Assembly (NCBI GenBank): GCA_013420905.1
Contig: JAAXNY010000001.1
Coordinates: 3,224,001-3,288,000, forward strand
Origin: Collybia mongolica
Taxonomy: Eukaryota > Basidiomycota > Agaricomycetes > Agaricales > Clitocybaceae
Direction of reading: 5' to 3'
DNA: 64,000 nt
Shown: piece after piece, positions 1 through 64,000 of the stretch
Position numbering within the stretch: the first letter of the stretch is position 1
Layout: the number at the start of each line of letters is the position of its first letter
Notes under the pieces: model-generated
What the model saw: the letters and a program-made list of their open reading frames with translations, nothing else
Databases searched by the model: none
What the model was told of the DNA's origin: nothing
Position numbers and translations under genes: made by a program

Positions 1-1
1 T

Positions 2-1736
2 CAGGCACCTGTTTTCACGAAGAAGGAAAATGCAACCCTTCAACAGCGCATCGAGGTTCTGGACTGGTATCACGCCAACAGGAAGAATCAATCACGAACA
101 GCCAAGTATTTTGATTCAAGATATCCAAACCTATGAATCAAGCAGCCGCTTGTATCTTCGTGGGTCAAGGAAGAGGCAAAGTGGCGAGAAGAATGGTCAC
201 GCACAACTAGAAACACGGACTGGACCGCAAAACGAGCACGTCAAACCCAGCACCCTGAGGTCACGGAAATGATGGATTTATGGGTGGCCCAGGTGATGGA
301 TCACAGGATTCTTCTGACAGGGGAAGTTCTGCGCCAGAAATGGGTTAAATTTGCTGATCTGGCTGGTGTTCCTGATGATGAGCGATTGAATTTGAGTGAA
401 GGCTGGTTATCTCGCTTCAAAGCCAGGTGTAACTTGAAGATGTTCAAGCGCCATGGTGAGGCAGGATCTGCGAGTGCGCGGGACGTGGAAGCAGAAAGAC
501 GACATATCCAAGAGCTCATCAAAATCTATGGTTACGAGCTAAGGGACATTTTTAATATGGATGAGACTGGATTATTTTATGGGCACGTACCCTTTCTAAT
601 ACCCTCATTCGATAGCAATTAACTTTTCATACAGATTACCCCCAGATCGTGGTTTGGCTGACAAACGAAACTCAGGTGTTAAAGGAAAGAAGGTTCGATT
701 GACGTACGCATTCACATCGAATGCCGATGGATCAGAGAAGCTTCCACCATTCATCATTGGAAAAGCCAAGAAGCCCCGCGCATTTCAAAATAAGACAGGC
801 GAGCAGCTTGGATTCTACTACCGAAACAACGCAAAGGCCTGGATGACTGGAGACTTATATCAAGACTGGATTCGGCGATGGGATCGTGAATTAGGATTGA
901 AAGGACGGAAGGTCCTTCTACTACAGGACAACTTCTCTGGCCACATTGTTCCAGATGATCTCGTTAATATTCAGGTGGAGAATTTCGAGCCGAACCTCAC
1001 AGCTCATATCCAACCAATGGATCAAGGCATTATTCGTTGTTTTAAGGCCCATTATCGGGCAACATATATCCAACGCGCCATCGATCGTTATGATAACGGG
1101 ACAATGCCATCTGAAATTTACGACATCAATCAACTCCAAGGGATGCGGCTTGCTGATGCTGCTTGGCGCGAGGTCGATACAACCACGATTCAGCACTGTT
1201 GGCGCAAAGCCGGTATCCTTCCTGACACCGATACTCCAACAGCACACCCTGTTGTGCCGATTTCATCTCTCCTCAACACGGATATTTCCCGCAACCCAGA
1301 AGATCCGATCTTGAATGCCGAGAAACAAGTTGAGGATGCTCTCGACGAGCTTGAATTGACTGGAACCCTCCAGCGTCAGAATAGAATGGGGATCAACGAT
1401 CTTCTCAACCCTGCCGACGAAATCATCCTTAGTAATGTGGCTTCAGACCAAGAAATCTGTGACGCTGTGCTAGATTCACGTCAGGCTCAGGATGATGCAA
1501 TAATCAATGGAGGAGATGATGACGTTGATGATGATGCATGCCCTATCGACTCTCGACCAACTCGTCGAGAGGTGCTCCAGGCTGCATTACTCATCACTCA
1601 ACACACCAACTGTGTTGATGATCCCCTCGCACGCAAACTGGAAGGCCTCCTGGGCTCGTTCACACGTCAAATGCGTTTGGAAGAGTCTCGTAACATGGTT
1701 TCTAGTCACCTAACAGACTACTTCACTCGAAAATAG
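2..1736 (+). pseudogene. pogo/Tigger-type transposase, 5' end outside window, broken
   Basis: The reading frame runs from the window edge with a CENP-B/Tc5-like DNA-binding region (about 11-500), then a DDE_1-type catalytic domain with NMDETGLFY near 560-580, LLLQDNFSGH near 917-946 and a following QPMDQGIIR motif. These are hallmarks of pogo-like transposases, which cut and paste at TA sites. Two lesions show. A TGA at 134-136 interrupts the N-terminal domain where a sense codon is expected. The intron at about 580-634 has no GT donor in the phase needed to join LFYG to LPPDRGLAD; only a GC (583-584) fits. The C-terminal 200 residues are acidic and unremarkable. The start lies before the window. 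I am sure of the family; whether the copy is dead depends on the TGA being real. Confidence 0.85.
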
Positions 1737-1908
1737 TTTACATCTCCTACTAGCTTGTATATAGTGTATAATACTTACAGAACACTAGAATATAGTTTCC
1801 CAACATTTTCAGATCATTTTATAGGCCCTCTCATCTAACCCATACTCCCCCATAACCCATAGCCCCGAGCGGTGCAAGAGGGGGTATGGGATAAGAGGGA
1901 GTCGACTG
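1737..1908 (+). mobile_element. right terminal region of the pogo-like element
   Basis: The noncoding tail after the transposase ends in GGGAGTCGACTG followed by TA (1909-1910). This fits a pogo terminal inverted repeat (CAGT... on the opposite strand) and a TA target duplication. A subterminal hairpin is formed by CCCATACTCCCCC (about 1849) and GGGGGTATGGG (about 1880). The left terminus is outside the window, so the repeat cannot be matched to its partner. Confidence 0.55.
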
Positions 1909-1910
1909 TA

Positions 1911-2512
1911 ATCAACAACTACTACTATATTTACCTGAAATACAAATAAGATTGATTTCTCTATTTATTGGCACATGTCACATGATCTATTCCACCACAT
2001 AAGTATACCAAATACATGACAACAATCTGAATGCTTATTTAGTGTCCATGATCCTGGGAAAAGTTCTGATGGTTTTTGTGTTTGCTCCATAACCAGGCAA
2101 GCTATGGCATTGGGTTTTGTGCACAGGCATTGCTTGTTTACTTGGTAACATTTTCCCATGGTCACATAACCTCTATAAACTATCATCTACATTGTTTCTA
2201 GTCATTTACAACTTATTGAATGTGGAATGGACATATTTCTCCTAAGAAAAGAAATAAAGAATGAGTACCTGCCACACAGTGTGTTGGCCCACTCCGCCCA
2301 AGTAGGCATTTGGATCAATATTACTTCCTTAGTGATTTAACTATTTGGTATATTCTTTGTTTATTAATTGCCTTAAAATTTTAACAATTAGTTTAAGTTT
2401 CACAATTGGGTAGTCCAATCTATAAATAGGTATATTGGATAAATACTGTGGGTGTACCAGAAGTCTATATCAGCCTACTAGAGCTGTGCAAATAGTACAG
2501 GGGTAAAGTTCT
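1911..2512. repeat. dispersed repeat, no gene seen
   Basis: This is AT-rich sequence without a credible ORF. Parts recur elsewhere: GCTATGGCATTGGG... at 2101 is found again at 12798, and CAATTGGGTAGTCCAATCT at about 2403 recurs at about 30259. It therefore looks like part of a multi-copy repeat family rather than unique spacer. Confidence 0.6.
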
Positions 2513-3103
2513 GTACTTTACACTGAGCCACATGTCCTTGTGGACTCTGCATGGACTGCACAGACTCCACACAGACCACACGCGCATGTCTGCATGGACT
2601 CTGCATGGACTTGCATGGACTCCATGTGGACTCCACACAGTCCGTGTGGACTTACTCACTTTCTTTTACTATTATAATACTTGCTAATAAGATTGATAAT
2701 AAAAATGATATATTAATAATGAAGACTACATGATTGTAAATACTTAATCTAGTATGGGCGGGGGCCCCCGCTGCCCCTGCCATCCTCATTGCCATCATTG
2801 CTGTTGCTTTCGGCACCAGGTGGTGCAGGATGCACCCCCATGGCATTGTCAGTGGCCTGGGTAGTGGTGGCAGCGGCACTGGCATGGTCCAGTGCAGGCC
2901 GTTTTTCTGGCTGTTGTCCCCGTTGTTCTTAGTTGTCGTTGTCTTCATCATCCTCATGGTGGTGGTCATTGGCTTTGTCCCTGTTCTTGTTGCTGTCCTT
3001 TGTTGTCATCATCACACCATTGTTGGTACAGCTGCTGCTGCTGCTGTTGCCGTCGTGGCCGCAGGCCTTGTCATCACAGTTGCTGCTGCTGCTGTCTTCA
3101 TGG

Positions 3104-3134
<31 letters not shown>

Positions 3135-3560
3135 CTTTGGTGGCCATGTCCTTCTCGTCTTGGGTTCCTGAAGTGGGAGGGGACATGTTGTGTGGTGAGC
3201 ATGTAGATGAGCAGCATGTGGGACTCACCTCCCTTTGCCCCTCAGGGTGCCCTTTCCTTGTCGTCCCCTTGTTCTGTGTCTGTTTCTATTCTTCACCCCA
3301 CACCGTCTCATGCGTCATCATGTTGGCGTTGGTTGGCATTCAGTGTGTTGGCATTGGCAGCTTGGGTGCGTTGGCATTGGCGGTTTGGCAGGTGTCGTTG
3401 ATGTGGTTGAAGAGAACCAACAAAGACATGGCAACGGTAATGTGACCATTGCACGTGCTTCGTAGTCATGTGACCTAAATATGTTGACTTGAGGCCAGTG
3501 TAGCCTGTAGTTAGGAATGTCCATCTTGCCCAACAGTTATGAATGCCAAACATATTACGT
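2513..3560. repeat. left arm of a 1-kb inverted repeat, low complexity
   Basis: This stretch matches 32370-33310 in opposite orientation. It contains a minisatellite-like block at 2530-2660 built on GCATGGACT and TGTGGACTCC, a GCTGCTGCTG tract near 3035, a GTT trinucleotide run at about 3105-3132, and GTCATTGGC-like units. The long open frames here come from simple repeats and I do not treat them as genes. Confidence 0.75.
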
Positions 3561-4741
3561 AATGTTTGTGCATGTACACATTCGAACCTAGTTGGTTGCA
3601 AGTTTTTCAGCACCGTTATGTTATGTTATTAATAACAAATAGTATATATAATTTGAGTAAATAAAAATCATATTAGTAATCTGATTAGTAATTGACTGGC
3701 TGTGCAGATTCTGCAAGCTGTCTGTCTGTGCTTGTCCACATGTCTGTGTAAAATTACATGGATTGATGCAGACTTGGTGCAGACATGGATTGTTGTCTGG
3801 CTGATGGTCCTGCCAAATGAGTCCGTGTGTCCATGCGGAGTCCGCATGGGTTATGTGGCTTAGTGTAAAGACCTCCATATATTGTAGCTCAGTGTAAGAT
3901 CCCCAGAGAAGCTACTGAGTTGGTTGTGTATTTGGAATATACAAATATGGATCTATATCTTCAAGTTTGTTAATTTTTTCACACAGTCCATTTCTGAGAG
4001 TCTGAGTCCCTACTTTACCAGCTGACTTGTTTTTTAAGGAAAATGCCTAGATATATATTGTTAGCTTTTATTGGTGGATATTTGTATAGGATCTATAAAC
4101 ACCAACTTCTATTGGCCATTCATATGCAGTTGCTTATATCATACACCATGGATATGGGTGAAGTTGTAAGGGGATCACTTGTTTGTCCACATCTAGCCAT
4201 CAGAATCACTATTGCACAGCTTGCATAGCCTCACTGTTACATCTATCATCCTGACATACTTTGCCTTAACCCCTTGATAGATAGTAGTTTACTCTGGACT
4301 AACATATCACAGTGCAATAGACTTGGATTGGGTTCTCTACTCATGGTCAAGCCTCTAGTGCTCTATACTAATCCCTTCCCTACATGGCTGTTCATATTGT
4401 ATATGCTGCTCCCTGCCTGAGCCTCTTGGCAACATGACCCCTTACAGAAGTGCAACAAGTATTTAGCAAGCTCAAATGTGTGGTCACATTACATCTTTAT
4501 ATTGTGCATCCATCAGGCCTTCCACATTGTCAAGCTACTCCCTGTACCCTGCAATCTAATTCTAGGACATGGTCTGACAAGCATTCCAGAACCAAAGTTA
4601 TCAATGACAAAAAGTAATATAAAGTTGAATAGATTCTGGATAGCTAGTTCTATTGCAACAACCTGGTTCTAGAAATATAAAGAAACATTAATAAATAAAA
4701 AACATAAGGACTTGTATCTGCCAGTAATGGCCCTCTACCTC
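3561..4741. repeat. dispersed repeat, direct copy of 31150-31841
   Basis: From about 3890 this sequence aligns base by base with about 31150-31841 (for example GAATATACAAATATGGATCTA and AGATTCTGGATAGCTAG in both), with small indels. Both copies end in CCTCTACCTCAAG. No protein-coding signal is visible. Confidence 0.75.
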
Positions 4742-4770
4742 AAGTACTCCTTTGGGGGCTGTTGGGTATT
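4742..4770 (-). pseudogene. Tc1 transposase fragment left of the gypsy insertion
   Basis: The 29 bases match the transposase C-terminal coding region of the intact copy at 35295-35323 (TACTCCTTTGGG then a GGATATTC-like end). They are separated from the rest of the same pseudogene (11703-12511) by the gypsy element. GTATT at 4766-4770 is repeated at 11703-11707 as the target duplication. Confidence 0.75.
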
Positions 4771-5246
4771 TGTTACAAATTCCCTTATCCATTCGACCTA
4801 TCACTTCTTTTCTTCTTTCTCTTACCTATTATTGATTATCAGACACTTATCAACCTTATCTTTCAACATCTCCATATGCATTTCTTTTCTCATACTTACT
4901 CAGCTTTCTTACTCATCCTCTTCGATAGCTTACTCATCTTTATCTATAACAAATAGCGTAAACAACGCTTATCGGACTATTATGTATATATAGGGATACT
5001 TTAGCTTAGCTAGCTCTTTAGCTTGACCTAGCTGAATCAACCTTATTCATCTATCTTCTCAACGCGAACTCGATCCTATCTGCCTTATGAAGGGGGTAGT
5101 GTATCTTTGATCAGATAACTCGATAACTTGACTTTAGCCCTACTGAGGGAGTCAATAGACGTTGGACTTACAGAAGTCAACGGTCTAAGAACGAACGAAC
5201 GATACATTGGATTGACTTAGAGGATAAGGCCTAAACAGCCATAACA
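4771..5246 (+). repeat. 5' LTR of gypsy element
   Basis: The LTR runs from TGTTACAAATTCCC to GCCATAACA. A TATA-like TATATATAGGG at about 4986 lies some 30 bases before AGCTTGACCT (5020-5029), the segment complementary to the primer site just after the LTR, so transcription plausibly begins near there. Confidence 0.95.
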
Positions 5247-5248
5247 AA

Positions 5249-5258
5249 AGGTCAAGCT
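5249..5258 (+). other. primer binding site, self-priming type
   Basis: AGGTCAAGCT begins two bases after the 5' LTR and is exactly complementary to AGCTTGACCT at 5020-5029 inside the LTR, near the predicted RNA start. Tf1/sushi-type chromoviruses prime reverse transcription this way, with the 5' end of their own RNA instead of a tRNA. The 10-base pairing is seen; the mechanism is inferred from the family. Confidence 0.55.
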
Positions 5259-5524
5259 GATCAGAACTGTCAACCTATTAAGGTTCAGATGCAACGGCAC
5301 CACGATACGGATTAAAACCTGCAAGCAGCAGTAGGCAAAGCGCCTTTAGCAGCAAAGACTTCCAAGATGCAGAAGAGCAACCAAGACTCTCAGTAGTCAT
5401 ACAAACAGTAGAAACGCCCACCACGCCGAAACCAAAGGCAGAAAGTTCCAAAGGAAAGGAACCAGAGAAACCACCAAAACCCGAATCACCAGACTCCCCG
5501 ATACCACCTGACTCTGACGTAGAA

Positions 5525-6448
5525 ATGGTAGATGAACGAAGACCCACCGAAATCAAACTTAGCTCACCATACATCTTTGATGGAAACCGAAGAACTACAA
5601 AGGACTTTGTCCTTGACTGCAAAATGTATTTGCAGGCAAACGACAGAATTTATGATACAGATTGGAAAAAGATCCTTTACGTACTTTTATACATGAAAGG
5701 AGGAACAGCGGGACCATGGAAGAAATCCTGGTACGGAGAAAATAGTAACCACCCAGGAACTTTTACAACATTCATGACAACAGTTGAAGAAGCGTTCTCT
5801 ACTCCAGATGAAGCAGGAGACGCCAGACAGACTTTAAAGACAGTGCACATAACAGGAAACATGACAGCAGATGATTACATCATGGAATTCAAATCAGCCA
5901 CATCAGAAAGCAAGATCACTGAGAGTGAAGCGCTTGTTGAATATTTTATGGAAGGAATACCTCCTTTCCTGATGCAGAAGATTCTAACAATGGACAACCC
6001 ACCAACCACCATCAAGGGTTGGTACAAGAAAGCATCTATATTCGATACTCAATACAGATGTGCAAAATTGATCATAGCACGAGTTAAAGGAAACGCAGGA
6101 AAAACTACGGCAGGAAACAGTGGGAAAAAGTACAATTTCCAACAAAACAATCCCAAATACGTCCCGAACAGCAGTAGAGATCCAAACGCAATGGATATCG
6201 ATTGACTAAACATCCAAGAAAGGGATGAACACATGAAACGAGGACTATGCTTCGAATGCCATAAATATGGACATCGAGCATCAGATCATAAAGCAGGAGG
6301 ATCAATCCCTCAAACTCAACAAAAAGAAGAACCAAAGACACCAATGAAAGGCAAAGATGCCTACATGAAGATTTGAGCACTTATGGCAGGTTTAGATGAG
6401 GAAGAGAAAGAAGTCACTCTAAAGAATATGGAGGATGAGGGTTTTTAA
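5525..6448 (+). pseudogene. gag of gypsy element
   Basis: From ATG 5525 the frame encodes a retrotransposon gag capsid region (DFVLDCKMYLQAND, then an acidic middle) and later a CCHC zinc knuckle, CFECHKYGHRASDHK, at about 6250. The frame is also open upstream to about 5282 and rich in Pro, Ser and Lys, so the true N-terminus may lie earlier. In-frame TGA codons lie at 6203-6205 (before the knuckle) and 6374-6376. The related copy at 13200 has CAA at the second site but shares the first stop. The frame ends at TAA 6446-6448, directly after a slippery heptamer leading into pol. Confidence 0.8.
6439..6445 (+). promoter_or_regulatory. -1 ribosomal frameshift heptamer between gag and pol
   Basis: GGGTTTT sits in gag phase as G GGT TTT, followed at once by the gag stop TAA. 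Slipping back one base opens the pol frame (GFLKRQTESMS...), which then continues through protease. The heptamer has the canonical XXXYYYZ form and is kept in the second copy at 13315-13321. Confidence 0.7.
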
Positions 6449-9400
6449 AGAGGCAGACTGAATCGATGTCAGTACCTGCCGAAAACTATTCCATTACGCT
6501 GTCACCTGTAATATTAGGAGAAATGAATTGACAATCTCTATCTATTCCAATTACGGTGATTGAAGAACGGAAAAACGTCGAAACCCAAGCAATCGGACTT
6601 ATTGATTGCGGAGCTGGAGGAATTTTTATCGACAAAACATTTGTCGAAGAAAACAACATACAGACAACCCCTTTGAGGAAATCATACTTGGTTAGAAACG
6701 TAGACGGAACAAAAAACCAATCAGGAAACATTACAGATTGCATATGGACCAAGATTCGAATTGGAGATGAAGAAATCCGAATCCGACTGTTAGTTAGCGG
6801 ATTAAGAAAGGAAAACATCATCCTCGGATTACCATGGTTAAAACGACACAATCCTAAGATTGATTGGGAAAAAGGAACACTTGACTTTGGATCAGGAATC
6901 AAGAAAGGAGTTCTTTCGGAAGCAATCCGAAGAAATCTGGAAATCCGACAAATGAAATCAACACGGCAATACCCCAAGGCAATGGCAACAGAAGTACAGG
7001 AAGAATACCCAGAAGAAATCCCAAGGAATCAACCCCTCGAAGATTGGCAACCAATTCTTTTAGAAATCAACGAAGAAGATGATGAACCTGAAGTCAATCT
7101 ACTCAGGACATATATCTACCCAGAAGATAACGAAGAAGAATCCATTTGGATAAGGGCAAAAACATCGATATCACAGGAATTAGAGCACAAGGCAGAAACC
7201 AAAGATCAGAAACCAAAGAAGATGCTACCGAAATTCTATCAAGAATATGCGTCATTATTTGACAAAACAGATTCGGAAAGAATGCCGATATGACGGCCAT
7301 GGGATCATGCAATAGATTTAAAACCCGATTTCATTCCAAAAGATTGTAAAATCTATCCCATTAGCCCAGCGGAACAAGGAAAACTCGACAAATTCATTGA
7401 TGAAAACATGCGAAAAGGATATATCCGACCATCGAAATCCCCACAAGCATCACCCTTCTTCTTTGTATCAAAGAAAGATTCAGTGAAACTTCAACCAACA
7501 CAGGATTACAGAAGACTAAACAAAGGAACAATAAAGAACGCATACCCTTTACCACTAGTAGGGGAGCTTCTTGACAAACTGAAAGGGGAAAAATACTTCA
7601 CAAAACTAGATTTACGATGGGGATATAACAACGTCCGAATCAAAGAAGGCGACGAATGGAAAGTGGCATTTAAAACAAACAGGGGTTTATTTGAACCACT
7701 TGTTATGTTTTTTGGCTTATGCAACTCACCAGCAACATTTCAAAATATGATGAACGATATATACGCAATAGAGATTGATGAAGGATGGATCCTGATTTAT
7801 ATGGACGACATCCTCATTTACTCTGACAATATCGATGATCTACGAAGAAAAACCTTGAAAGTCTTGGACAAACTAAAGGAAAATGACCTATACCTGAACT
7901 TGGACAAATGCGTATTCGAAGCCACAGAAATTGAATACTTAGGATTAATCATCAAAGAAAATCAGATAGGCATGGAACCAACCAAATTGGCAGGAATTGC
8001 AGATTGGCCAGTCCCGACAACAGTGAAACAAGTCCGATCATTCCTTGGATTTGCAAACTTCTACCAAAAATTCATTGGACATTATGCTGAAATTAGCAAA
8101 CCATTAACAAATTTGACAAGGAAAGACATTGAATGGAAATGGACTCAAGAATGTCAGGAAGCATTCAACGGATTAAAACGGAAATTCCTGAAATCACCCG
8201 TTCTTATGATGCCAGACAAGAACAAACCATTCCATATCGAATCAGATGCGTCAAAATGGGCTACAGGAGCAGTATTACAACAACAGAATGACAATGGAGA
8301 ATGGCACCCATGTGGATATATTTCACATTCATTCACAGAAACTGAATGGAACTATGAGATCTACAACAGAGAATTACTAGGCATTATTTGAGCCTTAAAG
8401 ACATGGAGACATTATCTCGAAGGATCTCAATTTCCAACAGTAATTCTCTCAGATCATAAAAACTTAACATATTTCCAAACGGCACAGAAACTAAACCGAC
8501 GACAAGCAGGATGGAGTTTATTCCTATCACAATTCGATCTCAAACTGGTACACACACCCGGAACACGGATGATACAATCTGATGCTTTATCGAGAAGATC
8601 AGATTATGTCAACACAGAAGATACAGACAATGAAGATCAAATTCTATTACCAGACGACATTTTCATTAAAATGATTGACATAGGTTTACAAGAAGATTTG
8701 AAGAAATCGGTTGAAGAAGACAAATTATTTGCAAAGTCAATTGAAGCATTGAAGGAAACAGGAACAACACTGATTAAATCAAATTTATTTGATTGGAAAT
8801 TCAAAGATGGACTTCTGTTTTTCAAAAACAGATGTTATGTAGGACCAGATGCAAAACTGCGACAAGAAATAGTGCAAAGATACCATGACACGAAACCAGG
8901 AGGACACCCAGGTCAATATAAAACACAAGAATTGATCAGTCGAGAATACTGGTGGCCAGGTATGGGAGTGTTTATTAAAAATTACGTTGACGGTTGCGCC
9001 ACCTGTCAACAAATGAAGGTGAACACACACCCAACAAGACCGGGACTAATACCAATTGCAACAAATGGAAAACCATGTCCTTTCTCATTTGTCACAGCAG
9101 ATTTTGTCACAGATTTACCAGAAAATGATGGAAAAGACAGCCTCATGGTCGTGGTAGACCATGGCCTTACAAAGGGGGTAATTTCTATCCCTTGTACCAA
9201 AACAATTGACGCTTTAGGAACGGCAAATCTTTACCTGGAACACATTTACAAGAGATTTGGACTACCTGATACCTTTTTATCAGATCGAGGTCCTCAATTC
9301 ACAGCAAAAGTCTTCAAAGAATTAGGAAAACTCCTCGGAATAAAGCTTGTAATGAGCACGGCGTATCATCCACAAACAGATGGGGAAACAGAAAGATTAA

Positions 9401-10128
9401 ATCAAGAACTTGAAATCTACTTTCGCATGTTCTGTCAGAGCAACCCAGCAATATGGAAGGATCTTAACCCAATTGCAGAATTCGCGCATAATCAAAGAAC
9501 ACATTCCACAACAAAGAAATCCCCATTCTTCCTCATGATGGGATATGAACCACAAGCAATTCCATCAGCATTTCAAAAGACGAATGTCCCAAGCGTAGAA
9601 CAACGAATGATCGAACTGAATAAAGCACGAGAGGAAGCAATAGCAGCACACAATCTGGCAAGAAGAAAAGTAGCGGAAAGAACAACATAAGGCTTCAATC
9701 CATTCAAACAAGGAGAACATGTTTGGTTAGAAGGAACAAATCTTCGAATTCCTTATCCTTCAAGGAAACTAGCACCAAAAAGAGAAGGACCTTTCGAAAT
9801 TCAAGAAGTCCTCGGACCAGTGACATACAAATTGAAACTTCCATCTCAATGGAGAATTCACCCCGTGTTTCATGCATCTCTTCTCACACCGTATAAAGAA
9901 ACCGATACTCACGGACCTAACTTCTTAGAACCCTCACCGGATCTTGTGAACCAAGAAGAAGAATACGAAGTAGAAGGGATTATAAATCACCAACAACGAG
10001 GCCGAGGCTTCCAATACCTCGTGAAGTGGAAAGATTACTCATCCGCACACAACATGTGGGAACCTGAAAAACACTTAAAAAGAGCTCAAACGATACTTCA
10101 ATCCTACCAGAAGCTACATCGCCTCTAA
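6446..10128 (+). pseudogene. gypsy pol: protease, RT, RNase H, integrase, chromodomain
   Basis: One reading frame, broken only by nonsense codons (TGA 6529, 7291, 8389; TAA 9688), encodes the whole polyprotein. The protease core is LIDCGAGGIFID (about 6600), with Cys where Ser/Thr is usual. RT has YMDDILIYS at about 7800 and [13 protein letters not shown] at about 8040. RNase H follows with [13 protein letters not shown]. Integrase has an HHCC-like zinc region (YHDTKPGGHPG ... CATCQQMK) and a core with ADFVTDLP and HPQTDGETERLNQE. A chromodomain closes it: EYEVEGIINHQQ ... LVKWKDYSS ... WEPEKHL (9955-10070), the mark of chromoviruses, which target silent chromatin. Copy 2 has sense codons at these stop positions. 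Confidence 0.93.
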
Positions 10129-10179
10129 CCAACTATCATCTTTTATCACTCTCAACAAGTTCCAAACCTTTTCACAAAC

Positions 10180-11193
10180 ATGTTGTCTCCCACTGTCAAC
10201 AACTTCTATATCGCCACTGCCACTCCTCTCACCACTCCTCCCAACGCCCCGATTGTAAACATCACATCCCAAGAACATCTTGAACTGGCTACAAAAATCA
10301 TACATCGTCAGAAGTTTTTGTCGTGGTTCATGCACGAAGAACATTGTGAACGAATGATTCAAGCATTCAACAACCCACCATACAATCAACTCATCAAACT
10401 AGTCAAAAAATATCTAGAGATCAGAAACATGCTGTATAATCAAACAGCAGACATCAGTCGGATTCTCGACCAAACCACCGAAGAGCTAGTAGATACACAA
10501 GAATTCCAAATCTTAGAAGATCTAATCCCATTACTACAAGATGGAATTCGACTACCCACATCTATACCCTCGACACCGACAGAATCTACCAAAAGAAATT
10601 ATACAGTCGATAAGGAAATACAGACATCCCCTCCTAGAACTCCAACACCATCAACTACAAATTCCCCTATTTATCAGACTGAACCACTCCCAATCCCGCC
10701 CTTTTGCGAACCATCTCCTGCATCATCGGAACATTCCACTCCTGATCCAGCAGACATGGTTCCAAACAAAGAAGTATTTAAACATTTAAAAGGACAAAAA
10801 GCCACAAAATCTGTCATCAAAAAGAAGAAATCGCCCAAACCCATTAAATATACATTGAACCCGCTCAACTATGCCAGAAGTCGAGAAAACCCTATCGACC
10901 TCACTCAAGTCGAAAGAACGCTCATGAACAAGAACATATTATGTTCTAGATGCCTCAACTTCGGACATTCGTCAATACACTGTGAAAAACAATACTGTCC
11001 AATTTGTTTTCAACCGGCACCAGGACATCATCGTGACCAATGTCCTGAAAGACCTACAACTAGAACAGTAGGACATTATCAAATGTGGCGACAGTTTGGT
11101 GAAGAGTATGAAGAAGTAGATGACGGGATTGACGATCCTTTTGACTATCCAGAAGCCATCACAAACATGACGGGAGAACCTATTGATTACTAA
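10180..11193 (+). CDS. extra third ORF of the gypsy element, zinc-knuckle protein
   Basis: This intact 337-aa frame lies 51 bases after pol and ends 33 bases before the 3' LTR. Its first 130 residues are helical-looking (FLSWFMHEEHCERMIQAF, LVKKYLEIRNMLYNQ), followed by a Pro/Ser/Thr-rich linker (about 150-225) and a basic patch (KKKKSPKPIK). Near residues 250-290 there are two zinc-finger-like motifs: CSRCLNFGHSSIHC (CX2CX4HX4C) and CPICFQPAPGHHRDQC (CX2CX6HX4C). The tail is acidic. The knuckles suggest nucleic-acid binding. It is not envelope-like: I see no signal peptide or membrane segment. The same ORF is recognisable, with stops, in copy 2 (27645-28515). I do not know its function. Confidence 0.8.
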   Translation: MLSPTVNNFYIATATPLTTPPNAPIVNITSQEHLELATKIIHRQKFLSWFMHEEHCERMIQAFNNPPYNQLIKLVKKYLEIRNMLYNQTADISRILDQTTEELVDTQEFQILEDLIPLLQDGIRLPTSIPSTPTESTKRNYTVDKEIQTSPPRTPTPSTTNSPIYQTEPLPIPPFCEPSPASSEHSTPDPADMVPNKEVFKHLKGQKATKSVIKKKKSPKPIKYTLNPLNYARSRENPIDLTQVERTLMNKNILCSRCLNFGHSSIHCEKQYCPICFQPAPGHHRDQCPERPTTRTVGHYQMWRQFGEEYEEVDDGIDDPFDYPEAITNMTGEPIDY

Positions 11194-11207
11194 AGCTGGG
11201 ACGCTTT

Positions 11208-11226
11208 AGAGATAGAGAGGGGGTAA
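11208..11226 (+). other. polypurine tract of gypsy element
   Basis: AGAGATAGAGAGGGGG just before the 3' LTR is the expected plus-strand priming site. The equivalent in copy 2 is GGGATAGAAAGGGGG at about 31857. Confidence 0.7.
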
Positions 11227-11702
11227 TGTTACAAATTCCCTTATCCGTTCGACCTATCACTTCTTTTCTTCTTTCTCTTACCTATTATTGATTATCAGAC
11301 ACTTATCAACCTTATCTTTCAACATCTCCATATGCATTTCTTTTCTCATACTTACTCAGCTTTCTTACTCATCCTCTTCGATAGCTTACTCATCTTTATC
11401 TATAACAAATAGTGTAAACAACGCTTATCGGACTATTATGTATATATAGGGATACTTTAGCTTAGTTAGCTCTTTAGCTTGACCTAGCTGAATCAACCTT
11501 ATTCATCTATCTTCTCAACGCGAACTCGATCCTATCTGCCTTACGAAGGGGGTAGTGTATCTTTGATCAGATAACTCGATAACTTGACTTTAGCCCTACT
11601 GAGGGAGTCAATAGACGTTGGACTTACAGAAGTCAACGGTCTAAGAACGAACGAACGATACATTGGATTGACTTAGAGGATAAGGCCTAAACAGCTGTAA
11701 CA
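11227..11702 (+). repeat. 3' LTR of gypsy element
   Basis: It has the same length (476 bp) as the 5' LTR with six transitions between them, and is followed by the GTATT duplication at 11703-11707. Confidence 0.95.
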
Positions 11703-12511
11703 GTATTTCTTAAGTGCCTTCTTCAACACTACCCAGAGATGTTCAATGGGGTTGATGTCAGGGGATTGTGCTGGCCAGACCATAACATCAATGTTGTTGT
11801 CTTCAAACCACTTCGTTGCCTTGTTGGATGCATGTTTGGGGTCATTGTCCTGCTGAAACATCCTCTCTCCCTCTGGCATCTCCAGCTTTTCAAAGCTTTC
11901 CACTACTCCCCCATCCAAAATCTGGCAGTATTGGTCTGCATTCATAATCCCCTGGACCTCTGTAAGCACTCCTACTCCATTCCACCCCATACAACCCCAC
12001 ACCATAAGATTATTTCCTCCTCCATGTTTGACAGTAGGAGTGGTGGTTCTGTCAGAAAGTGGTTCTCCCTTCTTCTTCCAAGTATAAGTCCTTCCATCTG
12101 ACCCAATCCTGTTGATTTTGACCTCATCTGACCATAAGATCCTTTTCCAATCCTCCACTGTCCAGTTTTCATGGTATCTTGCCCATTGAAGATGTTGCAG
12201 TTGATGAGCCTTTTTGAGAAGAGGACATTTTCTCCTGACAACACTACAAAAGTCATTCTTTTTGAATGCATTCCTGACTGTTTGGGATGTGACAGGGTTG
12301 GGAAGAGTTTGGTTGATGAAATGGGTGGCCTCTACAGCATTATCAAGCCTTCCAGTGGTGATTTGTCAAATAATTGACTGTTTGTCACCAGGAGAGAGCT
12401 TAGAAGGACGTCCCCCCCTGTGGTTTTCCTTGTCCATATCCAGTTCCTTCTTGATTCTCCCAATGGTAGACTTTCCCAGAGTGGTTTTGGACTGGATCTG
12501 ATGCAAGGTAT
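11703..12511 (-). pseudogene. Tc1/mariner DD34E transposase, N- and C-terminally interrupted
   Basis: On the minus strand the frame encodes the helix-turn-helix region (TLGKSTIGRIKKELDMDKEN) and the catalytic domain with WSDEVKINRIG, QQDNDPKHASNKA and SPDINPIEHLW, which are the three acidic positions of Tc1 transposases. It resembles the intact 339-aa protein at 35165-36184. The C-terminal part is cut off by the gypsy element and resumes at 4742-4770. The N-terminal part is lost where a copia-type LTR abuts at 12512. An in-frame stop lies after KQSII (near 12366). Confidence 0.88.
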
Positions 12512-12797
12512 TGTTAGAATTGACCTGTATATATAGCTTAGCTTGGTATTGTTTTGCTTCTTTCATTGTTCTATTGTTCTATTGTTCTATTGTTCCATTG
12601 TTCTATTGTTCCATTGTTTATTGTACTCTACTATTGTTCCTACAGGTATATAGGTGTAGAGTAGCTCGTTCTGGAGTCCCCAGTTTCTTACTCAGGACTC
12701 AAGCTCTAGGCTTCCACCTTTAACAAGTACTCACTTATATTAGTGAATATACCAGTTTCTTACTCAGGACTCCAGCTCTAGGCTTCCACCTTTAACA
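12512..12797. repeat. copia-type LTR, solitary
   Basis: The segment reads TGTTAGAATTG ... CCTTTAACA on the plus strand and is near-identical to 21847-22113, with a small internal indel (CTCTAGGCTTCCACCTTTAA present twice here). It contains a TTCTATTGTTC pentad-like repeat. Flanks GGTAT and GCTAT agree at 4 of 5 bases. The left neighbour is Tc1 and the right neighbour is a different repeat, so it is not a simple insertion. Confidence 0.7.
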
Positions 12798-13077
12798 GCT
12801 ATGGCATTGGGTTTTGTGCACAGGCATTGCTTGTTTACTTGGTAACATTTTCCCATGGTCACATGACCTCTATAAACTATCACCTACATTGTTTTTAGTC
12901 AGTTAAAACTTTCTGAATGTGGAATGGACTTATTTCTCCTACAAAAAATAGAAAAAAGAAATAAAGAATGAGTACCTGCCACACAGTGTGTTGACCCACT
13001 CCACCCAAGTGAATGAATGAATGAATGAATCAACTTTTTGCCCAAAAACTGGGTTGATAAAGAACTTGTAATATAGA
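12798..13077. repeat. dispersed repeat, no gene
   Basis: The first 170 bases copy 2101-2290 (GTGCACAGGCATTGCTTG in both). A short GAAT tandem run lies near 13011-13029. I see nothing coding. Confidence 0.6.
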
Positions 13078-13807
13078 CTGATTGACTATCCAAGAAAGGG
13101 ATGAACACATGAAGCAAGGATTATGCTTCGAATGTCACAAGTACGGACATCAAGCATCAGACCATAGAGCTGGAGGCTCTATTCCCCAAACCCCATGAGA
13201 GGAAGAACCAAAAGTACTGATGAAAGGCAAAGATGCCTATACAAAGATCCAATCCCTTTTAGCAGGATTAGATGAAGAAGAGAAGGAGATTGCCATAAGG
13301 AATATAGAAGATGAGGGTTTTTAAAGCGGCAGCCCGAATTGACATCAGTACTTGCTGAGACTTATTCTGTTACACTATCACCTGTAATTTTAGGAGAAAT
13401 GAATCAACAATCTCTTTGTATTCCAATTATGGTGATTGAAGAACAGAAAAACATCAAAACCCCAGCAATTGGACTTATCAATTGTGGAGCTAGAGGAATC
13501 TTCATTGACAAAACATTTGTTGAAGAAAACAAAATAAAGACAACCCCACTGAGAAAGTCAATCTCAGTCAGGAACGTAGATGGAACAAAGAACAAATCAG
13601 GGAACATCACAGATTGTGTATGGACCAAGAATCAAATTGGAGATAAAGAAATCAGAATCCGACTATTAGTTAGCAGATTAGGAAAGGAGAACATCATCCT
13701 TGGATTACCATGGTTAAAACAGCACAACCCCAAGATCAATTGGGAGAAAGGAACACTCAACTTTGGACCAAGCATCAGAAAAGGAGTTCTATTGGAAGCA
13801 ATCTGAA
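13078..13807 (+). pseudogene. gypsy copy 2, gag end and protease
   Basis: This matches 6200-6925 of the complete element: zinc knuckle region, GGGTTTT heptamer at 13315-13321, and protease AIGLINCGARGIFID. It lacks the 5' LTR and most of gag. It stops at GAAGCAATCTGAAAGGACA, where a Tc1-type element begins at a TA, and resumes at 24402. CpG sites of copy 1 are nearly all TpG or CpA here. Confidence 0.9.
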
Positions 13808-13815
13808 AGGACATA

Positions 13816-14027
13816 CAGTAGGTCAAAAAACTGTCCCAATGTTTGGTCATTTTATAATGATTTACTTATAACAGAGTACTGGGGATTAATATCATTCTGA
13901 GAAAAATATATATGATACTACACCATATTAGCTTTGAAATGAGCCCTTACTTTTCTTATTTGAATAAAAACTCATTTCATAACAAATTAAACAAAATAAT
14001 TACTCATTGGGACAGTTTTTTGACCTA
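13816..14027 (+). repeat. left 212-bp terminal inverted repeat of Tc1-type element
   Basis: It begins CAGTAGGTCAAAAAACTG and ends CAGTTTTTTGACCTA, so the arm is itself bounded by short inverted repeats. Its partner is 24188-24399. Confidence 0.85.
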
Positions 14028-14180
14028 TGCTTAATTTTGGCAAGATCTTTACTGCAGCAAGCTTTAACATCATGTGATGTATTGTGGGAACAATAAACAA
14101 AGTCATGTGACCATGTTGATATAAATTCAACATGTTTCCATCATTACAATCATTCTTTCCTTCCCCCATCATCCCATGTA
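14028..14180 (+). other. leader region of the interrupted Tc1 element
   Basis: The stretch resembles, in reverse, the sequence upstream of the intact transposase (about 36185-36330): both share AACATGT, AGTCACATGAC-like and TTGTTTATT words. The transposase start would fall at about 14176, where copia sequence takes over. Confidence 0.55.
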
Positions 14181-17100
14181 TCTGCCACTTGAGCTGTTCC
14201 AGGAATGTGATAAGTAGAAATAATTCCACTTTCCACTTTTTCCCTTAACCAGAATAGTCTGGTGTCAATATGTTTCATTCTTCCATGGTGTTCAGGATTC
14301 CTGGTCACATTTAATGAAGACATATTGTCAATCATTAAAATGGAAGAGTTTTGGATAGGATACCCAAGTTCTTGCATAAGACTTCGCATCCAGAGGATCT
14401 CTTTGCCTGCCTCCACAGCAGCAACATACTCTGCTTCAGTGGTGGACAGTGTGACAATTAGTTGCAGTTTGCTGCTCCAGCCTATTGCTCCTCCCCCCAA
14501 AATTGTGACATACCCACCAGTAGAGCGCCCAGTGTCCACACAGTCTGCATGAGAGGCATCACAGTAGGTCTTGAACTCCAGTGGTTCACCATTTGCCTGG
14601 TAGGTCAACTTGTAGTCCATGGTGGCCTTGCAATATCTGAGCATATGCTTTGCAGCAGCCCAATGCTTAGGACCAGGATTAGAGTTATACCTTGCTAGCT
14701 TGGCTACACCTGCAGCTAGATCACCTCTAGTCATACTGACAAGATATTGAAGTGATCCAACAAGACTGAGATATGGGACATTTCGCATTTCCTCCCTTTC
14801 TGCATCTGTCTGTGGGCACATTGACTGGGATAGAATAAGTCCTGGGGTCATAGGAGTGCTGATGGGATTGCAGTCTGTCATGTTGTACTTTTCCAGTATG
14901 TCCACAATGTACTGTCTCTGGGAGAGGGCAATGGTGCGATTTGGACGATCTCTGATGATTTCCACACCCAATAGGAACTGAGTGGGCCCAAGGTCACGAA
15001 GTTTGAAGTGTTTAGACAGCTCCTTGACTGTTCTGTCAATTTCTGCATTGGATTTTGAAGCCAGAGTGATATCATCAATATAGATGGGGACAATGATCTT
15101 GACTTCTCCCTTTACATACAAGTAAATGGAGCAGTCAGATTCCAGTCTGGTGAATCCCATGCTGTCAAAAACACCATGTAGCTTCTTGTTCCACTGCCTG
15201 GCAGCCTGTTTGAGTCCATAGAGCGATTTCTTGAGCTTCAAGACCTTGTTTCCAACCACATAACCCGGAGGAGGACGCATATAAATGTCTTCCTCCAGAT
15301 CTCCATTGGGGAAAGCAGATGTGATGTCCACAGAGCGCAGTTCCATGTCTTCAATTTCAGCAATAGCTAGAATCAGTCTCAGAGCAGCTGGGCGAAATGT
15401 AGGTGCAAAGACTTCATTATAGTCAATGCCAGGACGTTGTGCACATCCCTTTGCAACCAGTCTTGCCTTGTAGCGCTCAATTGAGCCATCTGAATTGTGC
15501 TTGACCTTGAATACCCATCCTGAGCCAATTGCCTTCCTATCTTGAGGCAGATCAATGATGTCCCATGTGCCATTCTGTGTCAATGACTCTATCTCTTCAT
15601 CAACAGCCTTCTTCCACTTGTCAGCATCCTTAGACTTCATGGCAAGGTGCCAGTTCTGGGGATCTGGCTCAGGACCAAGGGCAGCACCAGCAAAGTGGAC
15701 AAATTCAAATCCATCCTCATCCATTTCTCCACATGTGAAATTAGCCTCAATATCACTATCACCATCATCCAGGACAGGCTTGGATGGCCTTACAATCCAA
15801 TATTCCTGGGGAGGTCTAGTAGCCCTAGATGACTTCCTGGTGGGGAGTACAGTGCCTTTGGGAGGCTTTCTACCTCTAGGTCTAACAGGACCATCATCCA
15901 AGTCAGGATCATGTTGCTCAATGGGTAATGGGTAATTGGCTGGATCAATGTTTGGGATTTGGACATTATGCTGGACAGGTGGTGCTTGGGCAGGGGCTTG
16001 GGCAGCAGGGGGAATAGGTACAGGGGCAGGTGCAGGGGCAGGTGCAGGACGCTTTGGGGCTGATTTTAGATTATCATCATCATTATCATCATCATACCCC
16101 CCAAAATCAGGCATATTGCTTGAGTCTGGCACTGGACTGCTATCAGGACAATTTGGACCAACAAAAATAGGTGGGGGTGGGCCAGAGGGAACAGGGACAC
16201 TGCCAGATGTCTTCAGACCAGGGAAATAACGCTCATCAAACTCTGCTTTGTCTGAGATCATGGTCTTCTTGGTGGTGGGGTTGTAGAACTTCCAACCCTT
16301 GTAACCATCAGCATATCCAATAAAGACACATTTCTCCATGTGTGACTGCAGAGTCTTGCGCTTATCCTTCTGCACAAAGACATAGGAGGTGCATCCCCAC
16401 ACCCTGAGATGACTGATATCAGGTTTAGTTCCAAACCAGCCATAGTGAGGAGTTTTGGGTGCTACAAGCGTTGGAATGTGATTCCAGATGTGTACTTGTG
16501 CATCCATGCAATGCTCCCAAAAGGATGGGGGCAACTTGGACTCTGCAAGCATAGCAGTAATGTCATCAGACATAGTCCTGTTAGCTCTCTCTGCAACTCC
16601 ATTCTGCTGTGGTGTGTTTCTGCATGTGTGTCTCCTGGTAATCCCACAATGGTCTGTGAATTGAATGAACTCCTTTGACATGTATTCACCACCCTTGTCA
16701 TCCTGCAATGTCTTGATAGTGTAGCCCTTGTCCTTCCAATGGTTCTCAGCATAAGCCTTGAACTTCTGGAATGCCTGGAATGCCTGAGACTTTTCCTTGA
16801 GTGCCATCACTGCTCTGAAATCCAAGAAATCATCTATGAAGGTAATCCAGTAAAGTGCTCCAGAGTGCAATTTTGTAGTCATAGGACCATGCAAGTCACT
16901 GTGGATGAGTTCCAGAGGCTGTGTAGCATGATTTCCAGTAGGGGGATAGGATTTGGACTTCATTTTGCCTGCCAGACAAGCCTCACAGATAGGATCTGGC
17001 TTGGTTGTAGAATCCATGTCCATGCCTGTTGCCAACTCCTGTTTAGCCATAGTCTTAACCACTGCATAATTGTGGTGAGCCAGTCTTCTGTGCCATAAGG

Positions 17101-17767
17101 ACAAGTCCAGGGGAAGAGTAGAGGCAACATTAGCATACTCTGAAATGCATTGGACTGTTCCATCAAGCTGGGCACAGTTGTTGGACTTGATTGTGGCAGA
17201 GAACAAGGCCTGAGATGAGTTCTTGAGTCTGAACCACAATGCCTGACTGTCAATCACAATATTGAAACCCTTTGCTCTGGTGAGGTATAGGATAGAGAGG
17301 AGGTTGTTCCGAAGCCTAGGTACATGTAGGACTCTAGTGAACTCCACTGGATACAGATTTTGCCCTTTTACTACAGGATTAAACACAACTGTCCCAATCC
17401 CAGCTGAATATATCACACTATTGTCTGCCAGCCTGATTGGTACAACATGAGGGCAATAATTATGCACCCAATTGCGATGTGGGGTCATATGCGAAGAGGC
17501 CCCAGAGTCTGGAAGCCAATTGAAGTCAGCATCTAGTTGCAGTGGGCCAGACAGATCAGAATGATCTGGGAGGGAGGTACTTGCATTTCCAGCATATTCT
17601 GTGACATCCTCATCAGAGGCATTGTCCTGTGCCTTGTCCTTTTTGTCCTTGGATTCCTCCTTGGACTCCTGTGCCTTGTTTGCAGTCTCCTTGTGCTTTT
17701 TGCCTTTATTTTTGCCACCATTTGAAGTCCCATTAGACTTCTTTGCCTCCTTTTGTGCATTGATGTA
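14181..17767 (-). pseudogene. copia element A: protease, integrase, RT, RNase H
   Basis: The minus-strand frame is free of stops for about 1,200 codons. In order: a Lys-rich linker (ESKEESKDKKDK), aspartic protease LPDSGASSHMT, GAG-pre-integrase LSLWHRRLAHHNYA, integrase core with IHSDLHGPM and a D...D...E set ending NGVAERANRT, a Pro-rich linker, RVT_2 reverse transcriptase with YIDDITLAS, and RNase H with YCDASHADC and STTEAEYVAA. The product would be the copia gag-pol polyprotein. The frame breaks off after YHIPGTAQVAD, where FTKPL-type residues normally follow, and joins Tc1 leader sequence. Its gag half is at 21328-21846, displaced by element B. Confidence 0.92.
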
Positions 17768-17772
17768 CAGTG

Positions 17773-17802
17773 TATTAGAATAGGAAGGTGCAGGGATGTC
17801 TG
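17773..17802 (-). repeat. last 30 bases of the lost 3' LTR of element B
   Basis: CAGACATCCCTGCACC and CTATTCTAATA match the end of the 5' LTR (20934-20963). Immediately before it on the minus strand lies mid-pol sequence, so the deletion joined pol to the LTR tail at CAGACATCCC. Confidence 0.8.
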
Positions 17803-20538
17803 GGCAGGAGAGTCCCTTGAGACAACCCACCATGATCCTGGGGGCCTTACAGACCGAGCTGACCTTCTCAATGGTTCAGATTCATCAAGGTCAGGATCAT
17901 AATCATTGCCTGGAAGTGGGTAGTTTGCAGGATTGATAGGAGGGACATTCACAGTGTGCTGGAGGCGAGGAGGATTGTGATTTTGAGAGGAGCTAGATGG
18001 AGCTGATGAGGGCTGGTGAGAGCGTGCACGAGTGCGTGCTGGAGAGGCATTGGAGGGGGCATTGCGAGGAGCACGACCACGTGGTCGGACAGGAGCAGCA
18101 GGGGCAGGGGCAGGAGCAGGAGCATTCTCATGTTTAATGGTAGCATTTGGCTTTGGAGCAAGATTTGGCATATCTGCAGATTCATCATCATCCCCCCCAA
18201 AATCAGGTCCAGAGCCTGATTCCAAACCTTCATCACCCTCAGCTGGCTTGACCTTAAGGTTAACAATGGGGTGGGGTGGAGGAGGGGCACTAGTGCGAAG
18301 TGGTTGCCTTAAACCAGGAAAGTAGCGCTCATCAAATTCAGCTCTCTCAGAAATAATGGTCTTCTTGGTGGTAGGATTGTAAAACAACCATCCCTTGTAC
18401 CCAGCAGGATACCCAATGAATACACACTTTTCCATGTGGGACTGCAATGATTTGCGCTTATCCCTCTGAATGTACACATATGCAGTGCACCCCCAGACTC
18501 TGAGGTGTCCAACATCAGCCTTGGTGCCATACCAACCAACATGTGGTGTCTGTGGTGCAGCAGAGGTAGGAATGCGATTCCAGACATGTATGTGTGCAGC
18601 CAGACAATGCTCCCAAAATGATGCAGGCAGGTGGGACTCAGTAAGCATAGCAGTAATGTCATCTGCCATGGTCCTGTTGGCTCGCTCAGCAACACCATTC
18701 TGCTGTGGTCTGTTGCGAGTAGTGTGCCTTCTCTCAATGCCACACAGGTCTGTGAATTTAATGAACTCATTGGACATGTACTCTCCCCCCTTGTCATCCT
18801 GCATGGCCTTGATCTTCTTGTCTTTGAAGTGGTTCTCTGCATGAGCTTTAAAGACTTGGAATGCATATAGAGCCTGGCTTTTCCGCTTCAGTGGCACAGA
18901 AGCCTTGAAATCAGTGCAGTCATCAATGAATGTCATCCAGTAGAGTGAACCAGCATGGGATTTGACTGGTAAAGGCCCATGCAGATCAGTGTGAATGAGT
19001 TCCAGAGGCTCCTTTGCACGATGCCCAGTAGAGGGAAAGGGATTAGACTTCATTTTGCCTGCAAGGCAAGGTTCACAAATGGGATCTGGCTTCTGAGATG
19101 AGTTGACATCCATTCCTGTTACCAATTGCTCTCTGACCATTCTGCGCACATCTGCATAATTATGGTGTGCAAGGCGTCGATGCCACAGGGAGAAGTCAAG
19201 GGGCAGGGTGGAAGCGAGATTTGCATACTCCGAAATGGGTTCCACTGTTCCATCCAAGTGTGCACAGTTATTTGCATTAATGGAAGCACAGAACAAGTTG
19301 GTGTTGTCCTTCCTCAATCTGAACCACAAAGCCTGATTATCAACAAAGATGTTGAAGCCTTTGACTCTTGTTAAATATAGGATTGAGAGGAGGTTATTTC
19401 GGAGTTGGGGTACATGCAGGACTCTGGTAAACTCTACAGATTGAAGATTCTTTCCTCTTACAACTGGGTTGAAGACCACAGTGCCCACTCCAGCTGAATA
19501 AATGATGCTGTTGTCTGCTAGCTTGATTGGGACGCGATGGGGGGCATAATTTCGGACCCAATGGCGATGGGGGGTCATATGAGAAGTGGCCCCTGAGTCT
19601 GCAAGCCAATTGAAGTCAGCATCAAGCTGGAGTGGAGTGGAAAGATCAGAATGATCAGGGAGACGAGTACTTGCATTGCCAGCAAATTCTACTTTGGGGT
19701 CATCATCATTGGAAGTGTCCTTGTGCTCCTGTGCCTTATTAGCACCCTCATTTCGCTTTCTCTGCCTGGGCTTGTTGTTGCCAGTAGTCTGCTGCTTGGC
19801 ATTGTCTCTGGCCCTCTTCTGTGCAGCTTCAAATGCAAAGCACTTGGCCATAATGTGGCCAGTCTTGCCACAGAAGTCACAAGAGAGCTTTGGAGTGCTG
19901 GCAGCCATTGCTAGCTGGTCAGAAGCCCGACGACGACGAGAGGTCTCCTCTGTGACAAAGGCTTGATGCACTGTAGCCTTGTCCAGTGTGTCCTTCATCA
20001 AGAGTGTGGAGACAAAAGCACTGTAGTCCTCTGGAAGGGCTCTGATCAAAGCCATAGAAGCGAGCTCAGCATCCAGTTCAGCTAGAGTAAAGCTGGCAGG
20101 GCGCAAATTTTGAATGGTGGAGATGGATTCCTCAACTCTGTTCATCAAACTCTGCAAGGATTCCTCCTCTTGCTTCCTGATAGAGAACAAATCGTCATAG
20201 GCATTGAATCTGGTGCCCGGACGCCTCTGCATGTGCACAGCTTCAAGGGCAGTCCACATCTTGATGGGATCATCAGTGATCTTGTTGAAATGGATCTTCT
20301 GAGATGGCTCCACCATTAAGAATATGTGACCAGCAGCTTTGTCTGATTTCTGAAGATAGGCATCAACAGCAGTGAGCTGCTCCAGAGTGGGAGGTGAGGA
20401 CAGAGTAGGCTGTTTAGATGAGCCATCTACAATCCTCCAGAGGCCTTGGGAGCGAAGCCAGGCAGCCATATCACCAGCCCATGAAGTGTAGTTGTAGTCA
20501 TTGAGGAGAGGAAAGGTGGGTTTAGTGAGGGAAGACAT
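17803..20538 (-). pseudogene. copia element B gag-pol, truncated before RT
   Basis: The frame is intact from ATG 20538 (MSSLTKPTFPLLNDYNYTSW). Gag comes first, with a UBN2-like region (FLMVEPSQKIHFN) and zinc knuckle CDFCGKTGHIMAKC. Protease follows (LADSGATSHMT), then pre-integrase (LWHRRLAHHNY), integrase (IHTDLHGPL, DDKGGEYMS, QQNGVAERANRT) and an Ala/Pro-rich linker (APAPAPAAP). After RRSARSVRPPGSWWVV the copia similarity ends and the frame runs on through the LTR stub into A sequence. RT and RNase H are absent, so this copy could only move in trans. Confidence 0.9.
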
Positions 20539-20912
20539 TGAAAAAAGCGAAATTTGGAGATGGGATAGAGACTCTGAGCAGGGTTTATATCAACCAGGAA
20601 TACAACCAAGGTCCTTTGTAACAACAAAAGGCAGGGTTCCACAGCTGAGCCTTCAGGAGTGTGTGCAGGAAGTGAGTGCTGAGAGTATTCTACTGTAACT
20701 AATAAGCAATCCCAATTGTAGCACCTCCAGGAGCACCAGGATGATTACTGGGTTATTTCCTAGGTAGGATGAAAACCAACCCACTGAAGAGTATGGTCCC
20801 AAAAGTTGGATGCCCTTGTAACTAGAGGGGGAGCACAACACTATAAAGGCAAAAATGCGAAACAGAGACTGTATATAGGCAGCAATGGAGTGGATACTTG
20901 AACTAGAGCTGT

Positions 20913-20933
20913 TAGAGCGCGGGGCCCATAACC
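20913..20933 (-). other. primer binding site of copia B, half-tRNA type
   Basis: Directly after the 5' LTR the minus strand reads GGTTATGGGCCCCGCG. Drosophila copia uses GGTTATGGGCCC-type sites that pair with the anticodon region of a cleaved initiator tRNA-Met. The match of the first 12 bases is seen; the primer is inferred. Confidence 0.6.
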
Positions 20934-21322
20934 TATTAGAATAGGAAGGTGCAGGGATGTCTGTGACAGCCAACAGCTGAAGTCCGAAGTAAGTAACTGG
21001 TTTATTGATCAAACAGAAGCTGTACTAACCTGAAGTCCGAAGTAAGTAACTGGGGACTTCAGGACTATCTACTCTCCTATATATATGTGCTAGAACAATA
21101 AGGAGAGTAAAGACAATAAGAACAATAAGAAGATGATAAGGATCTGATCATCTGGTATGATAGTGATCAGCATCTGGTCATCTGGTCAGATGCCAAGAGA
21201 TCAAGAACAATAGAGACAATAGTCACCAGACCATGATAACCATCTGATAAGGATCAGGTGGATCAGGGGTGACAGAAACAGCATAAGGCTGTGTATGGAG
21301 ATGCATGTGGTCAGTTCTAACA
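20934..21322 (-). repeat. 5' LTR of copia element B
   Basis: The 389-bp LTR runs (minus strand) from TGTTAGAACTG to CTATTCTAATA, with imperfect terminal inverted repeats. It includes a TATATATATAGGAG box near 21080 and a repeated CAGTTACTTACTTCGGACTT unit. Confidence 0.85.
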
Positions 21323-21327
21323 CAGTG

Positions 21328-21846
21328 TGCACTTGGTCTGGATGTGACCCCCTTTGCCACAGAAATGACAACTATTGCCAGAGGTGGATGCAGCCATGGC
21401 AGTCTGCTCTTCTGTCCTTCTGCGACGAGATTGGTCCTCAGTAATGAATGCCTGATGGACTTTTGACTTGTCCAAGTCAGAAGTGAGGAGTAAACTCGTC
21501 ACAAAGTGATTATAGTCCTCAGGAAGAGCCCTAATCAAAGCCATGGTTGCTAGTTCTGAGTCCATGTCAGCCAGAGTATACTTCTCTGACCTAAGACTTT
21601 TGACATTGGTGATGGCCTTTTCAACTCTGTTAATAAGAGTTTGAAGGGACTCTTCCTCTTGCTTTCTGATGGAGAACAAGTCATCCAGGGCATTAAAGCG
21701 AGGTCCAGGACGCTTCTGGACATGTACTTTGGCTAGTGCCTCCCACATTTTGACAGGATCCTCAGCAATTCCATTGAAGTGGACTCTCTGGGGTTCTTCA
21801 ACCATAAAGAAGATCTGGCCAGCTGCCTTTTCAACTTTGATGAGGT
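21328..21846 (-). pseudogene. copia element A gag fragment
   Basis: It encodes gag from AAGQIFFMVEEPQRVHF to the zinc knuckle CHFCGKGGHIQTKC, parallel to B residues of about 68-225. The N-terminal 60-70 codons, primer site and leader are missing; an LTR abuts directly at 21847. The frame continues in phase into A's pol once B is removed. Confidence 0.9.
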
Positions 21847-22113
21847 TGTTAGAATTGACCTGTATATATAGCTTAGCTTGGTATTGTTTTGCTTCTTTCA
21901 TTGTTCTATTGTTCTATTGTTCTATTGTTCCATTGTTCTATTGTTCCATTGTTTATTGTACTCTACTATTGTTCCTACAGGTATATAGGTGTAGAGTAGC
22001 TCGTTCTGGAGTCCCCAGTTTCTTACTCAGGACTCCAGGTTAGTACTCACTTATATTAGTGAATATACTAGTTTCTTACTCAGGACTCCAGCTCTAGGCT
22101 TCCACCTTTAACA
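21847..22113 (-). repeat. copia-type LTR next to element A gag
   Basis: The minus strand reads TGTTAAAGGTGGAAG ... CAATTCTAACA, the same family as 12512-12797. It may be A's own 5' LTR brought next to gag by deletion, since its end resembles that of B's LTR, but no matching target duplication is visible. Confidence 0.7.
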
Positions 22114-23532
22114 TTGTTATGTTGCCGTTGATTGGCATTTGGTGCATATCACATACTACATATAACCATACTCATATAGCTAGCCATTTTCAAGATATTG
22201 AGTATTATAGATTCCAGGAGCATCCACATTGATTTGTTTGGCTATGCTTTTGGCCAAGTAATATCTGAATGTGATATTAAAATAGATATAACAAGAGATT
22301 ATAATCAAATTTAGAAAGAGACAAACAAATATAAATATACATTTCTTGATGTACCCCCTCTATATGTCTAGGAGTAAGTAGTAGCAATTTCAATTGTATC
22401 TATTAGCCTTGTATTTGCTGAGATATGCATCATCTATATTGTGGGAACTTCATTAATATTGTTTGTTTGGCCAGGTGTTGGCAAAGTAATATACAGATGA
22501 TCTTCATTTGTAATATGTAGTAAAAAAGCTGTTGTTGATAATGAGATTTGGAAGAGTACAAACAACTACAAACACATGTAAATATACACATAATGTATTC
22601 CTTTACAATGCCTAGTAGTAGCATGTCCATCAGCTTTGTATTTGCTGAGATATGCATCATTTATATTGTGGGAAATTTCTTTAGTATTATTGTTTGTTTG
22701 GCCAGATGTGTGATGAAGTGCTATACAGACAGCAAGAAAAATGATGTTGATGATGTTTAGAAGAATACAAACAAATATAAACACATACAAATATATACAT
22801 GAGGTACTACTTCACCATATCTAACATCAGCAATTTAAATTACATCCATAGGCCTTGTTGTTGTTGAGATATGCAATGATTTATATTGTGGGAACTTTGA
22901 TGTTATTGTTTGTTTGGCTGGCTGTGTGGCAAAGTCATACACAAATGTGATATTCATTTGTAACATGCTTGTAGTGAGAGAGCTACTTTTGATCATGATA
23001 TTTGATGGTGTATAAACACATACAAATACATATAAATATACCAATTGGGTAGTCCTTCACCATATCTAGTAGTAGCAATTTAAATTGCATCCATAGGTCT
23101 TGTCATTGTTGAGATATGCAATGTTTTGTATTGTGGGAAAAGTTTGACCCAAAGTGGAACAAGCCTCTTGTAATCATGCTTACATTTGTCAACTACGCTG
23201 TTAGCTCTTTATGCAGTGGAGTTTTTAATTAATTATTGAGATATCCCAAGAAAAAGGCCAATTAACTCGAATTTATATTATTAAATGTAGCCTATGTTAG
23301 TAGTTGCCTTTTTTGCTCAAAATCCGCAGGTCGGCTAATTTTGATTCTCACAGTTAGAACAATATTTCCACGACTACCAAAGTCTTACTAATGTACTTCA
23401 AAAAGTTTACTGATCATGTTCTAATGAAATCTCAGAACACTTCAAACTTACTAACCGTGGGAAAAACAACACTGGATCTTGTTGGGTACACTGAATTTTC
23501 CCCGCAAACCCAGGATGATGAACAAGTTACTT
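22114..23532 (-). repeat. repeat family arm, inverted copy of 28646-30010
   Basis: This AT-rich sequence matches 28646-30010 in opposite orientation (for example CAAACCCAGGATGATGAAC and GCAAATACAAGGC words). Its outer end is ATAAGGACT. No gene is seen; the short hydrophobic frames are not conserved between the copies. Confidence 0.75.
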
Positions 23533-23556
23533 ATGTAAACATAAGGACTCATAACA

Positions 23557-24007
23557 CACAAATGGTAGGAATCGCCTGTTTGAGTTCAGGTTCAAGTGCT
23601 TGAAAGCACTAAGTTTTAATAGTATTAGTCAAGGCCTTTTTCACTGATCTCTCAATGGGTTTGATTCAGACAAAGCCCTAACACAAGTGTTAAGACTTTT
23701 TGGTATATTTTTATAATATCTTTTGATCCAATAGACTGAGTACCAAGTGTACATTCAATTATTAACAATCCCAAGCAGATCTATAAGTCCAAGTGACTTA
23801 TTAAAACAACAGTACCAAGTGCACCAAAGGCCAAGTGCCTAGTAATTCCAACGCACAATATGAGTACTAAGTTCCAAATGAACTGAACTCTTCAATTCTG
23901 CGATCTCTTTAGCCAAATGCTTCAAGACAATTCTAATCAAGACAATTGAAGCAATCCAATCCTTAACTCATGTGTGCAATAGTGTTTCAACAAATATGAT
24001 TTGTATA
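23557..24007. mobile_element. candidate SINE-like insertion with 24-bp target duplication
   Basis: The 451-bp insert lies between 23533-23556 and 24008-24031, which read the same 24 bases with one mismatch (CTCATAAC versus CTCGTAAC). Long duplications of this kind are left by target-primed non-LTR insertions. Near the 5' end GGTTCAAGTGC (23589) resembles a Pol III B box, but the A box is weak and badly spaced. Confidence 0.45.
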
Positions 24008-24030
24008 ATGTAAACATAAGGACTCGTAAC

Positions 24031-24161
24031 ATGAGTTGTGGGATAGGGTGGTAGTGGAATGGAATAGAATTCCACCAGAAACATGCCAGACACTTATAGA
24101 AAGCATGCCTAGAAGGGTTCAAGCAGTTATTAAGGCAAAAAGTGGTCATACCAAGTATTAA
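24031..24161 (+). pseudogene. Tc1 transposase C-terminal fragment
   Basis: The plus strand encodes ELWDRVVVEWNRIPPE followed by CQTLIESMPRRVQAV and GHTKY plus stop, almost the same as the end of the intact transposase. It is the 3' part of the ORF interrupted since about 14176. It shows that the two 212-bp repeats belong to one element. Confidence 0.88.
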
Positions 24162-24187
24162 TTGTGTAAATAGAGACTTTGGAGATG

Positions 24188-24399
24188 TAGGTCAAAAAAC
24201 TGTCCCAATGAGTAATTATTTTGTTCAATTTGTTATGAAATGAGTTTTTATTCAAATAAGGAAAGTAGGGGCTCATTTCAAAGCTAATATGGTGTAGTAT
24301 CATATGTATTTTTCTCAGAATGATATTAATCCCCAGTACTCTGTTATAAGTAAATCATTATAAAATGACCAAACATTGGGACAGTTTTTTGACCTACTG
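24188..24399 (-). repeat. right 212-bp terminal inverted repeat of Tc1-type element
   Basis: This is a near-perfect inverted copy of 13816-14027, followed by TA at 24400-24401. Confidence 0.85.
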
Positions 24400-24401
24400 T
24401 A

Positions 24402-27400
24402 GAAATCCAGCAGATGAAATAAATATGGCAATACCCCAAGGCAATGGTAACAGAAATACAGGAAGATTACCCAGAAGAAATCCCAAGGAATCAACCCCTT
24501 GAAGATTGGCAACCAATTCTTTTAGGAATCAACAAAGAAGATGATGAACAAGAAATCAACTTACTTAGGACATACAGATGATTTACCCAGAAGATGACAA
24601 AGAAGAATCCATTTGGATCAAGGCAAAGACATCAATATCACAGGAACTGGAACACAAGGCAGAAATCGAAGACCAAAAGCCGAAGAAGACACTACCAGAA
24701 TTCTACCAAGAATACATATGTGTCATTATTCAACAAAACAAACTTGGAAAGAATGCCAACACAATGATCATGGGACCATGCAATAGATCTAAAACCTGAC
24801 TTCATTCCAAAGGATTGTAAGATCTATCCCATCAGCCTGGCAGAACAAGGAAAACTGGATGAATTCATTGATGAAAACATGCAAAATGGATACATCAGAC
24901 CATTGAAATCCCCACAGGCATCACCCTTTTTCTTTGTATCAAAGTAAGATTCAGCAAAACTTCAACCAACTCAGGATTACAGGAGATTAAATGAAGGAAT
25001 GATAAAGAACACATACCCTTTACCACTCATAGGGGAGCTTCTTGACAAACTAAAAGGAGCAAAATACTTCACGAAATTGGACCTATGATGGGGATACAAC
25101 AACATTTGGATCTAAGAAGGCAATGAATGGAAAGCAGCATTCAAAACAAACAGGGGACTGTTCAAACCCCTTGTTATGTTTTTTGGCTTATGCAATTCAC
25201 CAGCAACATTCCAGAATATGATGAACAACATCTATGCAATAGAAATTGATGAAGGATGGATCCTGATCTACATGGATGACATCCTTCTCTCCTCCAACAA
25301 CATTGACAATCTACAAAGAAAAACCCTGAAGGTCTTAGATAAACTGAAGGAAAACGACTTGTACCTGAATTTGGACAAATGCGTATTCAAAGCCACAGAA
25401 CTCAAATACCTTGGACTAGTCATCAGAGAAAACAAAATAGGTATGGAACCGACAAAATTGGCAGGAATTGCAGATTGGCCAGCCCCAACAACAGTGAAAC
25501 AAGTCAGATCATTCCTTGGATTTGCAAACTTCTACCAAAAGTTCATTGGACACTATACCAAACTTAGTGGACCATTGACAAATTTGACAAGAAAAAACAT
25601 TGAATGGAAGTGGACTCAAGACTGTCAGGAAGCATTCGATGGATTGAAACAGAAATTTTTGAAATCACCCATCCTCATGATGCCAGACAAGAACAACCAT
25701 TCCACATTGAATCAGACGCTTCAAAATGGGCTACAGGCACAGTACTACGACAACAGAATGACAGCAGAGAATGGCATCCATGCAGATACATTTCACATTC
25801 ATTTACAGGAACAGAAAGAAACTACAAAAACTATGACAGAGAACTATTAGGCATCATTCAAGCCTTGAAAACATGGAGACACTACCTCAAAGGATCACAA
25901 TTCCCCACAGTGATTCTGTCAGATCACAAGAACCTGACATATTTCTGAACAGCACAGAAGTTGAATCAACAACAAGCAGGATGGAGCTTGTTCCTGTCAC
26001 AATTTGATCTGAAACTTGTACACACACCTGGAATATGAATGATACAGTCTGATGATCTATCAAGAAGATCAGACTATGTCAGTACAGAAGACACAGACAA
26101 TGAAGACCAGATCTTATTACCAGATGATATTTTCATCAAGATGATTGATATAGGTTTACAAGAAGACCTAAAGAAATCAGTTGAAGAAGACAAGTTGTTT
26201 GCAAAATCAATTGAAGCATTAAAAGAAACAGGAACACCACCAATCAAATCAGATCTATCTGATTGGAAATTTGAAGACAGACTTCTGTTTTTCAAGAACA
26301 GATGTTATGTGGGACCAGATGCAAAACTGTGATGAGAAATAGTGCAAAGATATCATAACACAAAACCAGGAGGACGCCCAGGCCAATACAAAACACAAGA
26401 ATTAATTAGTCAAGAATACTGGTGGCCAGGGATGGGAGTATTCATTAAAAACTATGTCAATGGCTGTGCTACATGCCAACAGATGAAAGTCAACATGCAC
26501 CCAACAAGACCAGGGTTAATACCAATTGCAACAAACAGAGAATCATGCCCCTTCTCATTTGTCACAGCTGATTTCATCACAGACCTTTCAGAAAATGATG
26601 GAAAAGACAGCCTCATGGTCATGGTAGATCATGGCCTTACAAAGGGGGTAATTTCTATCCCTTGCACCAAAACAATTGCTCTAGGAACAGCAAACCTCTA
26701 CCTGGAACATGTTTACAAAAGATTTGGACTACCCAACACCTTTCTACCTGATTGAGGCCCTCAATTCGCAGCAAAAGTCTTCAAAGAACTAGGAAAACTC
26801 CTTGGAATCAAGCTTGTAATGAGCACAGCATACCACCCACAAACAGATGGAGAAACAGAACAATTAAATCAAGAACCCAAAATCTACTTCCACATGTTCT
26901 GTCAGAGCAACCCAGCAATATGGAAGGATCTTAACCCAATTGCAGAATTCACACACAATCAAAGAACACACTCCACAACAAAAAGATCCCCATTCTTCCT
27001 TATGATGGGATATGAACCACAGGCAATTCCATCAGCATTCCAGAAGACAAATGTTCCAAGTGTGGAGCAATGAATGATTGAACTCAATAGAGCACGAGAA
27101 GAAGCCATGGCAGCACATGACTTGGCAAGAAAAGTTGCAGAAAGGACAACACAAGGCTTCACTCCATTCAAATGAGGAGAACATGTTTGGTTAGAAGGAA
27201 CAAATCTTTGAATCCCCTATCCTTTGGGGAAACTAGCACCAAAACAAGAAGGACCCTTTGAGATCCAAGAAGTCCTTGGACTAGTGATGTACAAACTGAA
27301 ACTTCCATCACAATGGAAGATCCACCCTGTGTTTCATGCATCCCTTCTCACACCATACAAGGAAACCGACACTCATAGACCCCAACTTTTTAGAACCTCT

Positions 27401-27593
27401 ACCAGACCTCGTGGATCAAGAAGAAGAGTACAAAGTAGAAGGAATTATCAATCACTGACAATGAGGCCAAGGCTTCCAATACCTCATGAAATGGAAAGGT
27501 TACTCATCAGCCCACAACACATGGGAACCCAAAAACCATTTAAAAGGAGCTCAAAAGATACTCCAATCCTATCAGAAGCTACATTGCCTCTAA
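24402..27593 (+). pseudogene. gypsy copy 2 pol, heavily decayed
   Basis: This continues the copy broken at 13807 (copy 1 equivalent 6940-10128). RT ([23 protein letters not shown]), RNase H, integrase (CATCQQMKVNMHPT, HPQTDGETEQLNQE) and chromodomain regions are all recognisable. Many TGA/TAA codons and some small indels are present, for example near 24945, 25089, 26038, 26332, 26752 and 27073. Most stops lie where copy 1 has CGA, CGG or CAA. Confidence 0.9.
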
Positions 27594-27644
27594 CAAACTA
27601 CTGCTTTTACACCATCCTCAACAAGTTTTCAAACTTTCAGCAAT

Positions 27645-28645
27645 CATGTCCTCCCCAACTATCAACAATTTTTACATTGCCACTGCCACCCCACTTACCA
27701 ATCCCTCCAACACTCCAATCATCAACATTGCATCTCAAGAATGCCTTGAACTGACCCGAAAGATCATGCATCACCAGAAATTCTTATCATGGTTCATGCA
27801 CGAAGAACATCGCAAATGAATGATCCAAACATTCAACCAACCACCTTACAACAAACTCATCACATTAGTTGAGAAGTATTTGGAGATCAGAGACATATTA
27901 TACAATCAAACCACAGACATCAGTTTAGCTCTAGATCAAACCACCAAGGTGCTAGTTGACACACAAGAATTTTGAATCCTTATTCCATTACTACAAGATG
28001 GAATTTGATTACCAACATCCACACCTTCGATGCCTACAGAGTCAAATGAAGGGACCCTAAATGTTGATGAAGGAGTACAAACATCACCTCCTATCACACC
28101 AACACCATCTGCTCCTAATTCCCCTATCTACCAATCCAAACCCCTTTCAATCCCACCCTTTTGCAAACCATCTCCTTCACCCTTGCAATCTCCCACCCCT
28201 AATCCAACAAATATGGCTCAAAACAAAGAAGTGCTTAAATATTTAACTGGCCGGAAAGGTACTAAATGAGTTATCAAAAAGAAGAAATCTCTGAAACCCA
28301 TCTGGTACACAATGAACCCTCTCAACCATGCAGGAAGTCAAGAGAAATCCATTGACCTCACTCAAGTGGAACGGCATATCATCCACAAGAACATATTGTG
28401 TGCCAAGTGCCTCAACTTTGGACATTCGACTATAGATTGCAAAAAGTATCATTGTCCAACATGTTATCAACCCACTCCAGGACATCATCATGAACAATGC
28501 CCCGAAAAACCATAACCCAAACAGTAGGGTATTATCACAATTGGTGATGACATGGAGATGAATGAGAAGATGTAGATGATGGGATCAATGACCCTTTTGA
28601 CTACCCAGAAGCCATCACAAACATGACAGGGGAGCCAATTGATTA
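27645..28645 (+). pseudogene. gypsy copy 2, third ORF remnant
   Basis: It is homologous to 10180-11193: NNFYIATATPLTNPS, FLSWFMHEEH, then CAKCLNFGHSTIDC and CPTCYQPTPGHHHEQC. Stops occur at several places (near 27817, 27973, 28266). Retention of both zinc motifs in a second copy shows that the ORF belongs to the family. It ends at CCAATTGATTAC, where a 3.2-kb repeat interrupts. Confidence 0.85.
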
Positions 28646-31600
28646 CAAGTCCTTATGTTTACATAAGTAACTCGTTCATCATCCTGGGTTTGCGGGGAAA
28701 ATGCAGTGTACCCAACAAGATCCAGTGTTGTTTTTCCCATGGTTAGTAAGTTTGAAGTGTTCCGAGATTTCATTAGAACATGATCAGTAAACATTTTGAA
28801 GTACATCAGTAACACTTTGCAGTCGTGGAAATATTTTTCTGACTGTGGGAATCAAAATTAGCCAACACGCGGATTTCGAGCAAAAAAGGCAACTGCTAAC
28901 ATGGGCTGCATTTAATAATATAAATTTGAGTTAATTGGTCTTTTTCTTGGGATATCTCAAGAATTAATTAATAACTGTCCACTGCACAATCATGCTTACA
29001 AGAGGCTTGTTCTGCTTTGGGTCAAACTTTTCCCACAATACAAAACATTGCATATCTCAACAGTGACAAGACCTATGGATGCAATTTAAATTGCTACTAC
29101 TAGATATGGTGAGGGGCTACCCAATGTAGATATTTATATGGATTTGTATTTGTTTGTACACCTTCAAACATCATGATCAAAAGCAGCTCTCTTACTACAA
29201 GCATGTTACAAATGAATATCAAGTTTGTGTACAAGTTTGCCACACAGCTAGCCAAACAAACAATACCATCAAAGTTCCCACACTATAAATCATTGCATAT
29301 CTCAACAACAACAAGGCCTATGGATGTAATTTAAATTGCTAGTGTTAGATATGGTGAAGTAGTACCTCATGTATACATTTGTAAGTGTTTGTATTTGTTT
29401 TTATTTTTCTAAACCTCATCAACAACAAATTTCTTGCTACATATTGTAAATGAATACTGTCTGTATATCATTTCACCACACATCTGGTCAAACAAACAAT
29501 AATACTAAAGGGGTTTCCTGCAATATAGATGATACTTATCTCAGCAAATACAAAGCTGATGGACATGCTACCACTAGACATTGTAAAGGAATACATGATG
29601 TTTTGTTTATATGTGTTTTTAGTTGTTTGTACCCTTCCAAATCTCATTATCAACAACAGCTTTTTTACTACATATTACAAATAAATATCATCTGTATATT
29701 ACTTTGCCAACATCTGGCCAAACAAACAATATTAATGAAATTCACACAATATAGATAATGCATATCTCAGCAAATACAAGGCTAACAGGCACAATTTAAA
29801 TTGCTACTACTCCTAGACCTATGGAGGGGGTACAACAAGAAATGTATATTTATATTTGTTTGTATCTTTCCAAATTTGATTATAATCTCTTGTTATATCT
29901 ATTTTAACATCACATTTATATATACTTGGCCATAAGCATAGCCAAACAAGTCAATGTGGATGCTTCTGGAATCCATAATGCTCAATATCTTGACAATAGC
30001 TAGCAATATGAGTATGGTTAAATATAGTATGTGATAACACAACAAAAAACACTTAACAGGCATATGTACATTTTTTTGAAGTTTGTCTTTGATGACAATA
30101 TTTCTATTTTTAGCATATCTAATAAGTTCTTGATTAACCCAGGATGCAAGGCTAGAAATGAAATGTTAAATGTTGAATAGTTGATATACATTTCAATACT
30201 GTGGGAACTTGGTTCTATTATAGGCATTTGCATTGATATTACTTCCTTATATCACACAATTGGGTAGTCCAATCTGTAAATACACAACTAGATGTGGGGC
30301 ACATATGCACTCACCTTACACACATCTGGTTAGGGCACAGGGGTGATTGGCATTACTTGGTCTAGACAGCACATCCAGGGGTGCACACCCAGCCACCAGG
30401 TGATGGTTTTACTATATGGAATACACCACTGCACCACCCATGTCTGCCATACTAGCTGCTCACTAGCAGATGTGGGCAGGCAGTCACTGGTAATGTGGCA
30501 GGTGCCTCTGTAGTTCTTGTTGCAGCTCTTATTGTTGTGATTTTGCAGTTGTTATTTTCACTGAGAGGGGTGGGTATGAGAGAGGGTGGTGGTATCCATG
30601 GCAGTGGGACCTGGCATTGTATTTGGCAGTATTGTGCACAATCATATGGCAGGGATGTGATGGGTGGGGCAGCTGGGGATGTAGTGGTGGAGGTTGACAA
30701 CAAGGCTGACAGGTGATGTAGCACCTACCAACAATATTCAGCCATTGCCAGTAATGGCCAAGAGTAGGCAGCAGGGGTCATTATAAAAACAACCACCTTG
30801 GACTGACAAGCTCATATTACCAAATGGTTAATCTGTATGCTTTATGCACATGACATGTAACCTTGAGGCCTTGCATTTGACTCTCCAAAATATTGCATTT
30901 TTGTGCATTAAATAAGCAATGGTAACTATAATTAAGTAAGCAATCTGGACAGTCTGCATGGACTCCATGAGGAGTTGTTCCAAGCTGGGTCTGAGCATCC
31001 AAGTAACAGCATGGGTTTATGGACTTAGCTTTGACTTGGCTCAGATGCAGACTGTCAATTAAGCAGGGCTCCCTGCCAAACAGGGTCTGAGTCAGTCTGC
31101 AGACACCTGCATTTGTCTGTGTGGTCTGTGTGGCTCATGTGGCTCAGTGTAAAGTCCCCAGAGAAGTTACTGAGTTGGTTGTATATTTGGAATATACAAA
31201 TATGGATCTACATTTTCAAGTTTGTTAATTTTTTCACACTGAGAGTCTGAGTCCCCACTTTACCAGCTGACTTGTTTTTAAGGAAAATGCCTAGATATAT
31301 ATTGTTACCTTTTATTGGTGGATATTTGTATAGGATCTATAAACACCAACTTCTATTGGCATACACCATGGATATGGGTGAAGTCGTAAGGGGATCACTT
31401 GTTTGTCCACATCTAGCCATCAGAATCACTATTGCACAGCTTGTACATATACCCTCACTGTTATATCTATTATTCTGACACACACTGCTTTAACCCCTTG
31501 ACAGATAGTAGTTTAATTTGGCAAGCTCAAACAGAAGTGCAACAAGTATGTATTTGGCAAGCTCAAATGTGTGGTCATATTACATCTTCATGTTGTGTAT

Positions 31601-31841
31601 CCATCAGGCCTTCCATGATGTCAAGCTACTCCCTGTACCCTACAATCTAATTCTAGGACAATGCCTGACAAGTGTTCCAGAACCAACTTTATCAATGACA
31701 AAAAGTAATATAAAGTTGAATAGATTCTGGATAGCTAGTTCTATTGCAACAACCTGGTTCTAGAAATATAAAGAAAAATTAATCAAAAAAAAACATAAGG
31801 ACTCGTATCTGCCAGTAATGGCCCTCTACCTCAAGTTTCTG
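28646..31841 (+). mobile_element. 3.2-kb repeat inserted in gypsy copy 2
   Basis: It starts AAGTCCTTATGTTTACATAAG and ends ...CATAAGGACTCG...CCTCTACCTCAAG, with an inverted CCTTATGTTT/AAACATAAGG pair near its limits. The left 1.4 kb recurs inverted at 22114-23532; the right 0.7 kb recurs directly at 3890-4741 and inverted near 33690-34060. It has no protein-coding signal. It could be a large non-autonomous DNA element, but I cannot define the target duplication. Confidence 0.6.
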
Positions 31842-32363
31842 AAGCTGGGACACTTCAGGGATAGAAAGGGGGTAATGTTACAAATTCCCTATTCATGTGT
31901 TCTACTCACTCTTTTCCTTTTACATGTCGTCAATTACACATGCTTACCAATATTGGCTGACTCTTACATATCTCTAAGATTTCATGTATACATTCCATTT
32001 CTCATGCTTACTCATCCCCTTATCTATATAACCAATAGCACTAATCCCATCTATCTATACAACCAATAGTATAAACCATGCTTATCTATGCTTATCAGAC
32101 TCATACATATATATAGGGATATTCTAGCTTAGTTAGTTCTTTAGCTTGACCTAGCTGAATTCACCTTATTCATCTACCTTGACTCCTCAATGCAAACTCA
32201 ATCCTACTTGCTTTACAAAGGGAGTAGTGTATCATTGAATGAACAATCTGACTTAGCCCTACTGAGGGAGTCATTAGATGTTGGACTTACAGAGTCAATG
32301 GTCTTAGAACAAAAAATGACAAACCAGATTGATCTAGAGGATAAGGCCTAAACAGCTGTAACA
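31842..32363 (+). repeat. gypsy copy 2 tail and 3' LTR (LTR 31876-32363)
   Basis: CTGAAGCTGGGACACTTCAG and a purine tract precede a 488-bp LTR (TGTTACAAATTCCC to CAGCTGTAACA), equivalent to 11190-11702. The self-priming word AGCTTGACCT is kept at about 32144. Confidence 0.88.
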
Positions 32364-33310
32364 TTCATAATCATTGGGCAAGACAGGCATTCCTAGCTGC
32401 AAAGTAAACCGGCCTCAAGTCCACAGACTTGAGTCACATGACTATGAAGCATGTGCAATGGTCACATTACCATTGCCACATCTTCATTGGTTCTCTTCAA
32501 CCACATCAACAATGCCCACCAAACCACCAACACCAACACCAATGCCACTACACCCACACTGCCAACACCAACACAACCAACACCAACCAATGCCAACATG
32601 ATGGTGCATGAACAATGTGGGGTGAAGGGTAGAAACAGATGCAGAATGAGGGGACAACAAGGAAAGGGCACCCCAAGGGGCAGAGGGAGGTGAGTCCCAC
32701 AGGCTGCTCACCTACACGCACATCACACAGCATATCCCCTCCTGCTTCAGGACCTGAGACAAGATGGACATGGCTGCCAATGCCCAGAGTGCCCCAGTGC
32801 ACTGGGAAGACAACAACAACAACAACAACAATGGCAAAGACACCAGCAGCAGCAGCAGCAGTACCAACAATGGCATGACAATGACAATAAAGGACAACAA
32901 TTACAATGAGGACAAAGGCAATGACAACCACTACAAGGACAATGATGACAATGATGACAAAGGACAACAGGGACAACAGCAACAAAAATGGCCAACATGG
33001 GACCATGCCAGTACCGCTGCTACCCAGGCCACTGACAATGCCACAGGGGCCCATCCTGCACCACCTGGTGCTGAAAACAATGGTGATGAGGACAATGGCG
33101 ATGGTGGGGGGTGGTGGGGGCCCCCACCCATATTAGATTTAGTATTTACTATCAATGTATGTTGAATTGTTATAAGTAAACTTTTATAAGCAAGGAAGTA
33201 AGTACTTTATAATAGTAAAAGAAAGTAAGTGAGTCTGCAGAAGTCTGTGCAGAGTCTGTGTGTCCATGTGGAGTCCACAAGGACATGTGGCTCAGTGTAA
33301 AGTACAGATT
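32364..33310. repeat. right arm of the 1-kb inverted repeat, low complexity
   Basis: This is an inverted copy of 2513-3560, with AAC runs at 32811-32832 and AGCAGCAGC at 32849. An open frame at 32764-33165 would encode a protein rich in Asn, Ser, Asp and Lys, but it follows from the trinucleotide repeats. I give it little weight. Confidence 0.7.
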
Positions 33311-33317
33311 GAGAGTC

Positions 33318-33586
33318 AAGAGTAGTGAATGAGGTTGATTCAGCTAGGTCAAGCTAAAGAAGCTAACTACACTAAACTGTCCCTATATATATGTAATGGT
33401 CTGCTAAGGATAGATAAGAGCTGATCACACTATTGGTCACCTAGATAAGATAATTGGTAATGGTGAGAAATGAAGTCATATATGGAATCTGAAGATAAGA
33501 GTCAGCCAATGTTGGTAAGCATGTGTAAGCAGTAATATGTAAGGAAGAAAAGGTAGATAGGACATGCAATAAGGGAATTTGTAACA
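33318..33586 (-). repeat. gypsy LTR fragment
   Basis: The minus strand starts TGTTACAAATTCCC at 33586 and follows the LTR through CTATATATATAGG-like and AGCTTGACCTAGCTGAATC words before breaking off near 33318. No internal gypsy sequence adjoins it. Confidence 0.75.
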
Positions 33587-34149
33587 GATTTAAAATTGGG
33601 GAAATCCAAAAGAACCCAACAGCAAGCAAAATGTGGGCAGATTAATGTTAGATTATCATCAGATTCTACATTTTGACTACAATTTGCCAATAGCAGATAT
33701 GAGTCCTTATGTTTATTTTAAATTAATTTTTTTCCTTATATTTTTAGAACCCGCCTGTTGTAATAGAGAGCTAGTTTCTCTGATTGTGTAACAATTCCTA
33801 AAGTAGAGGAATACATAAATGAACTGTCAATGGAGTTTGTGTTTATCAATCATATTCAGCAACAAAAGGTAACAACATATATCTAGATATTTCCCTTAAA
33901 AACAGGTCAGTTGATAAGATAGGGACTTGGACTCTTGGGGATGGGGCATGTGAAAAAATCAACAACTGATTTAGGGGATATAGATCCATATATGTACATA
34001 ATCCAAATACATGGCCAACTCAGTAGCTTCTCTAGTTATTCAGAGGAGAGGAAAAAAAAAAACCAGCTTCTAAAATCTTATTACATGTGTATTTTTTGGA
34101 TAACATGACCCACATAGTTAATTAAGCTTCTTAAATGCAAGTAAATACC
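33587..34149. repeat. inverted piece of the dispersed repeat, no gene
   Basis: GAGTCCTTATGTTTATTTT at 33700 and the following 350 bases match 31800 back to about 31150 in opposite orientation. An A-run lies at about 34054. Nothing coding is seen. Confidence 0.6.
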
Positions 34150-34520
34150 AAGCAGAAGGAGTACATAGGAGCAAACTTCCTGCATCTCCATGAAGATGGA
34201 AAGCAATTGACTCCAAGCCACCTGAAAGGGGGGACTTGGATAGGAAAAATCTCTATGGAGACTAGTAAAACCATCCAACTGGCACTGGGCATGCACCAAT
34301 CGGTGCTTACAGACAACACTTCCTTAAAGAGAAGGAGACGTACATGTGCAACTGTGGCCTTGGAAAGGAGACCATTGATCACATGTTCAGGTACTGCCCA
34401 CTCTACAAGAGGGCAGAACGTCCTGGAAAGAAACTAACCCTTGTTTGGGTTAGCAACTTCTTACATGGCAACCTGGCGGCCTTCGGGGTCTTCCAGGAAC
34501 CATGCATAGAATAGAGCAGG
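34150..34520 (+). pseudogene. non-LTR retrotransposon C-terminal remnant
   Basis: A short frame reads GHAPIGAYRQHFLKEKETY, then CNCGLGKETIDHMFRYCPLY and KRAERPGK. This CxCG...T..H....CP.Y pattern is typical of the zinc-like C-terminus of RNase H-bearing LINE polyproteins in fungi. It is preceded and followed by stops (for example after EPCIE), and no RT domain is visible nearby. Confidence 0.6.
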
Positions 34521-34935
34521 AGTACCTGGAGGTAAGTGGGTGCTTGTTGGATGGTATCCTTGATACCAGGTCAAACACCTCAGGGCGAGCATACACGCAT
34601 GGGCCTGGTCCCTCAGGACTAAGTCGGGCTTCCCTTGGGAAACCTTTGGGGGGGTGTACCCCCCTGTGAACCGGGCGTGAGAAAGCAGCCGTGCTGACCA
34701 CTTATTAAATGGATTAAGAAGTGCGGGGGGCAGTCCCCTCTGTGACAACTCTTGTCCTTAGTCCCATACGGGTCTATTACCCGGTCCCTTCACAGGGACC
34801 AACACCCAGAGCGCTTGTCCTGGGAACAGGAGGGCAATCCAATCTTGCCACATATGACAGCCTTTATGTGCCATATTTCAATCCGGTTATCTAACTACGT
34901 TTACACGTGACTGCATCTGTACTAGCGTATGGCGG
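34521..34935. other. probable LINE 3' remnant, no gene
   Basis: This GC-richer sequence (GGGGGGGTGTACCCCCCTG near 34646) continues the remnant on the same side and stops at the TA target of the intact Tc1 element. No ORF of interest is seen. Confidence 0.4.
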
Positions 34936-34937
34936 TA

Positions 34938-35149
34938 CAGTGGCTCAAAAAACTGCCCCAATGTTTGTACATTTTTGAAAGATCAATATGGTATGAAGTG
35001 CTGACATAAGCAGGGGACCTGGGGTAATTATGTAAGATACTATGACATCGTGGCTTTCCAATGGACCCTGGATCATGTGATTTGGATCAATACCCATTAA
35101 GCTATAGGCCAAACAAAATGATTACTCATTGGGGCAGTTTTTTGACCCT
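34938..35149 (+). repeat. left terminal inverted repeat of intact Tc1 element
   Basis: The arm starts GGCTCAAAAAACTGCCCC (from the fourth base) and ends GGGGCAGTTTTTTGACCC, so it is palindromic at its own ends. Its partner is 36334-36545. Confidence 0.9.
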
Positions 35150-35164
35150 CTATTAATTTTCTAT

Positions 35165-36184
35165 CTAATACTTTGTATGACCACCTTTTGCCTTTATAAC
35201 TGCTTGTATCCGCCTGGGCATACTTTCTATCAGGTTTTGGCATACCTCTGGTGGAATTTCACCCCACTCTTCAGCCAATCTATCCCACAACTCATGTACT
35301 CCTTTGGGTGGTGTCGGATATTCTTTAAGACGGCGCTTGAGATGTTCCCAAAGGTGTTCTATTGGATTCATGTCAGGGGATTGGGCAGGCCAGCCAAGGA
35401 CTTGAATGTTGTTGTCTTCAAACCACTGTGTGGCCAGTCCAGATGTGTGTTTGGGGTCGTTATCTTGCTGAAAGTAGCGCTCGCCATCCACCATTTCCAA
35501 CTTCTCAAAACTTTCCTGAACTCCACTCTCCAAAATTTCACAGTATTGAACCTTGTCCATGTTCCCCTGCACCTCTATGAGCTTTCCCACTCCATTCCAC
35601 CCCATACAACCCCATACCATGAGGTTTCCTCCTCCTCCATGTTTGACAGTAGGTGATGTTGTTCTATCAGATGGTGGTTCTCCCCTTTGTTTCCAGACAT
35701 AAACCTTTCCATCTGACCCAATCCTATTGATTTTGGTCTCATCTGTCCATAGAACCCTTTTCCAGTCCTCCACAGTCCAGCTTTCATGATATTTTGCAAA
35801 CTGGAGACGCCGGATGCGATGGGCTCGTTTGAGAAGAGGAGCTTTCCTCTTTGTAGCAGCATAAAATTGATTTTCCTTGAGTGCATTTCTGACTGTCTGG
35901 GGTGTGACAGGATTGGGGATGATGCCATTGATGAATTGGGTAGCCTGAACTGCATTATCAAGCTTCCCTGACTTGATTTGACGAATAATTGACTGTTTGT
36001 CACGAACAGACAGCTTGGAGGGGCGGCCACCAAGGTTGTTTTCTTTGTTTCCATCCACATCTTTGCTGATCCTACTGATGGTACCCTTCCCTAGACCAGT
36101 TTTCTCCTTGATTTGACGCTGAGAATAGCCCTCATTGAGGAGAGAAACAACAGTATTGTGCTGAGCAGTAGAAATGGCTTTCAT
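35165..36184 (-). CDS. Tc1/mariner transposase, DD34E
   Basis: The 339-aa ORF is intact. The N-terminal half carries two helix-turn-helix units (AQHNTVVSLLNEGYSQRQI; TISRISKD) with a GRPSKLS AT-hook-like basic linker between them and the catalytic part. The catalytic triad is visible as WTDETKINRIG, QQDNDPKHTS and NPIEHLW, with 34 residues between the second Asp and the Glu, the Tc1 spacing. The enzyme excises the element and inserts it at TA. No stop or frameshift is present and both terminal repeats survive, so this copy could be functional. Start ATG 36184 fits the family N-terminus. Confidence 0.93.
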   Translation of the reverse strand: MKAISTAQHNTVVSLLNEGYSQRQIKEKTGLGKGTISRISKDVDGNKENNLGGRPSKLSVRDKQSIIRQIKSGKLDNAVQATQFINGIIPNPVTPQTVRNALKENQFYAATKRKAPLLKRAHRIRRLQFAKYHESWTVEDWKRVLWTDETKINRIGSDGKVYVWKQRGEPPSDRTTSPTVKHGGGGNLMVWGCMGWNGVGKLIEVQGNMDKVQYCEILESGVQESFEKLEMVDGERYFQQDNDPKHTSGLATQWFEDNNIQVLGWPAQSPDMNPIEHLWEHLKRRLKEYPTPPKGVHELWDRLAEEWGEIPPEVCQNLIESMPRRIQAVIKAKGGHTKY

Positions 36185-36333
36185 GATGGTGGTAAGAGGT
36201 CAAGAAGATGATTGAACCAATTCCAACATGTCAAATTGATACAAATAAAGTCACATGACATTGTTTATTCTTCCCACAGTCCATAATGTTCTTGCATTGG
36301 ATCATAAATGCCAGAATAATGGAAAATAAGATA

Positions 36334-36545
36334 AGGGTCAAAAAACTGCCCCAATGAGTAGCCATTTTGTTTGGCTTATAGCTTAATGGATATTGATCCA
36401 AATCACATAATCCAGGGTCCATTGGAAAGCCACGATGTCATAGTATCTTACATAATTACCCCAGGTCCCCTGCTTATGTCAGCACTTCATACCATATTGA
36501 TCTTTCAAAAATGTACAAACATTGGGGCAGTTTTTTGAGCCACTG
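36334..36545 (-). repeat. right terminal inverted repeat of intact Tc1 element
   Basis: This is an inverted copy of 34938-35149 with about five mismatches that I can see, followed by TA. Confidence 0.9.
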
Positions 36546-36547
36546 TA

Positions 36548-37207
36548 TATAAAATTGTTGAAGGAAAAAAAAAAAAAAAATGCAAGTAAATAATTTGGAG
36601 GCCATGTTGTTGCTCCCTTTGTGAAGTTAGGGAGGGACCCCTTTAGTATAACACATGGGATTGGGGAGTTTTTTGTGGTTGGAAAAGAAAAAGGAGTGGA
36701 TGAAAGTCCTTGGGCATGAGGGCCAGAAACTACATCACTAACTGGGGTCTGGCTTGGATAAGTCTCAAGAGTGATGTTTTCCTTGAAAGTGCCAGAAGGG
36801 GGGCAGGGTGCTTCTAGCCAGTAGTGGGATGGAGGGGCCCCCTAAGTTTGACATTAATTATTGGTACAACTCATTCTAACAAAGAAGCACTTTGAAGCAG
36901 CACAGGCTGCTTGCTATCTTGTGGTCTGCTCTCACTATATCCCAATCCTTGTTGAACACACCATGATCAGGTGGCCAAAGAGTTGTTATATGGTTAGCTA
37001 TACTGAAGGAATGTCATGATGAGTGTGGTTGTACAATAAAAACATGCTAGTGGTGAAGATGATGTAATCTATACAATAGTTGATGCAGGGAATGTGGTGA
37101 TGTATATGCAAATAGAAATCCGGTGGTGAGGTGTACATACATGGATACTTTATTGGTTGAGACAAAGAATAGCCTAATTCTATTAATTATTGAACGAGAT
37201 TTCCGAC
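36548..37207. other. boundary spacer between repeats and gene island
   Basis: This is AT-rich, with a 16-17 base A run at about 36563. I find no ORF with coding character and no repeat that matches elsewhere in the window. Its right part probably carries the 3' UTR of the phosphatase gene. Confidence 0.5.
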
Positions 37208-39364
37208 CTATAATGTTGGCATCCGCGCCAGCACTGGGGGTGAAACAACAGCCACAACAACCGAAATATCTACCATGCCAATCAACAAAAGACACAGGAG
37301 AGGCACTCAAGCAAATACTCACCATCACGCTTGCCCCCTCTGAATGCCTTGCCCAATTCCTTAGCGCGACGCCCGAACGGTGTTTCATCCCAATCTTCGT
37401 CTGCTACATTTCTCGAATTTGGGGATCGGAGCCACGCTGAACCCACGTCACGATGATCACCGTACCGTCGTTCAGAAACCCGCTTTGCGCGAGAGCAGAG
37501 TGCTTCCGATAGTTTTGCCGCGAGAGAATGTCTTTGAAGAAGCGACGTGATGGACGAAGGGGCTATTGTCGAAATCGTAGGCAATGCTGTGGGGGGTTCC
37601 GATGGTGATGCACTCGCTGATGGAGAGCGGGACAGCGGAGGTGTGGGCAAACCCGATGGCGATTCAGACACTGTAGCCACCACACCAGCACTCAGACCCT
37701 TGAACCTCAATACTTCATCCAAAACCTCTTCATCCCATAGATTGTCACTCAGCCCATCTGATGCGAGAACCAAGATATCGTCCGCTTGTACAGGAAGTGT
37801 GATGACTCGTGCTGTCGTACTTGGGGTGATGAGGTTGACTGGTGATGCGTGATTTGAAGGTGAGGCAGGACGAGGCAAGGGAAGGGAAGGGCGTTGCGCA
37901 TGAGTTGGTATCGGCGAAGCTGGGAATGGTGAGAAATGTGTGGGGGACGCCTGGATATATAGATTCCTGGTAGGAGGGTTGCTCGGAAACCAAGGTGCCA
38001 GTAACGTCGATGTGTCCTCCATCATAATGGGGGATGCCCTTGCCTTTCCTTCTGGCGATGATGATCGGGAGAGTGGTGGTGGAGATAATTGGACTGGAGT
38101 ATTGTACTGGAGGGATGCATAAGTTAGTTGGGAAATTGAAAGGGATAGAATTACGACATACATCCCACCACATTTCCTCACTTCTCCATACGATATCATC
38201 GCCGCGCACTAACATTCCCATACAGTCACCTATCTGCGCAATCTTGAGGACAGGAGTCGGTTCGGGATCAGGCGCTTGAGGCATCAACTCTGGTGAAGTA
38301 TCTGTGGCTAGGACCGTAAATGATGTGGACGGATGAGAGGGGGTAATGAGCAAGGGTAACATACTTCGTGGGTCTATGGCGGAAGGAGGCTCGGATGGCT
38401 TATCCTCCTCTGCCCAGTCTAAAGCCGCGACCATGACGGTTGCGCCGCCCAAGACGACTCGCTCTCCCGTCTCCTGATGGACATGGCCCTTCCATGTACG
38501 CTCATACGCCTGCTCTAATACTTGTAAAATGTCGATTCCCTCCTCGAGGTCTTCTAGATGAGATTCTAATTCTTCTTGCAAGTCGGATTGTGAGTCGAGG
38601 GGTTCGGTAGATTCATCTTCTTGGAACGGAGACTCATGAGAAGGGAGTGGGACATGTGAGGAATTGTTCTGTCTTTTTATTTTCAACTCGTCAGAGACGC
38701 AATGCATCATACGAGTGGCAAACATAGCACTCGGACTGACGCCTGCACCCATTCCAACGTTCTCAGGAGTGACGGGAGGACGTCTAGCGCTGGCCCTTGC
38801 CCAACCACCAATACCATCAGCAACACCGATGGCATCGTCGCGCACGAAATATGCGTCCTCGCCGATGGGGACAGCGAGATCAAGGCCTGGAAGCCTCTGG
38901 ACTGCAGGCGAGTGCTTTTTGGGGATACCATAGGCACCCGTCTCCAAGGTGTAGCGTATGCGGGGAAGACGCTTTCTGCGGGCGCGGCGATGTGCAGAAT
39001 CGGAATCTCTGGCTGGAGAGGATTGCGGGAAGATGAGTGCATTGGAAAAGCCGGGCACGATAGGAGGAGAATAAGGAAGGGAGAGAGCGAGAGACTGGAG
39101 ATGGGATGGGGGTGGCTGGGAGGGTTGGGGTGCAGGGGTGAGGGCGAGGGGATTGGGAGAGTTGTGGTGCTGTTGATGCTGTTTTGGTTTTGGGGGAATA
39201 CGAGAGGACGAGGAGGGAGTATGTAATTGAGGACCAGGGGGTGGTGGAGGAGAGTCGAAAATAGTCAGCGAATTTGTGAGGGTGTAGAGAGAGGAAGAAT
39301 GAGAACCAGAACGAGGACGAACAGCGTATACAAGCCGTTTTGGGAGAGGATGAAATGTTTTCAT
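37208..39364 (-). CDS. PTC7: PP2C-type protein phosphatase, Ptc7-like
   Basis: Three exons join in phase: 39364-38162, 38106-37323, 37269-37208 (682 aa). The introns start GTATGT and GTGAGT and end CCAG and GTAG; the first contains CTAAC. Metal-binding motifs of the PPM family are present: GEDAYFVRDDAIGVADGIGG, then QIGDCMGMLVRGD, ASDGLSDNLWDEE and GKRDDISVVVAVV. The order and the W-x-YNTPVQLS region fit Ptc7/PPTC7, a Mn/Mg-dependent Ser/Thr phosphatase of mitochondria (coenzyme Q regulation in yeast). The N-terminal 130 residues are Pro/Ser-rich and basic, compatible with a targeting leader. Unusually long inserts separate the motifs, so it is twice the usual length. Function is inferred from the family. 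Confidence 0.85.
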
Positions 39365-39382
39365 TGAAAATGAAAAATGAGA

Positions 39383-39595
39383 TTGAGGGTAGGAGGAGAG
39401 GAGAGTTGGAGGAGAGGTAGGTGGAGGAGAGGAGAGGAGAGTAGAGTAGAGGAGAGTAGAGTAGAGGAGAGGAGAGTAGAGCAGAGGAGAGGAGAGTAGA
39501 GTAGAGGAGAGGAGAGTAGAGTAGAGGAGAGTAGAGTAGAGGAGAGGAGAGTAGAGTAGAGGAGAGTAGAGTAGAGGAGAGTAGAGTGCAGTGCA
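39383..39595. repeat. GAGAGGAGAGTAGAGTA microsatellite
   Basis: About 200 bases consist only of AGGAG, AGTAG and GAGAG words: a polypurine/TAG tract 20 bases upstream of the phosphatase start codon and 250 bases upstream of the mucin gene. It lies in the shared divergent promoter. Confidence 0.9.
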
Positions 39596-39845
39596 GTGCC
39601 CGGTCCGTCCCGATTCCGATCATGTGATGCAAGTGGCTGTACATGTTGATCAAACAGTGTTCCATCTTTCCCAACAAGATGTTGATCATGATCAATGCTA
39701 TATACCAAATTCCTCTTAAATTCCTCACTCGCCACAATGTACCAACTCTTCAAAGCCAAGATACATCGCCATTTAAAGGACATTTGGTCTTACCCCCCAG
39801 CCCTTGTCCTCCCCTTCGAAACCCCTGCTTTTCCGGTTCACCAAC
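39596..39845. promoter_or_regulatory. divergent promoter region, phosphatase and mucin
   Basis: This is unique sequence between two start codons facing away from each other. GATCATGTGATGC and TGATCATGATC palindromes lie near 39618 and 39686. No defined factor site is claimed. Confidence 0.4.
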
Positions 39846-42097
39846 ATGCATTCGTCTCGATTCCCCCTCTTCATTGCACTCTCCATCCGTCTCTTCACTT
39901 CCACCAATGCAGATCGTCACCCTTCCCTTCGCAACGACAACGTACTAAACCTGCACAAAATCGATGGCAGAGGTGAGCAACCTCGATCAACATGTTGCTA
40001 ATATTTTTTTACATTATATACCTGTCCGACAGATCTCGCCCACGCCCACGCCCATCCTAATCCTGATGTTCGCCCACACAACACTGCTGGTCATGTACCA
40101 CCCCCTTCTAGCAAACCAAGGCAAACTGGAACAAGTACCAAGACGTCTCCAACCAAACCGCCGATTTCCAGAGTGACTACAATTAGTACTACTGAAGCCC
40201 CGACCACCGCCACACATCACCACCACATCTCTGGTACCACAATCCCTGCCGGTACCAAAACCAACCCGTCACCTACTACTACCCCATCTCAAGTCTCGAC
40301 TACTACTACTACCCGGCATCCCCATCCCCACCACCACAGCTCTGGTACCAAATCCAACCCGTCAACTACTACCCCATCTCAAATCTCGACTACTACTACC
40401 CGGCATCCCCGTCCCCACCACCACAGCTCTAGTACCAAAACCACCCCGTCACCTACTACTACCCCATCTCAAGTCTCGACTACTACTACCCGGCATCCCC
40501 ATCCCCACCACCACAGCTCTGGTACCACAATCCCTACCAGCACTAAAACAATCTTGCCTTCTACCAGTACTTTATCTCAAGGTTCCGAAACTACTACCAA
40601 GAGTACCGCAACCCTCACCCCAACTGAAACTACATTGTCCTCTACCGGTTCTTCGTCTCCTCCCACTTCTACGAGGACTACAGATTCGTCCGGACCTTTA
40701 CCTACTACTCGTCCTTCAGGTTCCCCAAGTACCATCCTGACTGTCTCTGTGTCTGTGACGTTACCGTTGCCAACCCTCACACTCACGAATAGCCCCGATG
40801 TGCCCAACTCCAGCCATATTTCTAGCCCCCAGACTTCACATACCATTACCAGCATAGTCACCACCGAGAACCCCACCGACACAACCATCACAAAGACTAC
40901 TCCCTCCACAGCCTCTTCATTGTCGATTACTGACACAAATTCCAACACAATCACTTCCCTCCCCCTTCCCACTACGATCCACAGTTCCACAACTACTACA
41001 TCTATATCCACTCCCCTCCCTCCCTCTGTCTCCACACCTTCGGCCAATACAACCACTCCTGCCGACCCGCCTATCACAAATTCCACCCTTACTAATCCGC
41101 CTCCTACAACAACATCCACTACAGTTCCAAATAATACTTCCTCCAGTATTTCTATCAGTTTCCCAAACGGCCCAGAACCGAGTTCAATCGTACCCGCGAA
41201 TCCAAACACGACTTCCATTCAAGCATCCTTGACAACCCAAACCATCGCTTCCGAGTGGAATTTCATCACTACAGCGACGACACTAGTGCTTCCGTCGACT
41301 ACAGCTAATGCACCCACCGCCACACAACCTACACAGGTTACTCAAACAAGTTTGTCTGGATCTACGGCATTGTCAAGTCCATTACCCACGCCTCAACTTC
41401 CAGACATACTCCCAGCTCTGATCTACCCCAACAGCACCGTCATCAGAAATCCAGACAAGACCATTTATTCAATCATTGGTATCCTTTTCGATCAGCAATT
41501 GAACTGGCCATTTGTCGTAACGAGTGAAATATCCGCGAGTCAGATTTTTGCTTATATGCCAGCAATCATCTCCAGGCCGTTGAACTTGGATAATAGTAAG
41601 CTGCTAGCAACCCAATGCTTTCGGTCAGTCCAACTTACCCATCTGGTTACAAAGCTTTTCGGATCACAACCTACGCTTTGCGAGTGTATGTCCCATCATC
41701 CTATAAAGGCCCTGCAGATAGCGATAAGCTTGGAACACTGTGGTTGGGATATATTCCTACTGACAAGATTGATGACCTTGCAACCGCCATCAAGGCCAAA
41801 CAATCACTATTTTACAACGGACCAGATAACATTGCACGCTCGCTCGCCAACCATGTCAATTCGGCCTTCCCCATCGACTCCGTACCAGATCCAAACAGTT
41901 CGCCCTCGGATAATGGCAAGCGATCACCAAATATAAATATTATCATCGGCGTCGTGGTAGCGCTTGGGACGGTCGTGATTTTGGTGCTAAGTTTCCTCGT
42001 CTACCGATCACTCAGAAGTCGAAACACCCACCAAAGGCTGACCGATCCTGCTCCTGACGCTGGTGGGTTCATGTTCGACACTCATGGAAGGAACTAA
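39846..42097 (+). CDS. MSB2: Msb2-like signalling mucin, single-pass membrane protein
   Basis: The exons are 39846-39972, 40033-41595 and 41655-42097 (about 710 aa), all in phase. A signal peptide is visible (FPLFIALSIRLF). A Ser/Thr/Pro-rich region of about 480 residues follows, beginning with three His-rich tandem units (PSQVSTTTTRHPHPHHHSSG). A conserved extracellular domain then reads LNWPFVVTSEISASQIFAYM ... TTYALRVYVPSSYKG ... LGYIPTDKIDDLATAIKAK. Next come a membrane segment (NIIIGVVVALGTVVILVLSF) and a 40-residue tail. This layout fits fungal Msb2, the surface sensor feeding Cdc42/MAPK signalling in filamentation and infection-structure formation. The last intron ends AAAG, less usual but the only in-phase choice I found. 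Confidence 0.7.
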
Positions 42098-42561
42098 TTC
42101 TATAAATATAAATTAGGCAATGCTAGGATTACACCCTCGATGCGCCAGAGTAGTCGTATCACCCAAATACCCGTGCCTATATTGGACTAAGGAATGTGGA
42201 TTCTTGTTTCCTCATGTGAAGACACGTAGTTTGTAAATTTGTACTTCCTATCCTGAGTTATGAATGCACTGTTAGATGTACTTAATTACCTTTGTCAAGA
42301 AATATCCCGCACGGCACCTCCATTTACCGACTACTGGGTTGTACCGCATCTTAGCTGGACCGGTGATCGATCCCTCCATTCTATGAGCCAGTTATATCGA
42401 GGTTTCGTCTCTTTTATAACGCCTGGTCACGAGTCTATAGCCTGGAAGTGCTATCTAGCGTTCTTTGCGGTCCATCCCTCAATGCAGATTGGGCATCACC
42501 ATCATTTTGTGTTTCAATCCCCGGTCGACCTTGAATATATTCATCCTTCTATCTATAGCTT
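42098..42561. terminator. convergent 3' spacer
   Basis: The region lies between two genes that end toward each other. AATATAAATTAGG just after the mucin stop may act in polyadenylation. A 135-codon plus-strand frame across it overlaps the last exon of the synthetase and is not convincing. Confidence 0.4.
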
Positions 42562-45500
42562 CTATTTCAACTGCAAAAACATGTCTCTTGATGACTCAAG
42601 CGTCAAAATTTCCGCTTCCAATGTTTTGCGCTACATGTCAATGAATGAGGAACCTTGTCGAAAGTAAAAGCCATCTCATACCTTATCTTCATTGACTAAT
42701 CGAACTGTTTCGGGTACAGTATCCGTGTAATCTCCCTGCCCCTCCACCTTGAGGATTTTTCCTAAATTTAACCTTGCCAGATCGAGTTTCTTCTCGCATT
42801 TTGCTATCTCCACATCTAAGTCAATGAGTCCCTGGCATCCAAACATGTATAGTTGCCACTTCAGATGATGAAGAATGACTTACCCGCACCAGAGTATGTA
42901 CTGCAATAGTTGGTGTCACAACCCCTCCTCCACATCCTGCTGGAATCTCCTTCAACTCCCTCACCACTTTTGCACTCTTGCAGCCCTTCGTGAGCGCCAC
43001 GATGGTCGGTAGTTGAGCTTCGAACAAAGTCGCCTCCTCGTTAGATTGTATGTGAAAGAATACTACCCGTGATGACACAGATTTGACGTCTGCAATGATA
43101 CCTATGTAAACGAATCACTTACACTGGATGTCATTTTGAAGGTTGTATGAAGCCGCTAGCGATCGGCCAGCCTTCAAGGCTGAGAATACAAGATCAAACT
43201 GTTTATCTGCGTTCTTGAATACAAACATATTATCCTTGAAGTATTCGATGATGATCAGCAAGAACCAAATTGGCCACAGATGATATAACTCACAAACACA
43301 GGAAAACGAGAGACCATGATTGAAGGGGTCGAGTCATTGGGCCTCCTAGGCAGACGCTGCCATAGCTCCTCTGTGACGAAGGGCATAAATGGGTGCAGGA
43401 GACGCAGTCCATGATCAAGACAGGTGTATAGTGTCTGCTGAGCCGATTTCCGCGTCGCAACCGGGGCGAATTCATCCGTCATAGGTTTCATTGCTTCCTA
43501 ACACAATGTTAGTATTCTGACCAGAATATGAGAGTAGCTGACTTTACTATATAGACATCGCACAGCTCATACAACCAGAAATTGTATGCAGCTGTCGTGG
43601 CGAGCATAAAGTTGCGATCAGTGAGAGCAGCATGTATATCCCTGGCAGCGATGTTTAATTTGTGTAGAATCCACTGCTCGACGAGGCTCTCGTTCCCAGT
43701 AGGCTGTTGGATTACAAAACATGAACGAAGACTTTATTTCCGGGTACTACCAAGTTACCTCGAGGGAAGATTCAGGGACAAACGATTCATCAAGTTTGAG
43801 CATACCAAACTTGGTAGCATTGAAGATCTTGTTACAGAACTTGCGATAGCCTTCCACGCGCAAAATCTCGAGATTGATATCACGGCCTGGTTGGTAAATA
43901 CAAATTTAAAATGAAAAAAAAAAAGACAAAAATAGAGCACCCACCTCCGCCAGAATAAGCACAGAGCGCAAACCTGAGAGCATCCGTTCCACACTGAGGT
44001 ATGCCCTTGGGAAAGTCCTTCTTTTGTCCAGCTTTCGCTTTAAGAATCTCCTTCTCATCTAGGTTTCCTTCATACAACTTTTCGTGAAGCGCCTCCAGAG
44101 ATAACCCTTGGATGACATCCAAAGGATCGATAACATTTCCGAGTGACTTGCTCATCTTCCGACCATGTGCATCGCGAATCATCGCATGACAAAGAACTTC
44201 ATTGAAGGGGACCTTGCCCGTGAGTTTGATGCCTAGCAATACCATGCGTGCAACCCAAAAAAAGAGTATGTCCCAGCCAGTCTCTAAAAGTGATGATGGG
44301 TAAAACTTCTGTAAATCTGCTGTCTGAGAAAAGGTAAGGATATGTTGTGTGGGTAGATAGATTATCATACGTTTTCAGGCCAACCCATGATTGAAAAGGG
44401 CCAGAGACCGGAAGAAAACCAGGTATCCAAAACATCTTCATCTTGCTCAAGGGTAAACTTCACACCAGCTGCAAGCACTGAAGCACGCTCCATAGCCTCC
44501 TCACGCGTTCGGCCAACAACCCAATGTTTGCCGTCATTTGCCTATAATATGCGTTAGTCGACTAGAGATCAGGAATTCGAAAGGGGCATAACGCACGTCT
44601 TGCTCCTCTCCTTCTATCTTGACAAAATACGCTGGGCAGCGATGGCCCCACCAGAGCTGTCGAGATATACACCAGTCTTGGATACCCTCTAACCATCGAT
44701 ACCAGTCGTTCTCAGACTGCTTGGGCGTAATCACTAACTCTCCTGCTCGGGTACGCTGGTTGCAAGGGCGACGTTGTGAATTGCGAAAAAAAAAATGGAA
44801 ATGTGGAATGGCCAACCTTCACCGCTTCTTCCGCAAGTGGCTGGCAGTTTACCCACCATTGAGGCTTCAACACTGGTTCAATTAGGTCCCCGGACTTGCT
44901 AGTTATTGAATATACAGTGTTTAAACAATATCATGGCATATGGGATTAGTGCACTCACCTGCAGATTGGGATTTGCATAGGATTGTCCTTCGTCTCGATA
45001 TATAATCCAGCGTCTTTGAGTGCCTTGACAACCTCTACCCTTGCATGGAATCGTTTCATCCCCTACATCACACATGGGTAGAGGCTCAGGAGAAAGTTGA
45101 GACGAAGGCACACCTTGAAGCGCGGTCCAGCATTTGAATTAAATGTTCCATCATCGTTCAAGATATTCAAAAACTCCAGTTTATGCCTCACTCCAACCTC
45201 ATAATCATTCTGGTCGTGAGCAGGGGTGATTTTCACAGCACCAGTACCAAATTCCATGTCCACTGCGATTGCATCCGTCACAATCGGTAGACGACGATCA
45301 AGGAAAGGATGCCTGGCAAATTTCCCGTGAAGGTGCTATGAGAGGAAATGGCTGAGAATCCTATGAGACACAATCGAGACCACCAACCGTGTATCGAGGG
45401 TCATCGGGATGTACGGCAATAGCAGTGTCGCCCAACATGGTTTCCGGCCGTGTCGTCGCCACGATGATCCTCTCATCTGAAAACCGCAAAACAATATAAA

Positions 45501-46808
45501 TTGCGTGTCCTTGTTCCATGCATGTACAAATAACCCTACCTGAACCTTCTAAAACATACGCGAAACTTGTGATAACGCCAAACTCAAACTTTTCCTTCAT
45601 GTCGTACCCAGGGACATTCAAAAAAGTTCGTCCAGATAGTTGCTTCTGCTCCACTTCCAAATTCGAGAGGGTTGTGTTGAGCTTAACACACCAATTCACC
45701 AGTCGGTTTGCACGGTAAATAATGCCATCTTCGTGAAGTTTGCAGAAAGTTTCGATTACAGCTTTTGAAAGACGCTTCGAAATGAAGGAATTAGAATATA
45801 GCTATCAATTATGTGATTTCCAAGACTGACCTCATCCATGGTGAAGGCGACCCTATCCCAGTCATAACTACCCCCAAGGCGATGGAGCTGATTTGTAATT
45901 CGACTTTGATACCTGTGAGTATAGATATTAGATGCAACCCACACTGAAAGGTAAGATGACCCTCGCTCACTCGTCTTTCCAAATTCCCACAGTTTCCAAA
46001 AACTTTTCCCTTCCAAGGTCATGTCTTGTTTTGCCTTCGGTTTTATAAAGCCGTTTTTCAACCACACTCTGCGTTGAAATCCCAGCATGATCAAATCCTG
46101 GGGCAAAGAGCGTCGTTTTTCCTAACATTCTGTTCCTATATGACATGACTCGTAAACCAAGGTGGGTGGTGTGTCGAAAAGTACACTCTTACCATCGAAT
46201 CAAGCTGTCCTGGATCGCGGTGGTTAAGGCGTGACCGATATGCAGGCTTCCTGTAACATTGGGGGGAGGTGCCGGAATTACAAACGTTGCTTTATCAAGT
46301 CCACCTGCCGGTTGAAAGAACCGGCTAGAGACTTCCGGTTTGAAGAACCCTTGGGCTTGCCACCAGTCGTACCACGACGACTCAATCGCAATAGGATTAT
46401 ATCCTAGAGCCATTGGCTGAGAAAGGTCTGGGGAATATGTTAGCATGCAAGACCGTGAACGCGACTCGGATGGGTGACGCGACACGTGAAATGGAAAATA
46501 GCAGACCTTTTTTCTCTCCTTTGGGAGTTATATTCACGAACGGTGCGTCAAGTTCCTGACCATTTTTCTTCGGTTTCTCATTCTTCTCTCCTTTAACCTT
46601 ATTCTCCGATCCACCCTTGGCTGCCTTCGCAGCAAGCTTTGCCTCCTTCTCTAATCGTTTAGCCTCTTTCTTTGCTAACGGTAATAAGCACTTTCAGAAG
46701 GAATTGACCCAAGATCAGTACAACCTACAAACCTGCACTTTTTGAATTTGGGTCTCGGACGCCACTGGAAACCCCTGAAGTTGGATCCAGTGTCGGAGTT
46801 TCGGACAT
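42562..46808 (-). CDS. VAS1: valyl-tRNA synthetase
   Basis: About 19 exons assemble into one class I synthetase of a little over 1,000 residues that charges tRNA-Val, in yeast serving both cytosol and mitochondria. The first exons are 46808-46733, 46674-46507 and 46427-46193; the last are a segment ending at 42682 and 42630-42562. The N-terminal part is Lys-rich. Landmarks in order: [16 protein letters not shown] (HIGH motif), [16 protein letters not shown], the editing domain with [20 protein letters not shown] and [60 protein letters not shown] (KMSKS loop), the anticodon-binding region with [16 protein letters not shown], and a C-terminal coiled coil ([15 protein letters not shown], then [20 protein letters not shown]). 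No broken motif was found. Middle exon edges were not each counted to the base. Confidence 0.95.
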
Positions 46809-47663
46809 AGTGCAACGACGGAAAGTTTTGTTGGAGATGGGGAGGCGATGATAGAGATATGGGTGAATGCGATGAAAGAAGCTGGCACGAGATGAAGGGA
46901 GATATCGATGCATCCACATCCATCCCATGAGCCAAATCGTGACTCGCTCTCGGCTATGTCCGTCATGAAAAAATGTTCTGCGATGGTGATGGATCTAATC
47001 TAATCTTTTCCGACTATCTGTATGAATTATATATAAAGCCTTTCAGGGTCGTACATACCGATTCCTATAAAATAAATTGCTGAAAAAAGTATCATCAAAC
47101 CTACTGATATGTAGCTACGAAAAACCCACCGAACGGTTCAAGTTGGCGAATGGGCATTGAATATTTTGTGTTGAGCGCTGAGCAGCCGTAGTCAGCATTA
47201 CAACTGGTCTCTCAGCCATAAACGATGTCTTCATTTGTGTCCGGACGTCTTACCCTTTATCCTTCTGAAAGATCCACACCAATTTCAAAATGTTATGATG
47301 TCGGAGCGTTTATAATAATATGCTACATTTATACTCCGTCAAATGCTTTTGCAGGTAACAAAATTTTATAGTAAGGGACTTGTTGTCAATGTGTTTCTCA
47401 TGCTTCTGTTTCGTTTTGAGGATAGAGAGAGCATTGAGGTCATGGCCGTGGTTGTTTTATATTGAAGAAATTAATTTACTACATTATATTACATGCAATG
47501 GCACAAGTTTGTAGATGTAAATAATTCATACGAGGAAGAAACAGATTTAAGAGAAGCTGTGCAACGCCGCTGGCCCTTGTATGCACGGACCCCAACTCCG
47601 GCGAACTCAAACCCTAACTACCACCAGTGCTCGTTTGACCTCAACACTCCACCCACAAGCATT
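46809..47663. promoter_or_regulatory. divergent intergenic region
   Basis: The region lies upstream of both the synthetase (minus) and the BAR gene (plus). The segment nearest the synthetase has weak open frames that I take as 5' leader. The rest is AT-rich with no repeat or RNA gene recognised. Confidence 0.4.
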
Positions 47664-48966
47664 ATGGAAGGCTGGAGTAAACTACAATCTAGCATTGGCA
47701 GTATTAACTTTGCCCAGGCGGGGAACAAATTGAGCAAGGGTTTTAATTCAAGTGTACAGGCAACCAAGGAGCGCCTTGGCCAGGTTGCTGCGGATGAAAT
47801 TACTGAGCTCCCCCAAGGTCGGTTCACCTTTACAATCCAAATGAACTTGTTATCGTTATGGGATGTTCGTGACCTAACGCGTTCCCATTTTCAGAATACA
47901 AAGACCTTGAAGCTCGCGTCGATGCTCTTCGGGCTGCGCATATATCTCTACTCAAGTGGGTTCTTGACTCCTATGTTGATAGTATCTTGATGAACGCCAG
48001 ATAGGATAACAAAGGTTTACGAATCCGAAACCTACGACTACCCGACCCAAATCCAGGAATCCATCTCTGAACTCTCTTCGTCAATTGGTTACAATCTCAC
48101 CTCCTTTGCGGCAACAAACCTCAAAGGTACAAACCTGCCTGCCCCTGCTGCGCCCTCGGCTCCCCCACCATCCACGCACAAGACTCTCCCCCATGCACTC
48201 GTCCGGTCTGCGCATTCCGCATCCAATGCTCTCCAAGGAACTGTCACTGCAGGCGATGATAGATTGGGTAAGGCCCTTGCCCTGTACGCGAGTGGCTGGG
48301 AAAAGATTGCGCTGGCACGGTTGGAGCAGGATTCAGGCATTCAGGAGAACTTCTTGTTCCCATGGCAGACAACACTTAACTCTTCTATCTCAATTGCAAT
48401 GAAGGCAAGGCAGGCAGTTCGGGTTAGCCGACTTGAGCTTGATGCTGCTAAGCAGTCGTACGTCTGGTCCCGCCATTGTTCGCTGACTCTTAATCGACCC
48501 CACTCCTTTACAGACTTAAGAATGCAAGCCCCCAACGACAAGAACATGCTCGACTCGAAGTCGAGAATGCGGAAGATGACCTCGTCCAAAAGACTGAAGT
48601 TGCCATCACATTGATGAAAACTGTTCTCGAAAACGTAAGCGTCATACTATTTGGCACCATCGTGCGGTTGTGTTCACCATTATTTCTGTTGCTGATCAAT
48701 TCATCTCTACAGCCCGAACCTATTAAGAATCTCAATGAGCTTGCCAAGGCTCAGGTACTGGTCGCATTAACTATCTTGTTGACGAAGCTCACTCCCACTG
48801 TTCACAGCTCATGTTCTTCTCCATTGCGGCAGAGGCCCTCTCCACCATTCAAGGTGAGATCGAGGAGCTCAGTTTAACTGCTGAGGGTGAATACAGGTGC
48901 GTGTCGGATGACCTTTACGTCTCATTTCCCTCACTGAGTCACTCTAGGAAGTCCCGCGACCACTGA
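47664..48966 (+). CDS. GVP36: BAR domain protein, Gvp36-type
   Basis: Seven exons (47664-47817, 47895-47955, 48005-48457, 48514-48634, 48713-48754, 48808-48896, 48948-48966) give 312 aa, all in phase with GT-AG ends. The N-terminus is MEGWSKLQSSIGSINFAQAG, then ELPQEYKDLEARVDALRAAH. A Pro/Ala loop follows, then long helices (ALYASGWEKIALARLEQD, RQAVRVSRLELDAAKQ, EHARLEVENAEDDLVQKTE), ending in ISAEALSTIQ-like sequence. This is the pattern of the BAR_2/Gvp36 family, curved dimers on Golgi and endosomal membranes involved in vesicle traffic. It ends with KSRDH. Confidence 0.85.
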
Positions 48967-49366
48967 GGTGCCTCTCAACTAATCGTCTGATGTGTTTCTA
49001 ACCTCTCATTCCCTATGGCCTCTTCATATATTATTCACTTGCAATTTGCGAAAAGTCAAGCACGAACGCTAACTTACGTCCGCATATTCTCTATATGCTC
49101 GTCAGTTGCTTTTTTTTATCTTCTCGAATTTCCACGATTACAAGTCAAACATGATCATATGTCTTGTAACGCCAATCAATATCGTCTTTTTTTCAAGTGA
49201 GTGCCAACAAATAGTGCATCGTTGAGACATATATAAGATGGTGCTCTTAACTCTCGGTGTTGGGATACTTTTCGTATACCATGGCTTGAAAGGGGATCTT
49301 GTGTAAACTGATATAATGATGTTGCCCCAATTAACTAATTTATACAGCCGGGGAAGCTGCAACGCT
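48967..49366. terminator. convergent 3' spacer
   Basis: The region lies between the BAR gene and the p24 gene, both ending here. It is T-rich (TTGCTTTTTTTTATC near 49106), and no gene is recognised. Confidence 0.4.
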
Positions 49367-50268
49367 CTAAACTTTATATCGTCGGCCAGTACGTGTAAAG
49401 AACGTTTGCAGAATGTACACCTGCAACCTAAAGGAAGAATGAGACATGAGCATGGAGGATAATAGTTCCCCCAAAAAATCGACGTACATCGCCATACCAA
49501 TGATCCCGAGGCTCTCCAAAACGGCATACCAAAATATACGACTAATGTAGAGATAATTGATTGATAGATCATGCAGAGACCGAAAAACTCACTTTTGCGT
49601 GGATTTGACAATAGAGAAACCCCTGTTTTCAGCTGTGTGGAAACTGGACGAGATTGAGCATACAACATGTATGGTAACCAATAACCTACTGCTTCTGCAT
49701 TCTCTTGATATTCATAAGCATTCCGTTTAACCTGAACACGCTCTCCTCCAGTGCACTTGTTTGCTCTGCTATCTGCCCTGGCTTCGCTGGAGCCTCTCGC
49801 CTTGGGTCGCTCTCCACCATGATATCAAAGTCCACCAGTTTCTCGGTAAGTGTGGACATGTCATTCTCGAAGCAAAATGCGTATTCCCCAGGGATATTGG
49901 CGGTCAAGACATAGTCGCCTTGTCGTTCGCGTTCGGCCTCAAGTAGGACTTTCCCGTTCGGATCCTTAATGTCAAAGTCGATATCGAATGACCCCCCAGA
50001 TTGGACCTGTCAAGTACATAAGGAGTCGCGTACAAAGAATATAGAAGGTGACCGACAGCAAAATAGAACTGGCATTGCGTATTTTAGTATGGTGTGTAGA
50101 GCAGATTGTAACAAAACCACATACGCCAAGCTTCTCACCAGCCTTCTCCACATCAGCATAAAAACATAAGCGTTCGTTGGCTGCAAGAGTTGTCGTCAGT
50201 GCTGAAGCTTTAACGGAAAGGGAAAGGTATAATAGAAAGCATAGAGAGAGGAAAGGGAGTGTGGCCAT
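49367..50268 (-). CDS. p24/emp24/GP25L family cargo receptor
   Basis: Six or so exons assemble from ATG 50268 to TAG 49367. In order: a signal peptide (LPFLSLCFLLYLSLSVKA), a GOLD domain with the paired cysteines (ERLCFYADVEKAGEKL ... GEYAFCFEND), the segments FDIDFDIKDPNGKV and MLMNIKRMQKH, a coiled stretch (HTAENRGFSIVKSTQ), one membrane helix (YAVLESLGIIGMAML then QVYILQTFF) and a short lumen-opposite tail TRTGRRYKV. These proteins cycle between ER and Golgi in COPII/COPI vesicles and select cargo. The tail has basic residues but no classic KKxx. The subclass (Erp-like, gamma) is a guess. Exon boundaries were checked by phase. Confidence 0.9.
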
Positions 50269-50454
50269 TTTTTGGAAAGAGTCACTGCGGAACGCTGCTG
50301 GCAGGGCATTTCGGAGTTTGAAATACGAATGATCAAATATTAGCAGTACATATTTATCTAAACAATCTTGTTTCTTCCTTCTCTGGCTACTACTTACTTT
50401 TAAAGCGTTTCCGGTTGGTAGACCTTCTTTTCTGATAACTCACATACCCCTTCC
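50269..50454. promoter_or_regulatory. short divergent promoter
   Basis: Only 186 bases separate the p24 start codon (minus) from the next gene's start (plus). CT-rich tracts (CTTGTTTCTTCCTTCTC near 50367) resemble fungal promoter pyrimidine stretches. Confidence 0.4.
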
Positions 50455-52375
50455 ATGTTGTGTTCAACTTTATCTGATCATGCTTACAACGACTGGCTGC
50501 AAGTCTCCCCAATTAATCGTGATAGGTCTTGCAATGAAGAAAACGATGGCACCGAACTCTCCTTAGGCTTCAACTACATCCACTCACTCGCAAACGACGA
50601 CTTCTCGGATCGCAATTCGCTTCTCTCTAATCAGTATTTTACCTCAGTTCTTCCTGTCTCTCACTCTACAAGCGACCTTGGGAAGACTCTGATGCATCTG
50701 CTCAGCCCTTCAACTGACGTTTTTGACCCATCAAACTCCTCTCCTTCTCTGGACTCGCATTGTATTCTATCACCGACCCATACAGGAACGATAAACCACC
50801 CACAAGACACCCCATTCGATGATTGCTACAGACTTTTGACCCCATTGGTCTCCTCGGATTCTTATATATCGCCTATCGTTCGAGCATCCTCTCTCGGATC
50901 TAGGGCCGACAGACTTCCCTCATGTACCTCGGATCGCCCAGGAATATCTACTTCTCTCGACTCTGAGAACAGTTCCTTTCTTGACCGCCTTCGTGCCACT
51001 GTTCGCTCAACTTCATCGCCGGACCACATCCAGATCTACTCCTCAAAACCTCCATGTCTGCTCTCACCATGCCAACCATCAATTACTCGATGCCTTGCCA
51101 CACCTCCTGTTACTCCCAAGCAACAAATTTTGTGTGACATCCCCAGCACTTCTGACCCTACACTACTATTTTCGCCTCTGACTCCCTTACCTGAAGATGC
51201 AATTCATTTTCAGGGATCGACTACTCCCGAGACCAACACTATAATAAAACGAAGGCTATCATTCCAAGACGTTCCTTCCTCTCGGCCCACCAAAGCTCGT
51301 CGCATCCTCCGTTCGTCTCATGCGGAACCAGGACAGCTTCTTGCTGCTCTCTTGAGCCCTGTCCCAGAATTACCCCCCCGGCCCCGATCTCCTGTTCCTC
51401 AGCTCTTGTGCATACCTATCTTCACGAACCGGACCTTCCCAGAATTCGTGCCTATCTCTTCTGATTTCCCTATGTTCTACCGGCGCTTTCCCGCAAGTTC
51501 ATACTTGCGAGAGCTCTCAATGGAGTAAACCATAATTTTTCTTCTTCCTTCTATAATTTATTTCAAATGCACTGACATCAACTACTTAGTGCACCCAAAA
51601 CACGGCACCCAGGTGGAATATACAACCCCCCGCGCTGGCCTCTCGATCTATACGCCCCACGGTTCGTCAAGGGCAAAGGTACGGCTAAATTGGGCCTCTG
51701 TCCTATTTGCATTGAACCAGCCGAACGTGGTGGTCACGATGTCAAACTATGGTTCGCCATGAAGTTCTCTGCTTTCAAGTGGTGGGTAATCTCTAATTTT
51801 GTCGCATTGTTCGTGCTTAGTAAAACCTCTTAGAGTCCCATCTTTTAACGTCAAACCTCATGTCAATATTAGAATTCCATGTATAGCTATCATATGCAAT
51901 ACACACATGGTGAGATACCTCTTTGTCACATGTTGTTTATCCAAGAATGGCCAATCTCTAGGCATTTCTGCGTCCACCGGCCTTCCATTTTCGCCACCAG
52001 TGGCGTATCGTCGAACTAAGCGTCTTGAAGTTGGAAAGAAAGAAAAGCATATCATACAAGAAGGAAAATGCCACAAATGCAAGAAGTGGGTTGCAGTGGA
52101 GGGAATCAAGGATATGGAGAGTAAAGTACACATCAGTCTTGTGGCACCTTGCCTTGTGCTTAAAATCCCCACAGGTCAAAGAAATATTCTGGTATCTCAA
52201 TTGACTATCCCTGCACTCGCGCTTTTCTTGTTCACCACTATTACATGACAGGTGGAAACATGCAGCATCGTGCCACCATGGTTCGACGATACCCGGTGAA
52301 TCTCATGAAGACGTCTACGAGCGAGATCACGTCCATGAGAGGCTCCTTGAATTAACTAATGGCGTTGGACCGTGA
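50455..52375 (+). CDS. protein with Rua1-type C-terminal zinc domain
   Basis: Six exons (50455-51524, 51590-51781, 51887-51909, 51962-52125, 52175-52191, 52252-52375) give 529 aa. The first 350 residues are Ser/Pro-rich and disordered, typical of a transcription regulator. The C-terminal part has spaced Cys/His: YNPPRWPLDLYAPRFVKGKG, LGLCPICIEP, FKCYHMQYTHGISASTG, CHKCKKWV and WWKHAASCHHG. This fits the Rua1/DUF4451 C-terminal domain, named after the Ustilago maydis Rua1 regulator of glycolipid genes; many basidiomycetes have several paralogues. Two exons are only 23 and 17 nt. DNA binding is likely but the targets are unknown. Confidence 0.75.
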
Positions 52376-52915
52376 AACTGTGGTGTAGATAGTGTTAACA
52401 TAAATGTATATATTTTGGGACATATGATCAGATATGGACCTGTTACCAATCAAGAAATAATGGTGTTGTATACATTAGAATCAGGCTAGACAATCCGTTA
52501 TTCAATTTGTTGTTCGGAGTTGAAAGCGAAAGGAATGCACTGAATCATGGGCTTAAAGAACCAAATGAAAAAAGAGAAGACGTGGCTGAGCACCGCAAAC
52601 AATCACAAGTTCTGCAGTGGATAGAAAAATGAGGCGCGGGTTGAAGGTTCTGGAGGGCACGTACGTCGAAGGTTTGGGGTACTGAAAGATTTGCGAGATT
52701 CCGTTGGTGAGCTCAAAGCAATCCACAACGTCCTCAGGGCACGAGATTGTAGCGAAGAATGTTTCTTGATCACGGCTGGCCATGGGAGCTCTGCGCACAC
52801 AGTACCTTGGATCCTCCTTGGATCATTGCACCGATTGCTTCCGAGCCCAGAATCAGCTAGCTTTCTTGTCAACCAAACATCAACACAAAACACTATCTCA
52901 TACAAAGATACGTGA
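52376..52915. other. intergenic, one weak small ORF
   Basis: A minus-strand frame from 52783 reads MASRDQETFFATISCPEDVV then DCFELTNGISQ and can be joined over a GTACGT...TGCAG intron to a Cys-containing end (CDCLRC). It has coding character but no family that I recognise, and it may be a shadow of the promoter of the next gene. Confidence 0.25.
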
Positions 52916-54229
52916 ATGTCAACTCCGAGTTCCCAAGCCGTTACCTTTACCTCAAATGAACGCGTCCTATGTTACCACGGGCCCCTCATCTATGAGGCAA
53001 AAGTGCTCAAAGTTACAACAGTCGACGAGGCCACTACAACCACAGGCTTAACTGGGCCCCATTACTTTGTACACTACAAAGGCTGGAAGCAGACGTAAGT
53101 ATCATTGCCCATATCTCGATACTCGCCCGGAAGAAAGCTGTTGCGGATGCTGAACTTTGTGCTAGGTGGGACGAGTGGGTTCCTGGCAGCCGCGTCCTTA
53201 AATACAATGAAACAAACTTGGAAACGCAAAAAGCGCTACAGAAAACCAATGCGCCGGCGACGGCAAGCGGAGCCTCTGCTTCTCGGGCTCCAAAGGGGGC
53301 AACAAACAAAGAGGGGGGTGCCTCGACAAGAGGCCCGACAAAAGCCGGTACGAGAGGGACCAAACGTGCGCGCGAAGAGGTAAATCGGTTTCTATCTATT
53401 TAGCGACATTCTTCATGGGTACTTTGATTTCGTCCCTAGGATGAGAGCAGCAAGAAACCAGATCTGAAGTTGAATCTACCAGATACACTCAAAATGTTCT
53501 TGGTGGATGACTGGGAGGCCGTTACGAAGAACAATCAAGTGGGTGTAAGGCCATATCCTTCCTCGGGCCTCGTTCATTTCCAACACATTCAGCTTGTTAC
53601 GCTTCCGCGCACCCCAACAGTTGTTGAACTATTGGATGAATTTGCCGCCTATGTTGTAGAAACAAAACCGCCAGGGTAATTGTCTTGATATCTGACTCGC
53701 TGTTCTGCCTGATAAATTCATCCCCTAAAGCCTACGAGATCCTGTCCTGCTGACTCCAACAATAATATCTGGCCTCCAAGTCTACTTCGACCGCTCACTT
53801 GGAGCCAACCTACTATACCGCTCCGAACGACCCCAATTTGCTGAGGTCCGTAAACAGTACAAGACAGGACAAAAGGTTATCATTGGGCAGGAGAAGGAGG
53901 TTAGTGCTGTTTACGGGGCAGAACATTTATTGAGGATGCTCGGTGTGTCCGGTCACTTCCGCCATACTAATATACAGTCTACTCACTATTTTCTTTACAA
54001 GTGAGTCTGCCTGGCATGGTCGCTAATTCAACTTTGGATCCTGAGTCAGTTGGGCTGGTACGGGACTACGTGAACGAACTGCTTGTGTGCGCGGCTTTTA
54101 GTTTCACTCCGGAGAGTTGACGAATTGATCATTCCCCGCAACAGGTGGATGGTCAAAGAACGAGCCCGAATCTTTCAGCCCGAATACACGACCGCCAGTG
54201 TTCAATACCAGAATGTTTCAAGGTCATGA
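52916..54229 (+). CDS. EAF3: Eaf3/MRG15 chromodomain protein
   Basis: Seven exons (52916-53094, 53166-53379, 53440-53538, 53593-53675, 53731-53942, 54002-54086, 54145-54229) give 318 aa, phase-checked. The N-terminal chromo barrel reads [19 protein letters not shown] ... [21 protein letters not shown] Lys/Ala/Gly-rich linker follows, then the MRG domain: [55 protein letters not shown] and [20 protein letters not shown]. The family reads H3K36 methylation as part of the NuA4 acetyltransferase and Rpd3S deacetylase complexes. All hallmark segments are present. One donor (GTGCGC at 54087) is unusual but needed for phase. Confidence 0.93.
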
Positions 54230-54872
54230 ATGTGCTATTTTTTTTTTTGCTATCGATCTCTTTAATTACTTACTTAGTCTCAGCCTGAATAATGGTTCCG
54301 ATTGTATGATTTTGGTACGCGTCGTGCATCCTACTATTTACACAAGTATACAACACCAAAATTACTATGTACATGGGTCCAAATCCTCTCATGAGACGGA
54401 GATGGCGTAAATTATGGCTGGGAAATCCAGTTCCTAACAAGTAATGGGACAACAATAGTGAGTTGAATACAGAAAATAAAGCCGAGGAATGGATAGCAAT
54501 AAAAGGCCTGAGGAACGGCGGTTTGGCATCCGCGAAGACTGAAAGAATAAGACGGGAGATGACACAGGTGGCTGTGAAAGCTAGGTGAGAGCTTCCCAGC
54601 AAATTTCCATCTCCTGCCCCTTATGCGCTCTTACATAGAAAGGGATGAGGGGGGTTGCTGAGCGTATGGTCCCATCACTCCTAGCGTCACAATCGAGAGT
54701 CAGACTTGAGCGCGGTATGCCAAGGAGTCTCGTGCCAGCGGATGGGCAATGGTGGTGCCCAATGGCGCAAGGCGCCGCGTGTGAAGCTGTCGCCTACGCT
54801 TTTCTTCGACGCCCAGTCGAATCGAGTCAAGATTGCACGTCGAAAACTCGCCCAACTCGATACCTCATTGTC
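54230..54872. terminator. convergent spacer, no firm gene
   Basis: The region lies between the ends of the MRG gene and the kinase gene. A minus-strand frame at 54270-54602 (111 codons) is hydrophobic and unlike any family I know. It may be kinase 3' UTR. Confidence 0.35.
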
Positions 54873-56085
54873 CTACCTCCTCCCATTGCCATTATTTCTA
54901 GCGTTGCATGCTTCACAGTATCTTCTCCCCCCGCCTACGCTGCCACTGCCTGTTCCCCCTTGGCTATCCATCGCACCTCGTCCTTTTCCGGTATCACCTG
55001 CCCCTGGCACGCTCCAGTCAAACATCGAATCGTACTTCACACCCACTCTCTCTGCTAAGCCCCTGAAGAGAGCGCGCAGGCCCTCGTAGTCGGGCAAGTC
55101 ATCAAATTCCAACCCTCTTGCATAGCGAAATAGGACATCGAATTCAGGCGGTAGGCCTGCAGTCAGCATGGGTTCCGCGGCAATTTTGGCATCTCGAATG
55201 AGATCCCATGTTGCTGAAACAGGGTTGTAAGGGTGTGCGTGCCGCTGTTGGGCTGCAGCTGAATGGGGAGATTGAGCAGCAGGCGTGGGGGGCGTAGCTG
55301 GTGCCCTCAATTTTCGCCAGGGGAGTGATCCTCTCAGAAAATAGATGAGCATGTATGCCAGCGACTCGAGGTCATCTCTCCGAGACGATTCAACTCCCAA
55401 ATGGGTGTTAATCGCAGCGAAAAGCGAGGTACCCACTCCGTGGTAGCCGTCTTGCTTGTAAGGTATGTGATTTGAGGTGCGAGGGTCCCTGAATTTCTTG
55501 GCGAGACCAAAGTCGATGACATTTACCAGGTGAGCGGCTTTCCCGGTGCCCATGACAAAATTTGCAGGTTTAATATCGCGGTGAAGGAAAGAGTGCGAAT
55601 GGATGAATTCGATACGCGAAATCTTGAATATCGATTAGTCAGTCAGACGAGCTCTTATATTTATGTAACGACTTACGAGTTGGTCAGCGAGCAATAACAC
55701 GGTCTTGAGTGAAAAATGGCGATTGCACATTTTAAAAAGATCCTCAAGAGATGGTCCTAGGAGATCAATGACCATAACATTGTAGTCGCCCTGTCTGCCG
55801 GACCACATAATCCAGGGCACGCCCGTGCCTCCCATGAGGGTTTTGTAAATCTTGGATTCCTGGCGAAGAGGACTGTTGTTATTCTTTGCATAGGCAGGTT
55901 CTAACTTAATGGCGACCTCCTTTCCAGCGATGGTGTGTACTCCAAGAAAAACTGTGCCTATGATAAGGGTATGGTGAGCAGTGACATGGGCACGAACCAA
56001 CTAGGCAGAAAGGATTGAACCGACCACATCCACCGTTTGCAATCTCCTCTTCTAGACGATATTTCCCGCCGAAAGTAAAATCCAT
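54873..56085 (-). CDS. casein kinase 1 family Ser/Thr kinase
   Basis: Three exons (56085-56025, 55957-55677, 55622-54873) give 363 aa. Kinase landmarks are the Gly loop with [20 protein letters not shown] (catalytic Lys), [21 protein letters not shown] (catalytic loop), [31 protein letters not shown] and LRGSLPW. These are CK1 signatures, the family that phosphorylates pre-acidic sites in traffic, clock and morphology control. The segment between DFG and SINTHLG is divergent ([20 protein letters not shown] instead of the usual GTARYAS form). There is a Pro/Ala insert with a HAHPYNP stretch, and a short Gly-rich tail without the palmitoylation Cys-Cys of Yck proteins, though a CEAC motif is present near the end. 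It is probably a diverged paralogue. Confidence 0.9.
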
Positions 56086-56510
56086 GGTTTGGGGGACAAG
56101 GGTGGGATTGAGAAAACAAGGTAGTCGCCACTGCTAACACCTATTACGATTTTGGTTCAACTTGACAAACAAACGCGTGTCTTAGTCAGCACCGGCTTCT
56201 CGGCGATCAACCGCGACCTGCTACATACGCTGCAACCTTCAGGAGGCCTTTGTACACATCAACCTTAGAGGCCCAAGAGTAACTTTACATTACGTGTTGC
56301 TTTGGAAATTCATGAACAGGATGACCGCAGCGCCCTGTTGACCTGGAGATTTGCACGCCCTCAAGGTATTGCCACGGTCAGCATATAAAATAATTACTCT
56401 ATATATATAATACACGAGCTTGGGTCTCACTAACGTCATTACCGTAATTGATTTTAATTATATCCAAGCTTCTCTTCAAGTTGCTTATCATTTTCATAAA
56501 CGACGACTCC
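56086..56510. promoter_or_regulatory. divergent promoter, kinase and peroxiredoxin
   Basis: The two genes start away from each other across 425 bases. A TATATATATAATAC box lies near 56400, about 110 bases before the peroxiredoxin ATG. No other site is identified. Confidence 0.45.
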
Positions 56511-57269
56511 ATGACTTCCACAATTGCCTCTGTTGCCCAGGCTGCCCACTCCATCGCCTCATCTCTCCTAGCTACCGCACAAATCCAAGTCGGAGGTGCT
56601 ATCCCTGCTCAGGAGGTGAAGGAAAACGAACCGCACAAGGGAGATCCTCTCGTCTTGAAGGGGAAGAACATTATCGTGAGACGAATTCTCTCTACTACAT
56701 CAACCCCTTTGCATTGACATCATTAGCTCGGTGTTCCGGGCGCATTCACCGGAACTTGCCACGCTCAAATCCCAGGATACATTAAGGCATACAACGAGTT
56801 CAAAGCCAAGGGCGTCAACGAAGTTTTTGTTATTGCCATCAACGATGTTTTCGTGACAAAGTAAGGATTATGAAATTGGCATGTGTACTGATTTTCATTG
56901 TACATTAAACTTATTATGATAGAGCGTGGAAAGAGAACTTGGCTCCTGAAGGCACAAGTGCGTTCTCCCCACCATCACCGGGTCCCCCCAGTTCATTTTA
57001 TTCTTCCAGAGGTTCGCTTCCTGGCTGACGACACCGGAAAATTTACTTCTTCTCTTGGGCTCGTTTTCGACGCAACCCCAATCCTAGGAAGTCCCCGCTC
57101 AAAGGTGTATTGCTATGCCAAGTGCTCTTCTGCATTCATCCTAAAATGTAATCCCTTCTAGCGTTACGTGATCATCGCCGACGATGATCGAGTCACCTCA
57201 ATCGCCGTCGAGGATGATCCTACCAAGATTACAGTGACGGACGCGAAGGTAATCTTGGCTAGTTTGTGA
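56511..57269 (+). CDS. peroxiredoxin, PMP20/Prx5 type
   Basis: Five exons (56511-56675, 56727-56860, 56923-56957, 57010-57104, 57162-57269) give 178 aa, the normal length. The active site is GVPGAFTGTCHAQIPGYI, where the Cys is peroxidatic. AINDVFVTKAWKE, VRFLADDTGKFTSSLGLVFD and RYVIIADDDRV follow, all typical of the redoxin family that reduces hydrogen and alkyl peroxides using thioredoxin or glutathione. The usual TCS after the active Thr is TCH here. No C-terminal SKL is present (it ends VILASL), so a peroxisomal location is not indicated. Fungal members are known allergens. Confidence 0.92.
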
Positions 57270-58624
57270 AGCAGTGGAGATCAAGGACCTGTGTAAATAT
57301 GAATGTGCAAATAAACGGGTGCTCACTACCCTGCTCGCACGAACATGGTTCAGTAGAATATACGATTATTGACATCGCCATGGACGCTGAAGTAATTATG
57401 AAAGATTAGCCATTGTGACCCTTCGTTCTTTAGTCGATATATGCATGTTGTAGATTGGTCACCACGACTAGAACAGCTAAATCAAAGTTAACAACATGGA
57501 TGCAAACAAACCCTTCTAATTACCCCCATTTCTCAGGCAGCCTTTCGAGACCTTCACACTTTGGCTTGTTATTAATTCCAGATATCTTCCATGTCTCTCC
57601 TCCAACTCCTTGATTCCCTTCTGTGCCAACTCAAGCCATTATCAACGTCGCCCAAAAACTTTCATCGGTATCGGGTGATGAGGGTGTGGGGTGTAGTTGA
57701 ATGTGGGGAGTATCGTGGCGCTGCCTACCTGCCGGTGGCGCCAATGTCATGACTGCTCTCAAGTCAAGTTGGATACGGCGAAGGCGAATAATTATGATAT
57801 GAGTACTGCGAACGAGGAGAATTCGATAAGGCTTAAAAAGACTATCAAAAACGGGCACCCACATAGAAATGCTCGGGACAAATTACAGAGGGAAAGAGGA
57901 TGGCGGGAGAGGAGTACATATGATAGATATAATGCAAAGGCGGATGAGGTAGAATGAGATATCAGCGATGTTAAGAATTTGTAATATTGCCTATTTCCCC
58001 AACAGCTGTACATGTGGTATGAGGCCTGAGGCACGAATGATACCGAAGACAAGATTTTTTCGTTGACATGTACTTCCCACACATGGTCAGCATGGTACTC
58101 GTTTTCAAGGCACATCAAAGCAGCACGATGTCACAGACTAATTCAACCCTCTTGGGTACAGGTGTCTAGTGGCTTGGCCCGACTATTGTGTTGAAGATAG
58201 ACAGGGGAACGACTCAACAGAGTAGGAATAATCATCTAGGTGAACGGTCTATGCACAAAGTCGATTGCACGAACGGCAATTTGGGACAAAAAAATTTGTA
58301 TTAATTTATAAGAAATGACTGACAACAGGTGGATCAGATGTTTGACGGTACACTAAGGGCTGAGCAGCTGCTCACCTGGTGCGACAAATGAAGGCTTTCT
58401 TGATGAAATTAGGGTCAGGAAGGCTGGGCTAACGGTTTGTGATACGAGGACATTGTCAGTTCCAGTCTCATCAACCAAAGAATACGAAAGAACGCTGACA
58501 TTATTTGAGTTTTCATTGACTCATCATCATCATTCTAAACCCATAAACTGCAATCAAGAGGCCATTCATTTCACACCCAAAGCTGAACTAAAATACAACA
58601 ATACACTCTCAGATGTGATTGAGA
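57270..58624. other. 1.35-kb convergent spacer with a possible broken small gene
   Basis: On the minus strand two adjacent frames look like one protein: PDTDESFWATLIMA (about 57634-57680) and then LAQKGIKELEERHGRYLELI one base out of phase. An upstream RLRRIQLDLRAVMTLAPP segment is in the first frame. I found no splice pair that joins them. The remainder has no recognisable gene. Confidence 0.3.
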
Positions 58625-59407
58625 TCATATAGGCTTGATCTTGAAATGGAGTGAAATAAGCGAAAATATAAGGCACTGCATCCTAAGTGTCAGTGTACCA
58701 TATATGAAGGGTATGTACTGACATACTTTGAGGTCCTGCACAAGGTAATAGAAAACACGAAGCCCTTCGGGATCCTCACTATCTTGGATATCGACCAGGG
58801 AGCCGATTTTTGCGGTCTATAGAATTATCAAGCACTGAGACCAGGGTAAGCCAGGAAAGAGTTATCACTCACTTCGAATGCAATGTGGTCATTACCAACG
58901 CGAATTTCGAGCTCCTGCTTCCCGACAATGTTTTTTTTTGGCCAGTTTGTATCGTCTTCTCTAGAGGTTGTACAATACTCGTCAAGCCTTGAACGCAAGG
59001 CCACTGAGGACAAACTGATACTGACTTTGTGATTTCGCTCGCTTCGACTATCCGCTTAAGCTCTTTCACAACAAGGGGGCCTACCCACACTAGCATGAAA
59101 TTTTTAGTCACTGTCATGATCGATTTGACCAAGAAGCATATCTCACTTTCTTTCCGAATGAGACTGTCGTTTCGGTAGTTGGAATTGTTGGCATATCGTA
59201 GACGACCATGAGAGTACTCAAACTCTAAAAATTCATGCCCATGTTTGCCGGAGTGCCCCGTGCTGAAGATGCGAAGTCAAAAAGGCTCATCGTTATCGGT
59301 TGGGAAGAAACATACTAGTATCTAATAGGAAGTTAGAGATGGAGCCCCATTCAGTTTAGAGCCTGGACATACCGTAGGTAGAAGGGGTCATTTTCTTGTC
59401 CAGACAT
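58625..59407 (-). CDS. mago: Mago nashi, exon junction complex subunit
   Basis: Seven exons join in phase to 149 aa: 59407-59373, 59321-59316, 59262-59147, 59089-59026, 58960-58873, 58816-58727, 58675-58625. The sequence is unmistakable: [98 protein letters not shown] and the C-terminus [10 protein letters not shown]. Mago binds Y14 and locks the exon junction complex on spliced mRNA, guiding export, localisation and decay. Exon 2 is only six bases (ATACTA), between introns of 51 and 53 nt that both begin GTATGT. Small changes from the consensus (RYYTGH for RYYVGH, MWVGP for MYVSP) are conservative. Confidence 0.97.
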
Positions 59408-59596
59408 GATGGAAGTTGAGGTCGTCGTCGTCCCACGCGGCAACACTCAACTCATAAGCACGTGACCGACGTGATCCCGGAAGCGGAATCCGGATGTAGT
59501 TAATTCCTGAGCCAGCCATCCTACGGCGACCCGTCTATCTCGGGCAAGCCTGTATTGTGCATCCACCTGCTGTGTGATGCTAAAGTCCTAATAGTC
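59408..59596. promoter_or_regulatory. 189-bp divergent promoter, mago and SUS1
   Basis: The start codons of two mRNA-pathway genes face away from each other across 189 bases. CACGTGAC at about 59459 is an E-box-like palindrome near the middle. Shared regulation is plausible but not shown. Confidence 0.5.
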
Positions 59597-60042
59597 ATGC
59601 CCACAACAACAGCGGATGTGGACGTCCTTTACTATCAGCTACAGCGCCGTTTGGTGGAGAGCGGAGAGTGGGATAGGTAATATTTCATTTGAGTGTGTTC
59701 GACACCCATCTGAAATCCATCAAGGATTAAATTCACTTTGAGCTCTAAACTCATTGAAAGCGGATGGTCTGATGACGTGAGGCATCGTACTAAAGGTAAG
59801 GATATTTCGCTGATCATAATTTCCACGTAAACCATCTCTCATTCCACAGAACGCGCCAGAGGAATGGACCCCCTATCTTTTCAAGTTCTGTTGAAAGAGT
59901 TTACTTCGCACGCACAAAGTGGGTGGCTCGACAATTATTTCGACTGGTGTGTTAACCCGTCTGGCTAGCTTCATTGCCCCTTGTTGTAAAGCGCGAAGTC
60001 ATGGCTCTAATTCGTCAATACCTTGATCAACAATTCGAGTGA
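59597..60042 (+). CDS. SUS1: Sus1/ENY2, SAGA and TREX-2 subunit
   Basis: Four exons (59597-59676, 59725-59795, 59850-59918, 59969-60042) give 97 aa, the family length. Visible blocks are LYYQLQRRLVESGEWDRIK, LSSKLIESGWSDDVRHRTKE, RARGMDPLSFQVLLKEFTSH and LPLVVKREVMALIRQYLDQQ. Sus1/ENY2 is a small all-helical protein that belongs both to the SAGA histone H2B deubiquitinase module and to the TREX-2 mRNA export complex at nuclear pores. ATG 59597 gives the family N-terminus. Three introns in so short a gene echo the intron-rich SUS1 of other fungi. Confidence 0.95.
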
Positions 60043-60489
60043 TATTAATGTTCTCTCACAGTTGTGTGTATGACTTATAAACACTGCCACATATCTAAGC
60101 GTCATCCACCTTCATCTACCTCAGAAGAAAAAAAACTCCCCAATTTACATGCCACAGGTTACTAGATCTCTTGTTTGCATCGACAGGACATTCAAATCAG
60201 AAGCATGTCCGTTTTTGATGGCACGTGCCAGAACTGGTTAATAGTTCAATTAGATTTCGCGGTTCAATCCCACTTATTAAGCAAGCCAACCTAGAATCTG
60301 TCTCATACCGGTTCTTTTGAGCTCCTGTCGGTCCATACGATGGGATCACACAATCGCGACCGTCTTCAACAGGGACTTCAACTCTCGAAAGATTGCAAAT
60401 TGCCATCGTGTATTCAATTGAAACAAGCTTACTACCCGTGCCTTCGGCATGGGGGGGGGGGGGTAGCTCGTCCATTCTAAGGACAAATA
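60043..60489. repeat. spacer running into repeats
   Basis: From about 60414 the sequence (AAACAAGCTTACTACCC, then a 13-14 base G run at about 60451) recurs inverted at 63711-63826. The part before is unique 3' flank of SUS1. No gene is seen. Confidence 0.55.
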
Positions 60490-61205
60490 ATATATAGAAA
60501 GGGAGCTCCAGATATATGGTCACTGGAATGTAGATTGTGGTTGGCCACAAATGCCATTGAATTTTTTTCCCATGCCACTCTAAGGAACAACTGTAAAATT
60601 GAAATTTATGACAAAATACCTTGGTGTTTTAGAAGAGATTCATCTGCTTCATTCTTATTTTTACTGTGGCAAGAATGGATGATGAATCATGATCATGGCT
60701 TTTGGTTTTGTAAATGAGATGGTAATTAGTCTCACACAAATACATGTGATATTGTTAGAATAGGGTGGATCCAGCTTATTAGTCACACCACCTGGACATT
60801 TTTAGTCTCACATTTGTTTTTATAACAGACTCACATATGATTTACTATTGCTATAGGAGTTATATCATTTATGTATTTATATGAGCAATTATGTACACTA
60901 TTTCATTATCTCAATTCAATCTTTTATTCTTGCTCTTTTCTTTTCCTTGCTGCTAAGTTCAACAGATATGTCCCTGCCTACAATCAAGACACTTTCTAGA
61001 TTGCACAAAATCTTATATATTTCCCAGTATACCTCAATTGAGCCTCAAAACTATTATGCATGCTTTGATAAATATTTTGTAATCAACAGGCTATGGCCAT
61101 GAAACTTTATTTAATTGATTTGACCTTTCCAAAATGTACTATGAAAGGGGAGAAAGAAGAATGACACTGCTTCCAGATCCCAGCAACAAATGGACACATG
61201 AGCTA
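60490..61205 (+). repeat. left arm of a fold-back repeat
   Basis: The arm pairs with 61937-62350 plus 62690-62770 in opposite orientation: GGTTGGCCACAAATGCCATT, CATGGCTTTTGGTTTTG and CAGCAACAAATGGACACATG are mirrored. An interval of about 190 bases (60740-60940) is not mirrored. No protein-coding frame is shared by the arms. Confidence 0.75.
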
Positions 61206-61607
61206 CTGTGCTATTTCAATCAATTTGGCAGTCACAGGTCACAGCCCTCTTGAATTGGGTGAAATGCCACAGAGGTCACAGGTCATACCACCCTGGTGCT
61301 GAAACCCCAGACTTATTGGTCACACTTGTAAATTTCAGTGTTTATAGGAGAGAAATACAAAAAATCAGCTACAGATGCTTTCTAAGGCCTTGGCTTGCAT
61401 ACATTGCTTTCCACCACAAATTGGTGTATCCCAATTGCAATTCATCTCTTGATACTATATCTTTACATGACCTCAAAGTTTAAAGTTTTCAAGACTGCAG
61501 AGAAAAAAAACCTTGGTCACAGGTCACAATGTGGTCCTGACAAAATATTAGGTTTGGCAGGTAGGTCACAGGCCACACTGCCTGCCAAATTGATTGAAAT
61601 AGTACAG
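61206..61607. mobile_element. 402-bp TA-flanked MITE
   Basis: Terminal inverted repeats CTGTGCTATTTCAATCAATT and (inverted) CTGTACTATTTCAATCAATT bound the element, with TA on each side (61204-61205, 61608-61609). The opposite arm shows the unfilled site GAGCTAGTAGAG. The interior has several GGTCACAGGTCACA repeats. The Tc1/mariner type is inferred from TA. Confidence 0.75.
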
Positions 61608-61936
61608 TAGTAGTTTTAGACCAATCCATTATCTTCAGTTTCTGAGCCACCAGTGATGTGGGTTATCAAATGGCACTTTTCCAGGCTGGACAAACAGCTA
61701 TAAACAAAGCAAAAATAACTGGCAATTGCCCCTCCCCAATCCTTTCTATATATGAAAGCAGCTGGGTGTTTTGACCCTAGCTTTGCTGACCTAACATTTG
61801 CTTTGCTGACTAAAAATAAGACTAATCAGGAAAAGATAACAAATATTGAATGGATGCCTGAAACAGAAGCAGGCGGTATTTGCCATCAGACACATCATTT
61901 AGTCATGTAACCAAAGAGCGTCCAGCATCAAATTTG
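61608..61936. repeat. loop region of the fold-back repeat
   Basis: The part 61755-61936 (AGCAGCTGGGTGTTTTGACC, GACTAAAAATAAGACTAATC) recurs inverted at the window end, 63830-64000. No coding potential is seen. Confidence 0.7.
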
Positions 61937-62350
61937 TAAAATGTGTGCACTCTACTAGCTCATGTGTCCATTTGTTGCTGGGATCTGGAAGTAGTGTCAT
62001 TCTTCTTTCTCCCCTCTCATAGAACATTCTGGAAAGGTCAAATCAATTAAATAAAGTTTCATAGCCATAGCCTGTTGATTACAAAATACAATTATAGTTT
62101 TGAGGCTCAATTGAGGTAAATGTATATTGTGTGCAATCTAGAAAGTGCCTTGATTGTAGGCAGGAACATATCACATGTATTTGTTGTGAGACTAATGACT
62201 ATCTCATTTACAAAACCAAAAGCCATAATCATGATTCATTATCTATTCTTGCCACAGTAAAAATAAGAATAAAGCAGATGAATCTCTTCCAAAATACCAA
62301 GGTATTTTATTGTAAATTTCAATTTTACAGTTGTTCCTTAGAGTGATATG
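61937..62350 (-). repeat. right arm of the fold-back repeat, inner part
   Basis: This is an inverted copy of about 60570-61205, with scattered substitutions and small indels. Confidence 0.75.
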
Positions 62351-62683
62351 AGGCCCCTGGAAGCTCCCCTATATGTTTGGAAAAGATTTTCACCAGAATG
62401 GGCCTCAAATCCACAATATTTTGTGCCTCAAATCCACTATATGGGCCAGGGCCTTATGTCATAAAACATAAAACATATAGAAAAAAAAAGCATGACAATC
62501 CTTGCCATACTGGGGTCAAGTTTTTTTTAGTGCTTTTTGAGGATTGTGAATCTGGGCTCTGGCTCTTCTCAAACTGAAACAAATCAAATGAACCAGCAAC
62601 CCATTACTTGGGAAAACCATCATTTTGGGAGTCTCAAATCTGCAAAAAAATTTCCAAACATATAGGGGAGCTTCCAGGAGCCT
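62351..62683. mobile_element. 333-bp MITE with 8-bp target duplication
   Basis: Terminal inverted repeats of about 30 bases (AGGCCCCTGGAAGCTCCCCT and, inverted, AGGCTCCTGGAAGCTCCCCT) bound it. GTGATATG (62343-62350) and GTGGTATG (62684-62691) flank it, and the mirrored arm shows GTGGCATG unfilled. An 8-bp duplication suggests hAT-type mobilisation. Confidence 0.7.
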
Positions 62684-62770
62684 GTGGTATGGGGAAAAAA
62701 AAAATCAATGCCATTTGTGGCCAACTGCAATCCACACTCCAGTGACCATATATCTTTTTTTTTTTTTGGA
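62684..62770 (-). repeat. right arm of the fold-back repeat, outer part
   Basis: TCAATGCCATTTGTGGCCAA and CCAGTGACCATATATC mirror 60490-60575. It ends in a T run at 62755-62768. Confidence 0.7.
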
Positions 62771-63710
62771 TCATATAATAATATTAAGCGCATGTGGGTT
62801 TGACCCAGCTACATGTGGGCATAAATACCTATTACCACTAAGTAATCTGTAATGGGCCATCAGGGTGGAGCTGTACACTAAGTTGCTCTCCAGGTCATTT
62901 TACAGGTCTAGACTGAGGATACCTGCAGTCCAATGGTATTGTACTGTACCATGTCTGAACCTCCCAATGCCTTAAAGGTTTGCCTTTGCTTGTCGGGGCA
63001 TGGTCCCCTCCCTTCACGTTGGTACCCCGTTCCACTCCCCCCCTGGTATTTTCAGGTCACCCTGGAAACCCATTACTCCCCCCCAGTGTTGAAGATAAAT
63101 GTCCAATCTAAATGAACAACCCATACCTCAAACCTGCTCCCCCTCTCCTGAGTCCCCCTATTACTTGCCCCCCTGTTCCACACTGCTCTCCCAAAGCAAT
63201 GACTCCCCTCCAAAATGAGGCCGCCAAATCCCACCATTGGATGATAAACTGGCATTCTCCCCAAGAGGTGTGCTCTGTGCAGGGACAGTAGCTGATTGGG
63301 GGCCAGACCCCTTCCTTCTTTTGTATTTGGGTGTAGTGGTTAAGCAAGTACAAAAAAATTGTCAAAAATGTTGGTGGTGACACTCCCTAAGGATCTGCGC
63401 AAAGCAGAGTACAAGAGTTGTGGTGTCCTCGTGTGGCCTGGTAGTTGATAAGGTGGATGTGAACAGATTAGTGAAGCCCCCAGTACAGGCAAGATGAGAT
63501 GACCCTGCAGATAGTCAGGATCAGCTCTGATAAGTTAAAATTTGGATATGGTGTAAAAGGATAGTGGCCCAGGCTGAAAGAATGGTCTGATGAAAGGCAA
63601 TCTCAATTAGGGATGAGGTGTTAGGTAGTTTAGGGATGACCTAGTGCAGGAGGGACAAATTCCCATGGTCAGATGGTGGTGGTAAAAGATCAAGAAGTGT
63701 TGGATTGGTG
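62771..63710. other. 940-bp stretch without recognised feature
   Basis: A C-rich part (GTTCCACTCCCCCCC near 63028) and ordinary AT-rich sequence are present. Frames are short on both strands and none resembles a known protein. Confidence 0.5.
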
Positions 63711-64000
63711 ACCATATATCTGGAACTCCCTTTAAATACTTGTGTAAATATTATTTGCCCTCAGAATGGATGAGCCACCCCCCTGTGCCAAAGGCATGGG
63801 TAGTAAGCTTGTTTCACAAAATTGATGCTGGATGCTTTTTGGTCACATGACTAAATAATGTGTCCAATGGCAAATGCTGCCTGCTTCTGTTTCAGGCATC
63901 CATTCAATATTTGTTATCTTTTTCTGATTAGTCTTATTTTTAGTTAACAAAGTAAATATTAGGTCAGCAAAGCTAGGGTCAAAACACCCAGCTGCTTTCA
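63711..64000 (-). repeat. inverted partial copy of the fold-back family
   Basis: 63711-63826 mirrors 60414-60520 and 63830-64000 mirrors 61755-61936. The two blocks are adjacent here but separate in the left copy, so this probably shows the original order of the family. The copy continues beyond the window. Confidence 0.7.

What the first reader, a model, noticed from the sequence alone, without database searches (positions are those of the whole stretch)
10180..11193. Extra zinc-knuckle ORF between pol and 3' LTR of a chromovirus
An intact 337-aa frame with two zinc-finger-like motifs (CX2CX4HX4C and CX2CX6HX4C) and a basic patch follows pol. Ordinary Ty3/gypsy elements have none there, and it has no envelope features. 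It is recognisable in copy 2, where both motifs survive. In copy 1 it has no stop although gag and pol together have at least six. It could be a second nucleocapsid, a chaperone or a host-derived gene. This is the best candidate here for something undescribed.
Basis: partly seen in the sequence, partly recalled or inferred. Interest (0 to 1): 0.75.

Follow-up and report, generated by a model that had tools for sequence, protein, structure and literature searches.

The report
Conserved accessory gene in fungal retrotransposon
A family of virus-like jumping genes in a fungus carries an extra, selectively maintained gene with two zinc-knuckle motifs behind its replication enzymes, and in one subfamily that whole gene was exchanged for a very different version, which suggests that it does a job for the element that is not yet worked out.

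Summary
ORF3 lies within 3 kb downstream of 71 of 83 related RT hits (80 of 83 within 8 kb), and behind 1 of 39 RT hits of the next family (59-60% identical), through nesting. Between subfamilies dN/dS is 0.11-0.13 (protease 0.13, RT 0.05); four of five other frames give 0.98-2.75, the fifth 0.21. All eight zinc ligands are invariant in 12 aligned sequences, one from Collybia nuda. Two claims fail: ORF3 carries about as many stops as RT, and extra ORFs at this place are known elsewhere. New: one subfamily has pol 91.5-92.6% identical to another but an ORF3 only about 29% identical in protein, with edges at the pol stop and ORF3 stop: the cassette was replaced whole. A covarying hairpin spans the ORF3 stop before the polypurine tract. 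Best explanation: a selectively retained accessory RNA-binding protein acting on the element's own genomic RNA. Retention is shown; function is inferred.

The parts
4771..5246 (+). 5' LTR of copy 1 (TGTTACAA...CATAACA)
5249..5258 (+). AGGTCAAGCT just after the LTR, complementary to a site inside the LTR: candidate self-priming site (Tf1 precedent recalled)
   Evidence: complementary match found by the script in 13 of 14 copies with a 5' LTR start (20 copies scanned); in the 14th the 10-mer is visible in the printed context but the script reported an end-of-slice artefact; in L045 both partners carry the change (AGGTTAAGCT)
5525..6448 (+). gag frame (two TGA stops in this copy); its zinc motif reads CX2CX4HX4H
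6439..6445 (+). GGGTTTT directly before the gag stop; candidate -1 frameshift site leading into pol
   Evidence: sequence; pol lies in the -1 frame; slippery-site rule recalled
6451..10128 (+). pol frame: protease, RT, RNase H, integrase, SH3-like and chromodomain; four internal stops in this copy
10180..11193 (+). ORF3, 337 aa: helix-rich N part (about 31-120), P/S/T-rich linker, basic patch (net +11 over 199-252), two zinc knuckles (253-292), acidic tail (net -10 over 293-337)
   Evidence: helices only from a low-confidence model
10789..10826 (+). 38-nt stretch coding the basic patch: the only ORF3 stretch for which blastn still found DNA similarity between the window and subfamily D (82-84%, 5 of 5 D loci)
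10942..11043 (+). double zinc-knuckle block; eight C/H ligands invariant in 12 of 12 aligned sequences (window included)
11190..11209 (+). hairpin CTAAAGC-TGGGAC-GCTTTAG that contains the ORF3 stop codon; covaries between subfamilies
11210..11223 (+). polypurine tract
   Evidence: by eye
11227..11702 (+). 3' LTR of copy 1
27646..28646 (+). ORF3 of copy 2, broken by stops, both zinc motifs readable

Best explanation
ORF3 is a genuine accessory gene of a chromovirus family, kept by selection because the element needs or profits from its protein. The protein most likely binds the element's own genomic RNA: a helical N part makes it self-associate, the basic patch and two zinc knuckles hold RNA, and it helps Gag to gather, protect or package that RNA (an auxiliary nucleocapsid or RNA chaperone). 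The cassette can be replaced whole, probably by template switching between co-packaged RNAs. Shown: family-wide presence, fixed position, purifying selection, invariant zinc ligands, replacement of the cassette in one subfamily. Inferred: zinc and RNA binding, self-association, the packaging role and the exchange mechanism.
For: Position: 71 of 83 related RT hits have ORF3 within 3 kb, 61 of these at 1.788-1.817 kb; 80 of 83 within 8 kb. Selection: dN/dS of ORF3 A-B 0.11, A-C 0.12-0.13; for A-B gag 0.07, protease 0.13, RT 0.05, integrase 0.05; other frames 0.98-2.75 except antisense f1 0.21. All 8 ligands fall among 28 invariant columns. Basic patch kept in the A, D and C. nuda lineages. Gag's own knuckle has H for the last C (CX2CX4HX4H) in all 17 copies in which the pattern was found (20 scanned), while the one element read of the family without ORF3 has a standard CX2CX4HX4C in Gag, which fits division of labour. 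Exchange: B and D share pol (91.5-92.6% DNA; integrase dS 0.21) but not ORF3 (whole-ORF dS 1.6-2.1; no DNA match over 30 nt apart from a 38-nt patch in 2 of 9 comparisons), with edges at the pol stop and ORF3 stop.
Against: No RNA or protein data. No similarity to Gag beyond an 18-column knuckle stretch with the outgroup Gag at 6% probability, no Pfam zinc-knuckle match, a structure model of too low confidence to use (mean pLDDT 38.6). The CCHH knuckle of Gag may still work. How ORF3 is translated is unknown: the frame from pol to ORF3 differs between copies and subfamilies, so read-through is excluded as a general route. Within D the few changes give dN/dS 0.26-0.63 (3 pairs, one copy with a stop), and A-D gives 0.35 at saturation, so purifying selection is well shown only within and between A, B and C. 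Deep divergence between lineages would also fit a protein that fights host defence.
Confidence: 0.45

Rival explanations
1. Export or regulatory factor: ORF3 binds unspliced element RNA in the nucleus through its zinc knuckles, using the basic patch as nuclear signal, and takes it to the cytoplasm, as CERV does for Cer1.
For: Same place between pol and 3' LTR, a basic nuclear-signal-like patch, a Cys-rich putative RNA-binding part and helices, as reported for CERV (passages of PMC10309623); own patch and motifs.
Against: No CERV sequence was compared. No AG is conserved between the pol stop and the ORF3 start across subfamilies (by eye); the conserved YAG nearby lies inside pol coding sequence at 10108-10110. 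No export signal was tested.
Confidence: 0.2
2. Counter-defence factor: ORF3 binds small or double-stranded RNA or a silencing protein and shields the element from fungal silencing; cassette exchange renews it.
For: Three lineages only 26-31% identical and one replacement of the whole ORF inside an otherwise conserved element, as expected of a gene in conflict.
Against: Within and between A, B and C mean dN/dS is 0.11-0.13; single A-A pairs reach 0.59, and 1.04 in the linker, on few changes. No link with a silencing protein was tested.
Confidence: 0.2
3. Envelope-like gene for cell-to-cell spread.
For: Position only.
Against: No hydrophobic segment (19-residue maxima 0.71 for the window protein and 0.56 for P0002); basic patch and zinc knuckles.
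Confidence: 0.02
4. A passenger: captured sequence that happens to stay open and has no role for the element.
For: Stops are about as frequent in ORF3 as in RT among copies; copy 1 alone proves nothing.
Against: dN/dS 0.11-0.13 between subfamilies and about threefold more changes at third codon positions than at the mean of the first two; ligands conserved over three lineages.
Confidence: 0.03

Closest known systems
[quoted passage not shown]
   Same: Place, sense orientation in some, presence in most copies of a family, function not settled.
   Different: Those described in the passages read are env-like or antisense; the paper's text has no word beginning with 'zinc'; hosts are plants.
CERV of Caenorhabditis Cer1 (passages of PMC10309623)
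   Same: Env place, no resemblance to env, basic patch, Cys-rich putative RNA-binding part, helices.
   Different: [quoted passage not shown] its Cys-rich part is described as a possible C4 finger, ORF3 has CCHC-type knuckles; sequences were not compared.
ORF3 of bdelloid rotifer retrotransposons (passages of PMC5408684)
   Same: Family-specific ORF after pol, gained more than once and shared between unlike elements.
   Different: The types named there are GDSL, DEDDy, coiled-coil and transmembrane; the zinc knuckles it mentions are in gag or upstream of RT.
Additional ORF of unknown function and dUTPase in fungal Ty3/gypsy elements (PMC2864245, section 5)
   Same: Fungal chromoviruses with coding capacity beyond gag and pol.
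   Different: The section gives no sequence, zinc motif or selection test for the additional ORF; the figure is not held, so identity with ORF3 cannot be excluded.
Retroviral and retrotransposon nucleocapsid (recalled)
   Same: Tandem zinc knuckles next to a basic stretch.
   Different: ORF3 is a separate gene after pol, with no detected relation to Gag.

Membership tests
Chromovirus (chromodomain Ty3/gypsy) | LTRs with target duplication; protease-RT-RNase H-integrase order; chromodomain at the end of pol | tested here: met
   (gag-asp protease match 27.9 bits is just under its cut-off 28.2; RVP_2 26.4 is above its cut-off 20.3).
Tf1-type self-primed elements | Primer site complementary to the start of the element's own transcript | tested here: inconclusive
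   Complementary 10-mer in 13 of 14 copies with a 5' LTR start, with a paired change in L045; the transcript start is not known.
Envelope gene | Signal peptide or transmembrane segment | tested here: not met
   Hydropathy maximum 0.71; no dedicated signal-peptide or membrane program was run.
Second Gag or nucleocapsid by descent | Profile similarity to Gag of this or the next family | tested here: not met
   hhalign probabilities 0.2% and 6%.
Zinc-knuckle protein | Tandem CCHC pattern with conserved ligands | tested here: met
   12 of 12 rows; the two Collybia-type rows have five instead of four residues between H and C in the first knuckle. Zinc binding itself was not testable.
Zinc-knuckle protein | Pfam zinc-knuckle family above cut-off | tested here: not met
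   no zinc-knuckle family listed at E up to 1 in 12 members; best zinc family zf-C4pol at E 0.011.
CERV-like RNA export factor | Spliced mRNA, nuclear location, need for genomic RNA export | not testable with these tools
   No RNA or cell data.
Captured host gene | Homologue in the host genome outside elements | tested here: inconclusive
   no host gene recognised; 38 of 120 ORF3 places were not tied to an RT within 3 kb (partners of nine more distant RTs are among them) and were not examined one by one. Other hosts were not searched.

The most novel reading that the evidence does not exclude
The element family carries an exchangeable accessory gene, a zinc-knuckle RNA-binding antagonist of host silencing or an RNA export factor, whose divergent versions circulate as cassettes between otherwise near-identical elements in mushrooms, like accessory genes of complex retroviruses.
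Probability: 0.25. Interest if true: 0.8.

Novelty: new variant of a known kind. Interest (0 to 1): 0.55.

Why it matters
The majority of fungal Ty3/gypsy elements in the survey section read make only Gag and Pol (PMC2864245). A third gene under selection as strong as that on the protease, and replaced as a unit in one subfamily, gives a concrete system in which to ask what a retrotransposon needs beyond Gag and Pol, and whether simple elements gain accessory genes the way complex retroviruses did. A related family without the gene sits in the same genome, which allows direct comparison.

Tried and rejected
Read-through fusion of pol and ORF3: in copy 1 and many subfamily A copies both are in one frame with a single stop between them, but the frame differs in some A copies (L011, L014, L015) and in copies of B, C and D, so rejected as a general route.

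A deficit of stops in ORF3: the 19 fetched copies seemed to show it (4 stops in 6343 codons, 0.63 per 1000, against 2.35-6.90 per 1000 in the other pieces), but I had fetched copies by ORF3 score and mostly with intact ORF3. On the unselected lists the difference is gone (57 pairs, RT 52, ORF3 46, p = 0.28). Rejected as selection bias.

Gag duplication: hhalign found none. Structure: AlphaFold on three sequences gave mean pLDDT 38.6; no fold search was made with it.

Viral contigs: 77 pattern matches, no relative. Solved structures: best E 1.5. Protein database: three searches, the same two relatives each time. The genome-contig collection was not searched.

Rapid evolution in place as the cause of the D lineage: rejected, because the synonymous distance jumps too (B-D: integrase 0.21, RT 0.38, whole ORF3 1.6-2.1; the C part of ORF3 alone 1.03-1.30 and the N part saturated).

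In one search I retyped the distance list with one entry too many (84 instead of 83); 71 and 61 are the counts after taking that entry off.

Full report
What is there. Copy 1 is a chromodomain Ty3/gypsy element of about 6.9 kb at 4771-11702: LTRs, 5-bp duplication GTATT, gag, pol in the -1 frame behind GGGTTTT, integrase ending in a chromodomain, then ORF3, hairpin, polypurine tract and LTR. The window belongs to an unnamed 46-Mb genome in 26 contigs. That the host is a mushroom-forming basidiomycete is my inference from the nearest named ORF3 homologue, Collybia nuda. LTR pairs could be compared in 13 of the 20 full-size stretches (the pair in L043 belongs to a nested element) and are 96.0-99.6% identical, so the family moved recently.

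Relatives. The protein database gave two relatives in a database of 5.77 billion entries: P0002 of Collybia nuda (334 aa, full length, E 1.7e-19) and P0003 of another source without name (251 aa) (the same two). The own genome holds 120 matching places. I name four groups: A (about 87-92% identical to the window ORF3), B (about 78-83%), C (about 75-77%) and D (about 30%); a few places of intermediate identity and many fragments fall outside them.

Position. I compared the places of ORF3 with the places of the element's RT (122 scored of 423 first-look candidates, so counts are lower bounds). Of 83 RT hits at 85-100% identity, 71 have an ORF3 match within 3 kb downstream, 61 of them at 1.788-1.817 kb; 9 more have one 3-8 kb away, which I read as interrupted by insertions without checking each; 3 have none within 12 kb. 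Of 39 RT hits of the next family (59-60%), 1 has an ORF3 within 4.5 kb downstream, and there the other element is inserted in an ORF3-bearing one. That element's pol runs directly into its polypurine tract, so ORF3 was gained on one side or lost on the other. 38 of the 120 ORF3 places were not tied to an RT within 3 kb; they include partners of the nine distant RTs, D-type copies and short fragments.

Selection. By Nei-Gojobori counts, ORF3 gives dN/dS 0.12 within A (13 copies, 78 pairs, each counted twice in the call), 0.11 for A-B (78 pairs) and 0.12-0.13 for A-C (13 pairs, 26). For A-B the other pieces give gag 0.07, protease 0.13, RT 0.05, integrase 0.05 and pol end 0.125. Wrong frames give 0.98, 2.21, 1.13 and 2.75 for A-B; antisense f1 gives 0.21, I infer because its degenerate positions fall on those of the true frame. 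Pairs are not independent; single pairs within A range from 0.06 to 0.59. The copies were chosen by ORF3 score, mostly with intact ORF3. Within D three pairs give 0.26-0.63 on few changes, and A-D is saturated (dN 0.86, ratio 0.35). The knuckle-bearing C part and the N part are more constrained (A-B 0.10 and 0.085) than the linker (0.16). The eight zinc ligands are all among 28 invariant columns; two rows are partial at the N end, so I draw from columns 97-337 only and get P 1.2e-8 for random columns.

What fails. The absence of stops in copy 1 is no evidence. Unselected near-full-length lists show 37 of 68 ORF3 and 29 of 74 RT copies without stops; among the 57 that could be paired RT has 52 and ORF3 46 stops, p = 0.28. 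Of 82 stops in the fetched copies 74 are TGA; two TGA in the window gag stand where other copies have R or Q, as expected if methylated CpG decays (inference).

Cassette exchange. D elements have RT 87-89% identical to the window at protein level and pol 91.5-92.6% identical to B at DNA level over 2.4 kb, then 85-88% up to the pol stop (three B copies against one D pol piece and three D junction pieces). From there to the ORF3 stop no DNA match over 30 nt was found except a 38-nt stretch of the basic patch in 2 of 9 comparisons; from the stop on, 73-82% identity resumes. In L044 the match ends 4 nt behind the pol stop and resumes on the last base of the ORF3 stop. Between B and D the integrase has dS 0.21 and RT 0.38, whole ORF3 1.6-2.1 (its C part 1.03-1.30, its N part saturated). 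Positive selection on the protein would not raise dS like this, so I conclude that the ORF was replaced. A, D and C. nuda ORF3 are about equally far apart (26-31%; P0002 as query finds D at 35-38% and C at 35-36%). Exchange is not limited to ORF3: one A copy (1 of 13) has an RT only 2% different from C at DNA level, the other 12 are 12-14% different. The pol evidence for D rests on one sequenced piece plus the RT hits.

RNA feature. The ORF3 stop lies in a hairpin, CTAAAGC-TGGGAC-GCTTTAG in A and TTGAAGC-TGGGGC-GCTTCAA in D, with TTAAAGC...GCTTTAA in L016, L023 and L028. I aligned 18 of the 38 copies printed; among those left out L021 has a broken hairpin region and L057 lacks it. On these (16 distinct rows) 98.2% of cells pair, 2 of 7 pairs change on both sides in 10 cells, and 0 of 500 shuffles reach the covariation score (0.243), but 293 of 500 reach two doubly changed pairs, and the changes stand for few events. 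Folding alone is not remarkable (z -1.65, -0.70, -1.61). Its role is unknown; it may help the start of plus-strand synthesis or packaging (speculation).

How it may work. The order helical part, flexible linker, basic patch, two knuckles, acidic tail (helices from a model of low confidence) is that of an RNA-binding adaptor. Gag has a CX2CX4HX4H motif in 17 copies, all in which the search pattern hit (20 scanned); the pattern also allowed C, Y, R or Q at the last place. The one element read of the family without ORF3 has a standard knuckle in Gag. I therefore rank an auxiliary nucleocapsid or chaperone first (0.45), export factor and counter-defence next (0.2 each). The start of ORF3 lies 51 nt after the pol stop in copy 1, in varying frames elsewhere; re-initiation, an internal promoter or splicing remain open.

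Literature. Ten searches of the held library were answered: eight on ORF or element terms, one on Collybia (73), one on marY1 (81). I read section 5 of PMC2864245 and passages of it and of PMC2774666, PMC10309623, PMC7264820 and PMC5408684; the rest I saw as listings. I found no description of this gene, but the figure that marks an additional ORF in fungal elements is not held and most subscription journals are missing, so earlier notice is possible. Motif rules for frameshift sites, self-priming and nucleocapsid are recalled.

Noticed in passing
11190-11209; L016, L023, L028, L053-L056: Covarying hairpin that contains the ORF3 stop codon, directly before the polypurine tract.
   Followed up: yes
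5249-5258 and the 5' LTR: Ten bases after the LTR are complementary to a site in the LTR, with a paired change in L045: candidate self-priming.
   Followed up: partly
6439-6448: GGGTTTTTAA at the gag end: candidate -1 frameshift site with the stop directly behind it.
   Followed up: no
13814-24401: Copy 2 appears interrupted by about 10.6 kb between 214-nt arms, 98% complementary, that holds two copia-type pol frames (14153-17833 and 17536-20538, minus strand) with repeats about 2.09 kb apart.
   Followed up: partly
34936-36547: Tc1/mariner-like transposase frame (DDE_3) between 229-nt inverted arms, 95% complementary; a 76% relative of part of it starts at 11732.
   Followed up: no
654-1733: DDE_1 transposase-like frame.
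   Followed up: no
L043:1-5944: Element of the next chromovirus family, without ORF3 and with a standard Gag knuckle, inserted in an ORF3-bearing element.
   Followed up: yes
L042, RT region: A subfamily A copy whose RT is 2% different from C while 12 other A copies differ by 12-14%: a likely recombinant.
   Followed up: partly
37285-39364, 40173-41933 and 50455-51525: Open frames of 305, 539, 587 and 357 aa without any Pfam match at E 0.01.
   Followed up: no
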